NCBI RefSeq assembly: GCF_018143015.1
Contig: NC_054754.1
Coordinates: forward strand, 19,781,094-19,845,093
DNA: 64,000 nt
DNA from: Lytechinus variegatus
Taxonomy: Eukaryota > Echinodermata > Echinoidea > Temnopleuroida > Toxopneustidae
Direction of reading: 5' to 3'
Program-made: the position numbers and the translations under genes
Shown: in pieces, positions 1 through 64,000 of the stretch
How positions within the stretch are numbered: the first letter of the stretch is position 1
How the letters are laid out: the number at the start of each line of letters is the position of its first letter
Notes under the pieces: model-generated
Told to the model about the DNA's origin: nothing
The model's input: only the letters and a program-made list of their open reading frames with translations
Databases searched by the model: none

Positions 1-1065
1 TGATACAGTACATCTCTGCTATGTAATAAGCATGGAATAAATGACCATAGCATACACAAGTCAGATTAGAGTTTGGAATTTGTGTTTTGTCAGAATATGT
101 CATCCACTGTGTGTGTGTGTGTTTATATGTTGTTGAGTGGTGATTGTGAAAATATGCCTAGACCAACTGGGATGGTTCCAAATATTGCTGTAGCCAGGCA
201 TGGTAGAAAAGTTTATATTACTTTTGCATGCCTTTTCGCAACATGTTTTGTATTTCGCGTATAAAATTCTTTAACCCTTATCAAACTGGGGGGGGGGGGG
301 GATAAATTTGACCCTCCTAAACAAATTTTGTCGCTATGCCGCCACACAAATTTTTTTAACCACGCTGTTCAAAGACTTTACTTTCAAGTCTTGCATATCA
401 TTTTGAAAACAAATTTGTGATGCCCGGGTACGCGGTACCTAAATTACACAATATTGTCAGTCCCAAAATTGCTCAAAAACGTGATTCTGTGTACAAAGTC
501 AATGCAAATTGTGTTCTTCAACCAAAAATCATAAATGTATGATTATTTTTACTTTTGTTGTTTTAGATGGATTTATTTTATGTTTTTTCTGATCGCAAGT
601 GTTGTTCCCCCCAAAACAAAGAAATACATAAAAAAAATACATAGGAAATAATTTTTTGTAGATTTTTGTTGAAAATGTAAAAATTGACATGTTCACCAAA
701 AATTAGCATTCTACTAGCTATATAAAGCGAGTTAAGGGCGAAAAAAAAATTGGGGGCCAATTTCTTACCCATATTTGCATAATTGATTAATGAAAAATAT
801 AAGCGATCAACTTTTTTAAAATTTCACCATACAGTCTTCGAGTTTACATCCGGCTCTACGTGCGTGCAAATTTTCGCGGCGATTGCGAGATCTGGGGGGG
901 GGGTGTCAAATTGACCATCTCATTATATGTTGGTCCGAAATGGCCCACAAAGATGGGGTCAAGAAATTATACTGTAAGTAGGACAAAAATGTGACCAATG
1001 GGAGAGAAGTCTGTTAGAGAGGGGATTCTGAATGGGTAAACTGCCAATTCGTTTTCTGCCGTCTC

Positions 1066-1362
1066 ATCTGCTCACCACATGGTCGACCTTCATTTAGTCT
1101 AATGCATACCATACATCAACATTTCGTCCAACAACCATTTGGTCCAATCATCACTTTTTCTAATCACCAATTCGTCTATGACCATCTCGTCGCATAACCT
1201 GTTAGTCTAATATCCATCTTATTTTCATTCATTTCGCCTATTTGACACTAATTCCAAGTAGATCAAATGGTATATGGACTAAATGGCTGTTGGACCAACT
1301 GGTTATTAGATGAAATGGCATTAGACCATGTGGATAGTGGACTAACTGATGGGAGACCAAAT
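1066..1362. repeat. Imperfect inverted array of a 'TTTNGTCYAA' motif
   Basis: From about 1078 to 1235 short units such as catttagtctaatg, catttcgtccaac and catttggtccaatc recur every 15-20 bases. From about 1260 to 1362 the reverse-complement units appear (gactaaatgg, gaccaactgg, gatgaaatgg). The two halves could fold into a long imperfect hairpin. This looks like a non-coding foldback or MITE-type repeat. Confidence 0.6.
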
Positions 1363-2150
1363 GCGCTCGTATTTATTGTTTAGTAATATACCTATCCCGT
1401 TCAAAATTACTAAAAGTGCTTAGAAATACAATGTAATTTCTTAGGTCGGAAAGTCAAATTATCAGCTCGCGTTATTTGATTGTTGAAATATTTATCGTCT
1501 TTATATGGGTAACTGCACAGTGTCCTTAACATGCCACCTTGTTGATCAGGCCAGAACGTATATTAAAAAAAATTCTTGACGAGGAATTCATTCTTGACAG
1601 TTATTTTTAAAGAATGTATTCATTATAATCGTGTATCTGAATATGAAAACGGCCCAAATGCTATTTTTGGAAAAAATTGAGTATCTGAGTTATACAATGA
1701 CTCATCTTGTTTATAAACGATAAATCTTAAATCATCTGAGATATGCCTCAAATAAAGGAGGAAAATCTGATACGAGTGGAAGAAAGCCCAAGTCCTGGAC
1801 TTCGGCTTTTTACATTCATATCATAGCGCCCTCTCTCTTCTACTTACTACAGAAGTCTACCATGTGTATGAATGTAAGAATAACCCTAGTCCGTATGATT
1901 TAAAAACGACCCAGGTCCACCAGACAAAAGCCCCGCCCATAAATATCATATTAATGTTCATTAAATATGTTCACGTAAATTTGTTTTATGATGTTCTTTG
2001 ATATATTTCAACTGCCCAAATTAAAAAAATATCCTGTTTTTTTTTCAATTTTCTCGAAATGACCTATGGACTTGGGCCTTTTTTATATGCAAGTCATGTG
2101 ATTCCTTGTCACTGCAAAGAATTATAAAGAAAACCCCAAAAAATGAATAA

Positions 2151-2517
2151 TACAGCTCTTGCAAGTTTTTCCAGAACACATGAATATTGCAGCTCTTGTA
2201 AGGTTTTCTATGACAAGGGTTTCAATTACGACACTAGTTTTTTCTCGAACGAATAAATTTGTTGCAATTAGCATAACAGAAAGATTCAGTGAGCTAATTA
2301 ACATATAGGCCTACGTGCAATACATAGATTTTTTTGTCACTGTACTGTCTAAAAAGCTTGAAAACAAGAATATTGCAGCTCTTCATTTATGATTTTTTAT
2401 GAAGTGGAATCATTCATTTAGGAAACTTTTATGAATAAGCATAATCAGCATTGTTTTAGCTAGTTAACTTACATATGTTATATATAGAATATTGATATGT
2501 GTAGTCAATTGCAGCTC
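2151..2517 (+). repeat. Four spaced copies of a GCAGCTCT motif
   Basis: The words tacagctctt (2151), attgcagctcttgtaag (2187), attgcagctctt (2372) and attgcagctctaa (2508) recur with similar flanks (gaatattgcagctctt). They look like a degenerated tandem repeat. No function is apparent. Confidence 0.45.
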
Positions 2518-2842
2518 TAAAAAACATGCGCAACTTGATTTTCAACCAATCAACAGCGCGCATTTGGGACTTGCGATTGATTTTTCGGCTTGCGTTTGAA
2601 CGCAACTCTCTCTTCAACGGGCCCCAGTTTCAACCAGCAAGATTTGTTATCTATTCAAGTGGTGCAAATTATATCTATTCATGTTCTGCCATGAACGTAA
2701 ATCTACAAGGATTTTTCTTTTGTTCAGGAAAATGACCTATTCATTCACCCCTAGAGAGATGAGATCAAGATGAGATAAAGGATTTCAAAAATATATTTTG
2801 ATTCATTTCCTTTGTAGATATCATTAGGTGGCCTAGTAATCA

Positions 2843-3130
2843 TTCAATCAATTTGTCATCAATCAGGCATCAATCAACCAATCATCCTATCAATCAATCA
2901 ATCAACCAACCAATAATCCATCCATCAATCAATCAATCAATCAACCAACCAACCAATCATCCATCTATCAATCAATCAATCAATCAACCAATAATCCATC
3001 CATCAATCAATCAATCAATCAATCAACCAATCATCCATCCATCAATCAATCAATCACTCAACCAACCAACCCACCCCCACCCATCCATCCATCAACCAAT
3101 CAGTCATCAATCAATCAATCAATCAGTTTT
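2843..3130 (+). repeat. (ATCA)n / (CATC)n microsatellite
   Basis: About 290 bp of imperfect tetranucleotide repeat (atca, acca, catc units) is arranged in longer blocks of alternating atcaatca, accaacca and catccatc. The open frame across it is only a translation of the repeat and is not a gene. Confidence 0.92.
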
Positions 3131-3467
3131 TAAGTTTGATTAAAGATATCTTTTGTCAATTTTCTCAAGCCTTCAATTTTAAATTTAGGTGTGATATATC
3201 GGCCTGTAAGTTGTAAGCTGAAAATCTAAAAAAAAAAAGAAATCAAAAGAGAGAATGAAGAATATAGTGACTGGACTACATATTCAACGTAATATGGTAA
3301 TAACGAATCTTGGATTGAGAAGTTTACTGATGAGTGCTGAAAAAGGGCTCATATCTTTATGTTCGATGAACAATTATCGCTTAAAATTTGAGCCAGTTGT
3401 ATAAAACATATGCTTTAATAGTGCAATCGAATCGAATTAACGCACAAATCCAATAACGTCATCTGGT

Positions 3468-3640
3468 GGGTGTTTCATAAAAGTTGTCATTACGGACTAA
3501 ATTGTCAGTGCTGACAATTTCAGTAAAATCGTTGGTTTTGATTGGCTGAAAGGCACTAGCTGGCCTCTGACTGTTACTATATGATAACTGTCGGAGAAAG
3601 ACAACTTGTCAGCGCTGACAACTTTCATGAAACGTTCCCT
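3468..3640. repeat. Palindromic MITE-like element (gtttcataaaa...catgaaacg)
   Basis: The left side reads gtgtttcataaaagttgtca and the right side gacaactttcatgaaacg, with ttgtcagcactgac-type inverted arms between. The middle segment gattggctgaaaggcac ... gttactatatgataactgtcgga resembles the element at 16538-16695. This is a short non-autonomous DNA repeat family in this genome. Confidence 0.65.
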
Positions 3641-3904
3641 GCATGGGACCGTTTTTTGGTCAATGGTCGCATACAAAGAAATTTGTTTTCTAATCATGGC
3701 TTTAACAATAAGTATACACATTGATCAAAAGTGCAATATATCTCAACAATATTGAAAGCTTTACACATTTAATACCCATAAAAAGTCATACAATATATCC
3801 ATTAGCAAGCAGGGAAAGCCGCTTAAGTCGCTTTATCACCAACTTAATTCTTCTTCTTGTGTGGTTTGGCTGGCAACCAGTCGAGAAATGACTATTTTGT
3901 TTGG

Positions 3905-4170
3905 AGATTTTTTTTCTTTGAAAGGATGAATAGGTTCTTGATTTTCTCCATTTTTTCTGTCTATTTTATTTCATTTTTTCCTTTTCTTCTTTTAATTTCC
4001 TCCCCACTTTTTCTTGTTTCTTTTGTTTTGATTTCTTTCCTTTTTCTATTTCCCTTTTCTTTTATTTTCTGTTCTATTTTCTTTTCTTTATTTTCTTTTC
4101 TTTTCTTATTCTCTTCTGAATGTACTCTCTTTTCTTTTCTTAACTCTATTTTGTCTTATTCTTTATCCTC
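3905..4170 (+). repeat. Polypyrimidine (T/C-rich) tract
   Basis: A roughly 270-bp T-rich tract with ttttctttt-like units. The hydrophobic open frame across it (Phe/Ser/Leu-rich) reflects base composition only. Confidence 0.75.
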
Positions 4171-5122
4171 TTTAAATAATAATGGATATTTAGGGGCGCT
4201 ACAGCAGAGGAAATAAAAATGAACTAGATTTGGGACCAGAATAAAAGGGGGTGAAAAGTGCAGGAAAAGAAAAGAGCAAAAAAGGGGCTTACATTATTAT
4301 GCTGTCAGAGCATTAATTGTCCAACGTCGAAACTGTGTCCGAGAGATCGAGACTCTTGATTTTGGAAGCTTCGCACTCGAACACAAAGAAATCACTCAAC
4401 CACATCACCTATTCACTGTCTCGAGAATTTCGGTGGGGATTTTTTTGTACGTCCCCATCAGTGACTCATATCACGATCCCGATCACGATATATGGCGGTA
4501 TTGTCATGATTAGCATGATTAGATATGTGCTGTTCTCTCCCGGTGTTCTCTCATTGTCGCGTTATGTGTTATTCATAAACAACGTACTTCGTTGCTGAAT
4601 TACGTTTTGTACAAAGACGGAACGTCGCTGCTGTTCTAACCGCACCTTCGACATGCAGTTAAGGAATTATTTCATAAGATATCTTTCGGGAGAAGGATTG
4701 GATACAGAACCCTTTCGTCTACAACCAAGTCAAGGTGTATGAGTAGGCCTATCATGTAGGTCCATAGTGGTATGGGTATGAGCACGGTTTTCGTCGGAAG
4801 ACTCAGTTATACTGTACTCCACATCTGCACAAATGCATTGGGAAAAGTGTTACTACACAGGCCCGGGAAACGACACTGGTTCACACGCTGCTGTACCGTG
4901 AGGCAGGGCCCGTATATCAAACAAATTTCAACAATCCGCGAATTACTACATTGACATGTGTACATGGAAATTGCAAAGGGTATTAGGGTAATTGATCATG
5001 GAATAGAAGACCTTTACCAGGATGAATATCAAGAAGTTATGTAAAACGAGTGAAATATAGCCTCCAGAGGGTGTTTATATACCTAAATCACATATATCAA
5101 ATATATAAGGAAGTTCGACACC

Positions 5123-8100
5123 ATGGTTCTAATGTGGAAAAGGGAAGTCTTTGTGGTCAAACCACATTATCTAGATGTTCCACAAGGAATGTCTAAGGCG
5201 GCCAAATATCTCGATAATCTTAGAGCAAGTATGGTTGAAGAAGATACTGAGAACTTCTCTCCATTACTAACGTCTTTAAGAAATGGTCACCTTGATGAAG
5301 TACGAAACCTAGTCAGTCAAGGGGCGAACGTGAATCAGGGTGACGCCCGGGATGATGCTGAAGCTAGCTGGACGCCGTTAGTGATCGCAGCAAAGACCGG
5401 CAGAGTGGAGCTGTTGAAATTTCTCATCGATCAAGGGGCTGATATTAGAAAGTCTGTTAAAGGATTGACTGCTTTGCACTTTGCCGCTTTCTTTGGTCAT
5501 CTTGATGCTATCAAATATCTGATTAGTCAAGGGGCTGAGGTGAACGGGGAAGGCGATACTGGAGCCACTGCAATACATACGGCTGTTATATATGGCCATC
5601 TTGATGTCATCAGATATCTTATCCATCATGGAGCGAAGGTGAACAAAGGAGACAACAATGGTGTGACTGCATTACACACTGCTGCTTACAATGGTCATCT
5701 TGATGTCACCAAATATCTGATCGGTCAAGGGGCTGATGTGAATAAAGGAAATGACAATGGTTCGACTGCATTACACGTTGCTGCAATGAATGGTCATCTT
5801 GATGTCACCAGATATTTAATCCACCAGGAAGCCAAGGTGAACAAAGGAGATAACAATGGTGTGACTGCATTACACTTTGCTGCAAGTAATGGTCATATTG
5901 ATGTCACCAAGTGCCTGATCAGTCAAGGAGCTGAAGTGAATAACGAAGACAACAATTGTTGGACTGCGTTGCACGTTGCTGCTGAGAATGGTCATCTTGA
6001 TATCATCAAATATCTTATCAGTCAAGGAGCAGATGTGAAGAAAGGAGATAAAAATGATTGGACTGCAATACAAATTGCTGCCCAGAATAGTCATCTTGAT
6101 GTCATCAAATATCTTATCAGTCAAGGAGCTGACGTGAATAAAGGAAATGACAAAGACGTGACTATATTACAAATTGCTGCTAAGAATGGCTATCTTGAGA
6201 TCACCAAATATCTGATCAGTAATGGGGCTGAAGTGAATAAAGGATATAACGATGGTATGACTGTATTACACTTTGCCGTTCTGAATGGTCATCTTGATGT
6301 CGTGAAATATTTGATCAGTCAAGGTGCTGAAGTGAATAAAGAAGACAATGATGGCGTGACTGCATTACACATTACTGCTTTCTATGGTCATTTGGATGTC
6401 ATCAAATATCTGATCAGTCAAGGGGCTGAAGTGAATAAAGGAGATAACAAATGTTGGACTGCATTACACATTGCTGCTCAGAATGATCATCTTGATGTCA
6501 TCAAATATCTGATCAGTCAAGGGGCTGAGGTGAATAAAGGAGATAACAAATGTTGGACTGCATTACACATTGCTGCTCAGAATGATCATCTTGATGTCAT
6601 CAAATATCTGATCAGTCAAGGGGCTGAGGTGAAAAGGGAAAACAACATTGGTGCGACGGCACTACACATTGCTGCTCAGAATGGTCATCTTGACGTTACC
6701 ACATATCTGATCAGTCAAGGGGCTGAGGTGAATAAAGGAGCTAACTATGGTTCGAGTGTATTACACAGTGCTGCTTACAGTGGCCATCTTGATGTCGTCA
6801 AATATCTGATTAGTGAAGGGGCTGAGGTGAATAAAGGAAATGAAAACGATGTGACTGCATTATACATTGCTGCTGAGAATGGTCATCTTGACATCACCAA
6901 ATATCTGATCAGTCAAGGGGCTGAGGTAAAAAGAGAAAATAATGGTGTGACTGCATTGCACACTGCTGCTGAGAATGGTCATCTTGATGTCATCAGATAT
7001 CTGATCAGTCAAGGGGCTAGGGTGAATAAAGGAGATAGAAATGGTGTGAGTGCAATACACAGGGCTGCTAAGAATGGTCATATTGATGTTGTCGAATATC
7101 TGATCAGTCAGGGGGCTAGGGTGAATAAAAGAGATAACAATGGCGCGACAGCATTACACACTACTGCTTTCTTTGGTCGTCTTGATGTCATAAAATATTT
7201 GATCAGTCAAGGGGCTGAGGTTAAACAAGGAGATGACAATGGTTTGACTGCATTACACATTACTGCTAGCTTCGGCCATCTTGATGTAACCAAATATCTG
7301 ATCAGACAAGGGGCTGAAGTGAATAAAGGAGATAACAATTGTTGGACTGCATTACACAGGGCTGCTAAGAATGGTCATCTTGATGTCATCATTTTTCTAA
7401 TCAGTCAAGGGGCCGAAGTGAATAGAGGAGATAGAAATGGTTGGACTGCATTACACTTGGCTGCTCATGATGGTCATCTTGAAGTCATTAAATACCTGAT
7501 TAGTCAAGGGGCTGAGGTGAAAAAGGGAAACAACGTTGATGCGACTGCATTACACATTGCTGCTCAGAACGGTCACCTTGATGTCATCATATACCTTATC
7601 TGTCAAGGGGCTGGGGTGAATAAAAGAGATAACGATGGTAGGACTGCATTACACATTGCTGCTAAGAATGGTCATCTTGAGGTCATCAAATGTCTTATCA
7701 GTCAAGGGGCTGAGGTGAATAAAGGAAATGACAACGATGTGACTGCAATACATGTTGCTGCTGAGAATGGTCATATTGACATCACCAAATATCTGATCAG
7801 TCAAGGGGCTGAGGTGAATAAAGGAGATGACGATGGTTTGAATGCACTACACAGAGCTGCTTACAATGGTAATATTGATGTCAGCAAATGTTTGATTGGG
7901 CAAGGGGCTGAGGTGATAACGGAAAACAACATTGGTGCGACTGCATTGCACATTGCTGCTCAGAATGGTCATCTTGACGTTACCAAATATCTGATCAGTG
8001 AAGGGGCTGATGTGAATAAAGGAGATATCAATGGTAGGACTTCATTACACTTGGCTGCTCATAATGATCATCTTGATGTCATTAAGTACCTGATTAGTCA

Positions 8101-8398
8101 AGGGGCTGAGGTGAAGAGAGGAAATAACAATGGTGTAACTGCATTACATATTGCTGCTTATAATGGTCGTCTTGAGGTCACCAAATATCTAATCAGTCAA
8201 GGAGCCGAAGTGAACTCGAAGAATGAAAACGGTTGGACTTCTTTAGACTTTGCTATTTCCAAAAATCATATTGATGTCGTTCAATTTCTTATGGCTGAAG
8301 GTGCAATTGTCCATATACTTCGTGAGCAGGGAGTCTTATACGTGGTAATTCCCTTGGTCAACACTGCAAGGCCTCTCAATGCCACTTCGAATACCGAG
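5123..8398 (+). CDS. Exon 1: start codon and 31 ankyrin repeats
   Basis: This is a single 3,276-nt exon of 1,092 codons. After about 44 N-terminal residues it encodes 31 near-perfect 33-residue ankyrin repeats with consensus TALHIAAQNGHLDVIKYLIS followed by QGAEVNKGDN-G. Repeat 17 is one residue short and the first unit has a longer loop. Repeats 13 and 14 are identical in protein and nearly so in DNA, which marks a recent 99-bp duplication. The exon ends in phase 0 at ataccgag/gtaatt (8398). If translation ran on it would stop at 8485 after a short tail unlike an ankyrin repeat. An alternative start is Met23 (MSKAAKYL). Confidence 0.95.
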
Positions 8399-11300
8399 GT
8401 AATTAATTTTTTGACTTATAGAATTCAATGTGGTGTAATTCTCAGGGCAAAAATTAAAGGGGAGCATAGGCGGGTGGGGCAATAGCAATATTGACGTTTT
8501 AAAACTCAGGGGCCCCCATCCTTTGATCCGCCCCTGAAACTGTCTTGCTTGCGCCAAACAAATCGAAATTCGACACATTGCAGAATTACGATTCGAGTAA
8601 TCCCAAACGTTTGAATCTCTTTTTTTTTTAAATAACGTTATTATTGATATGTGCTGAGTCAGTAAATAGGCATTTTAATGCAAGTATGAGGACAATTAAC
8701 AGGGGCAAAGGGATAATTTTTAGGGGTGGTTGTTAGATTGTTAACAAGCAAAGAAAGGTTTTCATGACGAAATGAATCGGATTTCGATCAGGACATACTT
8801 TAAAAGCAACTTAAAAAGAGCGATTGCTCTCATATGAAGGAGATTTAGGTCAAATCTCTGTATTTTAGCATTCCAAACTGATTTCCAGGTGTTCTGTGTA
8901 CGGTGTAACATATTATAGCACGAGATATACGATGTTTTTGTGCTCGTCATTGCAAAGCTAAAGTCACTGATCTTGACCAATCCAAGATAACAAGATAATA
9001 TTGAAAATTAATTTAATCTCTTTTATGGGTTTCATTTGTGTCTATTCTTGTTTTATTCACGACTGCATTTGAACCCCCACGGGGGGGGGGTCGATCATCA
9101 CCCCATCCACGGCTGTAAGATTAGTTTACTGGTTTTGTTTTATTCAGATTTCAGACGAGTTATACTATGGAAACCTATCACCGGAGAAGGCTTTGGTGTT
9201 CTATCCCCCGGACAATGGAGCAGAGACAGATACGGAAGATAAATCAGGCAAACTACCTCTCCGCTATGTCGAGGATGAAGCGGTGAAAAAGATGATCTTG
9301 TCGAGGTATTTTCTTCATCAGTAAACCTTTAAGCTTCTGTTTTCTTAATATGCACACTTTTTTTCTAATTAACCGATTCTATAATAGATTTTGGAGAATT
9401 ATTCCAATGAATGGAAAAAATATGTTAAACATTAAATGTATAATAACATTCGAATCCCTAGTTTTATCTTGACAGTTCAAAAGTTTAGAGTACTGATTAA
9501 ACAATAAGAAAAACAATCATAGCTCTTATATTGACTGCATACTTTGTGAATGGTGATATTACAAGATCTCGTGACTATTACATGGTTCTTTGATGTCTTA
9601 TCTCTATTTTCTTATTTACATATCTTTCATCTTTGGATGTAACTGCCTTCTAACAGAGTAAAATCTATGAATCAGTTCGTGCCAGTGTTATGTCTTGATA
9701 CTTTGTAAATATTTTTTTTTTACTATAGTCACGTTTCATTTACTTTCAGAACAAATTTTTCTGAAAAGGCTCATTATAATCAAGGTAAGAGCATTTTTAG
9801 ATGCACGGAAAAGATCACTTACGAAAATGATGGCTCAATGGTACCGCTTTGAGTTCACAAGAGCTAATTAAAAGTTGTTATACCCTTTATTTTTGCTGAT
9901 ATTTTTTTACTATTATAATTATTGTTATATTTATCCATTCATTTATTTATTCATTTGTTTATTATTATTATTGTTTTTATTATAATTACTATTATTATTT
10001 TCATGTATCCATATTCATGAACTTGATAAGCCAGACAAAATGAATTGTCTGTATGCGTGTGTAGGTGGGTCTCAGTGTGTGTGCGGGCCGGGTGATAGAC
10101 ATCCAAATTTTATCTGCAACCATAAAGTTTTGAGCACGTGTTCGTTAAAGGTCATTGTCGTGTCATTCTCTGAATAAGGCTCATTATGCATGATCGTTTT
10201 TATTCACACTTCTTGACACATACACTAGCATCTACAGATAGCCCCTTGGAATCAAGAATGTCTACTGAGGCGATTTCAGAGCATTTCACGACACCCCAGG
10301 ATGATCCAAACTCTGAAGATAAGAAGGAGCAGAGCGAGAGGAATGAAACTCAAAATCAAACCACAGAAAGAGAACAGGATCATACTGATGATGAACAAGA
10401 TGACCTGATCCAACTGGAAAAGCATGGCATTACGGTCAGGATTTCGAAATATGAAATTTACCGCGCAAAGGACATCACCGTGGAAGTGATTGAAGACGTC
10501 CCACCTGAGCTAGAGCTGAAGGAGACAGAAGCCGTCATTGCGGTTGGACTGAAGATGTCGCCTTCTGATGCAATCTTTGACAGTCCTGTGAAAGTAACGA
10601 TGCCCCATTGCGGTGCATTCTCAAAGCCAAAGGATGCAGAAGTCTACATCCATTATCGCAACAACGGTACTCTTCCGATTTCTATTTTGCCGTTTCCCTT
10701 CCACCGAGATTTTCCCCGTTCACATTTCTGAAAAATGGAGTAAAAATATTGCAGAAAATATATTTTTTATTTTAAAGTTCTAGTTCATATTGATGACCAA
10801 AACAGATAGACACCATTTGAAATATATGAAGGAGTAGAATACGGCATAAGTCGCAGAGCAGGGTGAGCGGAATGAAACTCAAAACTAAACTAAAGAGAGG
10901 AGGAAATCGTTATTCATATGGGATATTTACCATGATCACCCATTTATTGCAAGCCTCGATAGTAAGCTTCTTGCGCTTTTCACTGACCTGAACTGTGACG
11001 ACATCTTATGTGGGTTGAGTGCTAATTGCTTTTGTTTGTACATAGCATAGGACATATTATTTTGGGGGTCTTTTTGACTAGGAATTTAAAAATTTAAACA
11101 GATAAAACAATTTGAACAGATAAAAGATATATCAAAACCAAATCCGCAGAACATTTTTTGGTCAGCTTACTTGCTGGTTAGTCGTAAAATACTCTCTCCG
11201 TGTATATCTGCATTTAGATTGTAAGATATTAGGCTGACATAGAAATTGTAACCAAAAGAGAGGGAAAACACAAATATCGCATAGAGCTGCAGGTTTCCGT

Positions 11301-14300
11301 CAAATTAAACACTAGGAATTTACAAAAATACTATACAAATCATGCTATTTTAAATCAAATATTTTATCTGCATAATTTATATTAACATTTTTTTTATGTC
11401 GCATCAAACGCATGTAATCACAACTTCTTCCACGTTAGATGACGTCATAGAATCTTCGCGTTAAGAAGAACAAAAACCAAACAAAAATAAACAAAAGCAT
11501 CGAAACTAAACAAAAAAAAAACATTTCCGAGGCTCGCGAATTTGAGTATTCCACATTTTGTATGAAAACGTAAAAATATTTTTTAAAAGAATGAAACTTT
11601 AATCTTTGTATTCCGTAGATTAACAATTTTCCACTTTTATTTCATCTGTGACTCTTGTTTCCTGCTTTCGATAAGGCGTTGGAAGAAGGCCACTGAAATA
11701 TATTCAGGACGTTTGGACCCCTTTTAACAGCACATATCTTTTGCTATCTTTTTGCTTCGTGGTTGACACACTTAAAAAAATTAATACAGATTCTACAAAG
11801 TTTACTGCAATTCTTTGTGCCAGCACGAGTAACGTGAGATGTGTTGTGAGAGATCGCGATCTGGACATCTACGTCAACCACTTCTCAGAATATTGGATTG
11901 TTGCTAAAATACGACGGATATTTATTGGCAAACGTGTTGTCTGTACACCAATCATTCCTGTGTCAGCACCTAGAAATCGCCTGCCCGTTATGTGGGTCAA
12001 TGTCAGGGACCAAAATATTGCAGAAGGACAGGTTAGTCTTATCTTTTTTTTTATATCATACTTTATTCAAAACTACTCTCTGAAATACTAGTAAGAGGAT
12101 TAGGCCTACTGTACAATTCATTTAAGACCAACCTTTACCACCGTATATTTACCATGATTTTATTTGTGAAGGTGTTCACTATGATTTTCCTTTATGTTTG
12201 CACGTTGAATACAGATTAGAAAATTCTTTAAGCTTTTGTCGAGTGCCTAGTAACATCAACTTTGTTTCAGCTTATTATTGGTAAACCATTTTCCCGCTAC
12301 ATGTAGACCAATTCGCATATCATTTTGTAATTCATCAATATTTCTTGCTCTAAAAAGCAAGACGGTATCATCAGCATGCATATGTACTTTGCATTCGAAA
12401 TCAGTAAAAGCCAATGGAAGACTATTGATGTAAATCGTAATGGTTAGTTTCGGTCATTATCGCTCATTTGGTTTGCGTAGCAGACGATGCTAGCCTGCTA
12501 GTATACACTCTAAAAACAAATCAGTCAAAAATGACTAGGTAATATGGTCAGCTGGATGCAATTATTATTCTAGTCATATTTGACTATTTTCTAGTCACAT
12601 GTTACTAGAACAGAGTTATTTCTAACTAGTCAAAAATATATGTCAGAAATGTGAATATCAGTGATTACCCTATCAGTTGCTCCCAGCTGACTACTGGTCT
12701 AGTCAATTTGACTGATTTGTTTTAAGAGTGTATAGTATATTTACGCAGACCCTATTACAAATAAAAATCAATTCCGGACTCGATATCTGCTTCCTCAAAC
12801 TGTAGCTATCATATGAATATTAGTAGGCAAAGTTTTATAGTGGAAGAACATTTTTACTTTCAACATTAAATTATTTAATTAAGTTTAATTTAGACTGTAT
12901 TAATTGTTCCAAATGAAAAGGGTCTAGAAGCGGAAACTATCATACGTTAGTCACGTCACATTGTACACAGAAATATGCCATGTTCTGCCTGCTCGATCTC
13001 AAAGTTTCGGGGGAAATGAGATGTAACCATTATACCAGTCATACAATATTATACATCAAACTGTAGATAATCTATTTAGCATTGAGATGACAATCAATCT
13101 CGACCTCTTTGACCCTAAGGGATATTCCACTCGGAAAACAAAGGTGCCACGGTCTCGAAAATATGGGTGATTTCAGACCGTTTGCCATAGCAAGAGTTCT
13201 GAACATGGACACTTTCAAATGAGCGGCGATTGTAATAATTGTAGTTGTAATAATGTTTACATCAAATTAATGGAATCGGATACAATTTTCACTCTATTTT
13301 CAATCTGGTGTGAGATTATTAATAATTATAAAGATATACCCGAATTTCTGCAATATCACGTCCATGAAAAACACTGTTCCCTGTGTTGAAGCTGTGTGTG
13401 TGGACTTTCGGACACTCAAATGCACACGAACAACCATTATGTACAAAAATTAACGGCCATAATATTGAGCCTTGAGGCACTGGGGCAAGTAAAGACATGC
13501 GATCATCTATATTGTGCTCTCTGATCTGAACCACTGTATCTCGACCTTTGACACCAGTATGACATAATTTTTCTAATAGTATAATGATGGTCAATTGTGT
13601 CAAATGCCTATTCAGATCAACCAAACTTGCTCCAGTGACGAAACCGTCGTTTTTACCTCTAAGAATGTGATCAGTACATGTATCAGTGCAGTTTGGGTTG
13701 AATGATACAGTCTCGTAACAATATTTTCTTTGGAGAAATTTGTAGAGTTGATTATGAACCGCCCTTTCTAATATTTTGGATACAACGGGAAGGACGGATA
13801 TAGGTCTGTAGTTTCCGATGTCTTCTTGATCACCACTCTTACAAACTGGAGAAACTTTTGCTATTTTCTATTTATCAGGAAATGTTTGTAAGTAATGTCA
13901 GTGATTTCGCAATAATGGGACATGCAAATTTTAGAAGCCTGGGGGATATTCCATTGATTCCTGTAGCTTTATCCGATTTCATAGCTCTTGTATCCTTTTT
14001 CACAAACGCTATGCTCATTGGTTCAAATGTAAAGTTATCCCCTAGATTTTCAGGATCGTCATCAAATATCGAATGATCGATTTCATCATCATTAAATCCG
14101 GCAGCAAGTTTCTTTCCAATATGAACAAAGTATTCATTGAACTCATCTGCCAAAAGTTTATTATTATGTTGTATCGGCATAGTTCTGACTTTAGACATAG
14201 ATAGCGCTTCTTTTGTTATTATTTTGTGCACTGTCGTCATTTTATCTTCCTTTGTGTCTTTTGTTTGTTTGCGTGACTGCATTAGAGTTATTGTTCTCTT

Positions 14301-17300
14301 TACGCTGTGCTTTAAGTTAACATTAAGCTTGATTTAGTTGCTGATGAACTTGCGGCCGTAAGTCTGCACAACTAAACATCTAAGCAACTCGCTGTGTGTA
14401 TGTGTTTGTGAGGGTGTGTGTGGGTGAGTGTGTGTGGAGGTTCATTCGTGTTGGCGAGGGTGTGTGTGTGTGTGAGTGTGTGCGGAGGTTCATTCGTGTT
14501 GGCGAGTGTGGGTGTGTGTGTGTGTGTAGTACTAAATCAATGGAGGGATGGGGATGAATCACTTGTGAATCTGCACTCCTGATTCCTGACATAGTCAGAA
14601 CTCAAAGTATCTGAATTCAAGCTTAGTGTTAAATTTAAATTTAAATAAAAATACATATGCATAATATTGAATAGAAAAATACAATCCTACCACACCGTGT
14701 ACACTTATGGGACGTTGCAAGAAACTTGCAATCTATTGCAAGTCTATTTTCATTCCCGAAATCAAGCACATGCTGTGCAATCAATTGCAAATTTGCGATT
14801 AATTGCTAATCTGCTCCATGAAATAAGGAGTGTAATCCGATTCAAAAAAGTAAAAAGTGATGATTAAATCAACTGTAAAATTGCAACAGAATATTTGCGA
14901 TTGATGTTACGTTTACGTAACACGTGATGTAAACCAAACTCGTAATGGCAGCAAACAATTTTTTTATGAGAAAGTACTAAGAAGCAGGATAAGTTTTCAC
15001 GAAATCACCGTAGTTCCAGATCTGGTAAACTAAATCTATGAAATCATAAAATAGAAGGTGAAGAAACACTGAAGGTCGCCGACAATGAGAAGTATATGTG
15101 GGGAAGTGTGTGCATGGAAAAAAAGACCCGATAACTGGTTGGAATGTCATGCTTGTTTGGCTTCTTTCTTTGCAATTATCTTTTTTTTTACCGGACTAAT
15201 TTGGAGCATGTTTCATATTTATGCACACAAACACTTTGGCGGTCATATAATTGGATTCGGTTCAACCTCATTTTCGAGATCGTTACCACAACTGACATTT
15301 ATCTTTCTTTACCAAGAATTGTAGAGAACAGAAATTATTATTCTAGTTAGTTCCTAGGATATGTCCTGACTCATGAATGATCTAATATAGAATAGAATGT
15401 ATAGAATAGAAATATTCAAAAAAAGATAAGCAGGTTCTAACTATGCCACATTATTTATTCTAATACGGTTTATTAAAACAAGGATCTACTATAATTCAAG
15501 AGACATTCATTTCAAAACTATAGAAATTGTTCTTTTTGTTTAGTATTTTTCTTTTAAAACCGGTGTTACTGTGTTCGCCACTTTCTCTCGAAATATAAAT
15601 GTTGATACCTCTTTTCTGACTTTGCATTTTCATCGTTGTTTTTAAAGGTTCCAAAGGGATATGAGGTCCCGATTCCTGGAGAGCAATTCTTAATCAGGTG
15701 GAAGTCAGGGGGATTACAAATTTCTTGTAAAGAAAGTACGTTGAAAGACAAGCCCCAGGTAATATCATTTTGGACTTTCAGGGGGGGGGGGGGGCTAAAA
15801 CAGAAGTACATGGTCCTAGGACGTTGGATGCTGCAAAATTTTCTTTGGGGTGCTACATGTATCGTTGTGCATAGGCAGCACCCCCATATACATGTATTCT
15901 GGAAGATACATGTATGTAAAAAATGTAAAAATCTAACCAAAATGACCTTCTTTTTCTTGTGAACCCCCTTTTTTGCTTTTCTAATTTATCGGGCCCAATT
16001 GTACCTCCATTTGTAGTGAAAAACTTTTTTGTTTTGTTTGCTTTTCAAATCTACATCAGTACCCCCAATAAAAAAATCGTTCTCAGGTCCCTGCAGAAGT
16101 TATCGCAAATGTAAAGTTACGTAACCTATAAGTCTTATCTAATCGCATATAATATCACATATTTGTATACCAGGCAAGGTCACATAACGTTTTCTTCCAA
16201 TATCCCCAAAATTAATTGAGTATCTATCGAATGGAAAAAAAAATCACTCGCAGAAAGTGCTTTCTAGAGCTAATTTCAAAATAGCTTATTGATAGAAATT
16301 GCAATACGAGTTTTCCTTCAAACTGTGTGTATAATTTTGTTGTAGATTGTCCAGGAAAGGGAATTTCGTCATCTCACTGAGCACAAAGTAATGTTCGAAG
16401 TGGATACACCAAATATCACTGAGAATGAAGTCAACCTACACATCACCCTAAAACAGAATACAACGAAGATGCTCATAGTTCCAATGTCATTAAATGGTAT
16501 AAAATAGTTGTGTTGGTACACGATTTCACATCATCCAGGGGGGCGTTTCATCAATATTTTCGTCCGACAAGTTTTCAGATCTGACAACTTTCCTGGGTTC
16601 TGATTGGTTGAGAAGCACTGTTACTATAGTAACTGTCGGATAAAACAGGACCTGTCGGATAAAACGTATGACAAGTCCTTTCATGAAATGCTCTCCAGGT
16701 GAAAGAAAGATGCTCTTTTCAACTAGGCGTAGCTGAGTCTCTCTCTCTTTCACCAAATGCGAAATCTCGTATAAGAATATTTTATGAAAATATTAATAAT
16801 ATATCCAAATTCCTTGATAAGAGTGACCATGTGCAATTCAAATTACCTAATAGCTAAGAGTTTTCGCTGATAAATTTAATTTTTCAAATTCAGCTCTAGA
16901 ATTATAAAATAAAATCAGTTAAAGGTTTTAAATTCTGTTCAACAAATATTCATTTCTTTGTTAATATTCTCGTGGGTTCTTTGATGTATTTTTGTAGTTT
17001 TAACAAAGAAATAGAAAATCATACCTTCATTGTTTTTCTGTATTTGAAGAGCTCACTTGCAAAAAGGGGCTAGGTCCATTTTCCATCAAACTTGATTTTT
17101 ATGTCTAATGTATAGATTTCTAGTAGCTCTAAAAGATGATACCAAAGAAAAGTTGAAATTTCTATTAAAAAGTGAACTAAAATGGCAAAGAAAATCACTT
17201 TTTTAGGTCCATTTCAGTTTACTTGCAAAAGGGCTGGGGCCACACAGATTTTTTTGGGAAAAGAATAACTTAAAAAATATGAAGACAGCTAGATTTTTCT

Positions 17301-20300
17301 TATACCCAATTTTATGTTCTCATGGTAGGTTATCAAAAATTCAGTTTCGCATGAAAATATTGCAGTATGGGAGAATTCAAAAAAAATATTTTCTTGGAAA
17401 GGACCTAACCCCTTTTGCAATTAAACTCTTCTGAATAACTCATTTGTCAAAAGGGGCCATTTTTCATAATTTTTGTCTCACCTGCGAAGCAAAGTGAGAC
17501 TATAGGCGCCGCTTTTCCGACGGCGGCGGCGGCGGCGGCGTCAACATCAAATCTTAACCTGAGGTTAAGTTTTTGAAATGACGTCATAACTTAGAAAGTA
17601 TATGGACCTAGTTAACAAAACTTGGCCATAAGGTTAATCAAGTATTACTAAACATCCTATTAGAGTTTCATGTCACATGACCAAGGTCAAAGGTCATTTA
17701 GGGTCAATGAACTTAGACCATGTTGGAGGAATCAACATCGAAATCTTAACCTGAGGTTAAATTTTTGAAATGTCATCATAACTTAGAAAATATATGGACC
17801 TAGTTCATGAAACTTAGACATAAGGTTAATCAAGTATCACTAAATATCCTGCATGAGTTTTACGTCACATGACCAAGGTCAAAGGTCATTTAGGGTCAAT
17901 GAACTTTGGCCGAATTGGGGATATCTGTTGAATTCCCATCATAACTTTGATAGTTTATGGATCTGATTCATGAAACTTGGACATAATAGTAATCAAGCAT
18001 CACTGAAAATTTTGTGCAAGTTTCAGGTCTCATGATTAAGGTCTAAGGTCATTTAGGGTCAATGAACTTTGGCCGAATCGGGGGTATCTGTTGAATTACC
18101 ATCATAACTTTGAAAGTTTATTGGTCTAGTTCATTAAACTTGGACATTAGAGTAATCAAGTATCACTGAACATCCTGTGCGCGTTTCAGGTCACATGACC
18201 AAGTCAAAGGTCAATGAACTTTGGCCGAATCTGGTGTTTCTGTTGAATTACCATCATAACTTTGAAAGTTTATGGATCTGATTCATGAAACTTGTACATA
18301 AGAGTAATCAAGTATCACTGAACATCCTGTTCGAGTTTCAGGTCACATGATCAAAGTCAAAGGTCATGTAAGGTCAATGAACTTTGGCCATGTTGGGGTT
18401 TTTTGTTGAATAACCATCATATCTCTGTAAGTTTATTGGTCTAGTTCATAAAAAGTGGACATAAGAGTAACCATGTATCACTGAACATCTTGTGCGAGTT
18501 AGAGTAGTATTCAAAGTCAGCACTGCTGCTATATTGAACCGCGTGATGCAGGTGAGACGGCCAGAGGTATTCCACTTGTTTATTGTTTTCTGTCTCTAAT
18601 GATGATGATACCAAAGACAATTTTCAATTCAAATGAAAGAGTGAATTAAAGTGGCAAAGAAAAATAAATTTTTAATCAAAAGAGATAGGATTCATTTCAG
18701 TTTACCTGCAAAAGGGCTTAGGTCCACAATGATAATTTTTTTAAATATATATAGAAAGAAATTGAAGACCGGTAGATTTCTTTCATACCCAATTTCATGT
18801 TCACATGATAGGGTAGCACATCATGACACTTTAGTTTCTCATAAGAATATTGCAATAAGTGAGAATAAAAAAAACATGTTTTTTTTCTCGGAATGGTCCA
18901 AAGTGGACCTAACCCCTTTTTGCAACTAAACTCTTCATTTCTGAAATGCCAGCATGTTATAATAGATGAAGACCGATGAGGCTTAATGTCATTTGAATGG
19001 TTTGGCCATCGATGAATTGCAGACTTAATAGGGTCTATCAATGAATAGGGTTAACTTACGATGTAGAAAATGCTTAAATGGACCAAGCATGCGAGATCAA
19101 TGTTCATCCCAAAACTTGAATACCACATTTCGAATTGAAAAAAAAAAATGAATATTTCTACAATGACCCATTCTTTTCATTAGAGCGAATTCAAAGTTTG
19201 TTAATATGTCTATAATAATATATTATGTCATTCGTCTCTTAATTAGAAACAGCTACGGTGATGTCAGAGGGAGGAGCAGGTTCACCATCAACGATAGCGT
19301 CATCATCCTCATCGGCTGACAATCATCCTGCAGAAACCGTGGGTTCTGGTTCTACTTCTGAAACAAGGTGAAAATCTGACAGTATGGTTAAACTTCGTAA
19401 TTCCGAAGGTTCGTAATTCCGAAACACGTAAATTGCCTATACCATGTTGTTCGTTAATCGGAAAACGTAAAAGGGTTCGTTAATCCGAACATTTGTGGCG
19501 TTATTCCGAAGGTTCGATAATCCGAAAACGAAATAAGGTATTTTAGTCCGAAAGGTTCGTTAGTCCGAAAACGGAATAAGGTTCGTTGTTCCAAAGGTTC
19601 GTTAATCCGAAAAACGAAATAAGGTTCGTTGGTCCGAAAACAAAATAAGGTTTGTTAATTATTACGTTTTCGGACTAACGAACCTTCGGAATTAAGAGCC
19701 TCATTTCGTTTTCGGATGAACGAACCTTCGGAATTATGAGCCTTCGGAAATACGAACCTTCGGAATATCCGAACCTTCGGAATAACCGAACCTTCGGAAT
19801 AACGAAGCTTCGGAATTACGAATGTATGCGGACAGTATATCGTATTGACAAGTAAGCAAAATTTTATCCGAATGGAATGATTCAATAATTTGATTTCTTT
19901 TAAACACTTGACAGAAGGGCATGGCATACTGTAAATACTTGCATACTTTGTAAAATTCAAGTGCGTTGAAATGGGCATATGTTGCATACCAACTCCATTT
20001 TAAACTTTAAACCCAATATCCATTATTTCCAAGAACTTAACCTAATATAAACTAAACAAACTCAGTATCGAATAAGGAAAGGTAATATACAAATAGCTTA
20101 CTCCACAAATAGTAAATTTATCTTTTCTCAATTTCATTAGCCGCTAATGTGAATGGTATGCCTCATAACAGTAGTGATGTGGAGAATATGAAATGAAAAT
20201 GTCCTTTGCAGGATAAATGTTGTTCTTTTTCCTAAAAACAACTTTTAGAAATGGGCAGAAAATGTCACATTATAATCTTTGTATACAGATATTACATTTT

Positions 20301-21017
20301 TAAGATGATTGCTCAAAGAACACTTCTCGGAGGAAAATAAAATAACTGCCAAGAGAGGACGCTACACTCTAACAGAATAGTTGAATTTGTTCAAATCGGC
20401 AGTCGAAAAAAAAACAACTTCTTGGTAAGAATGCCGTGTAAGATGATGCTCAAATTTTACCATTATTTGTCATCTATCAGCTTTAGCCGGTCTTTCATTT
20501 TTTTGGGTCAAACGCCGTTATAATCTTCTTACGATTTATTATAATCTTCATGAAATTGTTGGACCTTGGCAGACGAATTAATCCATGCGGGTGATCAAAC
20601 ACAGTATGTATAAAACGGTGTTTGCAATTATGATAATGATCCTCGTGGTCATTATTGTTGAACATCTTTACAATCATCGCCCATTCATCTCCATAAATTT
20701 CATATATCTTTTGTAGAGAGCCAGGGGGAAAATGTGAGAGCGATTTCGATGACATTCTGAGGGCGATTGCAAAGAAGATCGTCAAAAGCAGTGATATTGA
20801 TAATCTAGGCGGTAAGCTTGGCTTTGAACCAGAAGATACACAACGCTACATACAGTCTAACACGGATGCAGATTACATGGGGACGCTGAATATGCTCCGA
20901 ACATGGAGGAGAGGAACAACTGAATCAAAAGAACGTGAACAGTTGGGGAAAGCCCTTTTAGATATCAAGCGGAAGGATCTGGCAGACAAATGCGTGGGTG
21001 ATGCCAAGCTTAAATGA
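5123..21017 (+). CDS. Ankyrin-repeat / ZU5 / UPA / death-domain protein, nine-exon gene model
   Basis: I infer one host gene from nine exons whose splice phases all agree: 5123-8398, 9148-9305, 9750-9784, 10238-10666, 11790-12031, 15648-15758, 16346-16496, 19247-19367 and 20717-21017. They add to 4,824 nt, or 1,607 residues plus TGA. Domain order is 31 ankyrin repeats (about residues 45-1070), an acidic linker, one ZU5 domain (about 1214-1345), a UPA-like region (about 1346-1467), a Ser/Thr-rich linker (1468-1507) and a death domain (about 1515-1600). There is no signal peptide or membrane segment, so it is probably cytoplasmic. Canonical ankyrins carry two ZU5 domains; a single ZU5-UPA-death tail is the layout of UNC5 and PIDD1. 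By family knowledge, death domains recruit other death-domain adaptors and ankyrin repeats bind protein partners. The start ATG has a good context (caccATGG). The exact partner and pathway cannot be read from sequence. Confidence 0.88.
8399..9147 (+). other. Intron 1 of the ankyrin gene
   Basis: The 749-bp intron begins gtaatt and ends ttttattcag. Near 8,508-8,535 it contains caggggcccccatcctttga / tccgcccctg, which looks like a solitary hAT-type terminus. Nothing else is recognised. Confidence 0.6.
9148..9305 (+). CDS. Exon 2: linker after the ankyrin array
   Basis: The acceptor ttttgttttattcag/att (9147) follows a strong pyrimidine tract and takes the phase-0 exon 1. The frame reads ISDELYYGNLSPEKALVFYP ... 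KMILSR and ends in phase 2 at tcgag/gtattt. No known domain is visible. A competing acceptor at 9154 would break the frame. Confidence 0.8.
9750..9784 (+). CDS. Exon 3: 35-nt micro-exon
   Basis: The acceptor tttactttcag/a is followed by 35 nt ending at the near-ideal donor caag/gtaagagc. It takes phase 2 from exon 2 (Arg across the junction), reads TNFSEKAHYNQ and leaves phase 1. Its small size makes it easy for gene finders to miss. Confidence 0.78.
10238..10666 (+). CDS. Exon 4: acidic linker and first part of ZU5
   Basis: The acceptor tagcatctacag/at accepts phase 1 (Asp across the junction). The first 57 residues form a charged linker rich in Glu, Asp, Gln and Asn. ZU5-like sequence follows from LEKHGITVRISKYEIYRAKD to SPVKVTMPHCGAFSKPKDAE and VYIHYRNN. 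The PV-V-MPHC core is the ZU5 hallmark. The exon leaves phase 1 at aacaacg/gtactc. The usual glycine-rich ZU5 start is weak, so the domain is divergent at its N-terminus. Confidence 0.88.
10667..11789 (+). other. Intron 4 of the ankyrin gene
   Basis: The intron is AT-rich and contains no recognised gene. The stretch 10851-10905 resembles part of exon 4 (10324-10375), including the shared word ggaatgaaactcaaaa, and may be a decayed partial duplication of the exon. Confidence 0.5.
11790..12031 (+). CDS. Exon 5: end of ZU5 with HFS motif
   Basis: The acceptor attaatacag/at takes phase 1. The frame reads DSTKFTAILCASTSNVRCVV and then DLDIYVNHFSEYWIVAKIRR, and leaves phase 0 at ggacag/gttagt. The NHFSEYW segment corresponds to the C-terminal ZU5 strand. 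In PIDD1 and UNC5CL a His-Phe-Ser at this kind of site is cut autocatalytically between Phe and Ser. Here it would be residues 1330-1332, encoded at 11879-11887. Cleavage itself is an inference. Confidence 0.88.
12504..12732. mobile_element. MITE with about 26-bp terminal inverted repeats in intron 5
   Basis: The element begins TACACTCTAAAAACAAATCA and ends with the reverse complement of TACACTCTTAAAACAAATCA. The bases tagta occur immediately outside both ends, so a 5-bp target duplication is possible. The interior is rich in 'agtca' words on both strands (ctagtcatatttgactattttctagtcac) and has no coding capacity. Confidence 0.8.
13310..14290 (-). mobile_element. LINE fragment (CR1/L2-like reverse transcriptase)
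   Basis: On the minus strand the stretch reads through typical non-LTR reverse transcriptase motifs: NKLLADEFNEYFVHIGKKLA, then MKSDKATGINGISPRLLKFA, then YRPISVLPVVSKILERAV around 13,800, then VPQGSILWPLIF near 13,480. Frames change several times and no full-length open frame remains, so this is a dead 5'- and 3'-truncated copy inside intron 5 of the ankyrin gene, antisense to it. Confidence 0.82.
14394..14530 (+). repeat. (TG)n-rich minisatellite, two 60-bp units
   Basis: The unit gtgtgtgtggaggttcattc / gtgttggcgag occurs twice between runs of gtgtgt. It is a tandem duplication inside a dinucleotide tract. Confidence 0.75.
15648..15758 (+). CDS. Exon 6: UPA-region segment
   Basis: The 111-nt exon runs from tgtttttaaag/gtt to ccccag/gtaata, phase 0 at both ends. 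It encodes VPKGYEVPIPGEQFLIRWKS, then GGLQISCKESTLKDKPQ. The beta-rich character and position after ZU5 fit the start of a UPA domain. It has no independent signature. Confidence 0.8.
15781..15794 (+). repeat. G14 homopolymer, 23 bp after exon 6
   Basis: An uninterrupted run of 14 guanines lies in intron 6 just after the donor of exon 6. It may form G-quadruplex-like structure in the pre-mRNA. Confidence 0.9.
16346..16496 (+). CDS. Exon 7: UPA-region segment
   Basis: The acceptor tttgttgtag/att follows phase 0 and the exon leaves phase 1 at ttaaatg/gtataa. The frame reads IVQEREFRHLTEHKVMFEVD, then TPNITENEVNLHITLKQNTT and KMLIVPMSLN. The pattern of alternating hydrophobic strands and the V-LHITL core resembles UPA domains that sit between ZU5 and death domains. 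Confidence 0.82.
16538..16695. repeat. Palindromic MITE-like element in intron 7
   Basis: The left end gggcgtttcatcaat faces the right end tttcatgaaatgctc. The internal words gattggttgagaagcac and gttactatagtaactgtcgg also occur in the 3468-3640 element, so both belong to one family. Confidence 0.7.
17044..18945 (+). repeat. Direct repeats flanking the 17475-18558 element in intron 7
   Basis: Segments at about 17,090-17,450 and 18,585-18,930 share ordered words: gatgataccaaaga, gtggcaaagaaaa, catttcagtttac.tgcaaaagggct.aggtcca and ggacctaacccc..tttgcaa.taaactctt. They are diverged direct copies of about 350 bp lying on either side of the element at 17475-18558. The unit itself contains an inverted pair (AAAAGGGGCTAGGTCC versus GGACCTAACCCCTTTT). 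Confidence 0.7.
17475..18558. mobile_element. Interspersed element with GTCTCACCTGC termini and DR1-like motifs
   Basis: The ends are GTCTCACCTGC (17475) and GCAGGTGAGAC (18548-18558), a perfect 11-bp inverted repeat. After a (CGG)n tract at about 17,517-17,540 the body is made of five or six diverged units of about 160-190 bp. Each has tgaaacttggacataa.agtaatcaagtatcactg, then cacatgaccaaggtcaaaggtca, then tttagggtcaatgaactttgg. The repeated AGGTCAAAGGTCA word is a perfect direct-repeat-1 nuclear-receptor site at 17684-17696 and 17876-17888, with degenerate versions at about 18039, 18200 and 18355. No coding frame is visible. Confidence 0.8.
19247..19367 (+). CDS. Exon 8: Ser/Thr-rich linker
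   Basis: The acceptor tcttaattag/aa takes phase 1. The exon encodes a low-complexity linker (ETATVMSEGGAGSPSTIASS, SSSADNHPAETVGSGSTSET) and leaves phase 2 at acaag/gtgaaa. It is a flexible tether to the death domain. Confidence rests on the clean frame and matching phases, because linkers carry no family signal. Confidence 0.75.
19382..19828. repeat. TTCCGAA palindromic element, copy 1
   Basis: This is a tandem series of 'gttcgttattccgaag' and 'ccgaaaacg' units that reverse orientation near 19,660, so the whole block folds on itself. The right end cttcggaattacgaatgtatg matches the end of a second copy at 53472-53825. It lies in intron 8 of the ankyrin gene, close after exon 8. Confidence 0.85.
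20717..21017 (+). CDS. Exon 9: death domain and stop
   Basis: The acceptor atcttttgtag/a takes phase 2 (Arg across the junction) and the exon ends at TGA 21015-21017. The death domain reads from FDDILRAIAKKIVKSSDIDN through LGGKLGFEPEDTQRYIQSNT to the tryptophan helix MLRTWRRG and KALLDIKRKDLADKCVG. The six-helix spacing and the conserved Trp are typical. It would mediate homotypic binding to another death-domain protein. No polyadenylation signal is obvious in the next 100 bp. Confidence 0.92.
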
Positions 21018-22544
21018 TCCTAAAATTTTTGTAAAAAAAGTAAATATAAAGAGACAGCTGAATCGGAATTTTCCCGCCTAAGAGTATCTATTTATTGGAA
21101 CTATCATGAAATAGTACGCCTTGCAAATATGAATCATTTTCACAGAAATTCATTAGAATTCTAGATTTAGCTTGGAATTTTATTGGATTTCTCCACGGTC
21201 TATAGACTGGTTACCAGACAGCAGCAGATCTAGCCTTTTACCTAGAGGGGGATTTGACCAGAAGGAATATCACCGCAAACCGAAAAGCGGCGATTTGTAT
21301 TTGCTGTTTTCAGGGGTGGTTCCAGCTTTCGCACATATGGGGGGGGGGGGCGAAAATATTTTCCCCGCATTTTTCCTGGTAGGCATCTCAGAGCTGTGGG
21401 TTGTTGGTTTCTTTGAAGAGGAGGTAGGTTTATTTACTTCGTAGATAAGTTTTGACAATAACACCTGAAAAGTGATATCTAAAATACTTTATGGAATACA
21501 TGAAGTGAATAGGTACTTCACAAATCAAATAATGCGGTCATGCAGCGAGATCTTAAAAAATAGATATTCAGATCACAAAACGGGACATTTGTTCAGATTA
21601 CTTTTTATCTTAAATCAATTGGAAATTAAACAATATAATGACAGCTCGATATCCGAGCTGAAATATGTATATTGACTTCCAAACCGGATGTTTTCAGCTC
21701 AATTTTAGCCTAGTTAGCAAGACCTGTACATCTCATCGAAAAGGCAATGTGAGCGGGAAGTGCGAGTGAAAATTCTAAATAGTGATATGAAAGTCTTTTT
21801 TATTTTCCAAGTCTTCTCACCATTTTTTATTATCTCGTGTCCCTCTTTTTTTCTCTGTTCTTTTCTCATCTTCTTTCCCTTCTTCATTTGTCTTCCTTTC
21901 CCTTTTTTAAATTGTCAGCCCAAGTGGGGGGGGGGGGGGGGGTGGTTAAATCCCTAACCCCTTAGATCCGTTACTGCCAGGATGATCCTTGAAGATTTGT
22001 ATGGTGATTTATAGATGGTAGAAGAGACACGGGTTTACCGAGTGCATTGGAAGTGACCGTTTGGATGATGGAATGAAAACAAGTTTATGTCGAATTGTCG
22101 ATTTGACAATTTCCGAACCTCGAAATGTCGAAATATTCTTTTCGATGAAGCTTTTTTCTTGATTTATGTTCCTATGGAGTCCTAGAACAAATTCAGCTTG
22201 GTTTCCCAAACGGCAACTTTGGGCAATTTTGCTAATTTGCATAAATCCAAAATGGCCGCCAGATGCATCGGCGGCGGAAGCCAAAATATTTAGGGGGTGG
22301 GGGTCCACCTGAAATTTTGGGATGGACACAAAAAATTGGACAAGCAAAAAAAAATAAGGTTATCAACCAAAATTTTAGGGGGACCACTGAAATTCTAGAG
22401 GGGGCACATCTGAATTTAGGGGGAAGAGGCAGGAAACAAAATTGACAGGAAAAAAAAGGGTTTCAACATAAATTCTAGGGAAGAGAGACGTCCCTTTCCT
22501 TTATATTGGACAATGCTCCAAAAGTTCCGTTCGGGTCAGTATAT

Positions 22545-22770
22545 TAAAAATTTCAGCCCGCGCTTCGCGCTCGCATAATGTTTGTTGAAATGCACAGCTT
22601 GCTCAATTACATATGCGGTATCTGAGTTTGTTCTATATATAAAAAAATGTGAAAATGTTAAGTTTCTATACCGACAGTGATTTTTATGTTTCTGTTTAAG
22701 GTCTAAATCTCGAATATTTTTCAGCTCGCGCTTCGCGCTCGCATCATTTTGGTGAAATCCATATCCTCTT
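22545..22770. repeat. GCGCGAAGCGC repeat pair (reverse orientation)
   Basis: The words cagcccgcgcttcgcgctcgc (about 22,553) and cagctcgcgcttcgcgctcgc (about 22,724) are reverse complements of the units arrayed at 62630-63310. Flanks also match loosely (aaatttcagc... and gcataat). This is a truncated copy of the same family. Confidence 0.7.
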
Positions 22771-22931
22771 TGACAGTGCTTAAAATGATCCCTTTTCGGT
22801 GTTGATGTTTATTGAGATAAGTCACAGCTTGTCCAGCTACTGATGCGGAATCCGAGTTTTTTTTTTTATAAAAACGTTTAAAAATTATAGGTACCGTACC
22901 ACCCGTGATGGGTGCGGCGGGCCTGGCCCAG

Positions 22932-23080
22932 GGCCCCGTTGCATCAAAGTTATTACTATGGTAACTCTGCCATCCAATGGTAGTGCATCGTTATCATAGT
23001 AGTTACCACTGGATTGCAAAGTTAGTTTTATGCACTAAACAGGACAGACCCGTCGGACCCGCTGCTGTTAGTAGTTCTAC
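22932..23080. repeat. Palindromic repeat with ggggccccgttgcat end
   Basis: The sequence gggccccgttgcatcaaag is followed by ttattactatggtaactctgc / catccaatggtagtgcatcg and ttatcatagtagttaccactgg, which form inverted arms. The left end resembles the GGGGCCCGTTTaataaag element at 50993-51150. Confidence 0.6.
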
Positions 23081-23196
23081 GTCGAACGACACAGTCCAAG
23101 AAATATTCTCTCTAGTTGTAAATAATTCAATCTGTATGAAGAGAACAATTTTAATCGGAAATTATACCCGTATCTTCAGCCCGGATCTCAGTTCTT

Positions 23197-23487
23197 AAGT
23201 CGACCGCACACCTTACGACTGGTCTGCGACCGATTTTAGGATAAAATGTACTAGAATTTGATGCTAATATTGAGACTTGGAAAATCTTACTGTGTAATGT
23301 TTTAAATCATCATACGAATACCTATGATCAAATCTGTGACTATGCTATCATCCGGGGCTATCATCCTTCTTAGAATAAAAGCACATTTGAAATCTAGTCG
23401 TAATGACGTCATAGCTGTCGTACGAGCAAAATGCAATTTGTCCCAAAATCGGATTGCGAACAGTTGTAAGGTGTGTGGTGGCCTTTA
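23197..23487. mobile_element. MITE with about 42-bp inverted termini
   Basis: The left end (taagtcgaccgcacacctta, cgactggtctgcgaccgatttt) pairs with the right end (caaaatcggattgcgaacag, ttgtaaggtgtgtggtggcc, ttta). The central 200 bp have no coding capacity. Confidence 0.75.
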
Positions 23488-24980
23488 GTAATAAATTGTA
23501 AATTTACACATTTCTCTAATAAAACATAGACGTGAATAAACAATGAAAAGATGTCTCCTTGTGCATTATTGAGAATCGAATGCTCTATTTCAATTTCTAG
23601 CATGATATGACCACCAACAAATCAGAATCAGAATCATGTTCATGAAATATATCAACAGTCCTTTTGATCTTTGTAAAGGGAAATAAAACTCCAGGATAGT
23701 ATAATAAATTCAACATGACTTTGAGGGCTAATATTTTACTTGAAAACTCTTCAATAGTTGCTTAAAATCATTTCACTAGTCACATTGTATCACTTTGGTC
23801 TAATTTGATTCATATTCCTTTATTTCATAAATCCCAATAATTCCCACCAGGGCTTCGTAACCAAAGCATAGCGATGAATTGCAAATATGCAAGAACAGCA
23901 CCAATTGGTTCCTGGTCAGCTAGTATTTTAAATCAAATGCGCCTGTGACATTGATATTGATTGGTCAGTTCATTTAGCGATTGATTGCTAATCTTTGTGT
24001 TACGGAGCCCAGATACATAAGCTTTCACAAACCATAGGAATATAATTTCCTTATTTATTGGATGTAAACGTTACAAAAATTGTGGGCTATTAAAGTAATT
24101 ATTCAAATTTTCAAACATGAAATAACAGCTGATGATTTTCTTCCGAAAGTCCGGAATTCACTCTGGTCACATCTTAACATTGTGTCTGAAGTCGACACGT
24201 ACTGGAATACACGGAAACGCATTTTGTTTCAACCACTAAGGACATCGCAACACTTAAACATGTACGATTGTGTGAAAAGACCCTTCTGTTGCTAACGACC
24301 GAAAAAAAATTATACAAAAATTAAGTCTATCCAAAAAAATTTTAAAGATAAAACCCCCCAAAAGATCAAGATAAGAACAATCTCTATGCAATTGCAATGG
24401 AAGTAATATATAAAGATCAGCGTAATGATGTCAATATCATCTTGATGGAAAATTTGTAAAAAAAATAGTCGACTTCTAGAACTCATGATTGTGCCAATGA
24501 CTTAACAAATGTGGATTTTTTAAAGGTAGTATTGAAGAGAGAGAGAGAAAAAAAACTGTCTTTGAAATGTTTCTTGTCGAAAGATCATAGGTCAACCAGT
24601 CAACCCGTTGACTACTGAGTTCTGAAATTCCCATAGGCTTTGTACAGGGATTGCCCGGTTCCAGTAGGCAATGGGTTAACAGTGTCTATTTCCTCCAAAT
24701 CTGTAAGATATTATGAATTCCAGGAAGAAAGTCCTTTCACACGCAAATACGATAAATCATATTTGTTTTTTTTTTTTTAATGATTGTGATGAAATATTGT
24801 TCGATTGGTGTTTGAATTTTTAAATGAAAAAAAAAAAACGATGTATCATTGACAGTTGCGACTGCCCCATATACTCTGCCCCAAAAACATGTTTTGGAGG
24901 TCAAGCCTTCCACACGAAGAATTCGTAACGTAATTTGAGTGAAACTTAACTGGAATTCACCTCCGGAGTAGAATTTGACT

Positions 24981-25295
24981 TCCCGCCCTTTCACACGGTA
25001 AAAAATCGTAATTTAAATGATGATTCCAGCGAAAAATACGGCGAATTACGAATATTTAGCACGTGTGAAACCAAACTAGAATATGATTAGAATCACGAAC
25101 GCTAATTACAGTAACATTAACAATGACAATCATCATTGCAATGATGATTCAAGATTCACGTGTGAACAGGCCCGTCGTGATTAGCGTTCGTGATTCTAGT
25201 TTGGTTTCACACGTGCTAAAAATTCGTCATTAGTCTCATGTTTCACTGGAATCATCATTTAAATTACGATTTGCTTTACCGTGGGAAAGGGCGGT
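24981..25295. mobile_element. Long palindromic MITE (TTTCACACG family)
   Basis: The left arm ccgccctttcacacggtaaa and aatcgtaatttaaatgatga pairs with the right arm tcatcatttaaattacgatt and tttaccgtgggaaagggcgg. Inner arms with gtgtgaaaccaaactagaat and attctagtttggtttcacac are almost perfect. The whole element can fold into a hairpin of about 130 bp per arm. It lies 66 bp downstream of the transporter stop codon, in that gene's 3' flank. Confidence 0.82.
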
Positions 25296-25361
25296 ATATG
25301 AGTTGCATTTGATCGCAACTCCTTTATAAAACTAGCGCTTAGAGGGTGATCCCGTCTGGTA

Positions 25362-25486
25362 TCACGACGTTCCTGTCCTCCTCCTTTCACAAAGCTTGAG
25401 GATAATGACCAATAGAAAAGTCACCCCATTGGTGGTTGCCAGAGCGAGATAGGCTGGGTTGTATCCAAGTTCACCAGCAATGAGAC
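25362..25486 (-). CDS. Transporter exon 4: last helix and stop
   Basis: The acceptor tgcattgcattgttag/gt takes phase 1 and gives [20 protein letters not shown] then [20 protein letters not shown] and Ser-stop. The loop-helix pattern, with a small polar turn, a YNPAYLALA stretch and a final hydrophobic helix capped by basic residues, is what SLC16 proteins have after the GG-ISG of TM11. The exact phase match to a donor 17 kb away is the main support. The acceptor lies 57 bp from the end of the large foldback-like element. Confidence 0.82.
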
Positions 25487-28400
25487 CTAACAATGCAATG
25501 CAACAGATATACGTCTCATTCGATCGCTTATTATGAACATTTACGGGGGCCGCGGAAGCGGTGGAGGGGGTTGGGGGCTGAAGCCCCCCTTTTTTCCCCA
25601 AAAACCGTGTGCAAAAACGTAAAAATGACTATATGATTGTGATTTTGTGCATGGTCGCCCCCCCTGTTGCACCCACAAATGTAATAACGCCCACAAATGT
25701 AGTAACACTTTACCCACAAATGTAATGACACTTTACCTACAAATATAATAATTTCACCCACAAATGTAATGATGCACTTTACCCACAAATGTAATAATTT
25801 TTGATCGCCCACAAATGTTATAAATTTGAAGGGATTTTTGGCAAAACCGTTCTAAACTAAAATCCTATAGTAATGCGTTTATATAGCACAAAAGTGCAAA
25901 GTTTTTTTTCTGACCCGGTTAATTAACAAATTATAATAGAAGCCCAAATTCTTTATTCCAGACCCGATTGTTTCAAAAATTATAATATAAGTCCAAAGTC
26001 TTTTTTCCAGACCCGGTTGTTTCAAAAATTATAAGTCCGAAGTCTTTTCTCCAGACCCGGCTGTTTCAAAAATCATTATATAAGTCCAAAGTCATTTTTC
26101 CAGTCCCGGTTGTGTAAAAAAAAATATAATATAAATCCAAAGTCTTTATTCCAGACCCGGTTGTTTCAAAAATTATAATATAAATCCAAAGTCTTTATTC
26201 CAGACCCGGTTGTTTCAAAAATTATAATATAAATCCAAAGTCTTTTTCCAGACCTGGTTATAAGTCCAAATTAAGATACGTTAATCATGTTCAAGTAGAA
26301 TAAAATGTTGTTGTTTTAGCTTATACGGCGCGTGTCATTCAGAAGTGAATATTTGCGAATGAGAATCGAGCTTAGTCTTCTCTCCAGACCCTGTTAATTA
26401 AAACTGGTGGAATCAATGTCTTTGTTGTTGTTTTAAATTATACGGAATGTATTGTGAATATATGCGCTATGAGTAAATTGAGAATCAAGCATAGTCTTTT
26501 CTCCAGACCCGGTTATTTGAAACTAAAAACTAAAACCCTAAAAAGTAATGCCTTCATATAGCACACATGTCCAAAGTCTTTTTTTAGACCCGGTTATTTC
26601 AAAAATTATAATATAAGTCCAAACTAAGATACCATAATTATATTCCAGAGGAAAAAAGAAAATCGAGGTTAGCCTTTTCTCCAAACCCTGTTATTCAAAA
26701 ATTGTAAATAACAATACAACAACAACAACAACAAAACCGTATAAAGACCCCATAATCTTATTAATGCTGGATAACATGGACATATAGCGTAGTCTTTCAG
26801 CCAGACCCAGTCATCTGTTTTTCAAAATAACGCTAATAGTAAAAATAGAAACAACTCCAAATCTAACACCAAGCAATCCTTGAACCTAAGAACCTGTTTT
26901 TAAAAAGAGGTTTAGAATGCTGTTTTTTATTCCAGATCTAATCATTACAAAAATTACGAATAAAAATCTAACATAAGACCCTATCATATTCTTTTGGAAT
27001 AACACGAGTTTTAAAACGTACTCTTTCCTCCAGACCAGGTTATGTAAAAAAATGAATTAAAAAAGAAAATCAAATCTAAAACCAATTATCAAAAAATTGT
27101 ACCCAGTAAAAAAATATGTCTTTACCCCATATCTTGATTTTTTTTAATAATAATACTAAGACCCCTGCAAAACATTGCGATTATGCATGGGTAAAACAAA
27201 CGTCCTTTCTCCAGACTTGGGTATTATTAAAAAAAATAGTTTTTACAAATATTCTAAAACGAATACCCAATAATTTAACAACTGTGGAATAACCATTCCA
27301 TTCCATTCCTTGTTTTTATTTGGCAATAAGTCATAATTGACTATTTTTGCCACTCACTTTATAAAGAGTTGGGAAACGATTTAATTGAATAATATTATTT
27401 TCATTTTTTATTCAAATTTTTTTTCTTCCCTTTTTTCAATCATTTTTTGTAAATTCGTTCCTTTTTTTCTATGAAAAAACGAACAAAACAAAACATTTAA
27501 TACTATAAGGTCGTTGATCAATGATCTATGTGATATTATATGAAAGAAAATCATTCTAACAAGGGGGGGGGGGGCTAACATTTTAACAGGTTTTCTGTAT
27601 ATACTCTGAATTCTCAGTGTACCAAGCATCAATTTTGATATATTTGTTTTTTTTTCTTACAATTCAATTAATCTCAGTAGCCTTGGATAATTTTCTGGGG
27701 TTTATTGATCCATATACGTAAAGACAGAGGAAGAAAAGATTTATGAGATCAAGAAGTGATAAGATATGGAAAATGAACTGATTTGGAATGACTGAAAGAG
27801 AGACAGGCAAAGAAAGAAGAGCCCCCTCCCACACCCGTACCAGAGTTACGGGGTTACGACTGTCCCGTCGGTGGATTCAGGTCCATCAACATCTTGAGGT
27901 TTGATCTTTCCAGGGGACAAACGCCTTTAACCTACCTAACGTGGAAAATAAAAAGGGGCCCTTGTGGGAGGAAGCCCTTCCTCCTCCTTGTGACCCTCAG
28001 TCAGTCGATGGACACTTGCCTGTATATAGAAAGAGCTTCAAACATGAAATTCAGCAAATACAAAAGGAGAAGTGTCAATACATTTGGGTGGTTATTTTAT
28101 TATTTTAATTTTGTTTCTATTACTTTTAATATATATATAGCGGGATGGAAAATAGAGATTTGTTTGTTTGGGTAAAGAAGTTCGTTCGCCTTCTTCCATT
28201 GTTTACATTCCTTAAAGGTGTTGATTTCGTTTGCTAGTTTTTCTGGGCCAGGCTAGCGATTGGAATGTGGAAGTGAAAGAGGGCAAACTGACTGGGTTGC
28301 TAGGTGTTCAGGACTAATAGAAGTCCATTGGAACTTCAGTTATTTACTACTTTGCTTCTTATTCATGTTCTTCGGCTCGCTTGCATTCTTCAGTGATTAA

Positions 28401-31400
28401 AGAGAGAGAGAGAGCGAGAGTGTGAACAGGTGTGGAAGCAAGGAGTGAATTCCTTGGTGGAAGTGAGCTGTGAGTGGGAGTGGCTGAAGTGACAAGAGTC
28501 GCAAAAGAGGATTAATTGACTGAGAGAGCAGTTGGGGGAGTGGTTAAGAGAGTTACGTAAGTTGGAAGAATAATGGAAAGCCGAAGAACTTGAATTTGGA
28601 ATCGGGGTACACAATAATTAAGTTCCGTTTTATATACTTACATTATAGGCGGATTAATTTCGCGCATTACACCAAAAGTGATAGGGTCGATTTGGGAAAG
28701 GCTTTTCTCGCCACGCGGTGTTTGACCCAGAAAGGGATAAAAAGGGAGTGATTAGTTGCCAAGGGGCAGTTTTTCGTTCCCGATTTGTTTTGCCGCCGTA
28801 GGCCATGTCGGTTTGATTTTTGTCTGTCGTCGGTCGTCCAGCCCAGAGATGCGACATTTATTATTATCCAGCATGTAATTTGACTTTGATTTAGAATAAA
28901 ACGTGATACACAACTTAACTTCATCGAACTTGTCATTCTTTGACTCCCGTCTTTTTTTTGTACGTGGGCAGCGCAAGACGGTGGGCGGCCACCGGCCGTC
29001 TTGCAAAGCTGTGCCGCTACAAAATTGGTAGTACGGATGGGGTCGGTCAACCGTCATCTTCAGCATGTTCGGGGAACGTTTTAGTCCTTCAGTCTGGTTT
29101 TACGCATAAACACAATGTTTATCGGACATTGAGATAAATTCAACAAGGAGAGCTTCACTTCATGTCACCGGTTCCGGCTTATTTTTTGTTCGAGGATGTG
29201 AATTGATATTATTTTAACTTTAACGTTGGAGAGAGAAATTCAGCTGCAGGGGTTGGATTGAGCCCCCACATCGCCCGGGTTTTCGACGTTGGGACCTTAC
29301 ATGTGCCGTTGAGCTCAGGAGAAAGAACCCTTCGTCCTGGGACTCACGCGTGGCTGCATTGTAGCGAGGAGTCGAGGGACCTGTGAAAACCACTGCAAAT
29401 AGACCTGACGGGGTAGCATAGCTGGTTTCCACTAAAACCCTCCGGATTAGTTGGTACCGACGAAGTCTGGTGATTTCACATTACACTGCGGTGAGAGGAG
29501 TCGTTTAACTGCGCGAGAATCGTCTTGGAAGGGGCTGTAAAGGAACTCAGCAGGGCGATTGCTTTTCCTTTGGTCGTCTCATGAGGATGGATTGAGGTTA
29601 GGTACTGAAGGCCGCAGGCGCTAGTCCGGCTCGGGGAGTTGGACGCTATCGAGGAGCTCCGAGACATCGTTCTTCCAACCAACGCTTCGACACGGCCCTT
29701 CATCTTCGTCATCGACGTGGTGTGGTAGACCCTGTCTTCGATATCTTCGACGGTGGAAGCTGGCACTGTCGTTTGGAAGCCGATAGCCTTGGCGAGTGAA
29801 GCAGCAGGAGTCGCTGGTATGTAGTGAAGCCCTTGTTAAGATTTTTCCAGAACAGTCATTCACATTTAATGTAGACTCTCATATTACAAACTATAAGATA
29901 TGCTTGATATGTATCTGAAAAGATATGAACTCGTTATCTTCTCAACATGACGATGTGTTAAGATATGTGTGTAGCTATGCAGTTTGTTATTATGTCTGTT
30001 TTGCATTAGTGTGCATTGGGATCTGAAGGAGATAGCACAAATAAATTCTGCAAATACACCACTAGACAGAATAATAATAGTAAAAATCTAGATTCTGATA
30101 GTGTTCTTTGGCAACACATGAAAATACATCTTCAGAAAATATATATAAAATTTGCAGTCTTTTGTGCTTACCTTTATGTCAGACCCCTAATGTTTATTGT
30201 GGTCTGGACTTACACATTTCACAATTTTAACTAAATGTCTTTTTTCCTAGGTTCTGCGTCTGGTTCGATTGGTTACCTTTCTCTCCCAGAGTTAGATAGT
30301 AGACTATTTAATAAGTGTGTTATAACTGAAGGTTTATCGTAGTTGAGGTTGCATCTCCTTTCAGTAGTATTCACATATACATAGTAAAATTATGGCTGAA
30401 AAGTTAGTTGAAGATTTAGTAACCGGTTTAACCGAAGCATTACAAGGGTGTAGGTTTACCCCTAGTGATAGAAGTACCAGACTTGAGAGATTTTCTGGAC
30501 AAGGTGGCATTTCCCTTACCGAATGGTTAGAAGAAATAGATCTTTATTGTGAACAATACCAAATCTCTGAAACTCAAAAAGTGCGGCATAATCAGAGCAA
30601 ATTTGGAAGGTGCAGCACGTAAAAAAGTTGTTTTTCGGGGAAATAAGATACTAAAAGTATTATTGAACTATTTCAAAAACATTTTGGAAAGAAACAAACT
30701 GTGCAATCTTTGCAGCAAGCCTTTATGAAATCCAATCGAAGTCTGGTGTTTCTGACCAAGAAAATTTGTTAGGTCCCACTTTTTCTAATTTGTTTCCTTC
30801 CTTTTCGCCTGAACGACTCATTCAAATGCAGAAAATTGACCCAGAACTGAGATTTGTGTGGGAACGGTGGAGTGCGCACTGGAAACCGGGGGATGAATTT
30901 CCCGCACGTTTTTCAGAACCGGATAGTTTGAAACAATGGTTATATCAATGGTCTAATTTTACTGTTAAAGATGGAATATTAGGAAGGAAGGTTCTTGATC
31001 CTTTATTTGGTAATATATTTCAAATTTTACTCCCACAGTGTTTGCGTAAAGAGTATTTTAGTTGGATGTCATGATGAATGGGGACATCAAGGTAGAAATA
31101 AAACTGAACAATTAGCTAGGTCAAGAGTTTATTGGCCTGGCATGGCTCGTGATATAAAATTTTATGTTAAAAGATGTATTAAATGTGCTAAGGCAAAGGA
31201 GATGCAGCCTCGGGTAAGAACCCCAATGAGACATCTAATGGCATTTAGTCCATTGGAAATTATTGCTATTGATTTTGTTAAGTTAGATCCTGGTAAGGGA
31301 GGATTTGAGGATGTACTTGTTATTACAGATGTATATACGAAATTAGCTCAGGCAATCCCTTGTAGAAATCAACACGCCTCAACAGTAGCTAAAGCTCTAC

Positions 31401-34400
31401 AAGAGCACTGGTTCACAAAGTATGGAATTCCAAATAGAATTCATAGTGATCAGGGACGTAATTTTGAGGGTCAGGTGATAAAAGAATTATGTAGGCTTTA
31501 TGGTATACGTAAGACTCGTACAACACCATATCATCCTGAGGGTAATGCTCAGGCTGAAAGATTCAATAGGACTTTATTTGGCCTAATCAAATCGCTGGAT
31601 CAGCGTGATAGACGTAGATGGCCTGAATTATTGCCTCATCTTGTCTACATGTATAATACGTACCACCCCCCACGAAACTACGAGGGTCAGCCCTTTTGCT
31701 CTTATGTTTGGTAGGAAAGAGCGTATTCCTTTAGATCATTTGTTGGGTGTGTCTGATGTAGAATGGGAACAAGACTTTGTTAAAGAACAAGCCGAGTTGG
31801 TTGAGAGGGCTCAAAAAGTTGTCAAAGAAAGAACTGACAAGGTAGCAGCCCGGAATAAGGCCCGAGCTGATGCAAATATCTCTGCAAGTCCCCTCCCCTG
31901 GGCATAGGATCTCTTGTTTACTTAAAGAAGTGTGCTTTTAGTAAAAGACACAAGTTGGAGAATGTTTATTTTGATGAATTATATGTTGTTGATTGGATAA
32001 ATCCTACTGAGGATATTTATCGTATCCGACCTATTAATGGAGGTAATCCAAAGATAGTGAATCGTAGGCTAATAAGGAAAGTACCTTCTGAATCAGATGT
32101 GGTTGACCAAAATATGGAAGATTTTGGGTTATGAGAGAAGGAAAATCATTGCTAGCTACAAGGATTCTAGAAAAGATTTTGAGGATGAATATGTTTTAGT
32201 ACCAGAAAGAGTAACTACAGAAACAGTAGGGGAGAGTACTGGTCTAACCAGAGTACGGATGGGGGCGTACAAGTGGGCGTACCAGAAGCGGAACAAGTGG
32301 AGGTGTCGTCCAGAGGAGATCTCAAAGACAAAATAAAGGCATTTCATTCTAATCCATACAACTTACCTAAGTCTGTATTGGAAAAATAAAGTAATAAGTA
32401 AAAAATTAAAATTTACCTTGGGTCTCTGGGCTGGACTCCGCCTTCAATTATTTATGACGATGACAGTTTTATTATTTGGACATAGCTTTGTGAAACGATT
32501 AGTAGGGAGTGGGGTAAGGAGCATGTATTTGGAAATTGGTGGTAAATAACAAATATTGAGAAGTTTTGGAGAAGGTGACTCAACTTTGAAAGAATGCTAC
32601 ATAATACAAATACATAGGGATATGTTCTGGGTTTGGGAGCACCGTTCCCTGCCGGATGCACCCCATAACAGAAAGGGGGAAGGAGCTATACCTACGTAGA
32701 ATAGTAAGTTTTTGTCAGACACATTTTTGGATTTAATTAGTTTTTTATTATTGTGGGATAAATGATGTACATCAGTGATTATGGGTTATATGTATGATTG
32801 CTTGGTTCTATTGATTGATTGGCCCAGTTTGGTTTGCCGACATGGATCATTTAATATATTTTGTGATATTAATTAATCTGTAAATATGTAATTATATTTG
32901 TCCTTATAGGAAAACCACATATCAGACGGCAGGATGGTGTCAAACGGAACTGGAGGAGGCATGGGATATCCACCTCTGATGGTAGTTTTGATATCATCCC
33001 AAAGTCTTGGTAAATGGTAGAAAACAAGTAATGTTTGGGTTATTTTTTTGTTCATGTAAAAGGATTTGTAAAATCTGAACAAATGAAAGAAGGGATTTAA
33101 AAAAAAAAAAACAATTGTTTATCTTTTTAATGTGGAGGTTTACCCTAGAGGTGCACTATGTCATCTGTTTGGAAGCAAAGGATGAATTGTACATAAAAAA
33201 AAACACTGTAAAGTAATGATTCTGAAAGTATAACACATAAAATAATAGTAACTTTCAGAATAACCGTCATTATTTGTAAGCATAGCAGAGCGAGGTCTAA
33301 CATGTGCATGCATGCTGTTTAATATCAAAATTTACTGTTTACTGTTTATGATACATGTTCATGGTTGATAATGCCTGAAGTTGATTGTTCATGGTTTACA
33401 ATTACAACCCATCCATTGATTAATGTTCAATTGATTAATAAACACTTTTACTAGGGCATTATACAAGTATGCTGATGCAAAATATTTTTTTAGTATCATT
33501 TTGGACATGAAACATGCACTTGTTAACTAAGGTTATTTATAGTTTTTTTTTTTTATATATATAAGATGACCAGATTTACTGCTGTTGGTTTTCATTTTGT
33601 AAGGTGGATATAGATACGGATATGGATAATTTTACATTTCACATGTATCATTACTGTTACTACTGTACATGTATGTTTATGTACCTGTAGTATTTTTGAC
33701 ATAACTAGTTGTGCATAAGAGGTATAATGAAGGTTAAATAGATGTTTAGAGGTTGAATTTGTAACTAAACCTTTCAGTCCATTTTTTCAGGGGTCTGGAG
33801 TGTTTATCTTTGAAGGGGTGATGTCATCGATGAAGCAGCAGGAAGCTTGGGTCATCCACTTCCCAATGCCTATACGTTGACATTCCCTGATAGAAGCTCT
33901 CCAAATCCTATTTTTAATTTAAGAAGGTACAGGTATAATGTATATACATGCAATCTATTTACCAAAAAGGGGAAGATTTTGAAATAACGATATTTGGCAT
34001 AAATATAGGACGATGTTGAAATGTTTATATTGTTTATGACAAATTGTAAGTGTCATGGATGGACGACCGTCAGTATCAACAATTCTTTTTTTTCCTGATT
34101 TTTTGCGATCTTATGGAACAGATCGATTCAGTAGGGGAGAGTTATAGCGGGATGGAAAATAGAGATTTGTTTGTTTGGGTAAAGAAGTTCGTTCGCCTTC
34201 TTCCATTGTTTACATTCCTTAAAGGTGTTGATTTCGTTTGCTAGTTTTTCTGGGCCAGGCTAGCGATTGGAATGTGGAAGTGAAAGAGGGCAAACTGACT
34301 GGGTTGCTAGGTGTTCAGGACTAATAGAAGTCCATTGGAACTTCAGTTATTTACTACTTTGCTTCTTATTCATGTTCTTCGGCTCGCTTGCATTCTTCAG

Positions 34401-37400
34401 TGATTAAAGAGAGAGAGAGAGCGAGAGTGTGAACAGGTGTGGAAGCAAGGAGTGAATTCCTTGGTGGAAGTGAGCTGTGAGTGGGAGTGGCTGAAGTGAC
34501 AAGAGTCGCAAAAGAGGATTAATTGACTGAGAGAGCAGTTGGGGGAGTGGTTAAGAGAGTTACGTAAGTTGGAAGAATAATGGAAAGCCGAAGAACTTGA
34601 ATTTGGAATCGGGGTACACAATAATTAAGTTCCATTTTATATACTTACATTATAGGCGGATTAATTTCGCGCATTACACCAAAAGTGATAGGGTCGATTT
34701 GGGAAAGGCTTTTCTCGCCACGCGGTGTTTGACCCAGAAAGGGATAAAAAGGGAGTGATTAGTTGCCAAGGGGCAGTTTTTCGTTCCCGATTTGTTTTGC
34801 CGCCGTAGGCCATGTCGGTTTGATTTTTGTCTGTCGTCGGTCGTCCAGCCCAGAGATGCGACATTTATTATTATCCAGCATGTAATTTGACTTTGATTTA
34901 GAATAAAACGTGATACACAACTTAACTTCATCGAACTTGTCATTCTTTGACTCCCGTCTTTTTTTTGTACGTGGGCAGCGCAAGACGGTGGGCGGCCACC
35001 GGCCGTCTTGCAAAGCTGTGCCGCTACATATATATTTTTTCTTAACTATTAAATTATCCTTTCTCCTCTCCCTCTTCCGCAAGGAAAATGAAAGAAGGGA
35101 ACCCCAGCAAGATATGGGGAGATGTCTCCTCTTTTTTCCATTTCTTAAAGTCAAGGCTTTAACAAATGTAAAATATTCTATATCACATGCATAATAGTTT
35201 GATAAAATATATAGTGTGGGATGCTTTGCGACCAATCATCCAAGGTTAGTTACAAGATATTGTGGGCGGTTAGAGATGAAAAAAAAAACAAGTATTGTAA
35301 TATATTATATCGTGTGTACATCCAACGCGCGTCTGATTCAGTTGATGAATAATAGTTGCTATAGTAATACAACTTCCAATAGTTGATATGTATATAATTA
35401 TGTGTGTATACCCACACAAATATATTCAAATATAGTAGTTTGTAAGTTATGATTAAGTAAAAAACTGCAAAACCATTTCGCTATTGAGCAATGCCATGCA
35501 GTTATTACATTTTATAATACATCCGAAAGGTTTTGCATGAATGACAAAAGTCTTCTAGGTGAATATTAATTTCAGAACATCGTGCGACAATAAAACAAGA
35601 TAGCAACTAAAATTCTGCATAACTAGTTGCCTAGGTTACCGTTTCTCGAACAATCGCTTTGTTCTTAAAACAAAGCGTGCAATGGATTTTTGCTTTATGT
35701 TTTGTACACTTTTCAGTAATGTCATTATTTCCTTAGCATCAGTTATATTGGTCTCGGCAAGTAACATAGACCTTTCGTTGATGTATTTTGGGCATTCGGT
35801 GAGGAAATGACTTACAGTTTCAATACACCCATTACAATTATTGCAGTATCCTGTTGGGTGCATTTTCAATTTAAAAAGATCTTCGTTTAAACCTACTACT
35901 CCGAGTCTTAATCTATGAACAATACTCTCCTCAAGTCTTGTTAAAAAGCATAAATGTGGTTTGTTAACGGCAGGTTGTACCTGTCTTAGAAAGGCGTGTG
36001 AAGAATTCCACCTATCTTGCCAGAGGGTGATATACTTATCTGTAACAATACTCTTTATTTCAGAAAGAGAATGTTTATTAAATATTTCAATGTTGTTTTG
36101 TAGGGCAGCTTTGGCGTAATGATCTGCCATTTCATTCCCATGCAGACCACAATGGCTAGGGATCCACTCAAGGTGGATGTGTTTCCCTTGGTAGTTTAAT
36201 TTAGTCGTTAAAATTATGATTTCCGTGACAAAGGATACATCCTTTTCTTCTTTTATGGCCTGTAGTGCGCTCAATGAGTCAGAGAAAATCACAATTCCGA
36301 CGTATACATCTATAGTCTCCAGCCAGTTGAGGGCAAGGACTATGGCTGCTAATTCAGCTCTGAATGATGATGTATGGTTCGCCATCCTTTTTGCCTCATG
36401 GATGGAGAAAGCTGGTACATAGAAAGAAGTGGAGACTGTTCCATTGTTTGGAACTTTTGACCCATCTGTGAATATATGCAACTGATTTGACCATTTACTT
36501 CCTATAAGTTCTAAGCTACGTTGTTTTAAATATAAGGGATTTTGTTGTTTATTTAGAACTTCACTCAATTCTAGAGAAACTTTTGGAAGAATCATTGTCC
36601 ATGGGGGGAGACAAGGTACAGTATAAGTTTCAATTGGTTTTTCATTCATCAATGCTGTCCTACATCCAAAAGGTTTATAATTTTGTTGATGTTTTACTAT
36701 CTCCATTTGCCAGTTTGGCTTGACGTTAACAGGATGATCACGATGCATAGCAATTTTTTGTCTTAGAATATCTGCAAGCATCTGCCTGCGTAAGTCTAGG
36801 GGCATTTCACCTAATTCTGTTTGTAAGGAAGCAAGTGATGTTAGGGGAAGAGCTCCTGCACATATTCTCAGGGACTGATATTGAATATGATCTAAGGATT
36901 TTTTGATGTATGAGGGCGCACTATCATAAGCTTCGCAGCCAAAATCTAATAATGATCTTATTAGTGCTTTATACACAATCAGTAGCGATTTTGAGGAGCT
37001 TCCCCACGTCGTACCTGTTAAGCACCTCAAAATATTCATCTTACGTTTACATTTTGAAATGATCATATCTATATGATTTTTCCATGACAGTTTTTGATCA
37101 AATATCATTCCTAAGAATTTTTTCTCAGATTTGAAGGTCAGGGTAGCATTGTTTAACCTGAGCTCCGGATATTTGACTTTCCTCTTCTTAGTAAAAAGTA
37201 CTGGGACTGTTTTGCTCTGTGAGAGACGAAATCCCCATTTGGTAAACCAATTGTTCAACTTATTCAAATGATACTGTAATTGTTTTGAAATAAGCTCTAT
37301 ATCCGCACCCGATATCCAGACAGCACAGTCGTCCGCATATATGGATGTTGTAACAGATTCATCAGTCGGGATATCACACATCATAACATTGTAAAGCAAT

Positions 37401-40400
37401 GGACTTAATACACTACCCTGGGGCAGACCATTGTATATTTCATAGCATTTTGATTTTTCCTGTCCAATCTTCACATGAAAAGTTCGCTTTTTCAAAAAGT
37501 TATTCAAGAATCGTAGCATATTGCCCGAGATATCATAATATGATGCTAGTTTGTATATTAAGCTTTTGATATCAAGTCGATCATATGCTTTTTCAATATC
37601 AAGGAATACTACTAATGTGTATTCTCCAACGTTAATACTTCTTTGAATCGTGTTCTCTAGAAGTATTATACTATCCACCAAGCTACGTTTGGAGCGAAAA
37701 CCTGTCATAAAAGGTGGGAATATTTCTTTCTTTTCCAAGTACCACTGAAGTCTATTTTTTACAATCCGTTCAAGTATCTTAGCAAAGCACGAAGTTAGTA
37801 CTATAGGTCGATATGATGATACAGTATGGGGGTCTTGGTCCTGCTTTAGTACAGGGATTAATATAGAATGTTTCAGATTTGGGGGTATGGCCCCCGTGTC
37901 CCATATCCAATTCATGACCTTTAGCATAAAATTCTTACTTTCATTCGGAAGTTTTTCATACACCTGGTAAGGGATCTTGTCTTCCCCAGGGGATGATTGT
38001 TTACAAGTATTGAGAGCCTTTTGTAATTCCTGAAACGTAAAAGGTTCATTCAAAACATGTTCCATTCCCCTGTTCATTGACTTGATTGCAATGTGTTCAT
38101 TGCCTTTTATTCCCGTGCATTCTTCTACTAGACTTATAGATTGGAAAAAGGAAGAAAAAGCCTCAGCTTTTTCTTTATTACACAAAACTTCCTTTTCATT
38201 AACCACTAAGATTGGCATGTTTTTGGATTTTCGTTTGTTGTTGACCGACCCCTTCAGTCTTTTTATGGTGTGCCAGATCATGGATTCTGGTACATAGGGA
38301 TTTAGTCTTCGGCAGAAATCTTCCCAATATTTTTTTTCTGATTGGCGCAGAATCTTTTGGGCTTCTGCTTTCTTCTTCAAATATATGTTTAAATATTCTG
38401 CGGATATATGTCTTTTTAATTTATTATTAGCCCTATTTCTTTCTTTGATGATTTTTGTGCATTCATCTGTCCACCAGGGAACGGGGTTGTGTTTCTTTTT
38501 GCCTTTCTTGGGCATTATTTCACTTATAATGTCTGTTAGTTTATTAGTAAAATCACTGTATATATCAGTTTGGTCGATTAGGATATCTCTATCTCCTGTC
38601 AATCTTCCTTGACAATTTCTAGTGAAGGAATTCCAATCAAATTTCTTAAAAGACCAGTGTATTTCTTCATTGACCCTTTGATTACCCACATGTACCTGTC
38701 TGGTTCGATCCAGTAATATTTGGGTAGATATGGGAAAATGATCACTCCCAAAAGTGTGTTGTAGAACTTCCCAAGTACACTTACCAGATAGCAGAGGGGA
38801 TGTGATACTGAGGTCGAGACAAGAAGTTTTCCCAGTATGTGGATCTATTCTAGTTCCTGTTCCATCATTTAAAAATACAAAGTTTCTTTCATGGATGAAG
38901 TTTTCAACCACTTTACCATTTTGGTCTGTTTTTGTACTGCCCCATACAGGATTGTGGGAATTGAAATCCCCTACTATAAGGAAAAGGTTGTTATCTATAC
39001 CGTTGGTAATTTTGTTTAAGATAACATCATCCATTTTTTTGCATGGATTATAGAAATTTACAATGGAGATCACTTTTCCGGCAATATGTATTTTGGTAAA
39101 TTGCATTTCAATTTCTTTATCATTAATAGGGTATTCATAATTGAGGGATTCATGTATGTAAATTGCGCAACCTCCTTTAGAACGATTTTCTCTGTTTCTA
39201 TTAAAACATATATATTTTGGGATATCCAGTATGTGATCTCCAATTGAGATCTATTGTAGACTTCCCCCAGACTCAATTATTTCAAGAATAAAAAAACAAT
39301 AAAACCCAACCCCCAACAACGAATCTGAGAACCAACAATCCTCCAAATTGAGACCAAGTAGAAAAGCACATGTTTAGAGCGTTGTCTCTATTCCAGACCC
39401 AGTCATTTAGAAATTAATTTAAACAATTTAAAAACATAAGACTTTGTCATATTCTTATTCCTGTTGAATAACGTGAGTATTATGCTTAGACCTTCGTCTA
39501 GACCCAGTTATATATAAGATAAACAAACGAAAAAAAATCAAAGCTAAGACCAAACTTTAAAATTATAAACCCAGTTAAAATGCTTGGGTTTAGAGAGTTG
39601 TCTTTACCCCACATCCAGTTGTTTTAAAAATACAAATTAAGCAAAAGATTAATCTTAAAACTTAGACACAGCATCTCCCAAACTATAAAAACCCTGTGAT
39701 AACGCATACCACAAAAACGACAAATTAATAAAAGGCGTAAATTTTCAGATCTGAATGGTACGCGCCTTAAAAACCCAAAATAACAACACCAACAACGTTA
39801 TTCTACATCATTGACATTGTGGCGTCTTTGTTAATATTGTTTGTCTGTTTTTATCGTTTCTAATAATTTCCTAATTTGAAATAACTGGGTCTAGAGCAAA
39901 GACTACACCATATTTAAAGACGTTTGTCCCCTGGAAAGATCAAACCTCAAGATGTTGATTGACCTGGACAGCCTCACCCCGTAACTCTGGTAAGGGTGTG
40001 GGAGGGGGCTCTTCTTTCTTTCTCTGTTTCAGCCATTTCAAATCAGTGTTTTTTCCTATCTTATCACTTCTTGATCACATAAATCCTCTCTCTCTCTTTA
40101 CTTTACGGGTCAATATAACCCCAGAAAATATATCGTAGGCCACTGAGATTATTGAAATTGTAACTAATAAAAAAGAATGTTGAATATATTACAAATGGTG
40201 CTTAGTACACTGAAAATTTAAAGTACCGAATAACTTGTTAAAACGTTATCCCCTCTTTATAGAATGATTTTCTTTTATATAATATCTCATAGATCGTCAA
40301 TCAACAACCTTTTCGTTTTCGGGAAGTAATCCCCATATTGTGTGCTGATATCTCATTCCTCAGTTTTTTGTTTTATATGTATTTAAAAGTTGTGTTTTTC

Positions 40401-43400
40401 AGAAAAAAAGGAATGAATATACAAGAAATAATGATAATAAAAAAGAAGTAATAACAATAATACTTAATTAAATTGTTACCCTACTTCTCATACAGTGGGT
40501 GGCAAAAATAGTCAATTATGACTTATTTCCAAATAAAAACATGGAATGGAATGGTTATCCCCTCTTGTTAGAATGTTTTTCTTTTATATACTATATCATA
40601 GATCGTCGATCAACCTTATCGTTTTCGGGAAGTTATCCCCCTATTGTTTACTGATATCTTATTTCTCAGTTTTTTCACATGTATTTAAATATTTTGTTGT
40701 TTGTGTTCTTTTTCATAGAAAAAAGGAAGGAATATAAAAGCAACCATTTTTTAAAAAATGGTTGTAGGGTCTTTGTTTTGTTGTTGTTATTGTTGTGTTT
40801 TTAATGATTTTTATAACTGGGTCTGACAGAATGACTACGCTGTATTTCCATGTTATTCAACATAAATAGGATAGTTGGTCATTGTTTTTTTATAATTATT
40901 GAAATAACCGGGTCTGGAAAAAAGACTTTGCATTTATATTATAATTTTTTAATTAACCGGGTTTTTATAAAAGATTTCACATTTTTGTGCTATATAAACG
41001 CATTACTGTAAGGTTTCAGCTTTCAGTTACCGGGTCTGGAGCAAAGACTATGCTTGATTCTCGATTTACTATTAGCGTCCGGAAAAAGACTTAGCTCAAT
41101 TCTCATTTTTATTCCACTGGAATATCATTATTGTATCTTAGTTTGGACTAAAATCATAATTTTTTAAATAACCGGGTCTGGAAAAAAGACTTTGGATTTA
41201 TATCATGATTTTTTTAAACAACCGGTCTGGAAAAAAGACTATGGACATATAATAATAAAAAAACAACAACCGGGTCTGGAATAAAGACTTTGGATTTGTA
41301 TTGTAATTTTTGAAACAACCGGGTCTGGAAAAAAGACTTTGGACTCATATTATAATTTTTGAAACAACCGGGTCTGGAAAAAAAACTTTAGACTTATATC
41401 ATAATTTTTGAGACAACCGGGTGTGGAAAAAAGACTTTGGACTTACATTATAATTTTTGAAACAACCGGGTCTGGAATAATGACTTTGGATTTATATTGT
41501 AATTTTTGAAACAACTGGGTCTACAAAAAGACTTTGGACTTATATTATTATTTTTTAAACAACCGGGTCTGGAATAAAGACTTTGGATTTATATTATAAT
41601 TTTTGAAACAACCGGATCTGGAGAAAAGACTTTGGACTTGTATGTTAATTTTTTAAACAACCGGGTCTGGAATAAGGACTTTGGGCTAATATTATCATTT
41701 TTTAAACAACCGGGTCTGGAATCAAGACTTTGGATTTATATTATATTTTTTTTTAACAAATGGGTTTTGAATAAAGACTTTGGACTTATATTATAATTTG
41801 TTAATTAACCGGGACAGGAAAAGAGACTTCGCACTTTTTTGCTACATGACCGCATTACTATAGGATTTTAGTTTAGAACGGATTTGCCAAAAATCCCTTC
41901 AAATTCATAACATTTGTGGGTAAAGTCATTATTACATTTGTGGGTGAAATTATTACATTTGTGGGTAAAGTGTTATTACATTTGTGGGCGTTGTTACATT
42001 TGTGGGTAAAGTGTTATTACATTTGTGGGTGTAACACCCCTCCCCCCTTTGAAAACCATTCTGCGGCCCCTGATTTAGTGGAAGAATGATTGACGATTAT
42101 ATTTGCTGAAGGTAAATTCAGATCTAGAACGTGTAAAATGCAATTAATTGTCGTTTGAGAGGTAATTACAGTTTATGACCACTTTCGTAGTGCAAGGCCT
42201 ACCTGATACAAATTAAGGAATGTTTATCATTGCGGGTTGCTCTTAGGGGACAGTAAGGTGACCCAAGTCTGCGCAGTGCCCTTGTCTGTGCAAACGAGTA
42301 TCTGCGCGATTCTAATAAAAGAAAACCTGCAATGACGACAAACCTTACACCTGCTAAACATCGATATACAGTATAATTGAAAATCAGAATGAAAATGGTG
42401 GGAAAGTATTGAATTTCAAGCACTTCACGCAATCTGAAAAATGACTGTCCGAGAGGTTCCCCCCATGAGGCCCCCTTCATACGTATGTACAGACTCATAT
42501 CTTTATTGAGAGGAGCGTTGTACTTGAGAAACAAAGTAAGGGAGAAACCTTATAGATAGCTATACTACCTGAAATGGCCCCTCCAGCTAAAATTCCCACT
42601 CCTTGCAACATCTCGAGGATTCCAAAGAGAACATCGAAGTTTTCGGGTACCAGCAAGAGTTCTGCACCAAGAATGACCGGTAAGAATGCCATCGCTTCCA
42701 GAGCGATCCCGGATAGAAAGGAGCAGAGAAGCATCACTGGAAACTGGGGAACAAAGACGTCGAGGAACTTGGACACTTCTTCTATGATCACCAAGCACAA
42801 CAGAACTGTCGTCGTATTCCCAGATTTCCGGAGTACGAAGCCGAGTGTGAGACGGCTGATAAACGTGGCAGAGGCCACTGTCAGGTCTAGGATATGGACA
42901 TTAGGTAGTGACAGACCTCCGTCAATGGCTCGGGGGACGAATAAGAAGCGCCAACCTGCAACTTCTATACCCATCACAAAGTATGAAAATGTTAAGGTCA
43001 CCAGGCAGGGTTCCCAAAGACTTCCACAGGAGCTCAGGGTTTCATGAAGTGTGGTGCAGAACCCACGTCTTTCCATTCTTTGATGTCTACTTTTATCAGT
43101 CTTATAATTAGCTTCTTTTCCCGATGCGTAGGACATTGTGGTATGCTCTCCCATTCGAATCTCTTTCATTCGATCTGTCAATCTAAGGCTATACGTGCCA
43201 GTCGAACCCTGATCACTGTCAACGTCAATCTCATCTTCATAACTCATCTGCAACCTTTCTCTTGTTCGAAGCTTTTCTGAATCAAGATTGTCAGTTGATG
43301 ACATGTCATCGTCTGCTGAATCAGATGATGAATCCGAATAAAATTCGCTACTAAAGCTGTATACCCCAGTTTCCGTTCCACTTTCTTCGGTCAAGGGACA

Positions 43401-46400
43401 ATTTTCACTCTCTTGTTCACCCGGAAAAGAAGAGGGCCCTTGTGCGATTGCGAACGGAATCATGTTCCCGGATAGTGCCCCAAGTATCAACATAGCCCCC
43501 CTCCAGCCGTAGATACTTTGTAAATATTCAGCTGTAATTGGAAGAAACAAAGAACCAAACGCGTATCCGGATGTAGCTATCCCATACATCACGTGGAATC
43601 GATCATTTGCAACCCCTTTGAGGGTCAAAATGGATGATACAAAGACCACTGAGCTGCCTAGTCCTAAAACAGGAATTTTAGAAAAAGAAATAATTATACC
43701 GGTATTAATAGGAATAATATTTGTTTACGGATATTTTCTTTTGTAAATATAATGTCGATTATAGAGGACGAGTTTTGAGCAAATAATCAACATAATAAAC
43801 CATAAGAAAAAGCTCTTAAAACTTTATTTACATTATTCAAAATGTACCCCACTTAGACAAATGACCAAGTAACAACAAATTTTGCTGTTTGTTTTCTGAA
43901 GCGCACAGAAACATATATAGCAACATTGTACGCCATGTGCTATACAGTAAAAACAATGAATATGGTAATGAGAATTTTGATACTACTAATTATAAAAGTA
44001 ATCATAATAAAAATCATATTAATTTTACTGTTATTAAAAATGATGTTTTTGATGATAGAGGGAATAATAATGACGATGCTATTCGGTTTATATAAAGCCC
44101 TTACATTATACATGTATTCCCCATCATGGTACTCTGGTGCGGGCTACCCCCCCCCCCTATAATCGCAAAATTACACGTAGATCAACTTAAATATATATAA
44201 AACAAATATATCAGGACTGTCAAAATAATGTAAACATCCTCTCGGGGTTTCTCCAGTTGGGGAAAATGAGTAATTGCTAGACCAACCTCAAATAAATAAT
44301 TCCCACTATACTTTCTCAAAGCCTCATATATTAATTTTGTGTACATGTAATATCTTACCGAATAAAGCGAAGCACAGACAAAATATGACCGGGGTTGGAG
44401 AAAGAGAAGAGAAAATCGCTCCACATGACGTGCAAAAAGCTCCAACAAGGGTAACCGGTCTTGGGTTTCTCAGCATCCGATAAACCAATGACACAAGTGG
44501 AGCTTTAGGGCAAATGATAAAATAGAAATGAAATATAATTTTGGAAGAATGTCTCGAAAAACCTATCATGGATGAAATACCATGATTTCATTGAATCGTT
44601 TAAGACATTAGTATTACGTCACCGCGAAAGACGGATAGCACTATTTATATAGTACAACCCCAAGAATGTTCTGTAATATGATTGGTCCAAATCCGATCAC
44701 ACTATATTTAGCGAATCGCACCAATGCACCAAAAATGCATTATCCTGCACTCTGACGTCATGCCAAAAGTACTATCAAGCACTCTGACGTCAGAGTGCGT
44801 GTTAGTGCGAGGTCTGAAATTATCTAGAATTTAGATCAGATATAGCATTCGGGGCAACTCAGTAACATGGGGGGGGGGGGGGTGGGGTGTATAAAACAAA
44901 CAATGCACGCACTCTTGTGCATTGAGGACCTAAATAAAGAACTCTGTGCTCGACTCGCCAAATGTGTATACCGCACTCGGTCCTGCGGACCTCGGTGCGG
45001 TATATCCATTGGCTCTTCTCACACATCGTTCATTATATTTTGGCCCTGCATGCACGCGCATTATTTGTATACTATCACCTGTGGTGACTAATAGGGGTTT
45101 TCGCTGCTCGTTTGGATTCAAGAACACAACGCCTGTCAAATGACAATGAACAGCCGAGAGGGTTTTGTCGAAAGTTGGTGGACCGGGGCAGCAGATCGTC
45201 CGAAGATTGGGACAGGACGAACAATTGCAAATTTCTCGTTTGTCCAGAGTCCATGAGTGCCGGCCGCACAACAACGTTGTTAGCCTAACAGTCAGCCCAG
45301 TCACATCTTTCGGATTTTGAAGTCAAAACATTTATTTCAATGTGTAAGTCATGCATTGTTTTACATTGAAAGGCATCGCTGCCACATTACCGGTTATTAC
45401 AGGGCCTCTGCATTGTTAGCGCATTGTTAGAGCTAACAACGTTTCTGTGCGGTCAGCAAAGAACGACACTGCTGTTTTGATGGGTCAAAACCACTATCTC
45501 GGCGCAATTGCGTAAAATTCGTGTCCCGCATGTTTTGGGGCCAATTAAAAATAAAATCGATATATAGAATGGTCGAGTTATGCTATTCTATTTATTATAT
45601 GAGATCCATTCTTTAAAAAGAAAGTCATATTGACCTTCTTTTGGTATATAATGAGAAATTAGCAAATCCATCGGTTGTAATAGTGAAAAGCAGCGTGTCA
45701 CCGGTCATATATTTTCTAAATATCTGTATCTTTCAAAAAATAAAGTAAATAGCAACTGCCCTAAAACTTAATTAATATAGATATAAGTGATCCCTCCACA
45801 AAATACAATCAAACGTTTTTGATAAAAATGTTTTGTTTTCACATGCGGATAAAACCAAATGTGTCGCCAAATTTAGTGAAACTTACGTTACCGTATTTTA
45901 GATCAATAATTAATTACTTTATGTCATCGTAAATATGTTTATTTTTATTTATTTGACACCTCGGGTATACGATAAGAAATGATACCTATGTACTCCCATT
46001 CCTAAGTAAGAATTATCTTATCAAAACCAAACTAAATGCAATTTGTAGAAACGTAGCCTTAAGAGATTAAACTTACGTTACCGTTTTGGGGAAATGTGTA
46101 TAGACTTCAGATGCTGATATGTATATCAGCAGTTAGCATTGATCAAAGGAAAGTCAGAGGGCCAAAGAAATCATACTTGCAAAGAGCAATTTTGGATCAG
46201 CAACTATTTATTTACCCCATCATGTAACTTACGTTGTGAAACTTACGTATACCGTATGTGCCGATCTCGGCCTTTTTGGCGTTAAAAGGATTTTTCTCGA
46301 TATATAACGGAGATGAGCCATCTACGATCATTCTCAGAAAGCCTATATCGCTATAAGCAACAACTTCTTACAAGTCTATGGTGGATCTCGTCCCATTTTT

Positions 46401-49400
46401 CTAATCCCTTGCATCACAAGTTGACTAATAAGTACCCAATTCCATTACATTTTTAAAAGGTTTTACTCCTCTAAATAATTGAGTGTATTTTAGGTGCAAC
46501 CATTAGTCAAGGGCTTCTTAAGAAGTGGTAAAAAATGAAACAAAAGTTTAAGAATGTGAAATTACTCTTAAATCTATCTTTTATACCTTGGAAGCTAGTA
46601 ATAATAATGTAACGTATGTTTCAAAATAGAAGTTGTCCCATACATAGATGATATAAGGGGATTTAATCTTGCTAATCGTAACTTTGTGTTCATAATAAGC
46701 TAGTACTACATTCAATTTCATTACCAGTGGAATTTCGGGAACAAAAAAAAAGAAAAAAGTACAATTACTATCACTTCAAGCATTGTTTATGTTCCGTTCA
46801 ATTTTTATTTTCATGAAATATTTAAAAATAAAACTAGCCCTTTAAAAGATTCGGTATTTTGTTACACGGTCTTTACCTTTCTTACATTTATACTTGACAA
46901 TATTCTTCAGTACACTCGGCAAAAAAAAACTTCTTCGAAAATTGTAAACTTAAAATATTCCTTATTCATGTCAACATGACAAGAAAATATTCCTCTTCCA
47001 GTATGACATGACATTTTCATGTGAACAGTCATGCATGGATAGTTAAATGCTTTAAACAATAGCAATGTCAGTAAAAGAAAATTGCAAGAAATGGATCAGT
47101 CAGTGCATGGCTGGTTACAGGTACTATAGCAATGTCAGTAAAAAGATGGCAAGAAAAACGATCAGCCATTCTTTCAGTTGTGAAAGTTTATGCGGCATAA
47201 ATATCCATTAAACGATAAAACCAAATTTGAAGTCAAATACCACTCTAAAAGTGAAAAGAAAGTTATCCACCTTGGATGTATCACTATTCCAATGGAATTT
47301 TAATTCAAAGTCAGTCGATGAAAAAATGTCAAATTTCAGTATCTGGGCATAAGCAAAAGAAAATTATCATTATCCTCCTATCTTCTGCAGTGGTGGCGGC
47401 CCTAGGTTGACCACTCCTAGGGCGGCCTCTAACTTCATCAGTAGCCAAATACCACTGGTTCAAATTTGAAATTGTTGTTGGTGAAACTTGGAAATATCGA
47501 GCCACTTGTATAAATGACTGCCCAGACTGCAACATTCCTATTGCTCTTGCACGCTCTTGGTTGGAATGCTTCATCTTGAAAGTGAGTGTCCAAATGATCC
47601 ATCTCATTATGCATCTCATGATGCATCCCTACGCATTCAATTCAAATGAAAATCCCCTGTTGAAATTGTTTAATGTATGCCTACAGGATGGCCACGATCA
47701 TTAGCCATTTCTTACAATTTTCTTTTACTGACATAGCTATTATTTTTAAGAATTTAACCACCCATGCATGACTGTTCACATAAAAATGTCATGTCATACA
47801 TGTTGACATATAATAATCTGCCTTTAATCAAATATCTATATGGAATATTTTAACTTTTATAAGTGTCCAAGAACTTTTTTGCCGAGTGCAGTTATGACTT
47901 TTCCCAAGCCCATGATCAAATTTTATTTTTCGCAATATAAATGAGGGGCGTATATCGGTTTATCGAATGTATTATTGTTGATTTCCTTCCCTCAGATTTC
48001 TTTTATGTATCTCAATTGATATAATTGCCTTCTTAAAAAATTATATGTATATATAATGAAATGAAAGAGAAAAAACTATAAATAGCAGTATAAGGCATTT
48101 GTGTCAAGAAGTTTTGATATCAGATAAACGCGACACCTTTTAATATGATTTGGAATATACAATGGGGGGGGGGGGTAATTTCTTTTTGTTTTTTCATCTT
48201 GTATCTATTTACTGCAATCTCCCTTTTCCACATTTCATCTCTCTCTTTCAAGTTTCATTACACCATCTTCGGAATGCAAATCAATGTCATATAAAAATTA
48301 GTGGGGGATACTTTCAAATCAAGTAAATCACGATACTTATATACCGTAACGTTTTTAATAATGTAAATGGCATGTTCATCACTTTTCATGCTACAATAAG
48401 CTTTGCATACAATTTCATTTTATCATTTTCTTATTCAGCTCTCATGATATATGTTTTAAAACAATTTTCATTTTATGGAAATCCACAGTAGGTGGTTGTC
48501 ATGTTGCGAACAGAATCTGCATGAGAACAGTCCAGTATAGTTACTGCTTATAGCTCAAAAAGGCTAGTTGTTGAATTTTTATGTTGCGAGTTTTTTGCAC
48601 ATGTGGTTTTATGGTTCATCCAAAATTTCAGATCTTGAGTTGAAATAATTGTTTTACATTGTCAGATATTGAAGTTAAAATACGTTTCTCTTTTCAAAAT
48701 AAATTTATTACTAATTTTCGCTATGTAAACGTAATCAAAATTTGTAATCAATATGGGGGAATTGATATAAAAGTCATCGGGAAAATAAAGGTAACCATGT
48801 TTTGATGACCAACCACATTGTTTGAGGTATAGTTGATCTATAAGAGTTATAGTTTATTCACGATTTCAAATTGCTGTTATAGTTCTTCCACACTTTCAGT
48901 ATCTCATACCTTGGTAAAGTTCAAAAAGACAAATTTTTAAATTCTAAAGTTGCAATTTCTTGGCACATTGGTGTATATTTCATCCAAACTAGCAGATTTT
49001 AAATGTTATTTGTGGTAGGACAATTGTTTAACATTGTCAGATATTAAAGTAACATACGTTACTCTTTTCAAAGTAACTTTATTTCTAATTTTCACTCTCT
49101 ACATTCAAATAAAATTGCAAACAGAAAGAGGGAGTAAAAATAAATACCATTATCTGAAAACACAAGTGACCGCGTTTTGATTATCACTCACACTTCCACA
49201 TGTCTGGCACTTTACATTTGAATATAAAATGCCCATATTCTGAGCACCATAATTATAATCTAAATTTCCCGTAGATTAAAAACATTTTGTGATGATAGTT
49301 TTGTCCATTTTGTTTCATGATATTATTTGAGAATGTAACCAATCAACTTTCAGTTATTTTCGTTCATAGAATTCTAAACCTTCGTAGTTATTTTCAGATT

Positions 49401-52400
49401 TGTATAACATGTAAAACCTAATATGAAACCTATATTCGTTACAATATTTAATGAGACAATTACATATTACATGGTGCCCGTTCGTTGAATTTGATGTAAA
49501 TCCTGTAAACTTAATAATTACATGACTTTATAAATGTTTACATCTTACCTTCATCTTTCAGATTTAGTGTTCGAAGTAAAAAGATACAGTTCGTGATTTT
49601 TACAGTCAAATTTCTTTATAGATATTATTTTTGTTAAACTTCAGTTCCCCTCAGTGGTTTTCGCAATCAAACTCAAGGGAAGTAAGACCATTATCGTACA
49701 ATTTTTGGCACCAAATTGATTATTTCAGAAAATAAGTTCTATTCAATAGAAAAAGATTTCACCCCGAACATTAAAGGTGTAATGCTCTGTAAAGGTGGTG
49801 TCACACATTGGCGTTTTAGACAGCGTATGTCCGACGTATCAAAATTTCTCTAAAACGTCGGCATACGCTGAACTTTGATATTTTTTTCAACTCTGGGCGT
49901 ATACTTAGCGTATTCATTTACGAGTTGGAAGTATACATAACGTATTAGTAACTTATATCGAACGCTTCGTTAACTTATAAGTAACGTATTCCAACGAATG
50001 CTTAGCGTATTGCTGGCGTACACAACTTATGCCCTACGATAGCCTAACTTACGCATAGCGCGCGGCAGCGTATGGCTGATGAACACGTGTCGTAGCCTAT
50101 AAAAAGGCTTCCGCTCGACTATTCAAATCATAACCGCACGATACATCACCTATCAACACCACCGCCATGCCGAAGAAAACTCCTGTGAACCCCACCTTTA
50201 TATACCAATTCCTATAAACATGATAAACGTTGTCAATACGCCATTATACGGTAGCTGTAAGTTATAAACACGTTCAGTAAGTTTTGTGGTCGTCCGGAGC
50301 ACGTCTTCATACGTCAATATACGTTGGAGTTAAGTTACACATACGTTTAAAGCACGTTACTCATAGGTTAGAAGTAAGTTTTAGGGTACGCTGGACATTA
50401 TCTCGACGTACATCGACTTATGAGTAACTTACGAGTAACGTGTATCAACGATCGCGTAACTTGCCTACAACTTATGGCCCGCGTATGCGGGACGTATGAG
50501 CCATACGCTGGCATACGTCGAAAAATTTTGTGCTTGCACAAAATTTTTCGACGACCTCGCCGTATGACGACGTATACCAGCGTGTTTTAGCGTACTCTTA
50601 ACGTATGCAAAACTTACCCGTAACATATTCGACGTACGCCAGCGTATTCGCCAAATTCCTCATACGTCGGGCATACGCTGTCTAAAACGCCAAGGTGTGA
50701 CAGCGCCTTAACGTAGGTTTCACATTATTAACTTGACAATACATGCATTCTTTTCACAACAAAATGATATGAGTCGAACAAATTTATTTTTCTGATTTGT
50801 TGACTTTCCAATTGCGCCGAAATAGTGGTTTTGACCCTTGAAGGGCGTTTGATAAATGATTCTCTGTGTTATAGAAAGCAGTTTTTACCGGAGTTTTTGC
50901 CTGTGTTAAAGTCCATGGCAGAAATTTTTCAGACTAACCTTAGTTTTCACCAGAGTTTTCACAGGTGAACAGTTTTATGCAACAGGCCCCAGGGGCCCGT
51001 TTAATAAAGGACTTGCAACTGTTGCAACTTTGCCATTATGGCAACTACCATGGAAATAGGGCTCAGCAGCCAATCAGAATCAAGGTTTCCATGGTAGTTG
51101 CCATAATGGTAAAGCTACATCAATTACAAGTTCTTTAAGACACGGGCCCCTGTTCCTAGTTTTACAAAGTGTTGTGAAAGATCCAGTCATGATTAAAAAT
51201 ACTTTCTATTAAATTTCTTAATCCTGCTATAGTATGTAAGGCAAGATTGTAATATCTTGCTTTGAAATCTACCTCATAATGAAAGAAATGAAAGGTCATT
51301 TGTCCAAAATTGTGCATGAAGTAACTACGAACTGGTCTATTAGAAAATGAATGTTTTCACGATTTACGTCGAGCATTCAACTCGGCGAACCGTGAACTTC
51401 TTGTAGGTATATATTAGCTAAGTTCGGTTGTAGCGCAAGACGTACGTCTTATTAAATGGTTTCACTCGTATCTTGCAAACAATATGTTTCTGTAGAAAAT
51501 GATAACTCCGCAATTAAAGATGTGAATATAGGTCTTCCTCAAGGGTAGGTACTTGGCCCACTGATGCCTGTTTTATTTATAAATGACCTACCCCAACTGT
51601 GTTATGTATGCCGATGATACGACCATTTCCGTATCAGGCTTTTCTAAAAGTGAAATTGAAACACAGCTTAATGAAGTCATGAAGCAAATACATGAATGAT
51701 CAATTCGAAAGAAGCTTATTCTCAATGTCGATTAGACTAAGTCAAAGCTACTTGGTTCACGATAACGAATTTGCACTTTGCATGACAATAATTTAAGTAT
51801 TATTATAAACTGAAAATCTATAGCATGTGTAAATGAATGTAAATGACCTGGGACATTATTGATTCCGATCTCGACTTCAGAAGCCATACAATCAAAGTTG
51901 CAAAAGATGCCAAGCAAAAGTTAAGTATTTTGAGATTGAGATCTATCCTCTTATCACAGCTTTACTGGGAATATGTAATGCCCCACTTTCTCTGCTGTTG
52001 TAACGTATGGACAGGACGAAGTGATGTCAATTGTGATTTTCATAATCACCTCCATAAAAGAGCAGCATACTCAATGTAGGATGGTTATTTTGTCATTTTC
52101 CTATTTTGTTCATTTTCTTTAACTTGTGCTTTCTTCGGCTGTTTTACATTTCTGTTCCGTCTAGACTTGAGTTCATTTGCATTTCTTTTCAGTACTGCAC
52201 TTGCAGTCTGAACTTAGGATATTTGAGTTTAACTACATTCAGTTTTCATTCATCCTTCTCCACATTGGATTCTTTTCCTCTGATTCTCTTTTGTCATCTT
52301 TATTCCTTCTCTATGCAGGTGTTCCGCTCACTATCCATCAATCACCTGACTCCTTAGTTTCTAATGCCATTATTACTTAATCACCCAGACATCTTTTATC

Positions 52401-55400
52401 ACTTTCATTTTATTCCTCATTGGTTTTTATTACGAATTGTATTACTACATTTCAGTTGGGTTCTTCTATTGTCTTTTATTTCATTGGTTAGCTTTAAGTT
52501 AATTTAAATAATCTTATGTTACTGTAGAAATTTTTTGATGTGGGCCGAGGAAGGTCGAAGGTATAGAGTATTTTGATAAATGCATGAGACACAGTCACAT
52601 ATGCGCTACAGATCCAGTCTCTTTATTTAGTTATTCTCCGTCTACTGTTCCTGATATGTTATGTTTGCTGTTAAGTTCCTGAGTTATGCTGTTGTTTTAA
52701 AACTGATTATTTATTCACATCAAGTAGGAGTTTAGTTCGAAGTATTTTAAGGAGATTGAGATCTATCCTCTTCGCAGAACAATTATCACAACTTTACTGT
52801 GATTATGTAATGCCCCACTTTCTCTGCTGTTGTAACGTATGGACAGGACGAAGTGATGTCAATTATGATTTCCTTAATCACCTCCATAAAAGAGCAGCAT
52901 ACTTAATTTCACGGAAACCCCGTCCAAGAAGTATTTAATACATTATCCTGGCCAACATTGGACATTTTTTTGGGGAAAACTGCCTGTTGCACAATGTTCA
53001 AAATCATTCATAAATTTGCCCCAACTATAATACTCTCATGCAGAGTTGTACTTCTAGACGCAGTAATGATGAGAAATTCCAGATGGTCCAATGAAATGAT
53101 TTTAAAACCCCCGACATGTTACACTTATTTCTACCAAAACTCTTTCTTCTATTCTGGTGCCACAAAGTGGAAAAATCTACCCCATGATAGAAAATCGAAC
53201 AGCATCCTTTAAATTACTACTTGAATAATCTTAATGCAATCGGGCATACAATAACATTGCTTTCCATACTTACAGCCCTTGCTTTTTGTCTTATTGTGAA
53301 TGCATGATTACCTCTTCAATTTAGTCTGTCTACTTTGTTATTATATAAGAATAGATTACGGTTTTCAATTCAATTCGATTTTATTTATTTCACTTCCATC
53401 AAACAAAAACAAATTGTATACCATATATATAAAATCGGTTGATTGGTCAGACATTACATGTTATTATTCCTCATACATTCGTAATTCCGAAGCTTCGTTA
53501 TTCCGAAGGTTCGTTATTCCGAAGGTTCGTATTTCCGAAGGTTCGTTAGTTCGAAAACGAAGTGAGGTTCGTATTCCGAAGGCTCGTTAATCCGAAAAAG
53601 AAATGAGGTTCGTAATTCCGAAGGTTCGTTAATCCGAAAACTAAATGATTAACTAACCTTATTTCGTTTTAGGAATAAAGAACCTTCGGAATAACGCCAC
53701 AAGTGTTCGGATTAACGGACCCTTTTACGTTTTCGGATTAACGAACATCGAGGTAAAGGCAATTTATGTATTTCGGAATTACGAACCTTCGGAATAACGA
53801 AGCTTCGGAATTATACGAATGTATGCGATTTATTAACACCTCGACTCTCTCTCTCTCCCTCTGTCTCAAACTCTCCTACTCTCTGTCATGTCATTGTCTG
53901 TTTCCTTTCTCATTCTGAGTCCGTATAATGTATTCTTTTCGTTTATTTTGTTGTGATGAATCTTATAATGAAATGTGTTGGTTCTCTTATGTTATGAATT
54001 ATGTGTTTTATGAATGTAGATAATAATGCAGAGCCCTCCGGAAGACCAGGGATTTTCATGAACATCTAAATTATACATATTGTGATTTTAACACAATTTT
54101 GTGTCAGGCTGAACAGGCAATTCTGGTTAAAGCTTTACAATAGATAAATAAATGAATAAATAATATATCAAAATGCTCACAAAGTTCAACCTGCTCGGCA
54201 ATATAAAAAATCTTTTCTCGCTTGTGTGTGGGTGTGTGTGTGTAAGGGTGTAAGAGTGTGCGCCTTGTATACGTGTAATGACAATAAAACTATGTTTTAC
54301 GCGCGAAATTGCTCGAAAAAGTCGTATTATTTCTATAGGGTCTGGGAACAAACAAAATAATTGCATAATTAGCAGATTTCATTAACTTGTTACGCTTGTC
54401 TGATTGTTTTAGGAAGAATAATTGTAAGAGAAGTGGTTTAAATTTAAATATGACCAACGTTTATGATCATTGTCATTTTTAACATTGTTTCTGTAAATAG
54501 TATTTTTTCCATCGCCGATTGATTTCTCACATTTTGTTATGTTTTATTATTGCAAAGAACTATTTTACCACCATCATATTTGCAGCAATTTTCATATTTT
54601 GCTTGTCTTCGGTTAACATGGTTAATTTTCATGCAAAGGTTTGTTTATACTCCAAACCCTCATCCTCTCATATTTTCCTTTTTAGTGTCATACAATCAGA
54701 CACGTTGACTTTGTTTGCTACATTTCAAACCCTTTTTTAACCCAACAAATAACATTTAAAGCATAAGTTGCAAAATTATCAATATGAATAAGTTTTCTGT
54801 AAAAAATCAGAATATTGAACTAATACAATGTCGAAATTACTTTGGAAGATTTGGAAGAAAAAAATGCCTTCGTGAAACGGAAAGCGCTGATTTGTCGCCA
54901 ATCTTCCTATCTCAGAAGAATGGTCCTAGGACGTTCAAACATACGTATCACTCGTCTCGTCATGAAACAGGCCCCAAATTTTCTTTTTAAGTTTTTTAAG
55001 CGTATATATTTGCCATTATTTCAAATCTGTCGTTTAATGACATAACATATACTGTTCTATAATTGACCGACCTTTTTTTATTCTTTTTTCCTCTCTCTCT
55101 CCCTCTCTTTCCCTCCTCTCTCTCCCTCTCGTCTTTCCTTTATCCTGTTCTCCTTCTCAGTCAGACAATTTTTTATGAACTATACAGTGCGTATCAAAAA
55201 AAAAATTACACTTAGAAAAAATCCTGTAAATTTATACGTTTGTAATATCCTGAAGATTTTTCCACATTTTAACATTGGTACAGATCCATTTAAGCAAATG
55301 ACGATGTAACTATCGAAAAATATTTCCGCTTGGGTGAGCACCACTTTCTTTTGAAAAGTTAGTGGAAAATGATTGGAAAAGGAGCCTTTTCCAAGGCTTT

Positions 55401-58400
55401 TGATATAATTAATCACAATATCCTTTTAGTAAAGTTGTCACACTATGGTGTTAGAGGGAAAGCCTTGAAATGGTTCAGGAATTACTTATCAAATAACAAT
55501 ATGTACAAATAGATAATCATAATTCAGCGTTACGACCAATAAATTGCGGAGTTCCACAGGGAAGCATCCTTGGCCCTTATCATTTATCATATACATAAAC
55601 GACTTTTATAAATCTTCAGACGTTCTATCTTTCATTTTATTTGCAGACTATTCCAACTTATTTTATTCTCATGCAAATCCACTTACTCTTCTTTCTACTA
55701 TAAATCTTGAACTGAAACGTGTTGTATAAACAGCGGATTAAAGCCAACAAATTATCTCTAAACATCGTTAAGACAAATTTTATGTTATTTAGTAACACTA
55801 TCGCGGAATGTTGGTATAATGACCAAACTTTGACATTTCTTTCCAAAATCAACACTATTTACACTTTATTTCTCACTTATACTTCCGTATTTTAATTATG
55901 GAATACTGGCTTGGGGTAACGCCTACAAGAGTCTCATGGACGAAATGCTTATTCTACAAAAGAAGGTTATAAGGATTATACACAATGCTCCTTTTCGATG
56001 TCATACTGATGGTTTGTTCTACGAGTCAAATCTCCTCAAATTTCCGGATTTATTTCTTTTTCATACAGGACAATTCATGTACAAACTGAACACAAATAAA
56101 CTACCAAACATTTTGATGATCATGTTTACAAAAAACAATGCTATTCACAATTATCCAACCCGACAATCCCGTCGCTTCCACCTTCCACGTACCCGTACTC
56201 TCTTCGCACAAAAACAATTGCCTTCTATGGCCCGAAATACTGGAACTCAATCAGCAATGACATCGTAAATGCTACCAGTTTGAACTGTTTTAAGATCAAA
56301 CTGAAGAAACAAATTCTTGAATCATATAAAGCAAATTCCGATTGAACAGTCGATAAACGATCCCTTTTACCCTCCTCTTTCTCCCCACCCCCTCCCTCCC
56401 CCTCCCTGACCGTCTCTCTACCTTGCTCTCTTCCGCTCATTCTCCTTCATCGGTCTCATGCCCTTCACTCCTTTGCTTTTTTTATTGTTACTCCATCTTC
56501 TCTTCCTCTTCAACCACATATGTGCACCAACTTGTCCATTTGATTGAATTATTCATCCATTATCTCGGTATATATGTCGTATTTGACGAACATATGTCTA
56601 TGGATGCACAAGTAAAGAAAATATGTCAATCAGTATACTATAATATTCATAATGTTAACAGCATGAGGAAAGTCCTTGACCATAAGTCTGCTGCTATGCT
56701 TATACACTCATTTGTACTATCTCGATTAGATGTTGGAAATGCTCTTCTTTTTAATATAACCTCACGCAATGTTGATAAACTTCAGTATGCTCAGAATACA
56801 GCTGCCAGGGTTTTAACTGGTACATCAAAATATCAACACATCTCACCAATTCTCCAAAAGTTACATTGGTTGCCAATCCGGAAGCGTATAGAATTTAAAA
56901 TACTTCTTCTCACTTGGAAAGTGTTTAATGGTTTGGCACCAAAATATCTACAAGACCTTGTCACGCCTTATGCACCAGCTAGAAGCCTGAGATCATCACA
57001 CCAGCAACTTCTTAAGACTCCCAAGACACGTGTAGCATATGGTGCACGAGCTTTCTCTGCCTCAGCACCTTCTCTCTGGAATAATTTGCCATTAAATTTA
57101 AGAATTATACAATCACTGGAGACCTTTAAATCCAAACTGAAATCTTATCGTTTCTAACAGTATTAGTTATTGGCACTTTGACACTCATCCAAACTTTCTC
57201 ATCCTTTCTTTTCTTGTGCGCCTCGGAATAGAATATTTCTAGATAGATGGCGCTATATAAATGCCTATGATTATTATTATTTCTTCATCTACCATCACAT
57301 CAACCTTTCTTCTTTTCTCTCTCTCTCTCTCATTTTCATTTTCGTTTATACCTGTACTGACAAATCTTTGATTAATTCTCTGAGGGGTCCACACCCAACA
57401 AGCCCTGATTTTTAGTGGATTCCTCCATTTACTCAACCTTATTTATTGAAAAAAAAGAGTTATAAAGGTAGCCTTGCAATTATTTTTTATTTTTTCATCG
57501 AGAATGGCATACACTTTGTTCTATTTCCATTGTATATATTGTTATTGGTAATACGATTATCACGTTTTACAGTATTCACCATAAAAATTTATTTACTTTT
57601 CTTGTATAGTCATATTGCTTGCAATGTATATTCATTTGTATTGATTTGTATGGTTATCATTTTATATCTGTGCAATTATTTCTTATCTTGTATTGAGTTG
57701 AGAAATGAAATAAACTTGAAACTTGAATCATTTGCGCAGAACTTTGAAATAGTTATGCGAATAAAAGTAGACCTTAATCATGAAGAACACGTTGAATTTA
57801 GCTAGATGATTTGAAGAACTTTGACCTTTTTAACTTGTTTCCTTGCCCAAAACACTTCGAAGAGTGCATTGCGCCCCACCCCATTCCCCCACACACCGAG
57901 GCCATCGTGACGATATTTGCTTTACACTGAGCTGTGATTTACATGAAATGGGTTAGGCTTGATTTTCATTTTGTTAATCATTGTCAAGCTTGGAAAAAGT
58001 GTGGAGAAACAAGTATTAATTGAAAAATGAATTGTAAACACACTTTAAATGATAAAAACTTAGTAAAAATGCTGGAGATGTCTGATATAAACTTTTGGTC
58101 AGATTTAGTTATGTTCTCAGATCCATCTGGCACAAAAAAGGTTGCGTTTATTAAGTGTTAAAATTTAAATTTGGGTGGCAAAATTGTTAGAATGTATCCA
58201 AAATGCTTGAATGTATCCATTTATTACAATTGACAAAAAGTGCAATGGGAAATTTATGAGAAATGTTTCGCAGGGTAAGTTTGATTTCGCTCTTTCCCCT
58301 TGATACAGCGTGAAAACGAGCATTTCTGCGCAAACAGATTTCTGCCAGTTTTACAAAAATGGACAATGCTCAATCAAGTGTAACATTCTGTCAAAACTTT

Positions 58401-61400
58401 TACTTTCATTGGATAGATGAGACCCAAACCCAAAATTATATGTGAAAGAATTACCCACATGTTGTATATTTTTTAATTCCCAGGGCTTTTTCAAAGTGTA
58501 AACTTTTTTTGATACGCACTGTGTATTGTGAGTCATTATAGTCGTTACTTCTTTTTAATAATTTTGTTGTGTATATTTTGTGTGTGTGTGTCTGGACCAT
58601 GATGTAAAACAGCCTCGGCTCAGGCGCGCCGGAACACTTTCAGTTTTTTCTGGGGGGGGGGGGGGGGGGCAAAATCCCGAAGGGGGCACAATATTTTTGA
58701 CAGCGTGAGATACCGAAGCGATCGAGCGGGAGAGGCTATGGGACCCCCCCCCCACGGTAAGGATTTTGTGTAAAATGGAGTATAAAAGTTGCGTTTCTAA
58801 GTGCATTCAAAAATAAATTTCTTGAGAATTAAACAATCTTGGAGTTCTTTTTGCTCCTTCTGTTTCCTCCCTTCTGACCCAGCCTGGTGTTTCTTCATGA
58901 CCAGGGTCGCAGTTCCAGCAAATTACGAGCCTTATTGCAAACGAAATTGTTTCAAACCAGTGTAATATAGGCCTTTTAAAGACTTTAACATTTTTAAGAT
59001 GACAAACATGACCGTACGCAGCCGGGGGCAGCCGATCGAGAGGGCAAAATTCACAAAATTCACCAAAAGTGTGCACGAAATCCTTCAATTTCATTCTAGA
59101 AAATGCAAAAGTTCCCTCGTCACAAATCCCCTCCCTCTTATGTTTCTTCGAAAATTTAGGTCTTGCAGCCCCACCCACTCCCGGGTTTTTTTTTTTATTT
59201 TTGCAAACGTCCATGAATAACAAAAGCTGGGATGAACCAGAGAACATAGCTGCCATCTCGATCTGATTAGTAACAGGTAATGGGAAGAAGTTTTGGAATC
59301 TAAAATACATAAGTGCTATATATGAGCTGAAATAGTATCAGACAAAACGCCTTCCAATCATGCCAATGAAAAGGAATAGAGGAAATACGGGGCTGTGAAA
59401 ATATCTTAAGATTTTTTTTTATAGTAGAGCATTACTGTAACGCTTATTTTTTTCTTTTAATATTTTTTACATTTTTATTCATATCTCGGATAATATCTTC
59501 CGGTCAAGAAGACACTTTCACAGATGATTTTATTTTTTTCATGTCTAAACATTATCTCTAAGTTGCTTTCGAGTGGGATTCACCATTTTTACAAATTATA
59601 AATTATAATCCTCTACACATGATTATTCTGAGTGTAATTTTCTGATAACATGTCTATATTGAGTTGAAATGACCTTGGTATTTTCTTTAGGGCACTGAAT
59701 TGTTATTATTATTTGTTTGGCGTCACCTGTGCCTGGGAGGCGAAAAGCGAACTGAATCACTATGATCCACAGGTCTCTCCTCCCGATATAACTGATTGGG
59801 GGGGGGGATGCAGGTGGACCTCGACACCGGGGTTTGCCCCTACTCTTATACGAATAGTGCAGTGGGTTCTTAACGTGCAAAGGTGGTGACTCTCGGCCTC
59901 CATTTAACGTTCTATCCGAGGGACGGAGTGTTTTCCATTGTAACATAGCCTGCATCTATGAAACATGGGAGAGACGTTTACACACAACGCACTGACTTCA
60001 GTCATCCGCCCAGGGTGGACTCGAACCTACGATCTTTGGTTCGACTTCGACGGGCAGACGCGTTACCGATTGAGCCAACACCGCTCTCTTGTTATCACTG
60101 TATTAACTCAATTTATATTTAGTTGAAAATGAAATAATTGAAACAAGTTTCTCGAGATGTTATGGTTTCTGGGCTTGAAAGCTGTGACATAGATTCCATA
60201 TCTTGCTCGAGTAACTAGTGTTCACGCGCGTTAGTTATATCGGGTCCGGTCTGAGCGTTTCTGGGCGACCGTGCGTTTGTTAGACGACACAGCCAGCATC
60301 ATAGAATTATAAACCTAATCATTGGTGGACCACTATCAATTTGCCATTCGCTTTTAGTCTGAAATGTATTCATTAAAAGGTTAAACGTTATCACACTGTA
60401 ATAAGATGGAAAAGGGGCTTATCAAAGCTATGTTTCACAGAGGAACTGTTCGTCAAAAGACGCGAGGCTTACTATGATAATGTATTTGCCCCGTCAGGGG
60501 CAAATTTTTTCATTTTTGACAATGGAAATGACAATTTTCAGGCAGAAAAGTGCCTTCATTTACTTTTGACCTTAAATAATTTATCATTTTTCATCTTTCA
60601 GGGGGGCACGTTGGGGGGGGGGGGCAAAATCTCGTTTTGCCCCCCAAAAATTTTATTTGGGGGGGGGGGGGGCAAGTGCCCCCCCCTGCCCCCCCCCCGC
60701 TTCCGGCGCCCTTGCCTCGGCTGATAATGTTTTATCTTTATCCTGAATGAATATGTATACAATAAATAAAAAAGTAAACAATTGAAAGAAAAAGATTCAT
60801 TTACATGCACAGATAACTTTATATAATCCCACATTTGGTTGATTTGACCATTTCTGCTGGTGGAACATATCTATTCGCCAACTCGTTGGTTATTCTGACT
60901 AATCCATTCCAAGTGAACAGCTAATTAAATCTCTTTTGAAATAGTTCAGAGATCGGCTATCTTCTCTTAATTGATTGATAACGAATTTATTTCATTCCAA
61001 AATTTCAACAAGGTTACAAAGTAACGCAAGATATAATATAACCTTATGAAATGAAATAGAAACCTTCTGAAAAGCAAAGCTTTTTATGAAGGTTTCCTTC
61101 AATAAGTAAGACATATTAATGGAAAATACAAAGTTCAATATATATAATATACAAATCATATCTTTCTTGTAGAAGTTCAAAATGTATATTATACACAAAT
61201 CATCATATCTTTCTTGTAGAAATTAAATGTAAATCCTTGTCAAATAATTTTTTTACATATTCTCCCAAGTAAAAGATAAACAAGGCTGGATTATATTACA
61301 AAATATGAAGGAAAAGTGAAAAGGACACAGAAAACAAGATGATCGGATAGGCTAGTTGTTCGTTCTTATTAACACTTTATACCACTACTTACCGAAGAAA

Positions 61401-61585
61401 AACACGAATCCGGTCGCAAAACCCGCCGCAAGTCCCGACTCGGATGTCGTCAGTCCTATGTCTGCTTGGAGCTGTCCCTGAAAGATTCCGAGAGATCGAA
61501 TGATGCCCTGAGAAAAGGTCGTCACCAGAAAAATCTCCAAGATTACCGCAAAGTATCGCCCTTTGGCAACACCCGAAGAAGTCAT
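25362..61585 (-). CDS. Monocarboxylate-transporter-like protein (SLC16/MFS), four-exon gene model
   Basis: Four minus-strand exons join in phase 1 throughout: 61585-61393, 44502-44359, 43663-42569 and 25486-25362. They add to 1,557 nt, or 518 residues plus TGA. The layout is that of the SLC16 branch of the major facilitator superfamily: six N-terminal membrane segments, a long cytoplasmic loop (about 187-328) and six C-terminal segments. Supporting features are the [20 protein letters not shown] stretch (TM5 motif), the arginine in [11 protein letters not shown]-type context (about residue 382, TM8) and the closing [17 protein letters not shown] helix. The TM1 DGGWGW-type motif of classical MCTs is absent, so substrate is uncertain; candidates are monocarboxylates or other small organic anions. 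The gene is about 36 kb because of element-filled introns. Confidence 0.87.
25670..25825 (+). repeat. Left terminal CCCACAAATGTAATAA array
   Basis: Seven copies of the 16-bp word CCCACAAATGTAATAA or close variants are spaced by 'cactttac' or short AT spacers. The reverse-complement array is at 41913-42032. Confidence 0.9.
25900..27250 (+). repeat. Left array of ~49-bp 'CCAGACCCGG' units
   Basis: At least ten recognisable units with the word CCAGACCCGGTT followed by tttcaaaaattataatataa and gtccaaagtctttt. Units nearest the end are most alike; inner units diverge (ccagatctaatcattac, ccagaccaggttatg). The array contains no open frame. Confidence 0.88.
28136..29021 (+). repeat. 5' long terminal repeat
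   Basis: 886 bp, almost identical to 34143-35028. Short inverted ends TATAGCGG / CCGCTACA. A GA microsatellite (agagagagagagcgag) lies near its start. Confidence 0.93.
29022..30391 (+). other. Long leader of the LTR element
   Basis: About 1.4 kb lie between the 5' repeat and the gag-like part. The first 800 bp are more GC-rich than their surroundings, the rest AT-rich. No protein of known family is recognised; a TGG sits a few bases after the repeat, as expected for a primer-binding site. Confidence 0.55.
30392..31907 (+). pseudogene. Gag-like and integrase parts of the LTR element (fossil)
   Basis: The gag-like part starts [20 protein letters not shown], with the [19 protein letters not shown] pattern of gypsy capsids. 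The integrase part shows [28 protein letters not shown], the catalytic-core segments [17 protein letters not shown] and [12 protein letters not shown], and a [15 protein letters not shown] stretch. The family is Ty3/gypsy. It is a broken copy and cannot be read as one protein. Confidence 0.85.
31908..34142 (+). other. 3' internal region of the LTR element
   Basis: The first 400 bp continue an integrase C-terminal-like tail ([20 protein letters not shown] style). The rest is AT-rich non-coding DNA with no recognised gene and ends in a purine-rich tract before the 3' repeat. Confidence 0.55.
34143..35028 (+). repeat. 3' long terminal repeat
   Basis: 886 bp, almost identical to 28136-29021, in the same orientation. 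It is followed directly by an AT-rich stretch beginning tatata. Confidence 0.93.
35029..35635. other. AT-rich DNA between the LTR element and the LINE
   Basis: It contains the LINE 3' untranslated region (minus strand) and probably some original element DNA. I found no clear poly-A tail or target duplication marking the LINE 3' end. Confidence 0.5.
35636..39250 (-). mobile_element. 5'-truncated LINE with RNase H (I/Jockey superfamily)
   Basis: On the minus strand an open frame of 1,156 codons (39106-35636) continues upstream in frame to about 39,250, where endonuclease sequence ([20 protein letters not shown]) meets foldback-array DNA. The order is partial apurinic endonuclease ([15 protein letters not shown] near residue 50), reverse transcriptase ([20 protein letters not shown]; catalytic YADD near residue 588; [14 protein letters not shown]), RNase H (FTDGSK near 878, [32 protein letters not shown]) and a C-terminal CNNC-H-C knuckle. 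No stop interrupts reverse transcriptase or RNase H, so the copy is recent. The missing start of the endonuclease and first ORF means it is not autonomous. RNase H places it nearer the I, Loa or Nimb groups than Jockey proper. Confidence 0.93.
39290..39765 (+). repeat. Inner array in the same orientation as the left arm
   Basis: Units ccagacccagtcattt, catattcttattcctgttga and tagacccagttatat match the divergent inner part of the left arm (26940-27240) in direct orientation. The right side of the element therefore has a direct copy inside its inverted arm. Confidence 0.7.
39915..41900 (-). repeat. Right array of ~49-bp 'CCGGGTCTGG' units
   Basis: About fourteen recognisable units occur in reverse orientation (aacaaccgggtctggaaaaa, agactttggacttatattat). 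The innermost 39,918-40,000 segment (gtttgtcccctggaaagatc, aaacctcaagatgttgattg) is the reverse complement of 27,840-27,930. Confidence 0.88.
41913..42032 (-). repeat. Right terminal CCCACAAATGTAATAA array (reverse)
   Basis: Six copies of TTATTACATTTGTGGG or close variants face the left-end array. They are separated by 'taaagtg' spacers. Confidence 0.9.
42073..42568 (-). other. First part of the last transporter intron
   Basis: About 500 bp of intron lie between exon 3 and the foldback-like element. An open frame here ([20 protein letters not shown]) superficially resembles a last transporter helix but is discussed among the rejected calls. Confidence 0.5.
42569..43663 (-). CDS. Transporter exon 3: TM4-TM11 and central loop
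   Basis: The exon runs from acceptor attcctgttttag/ga to donor atttcag/gtagta, 1,095 nt, phase 1 to phase 1. It encodes [20 protein letters not shown], the [17 protein letters not shown] motif, an acidic loop rich in Ser, Asp and Glu (about residues 190-310, with [12 protein letters not shown]), and TM7-TM11 ending [13 protein letters not shown]. If the donor is not used, translation continues for about 24 residues ([12 protein letters not shown]...) to a stop, giving a protein that lacks its last helix. Confidence 0.93.
44359..44502 (-). CDS. Transporter exon 2: TM2-TM4
   Basis: The acceptor tttgccctaaag/ct takes phase 1 and the donor ttcg/gtaaga leaves phase 1. The 144 nt encode [20 protein letters not shown], then [20 protein letters not shown] and CLCFALF. 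This corresponds to the MFS loop with basic residues between TM2 and TM3 and to two membrane helices. Confidence 0.85.
44745..44798. promoter_or_regulatory. CRE-like palindrome cluster
   Basis: The 20-bp sequence GCACTCTGACGTCAGAGTGC (44779-44798) is a perfect palindrome centred on the CREB/ATF site TGACGTCA. A second GCACTCTGACGTCA lies 32 bp upstream (44747). The pair sits in intron 1, about 250 bp upstream of transporter exon 2 in gene sense. It may be a regulatory site or the fold of a small repeat. Confidence 0.5.
44968..45004. repeat. Hairpin: taccgcactcggtcc / ggacctcggtgcggta
   Basis: A 37-bp near-perfect inverted repeat lies just after the G14 run at 44869-44882. It may be the terminus of a small DNA element. 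Confidence 0.55.
45889..46260 (+). repeat. AAACTTACGTTACCGT word repeated at about 170-180 bp
   Basis: The word occurs exactly at 45889 and 46069 and in altered form (gaaacttacgtataccgta) near 46238. Spacing is nearly nucleosomal in length; flanking DNA is not obviously conserved. Confidence 0.5.
46913..47888 (-). mobile_element. Tc1/mariner relic with transposase N-terminus
   Basis: The ends CACTCGGCAAAAAA (46913) and TTTTTTGCCGAGTG (47875-47888) are inverted and about 200 bp of subterminal DNA is also inverted. A TA lies before the left end. On the minus strand 47619-47329 encodes a Tc1-type DNA-binding start: [20 protein letters not shown], then [20 protein letters not shown] and [20 protein letters not shown] (helix-turn-helix and GRPR hook). 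The DDE catalytic part is absent, so the copy is internally deleted and dead. Confidence 0.88.
48530..49250 (+). repeat. Diverged direct duplication, about 370-bp period
   Basis: Ordered matching words occur in two blocks, for example gttttacattgtcagatatt (48,649) and gtttaacattgtcagatatt (49,026), then cttttcaaa.taa.ttta and ctaattttc.ct. The two units appear adjacent with a shift of about 375 bp. Confidence 0.65.
49795..50712. mobile_element. 0.9-kb palindromic element (TGTCACAC...GCGTTTTAGACAGCGTATG)
   Basis: The left end gtgtcacacattggcgtttt, agacagcgtatg pairs with the right end catacgctgtct, aaaacgccaaggtgtgacag. The interior is dense in cgtatg, acgtat and aacttac words on both strands. 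Near the centre-right (50517-50552) is a perfect 36-bp palindrome with 17-bp arms and a 2-base loop. No coding frame. Confidence 0.8.
50993..51150. repeat. Palindromic MITE (GGGGCCCGTTTAATAAAG)
   Basis: The left end caggggcccgtttaataaag and the right end ctttaagacacgggcccctg are inverted. Inner arms ttgccattatggcaactacc / atggtagttgccataatggt are nearly perfect. Same family type as 22932-23080. Confidence 0.8.
51440..52079 (+). mobile_element. LINE remnant A (reverse transcriptase pieces)
   Basis: Reading pieces include [21 protein letters not shown] then [25 protein letters not shown] and the later [20 protein letters not shown] with [20 protein letters not shown]. This is a non-LTR reverse transcriptase and C-terminal region with stops and frame changes, CR1/Rex-like in style. 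It is a dead fragment. Confidence 0.8.
52080..52740 (+). other. DNA between two LINE remnants
   Basis: T/C-rich sequence with no known domain. It separates two fragments of the same LINE family and may be a 3' untranslated tail of remnant A (aatttaaataatcttatgtt, gtgggccgaggaaggtcgaa). Confidence 0.45.
52741..53215 (+). mobile_element. LINE remnant B (C-terminal region)
   Basis: It begins with sequence nearly identical to part of remnant A (gagattgagatctatcctct; cccactttctctgctgttgt) and runs on to [32 protein letters not shown] and [20 protein letters not shown], the usual C-terminal end of CR1/L2-type LINE proteins. Stops and frame changes mark it as dead. Confidence 0.8.
53472..53825. repeat. 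TTCCGAA palindromic element, copy 2
   Basis: Starts catacattcgtaattccgaa and ends cggaattatacgaatgtatg. Interior units gttcgttattccgaaggttc and cgaaaacg reverse orientation midway. Same family as 19382-19828, and the two copies lie in introns of different genes. Confidence 0.88.
55386..57727 (+). mobile_element. LINE remnant C (CR1-like) interrupted by an L2-like copy
   Basis: Pieces read [31 protein letters not shown], a VPQGSILGP-like stretch and [20 protein letters not shown], then [20 protein letters not shown] in the C-terminal part near 56,150. The 3' end near 57,700-57,727 has gaaataaacttgaaacttga, a common LINE tail form. Frame changes and stops make it dead. The 56,423-57,300 block is a different LINE lying within it. 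Confidence 0.75.
56423..57300 (+). mobile_element. L2-like LINE 3' end with ORF C-terminus
   Basis: An open frame ending at 57157 encodes the C-terminal part of an L2/CR1-type protein: [80 protein letters not shown] and [10 protein letters not shown]-stop. The 3' end tggcgctatataaatgccta then tgattattattatt is the hallmark L2-type tail. It is 5'-truncated and inserted within LINE remnant C. Confidence 0.88.
58621..60714. mobile_element. Non-autonomous hAT-like element with 8-bp target duplication
   Basis: The 8-bp CCTCGGCT lies directly outside both ends (58613-58620 and 60715-60722). The left end CAGGCGCGCCGGAA matches the reverse complement of the right end (CAAGGGCGCCGGAAGC). An 8-bp duplication and CA-starting GC-rich ends are diagnostic of the hAT superfamily. 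G-runs of 18 and 14 lie near the ends. No transposase is present. A tRNA-derived SINE sits inside. Confidence 0.88.
59700..60084 (-). mobile_element. tRNA-derived SINE
   Basis: On the minus strand the head GCGGTGTTGGCTCAATCGGT carries box A (TGGCTCAATCGG, 60066-60077) and a perfect box B (GGTTCGAGTCC, 60017-60027). The body follows, including gttaagaacccactgcacta and cgtataagagtaggggcaaa, ending in an (AAT)n-type tail (aaataataataacaatt). Cloverleaf pairing is incomplete, so it is a SINE and not a working tRNA gene. Confidence 0.85.
61393..61585 (-). CDS. Transporter exon 1: start codon and TM1-TM2
   Basis: The ATG (61585-61583) starts [20 protein letters not shown], and the exon continues through [20 protein letters not shown] and [17 protein letters not shown] to the donor ttcg/gtaagtag, phase 1. 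The start context is aaaatATGa. Upstream sequence (61586-61830) is moderately GC-rich and may hold the 5' untranslated region, but no promoter element is clear. Confidence 0.85.
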
Positions 61586-62589
61586 ATTTTCATCACCTCT
61601 CCCGCTCTCTGACCCCCAAAGCAGGGTTATAAGGAACTAAAGTTACCAAACCCCAGCAAGGTAAATTACGACCACGGATGACGACCAAGCGCCGGTGTCA
61701 CCCATCGGTAGGCCCGAACCGCTTACCAGCTCAAGATGGCAGGAAAGAACGAAGTCGGCGCAAGTCTGATCTGATCTGAAGACAGAGTAGTCAAAATCTA
61801 AAGCGAACAGGGGCTAAGGAAGAGAGAGGTGGATGGGTATTTATCCCGACACGGTTGTAGTTCGCAGATCCACTTGACAGAAAATGCACTTTTTGGGGCG
61901 GAACAGGACAAATATATATCAGAAAATTTGTATTGGTTCAACTGTCACAGTCACGTTGGCCTCGGCAGTTTCGAATATCAAAATGGGCGTAGATCTATAT
62001 CCATTTTTTTTGGGGGGGGGGGGGGTACGGGCAGGGATGTAAATGAATTGGGAAGCCAAATAACTCCATCCGTGTTTGTGTGAAATATCCTTGTCATTGT
62101 CTATTGTAATGAAATCCCTTTTATGCCAAGTAGTATTTAGCTCAAAGACGTTTAGATCTATAGCTCATTGTTCCTTCATATTTTTTCGTTTGACGGTCCC
62201 CGTATTTCATACAAATTTGTTTGCTCAGCTCCTTTAGAGCCATGAATGCCTTTTTATCATTTGTGAATTTTACGCTCGAAATGACACATATATCTTTAAG
62301 CCGAACTATCGGTTTTGATCAATATTGATGCATATAATAAAGATGTGAAAGGTCACATTGCAACCTTAATGATTTTGCATCGCTTATTGATTCCATTTCG
62401 AAATTGAAGGGGTTACTCTCAAAGAGCGCTGGTTAAATCTGCTGGGGCCATGCCTTCCAGCTACAGAAACTTAATGAGAGCTCGTTCTCAGGTTTGTCCA
62501 CTTTTTACGAGACAACTGATACATAAATTTAGGAACCTGTAAACTCAGACTAGATATTGCTATGACAATTGGCGTACCGTAAGTCACGG

Positions 62590-63614
62590 CATGGGGGGGG
62601 GGCACCAGCAAAAATTTTAAGCCACTTAGTGAGCGCGCGAAGCGCGCTTAGTTGCCAGGTATATACTGACCTAATAGAGACACTTTAAGAACAGTGCCAT
62701 TAAACAGATATTATATCTCACAGATCAAATAATGTGAGCACGAAGCGCGAGCTGAAATTTTTTGATATTCAGACCTTAAGAGGGACATTATAAAAATTTT
62801 CAGCTCGCGCTTTGTGCTCACATTATTTGATCTGTGAGATCACAGAACAAATAATGTGACCACGAAGCGCGAGCTGAAAATTTTTGATATTCAGACCTTA
62901 AGAGGGACATTATAATCAAATTTGTGTAATCATGATACATACCTGTCTCACTAAACAATGCGAGCGCGAAGCGCGAGCTGAAATTTGTGTATATATTGAC
63001 CTCAAACAGGGAGATTTTATGGACTATATTTTAGGAACCCATTAAGAGTATGCATATCTTATCATAGTCATCTAATGCGAGTGCCAAGCTCTTGCTGATT
63101 TTGTTAGAATTGCATCTAAACGCATTAAGCACTTGTAGTAATTGAAATCATCATTATACGCATCTCACTAATCAAATATTGCGAGCGCGAAGCGTGAGCT
63201 GAAAATTTAGAAAATTCAACCCCGAAGAGGGGCATTCTAAGGCATTTGTAGGACTTCACTAAGGCCATACGTATTTCACTAGCCAAATGATGCTAGCGTG
63301 AGCTGAAAAATATTAATATTCAGATCAGAAAAAGGGATATTTTAAGGACTGATTTTAGGAATTCATGGAGAGCAGACATATTATCTCACCAATCCACTAA
63401 TGCGAACGTAAGCACGGACAGGAAATGTTTTATGCTAAGACCTAAAATTGGGGCAATCATTTTAATTAGTCATGAAAAAGAAGCATACGATTGTGCATAA
63501 ACAATATCTCGAAGTGCGAGGAAATATATGTGGGGTAAATTAACTTGAAAACGGGAGGTTTTAGTACAACAGGATTGTTAAACAGAAAATGCGAGCACCA
63601 GGAACAATGAGTAA
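62590..63614. repeat. Array of diverged units carrying GAGCGCGAAGCGCGAGCTGA
   Basis: The word GAGCGCGAAGCGCGAGCTGA or variants recurs near 62,631, 62,736, 62,860, 62,962, 63,182 and 63,295, with one reversed copy near 62,800. Units are about 100-220 bp and share aaatttt, 'gacctaaagagggacatt' and 'tatctcactaatcaaat' words. The core is itself a near palindrome. Confidence 0.85.
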
Positions 63615-63689
63615 ATTCGTTTTATAAAGTTATGAAAAAAGATGGTTCTTTGTAATAATTATAATTTATTGTACAACGCCTACTTAGCT

Positions 63690-63829
63690 TGGTGTACGGA
63701 ACCGGGGGGGGGGGGGCTTCAGCCCCCTTTTTTTCCAAAACCGTGTACAAAAACGTAAAATTGACCATAAGAATATGATTTTTAGCATGGTCAGTCCCCC
63801 CCACTTTGTAAACCGTTCCGCGGCCCCTG
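63690..63829. mobile_element. Short MITE sharing ends with the 16.5-kb element
   Basis: The right end GTTCCGCGGCCCCTG and the segment ggcttcagccccctttttttc, caaaaccgtgtacaaaaacg, taaaattgaccat closely match the left end of the foldback-like element (25544-25655, ggggctgaagcccccc, aaaaccgtgtgcaaaaacgt). It begins with a G13 run (63704-63716). Confidence 0.75.
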
Positions 63830-64000
63830 AATATAACATCATAATAATGAAAAATGATTTCTTCTTTCCCAGTACATTTCTCTTCCTTTCTCCCTCTTTT
63901 TCTTCTTTTCCCTTGTTTTTTTTTTGTCAGCCGATGGGGGGGGGGGCACGTGCCCCCCTAGTTGCGCCACTGGCTATGAACAAGAAATTTGATGGGTAGA

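Follow-up and report, generated by a model that had tools for sequence, protein, structure and literature searches.

Within the window, the 64,000-nucleotide stretch of Lytechinus variegatus DNA analysed here, a single gene is predicted to encode a protein in which an array of approximately 31 ankyrin repeats is followed by one ZU5 domain, a UPA domain, a linker and a Death domain. A two-step comparison of sequences places a His-Phe-Ser (HFS) motif of this protein at the position homologous to the cleavage site of known autoproteolytic ZU5-UPA proteins. Self-cleavage at the Phe-Ser bond is likely, whether the cut would prepare a sensor for release or would simply generate a constitutive signalling fragment; retention of both halves and their release upon degradation is suggested more weakly, by analogy. 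To the complete reading, in which the ZU5-UPA-Death protein is autoproteolytic and its ankyrin half acts as a sensor whose degradation frees the rest in the manner of NLRP1 and CARD8, we would give an even chance.

The motif is encoded at window positions 11879-11887 on the + strand by CACTTCTCA (CAC TTC TCA), within the residues NHFSEYW and in frame within an open exon at 11790-12031 (acceptor AATACAG/AT, donor GGACAG/GTTAGT), which is where the initial annotation had reported it. A gene model assembled manually, using open frames together with splice signals, extends from 5123 to 21017 on the + strand and joins nine exons across eight introns, all eight of which are GT-AG with consistent phases; the product is 1589 residues long and the one stop codon is terminal. 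The motif here falls at H1312-F1313-S1314, which replaces the residue numbers 1330-1332 assigned to it earlier, and the UPA-Death fragment, previously estimated at about 276 residues, is exactly 276 residues from Ser1314 to the C-terminus of the splice-signal model, with a computed mass of 30.7 kDa. The proposed architecture of 31 ankyrin repeats, ZU5/UPA and Death likewise held on the splice-signal gene model, with the number of repeats being approximate.

All nine exons lie on the + strand. The ankyrin-repeat exon at 5123..8344 (residues 1-1074) is an open frame with Pfam Ank matches and 29 copies of the repeat pattern. It is followed by a cap-like exon at 9148..9305, placed by splice signals and common to paralogues at 50-87% identity, and by a short linker exon at 9750..9784, placed by splice signals and phase, of which the same 12 residues occur in a near-identical copy of the locus (L086, described below). 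The exon at 10238..10666 encodes a further linker and the greater part of ZU5 (genome match C15:19791504-19791743), and the exon at 11790..12031, defined by splice signals and having 77 genome matches including itself, contains the end of ZU5, the HFS site with its predicted scissile Phe-Ser bond, and the first UPA strands. Two UPA exons, both placed by splice signals, are located at 15648..15758, with homologues in L011, L013, L014, L023, L024, L027 and L028, and at 16346..16496, with homologues in L011, L013, L014, L023 and L028. A Ser-rich linker exon at 19247..19367 was placed by splice signals and phase only, and the Death domain exon, which includes the stop codon, occupies 20717..21017. 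Elsewhere in the window, an open frame on the - strand at 35639-39106 contains endonuclease, reverse transcriptase and RNase H domains of the non-LTR retrotransposon type; a retroelement integrase fragment (H2C2 and rve domains) is found on the + strand at 30995-31711, and an open frame on the - strand at 42498-43649 resembles an MFS transporter weakly, scoring under the Pfam cut-off.

The repeat count is the sum of 29 ankyrin copies that fit a 33-residue pattern, interrupted by one gap of 70, plus one copy within the gap and an irregular last copy, both of which were assigned by eye; Pfam Ank gave strong matches in nine stretches within the first 343 residues, the part that was submitted. Pfam recognized one ZU5 domain in the gene, scoring 28.6 bits against a cut-off of 21. 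The Pfam UPA profile gave no match to the window gene, and the UPA was recognized by profile-profile alignment only, along its whole length (E=1.9e-6); across the genome, the same Pfam profile exceeded its cut-off only in three exons of a contig 18 gene taken for UNC5, with a weak match on contig 11. The last exon scored 18.9 bits with Pfam Death, below the cut-off of 22.6. An AlphaFold2 single-sequence model of this exon comprises six helices (mean pLDDT 73.9, the best of five models, the others being at 46-57), and its best solved folds in Foldseek were the death domains of ankyrin-1, which was the top match, ankyrin-G, TNFR1, p84 and Fas/FADD, with probabilities near 1 and weak E-values (at least 0.075, none at or below 0.001); CARD and pyrin folds ranked below the death domains. 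The eighth match (E 0.35) was 2of5, an oligomeric death-domain complex which we take to be the PIDDosome core; this resemblance of fold is no evidence of RAIDD binding. When solved structures were searched by sequence, the spliced ZU5-UPA (as a single sequence) and the Death exon each produced one chance match (E 0.31 and 0.37, respectively), and the site-exon profile produced none.

The position of the motif was assessed with hhalign, in which a family profile of the window gene and its paralogues was compared with two UNC5-like sequences of the same genome (L002 and L003) together with UNC5B from structure 3g5b. The alignment covered 244 columns (E=1.9e-6) with a score of 48.6, as against a top score of 20.6 in 100 column shuffles of the same comparison. 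The window HFS aligned with the HFS of L002 and L003 and with QLG of UNC5B, such that DIYVNHFSEYW of the window sits over QVYLSHFSLYT of L002; masking the motif to X in both profiles left the register the same. Against UNC5B alone the family profile aligned over 126 columns, covering ZU5 and the site only (E=1.3e-4), again with HFS over QLG. The Leu of QLG is residue 137 of the 405-residue 3g5b chain, as counted in the alignment, and is presumably Leu677 of the full-length protein of 945 residues, provided that the construct starts at residue 541. PMC3210808 gives CARD8 Phe296, the residue before the cut (P1), as the counterpart of UNC5B Leu677, and describes PIDD as being cut at HF/S after each ZU5. 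Because the motif aligns to UNC5B QLG, and UNC5B Leu677 is the published equivalent of CARD8 Phe296, the site appears to be correctly positioned. The check suggested in the initial annotation, whether HFS sits at the known cleavage position, thereby comes out in favour, by way of UNC5-like HFS and UNC5B QLG and then by the Leu677-Phe296 equivalence; for PIDD, the cut site is taken from the description in PMC3210808. L002 and L003 are neighbouring genes at C2:47.74 and 47.76 Mb, which we infer to be UNC5CL-like, and the UNC5 candidate of this genome (L085, on contig 18) has QLG at the aligned place, providing an internal case without the site.

In NLRP1 and CARD8, according to PMC7483925, the ZU5-UPA region cuts itself, the halves stay associated, and the C-terminal half is set free once the N-terminal one is destroyed. 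The anatomy of the window gene is the same, which suggests that it works alike, with ankyrin repeats in the sensor half. The cytosolic ankyrin-ZU5-UPA-Death product would sever its chain at the Phe1313-Ser1314 bond shortly after it folds, with Ser1314 attacking this strained bond, followed by an acyl shift and hydrolysis. The resulting ankyrin-ZU5 half (1313 residues) and UPA-Death half would be held together by the ZU5-UPA interface; upon damage to, or removal of, the ankyrin half, the UPA-Death half would be freed to oligomerise and signal.

In NLRP1 and CARD8, the essential His precedes the Ser by 27 residues (in CARD8, H270 and S297; PMC8081665 and PMC3210808). A catalytic His is absent at -27 of the window gene, checked by sequence position only, where the residue is Thr1287. 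Within 60 residues upstream of Ser1314, the other His residues are at -37, which is not conserved, and at -52, in a TMPH motif that is usual in these ZU5 domains. PIDD and Nup98 have a His within HFS itself, and mutating that of Nup98 had a slight effect only (PMC3210808), so an HFS-type site may rely on a different base.

The initial annotation treated the gene as a single protein, whereas a census of the genome revealed a large family whose members variously retain the site, carry Cys in place of its Ser, or have lost it. In the 869.6 Mb searched (33 contigs, with the window on contig 15, C15), the Pfam ZU5 profile gave 119 matches, many of them on contigs 6, 8, 9, 16 and 19; this ZU5 set is a large lineage expansion. 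With the site exon as query, 77 matches were obtained, which correspond to 76 separate loci since C19:584084 overlaps C19:583942 and the two were counted as one; all 76 were read. This census leaves out eight further loci found by another query and two weaker matches, C14:421911 (E 0.57) and C9:26460542 (E 0.64). The site residues were HFS in 31 loci, HFC in 6, HCA in 24, HSA in 6, RCA in 3 and other in 6, the latter being AYN (1), KLG (1), ANS (2) and ADS (2), with the site placed from the alignment in all six and unsurely in the four ANS/ADS loci, where there is an insertion.

Phe was followed by Ser or Cys in every Phe-bearing locus (37/37). The residue following the Phe position in the 39 Phe-less loci was Ala in 33, Ser in 4, Gly in 1 and Asn in 1; these 33 of the 76 loci, which lack the Phe and have Ala where the cut would fall, are referred to as Ala-type. 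As many as 30 of these 33 paralogues nevertheless retain the His, which may therefore be structural; on its own the His is no sign of cleavage, a role that falls to Phe and Ser. Among the 27 closest loci (E<1e-10, window exon included), which were picked irrespective of motif, His and Phe were present in all 27, with Ser next in 21 and Cys in 6, and 9 of 59 columns (those with at least 25 letters) were invariant. A separate 27-row alignment, A1, was picked for His-Phe, and its invariant columns are no evidence. Nine different codon triplets encode HFS across the 31 copies, indicating that conservation acts on the amino acids. A chance occurrence of the tripeptide was ruled out by this conservation and by the aligned position.

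In a FastTree tree of the site exon, one branch (support 0.984) split all 33 Ala-type copies from the rest, in an alignment of 86 columns, many of them gapped, and with several deep branches being weak. Since a single branch holds all 33 copies, the Ala-type class looks like the product of about one loss of Phe plus Ser. The placement of the six HFC paralogues suggests that Ser changed to Cys twice, once in L021 and once in the L029-L033 group. As read from these sequences, the site pattern reflects few evolutionary events, namely about one Phe-plus-Ser loss now represented by 33 copies, a small number of isolated losses, and Ser replaced by Cys on two occasions.

The exon following the ankyrin array (9148..9305) was matched in at least 14 other loci, 13 of Ala-type and the near-identical copy, with some of the locus spans stopping short; in L011, L013, L014 and L028, the exons for ZU5, the site and UPA follow one another as in the window gene. 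When all 100 genome matches of the Death exon were counted, a window-type Death exon was found no more than 20 kb downstream in 8/37 HFS/HFC loci and in 3/33 Ala-type loci; at the other loci it is farther off, too diverged, or absent. Given these counts, an ankyrin array or a Death domain is not claimed for the family as a whole. Window positions 5421-10615 are copied on the same contig, 311 kb away, at C15:19475000-19480200 (L086; 5.2 kb, 98.9% identical), where the site exon is near-identical too (L010) and no Death exon lies closer than 104 kb downstream; this copy is either a recent duplication or an assembly remnant. Another paralogue, L034 (C19:583942-584127), has an in-frame TAG in its site exon, five codons before HFS, and its first part matches as a separate piece (C19:584084), so that this copy looks broken.

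The degradation-release reading was weighed against three others. Cleavage could be real but constitutive, as in PIDD1, with a stable UPA-Death fragment doing the signalling and the ankyrin half not serving as a bait whose destruction sets it off. PIDD combines a repeat array, ZU5, UPA and Death and is cut at HF/S after each ZU5 (PMC3210808), and the window protein too ends in a Death-like domain and not a CARD; PIDD has two ZU5 domains with a cut after each, however, and the window gene has one, and we regard this alternative as possible but rather doubtful. Less probable again, and in our judgement unlikely, is that no cleavage occurs, with HFS being structural at the ZU5/UPA boundary of an uncut scaffold like the ankyrins or UNC5B. 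Such a role would fit the retention of His in 30/33 Ala-type paralogues, which are incapable of cleaving in this way and so indicate that the motif is partly structural; it would also fit the FIIND catalytic His having no counterpart at its position, and the existence of relatives without the site, such as the UNC5 candidate with QLG. If the motif served structure only, one would expect Ala, Thr or Gly to be allowed beside Phe, yet Phe is always followed by Ser or Cys (37/37) and Phe-less loci mostly carry Ala (33/39), with the qualification that few evolutionary events lie behind these counts.

It is also conceivable that the gene model is in error or that this copy does not function, in which case the motif and the ankyrin array would never occur in one translated protein. 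The exon joins were made from open frames and splice signals alone, paralogue L034 carries its TAG in the site exon, and the near-identical copy has its nearest Death exon 104 kb away; against this, all nine exons are open, the introns are GT-AG with consistent phases, and four loci repeat the ZU5-site-UPA exon order (L011, L013, L014 and L028), leaving this explanation very improbable.

A search of the open-licence literature, a scope outside which most subscription papers fall, found, among the entries listed, no paper dealing with an ankyrin-ZU5-UPA-Death protein that cleaves itself, nor any dealing with this sea urchin family. The mechanism is known and the architecture varies on it; of most use is the series of paralogues. 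We tentatively propose, as a conjecture that could well prove mistaken, that the ZU5-UPA family, of which at least some members are ankyrin-ZU5-UPA-Death proteins, would be trip-wire sensors triggered by destruction of the ankyrin half, in parallel with NLRP1 and CARD8; that the one clade in which Phe-Ser became Cys/Ser-Ala would supply uncleavable partners or decoys; and that the two Ser-to-Cys lineages would cut themselves with a thiol. If the window protein cleaves itself, the range of self-cutting ZU5-UPA sensors would come to include an expanded ankyrin-Death family of an invertebrate, and a single genome would supply an HFS, HFC and HCA/HSA series for testing the purpose of cleavage. Cleavage would also bear on whether degradation sensing predates NLRP1 and CARD8 or occurs more broadly than in those two.

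Among known systems, PIDD1 shares with the window gene a repeat array, ZU5, UPA and Death, and an HFS at the end of ZU5 (PIDD site from PMC3210808); likened by description, PIDD1 has LRRs and two ZU5 domains, whereas the window gene has ankyrin repeats and one ZU5, by which an identity as PIDD1 was ruled out. NLRP1 and CARD8 have ZU5-UPA with Phe-Ser at the homologous position, a sensor at the N-terminus and a signalling domain at the C-terminus, but their motif is SFS, their signalling domain is a CARD and their His is at -27, in contrast to HFS, a Death-like domain and Thr at -27 in the window gene. Identity as a FIIND protein was ruled out by the lack of both the His at -27 and a CARD; the Pfam FIIND profile gave no match across the genome, but the controls were likewise silent, so that this result does not speak for an absence of FIIND. 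UNC5CL undergoes autoproteolysis, and the UNC5-like L002 and L003 resemble the window gene in having HFS at the aligned position; they differ in that a hydrophobic, membrane-like segment, identified by eye, precedes ZU5 and in that the one exon inspected lacks ankyrin repeats. Canonical ankyrins, described in PMC5135030 as 24 ANK repeats, ZU5-ZU5-UPA and Death, differ from the window gene, with its one ZU5 and approximately 31 repeats in one exon, and the single ZU5 ruled out this identity as well; they share with it the order ANK, ZU5, UPA, Death, and the death domain of ankyrin-1 is the best fold match of its last exon.
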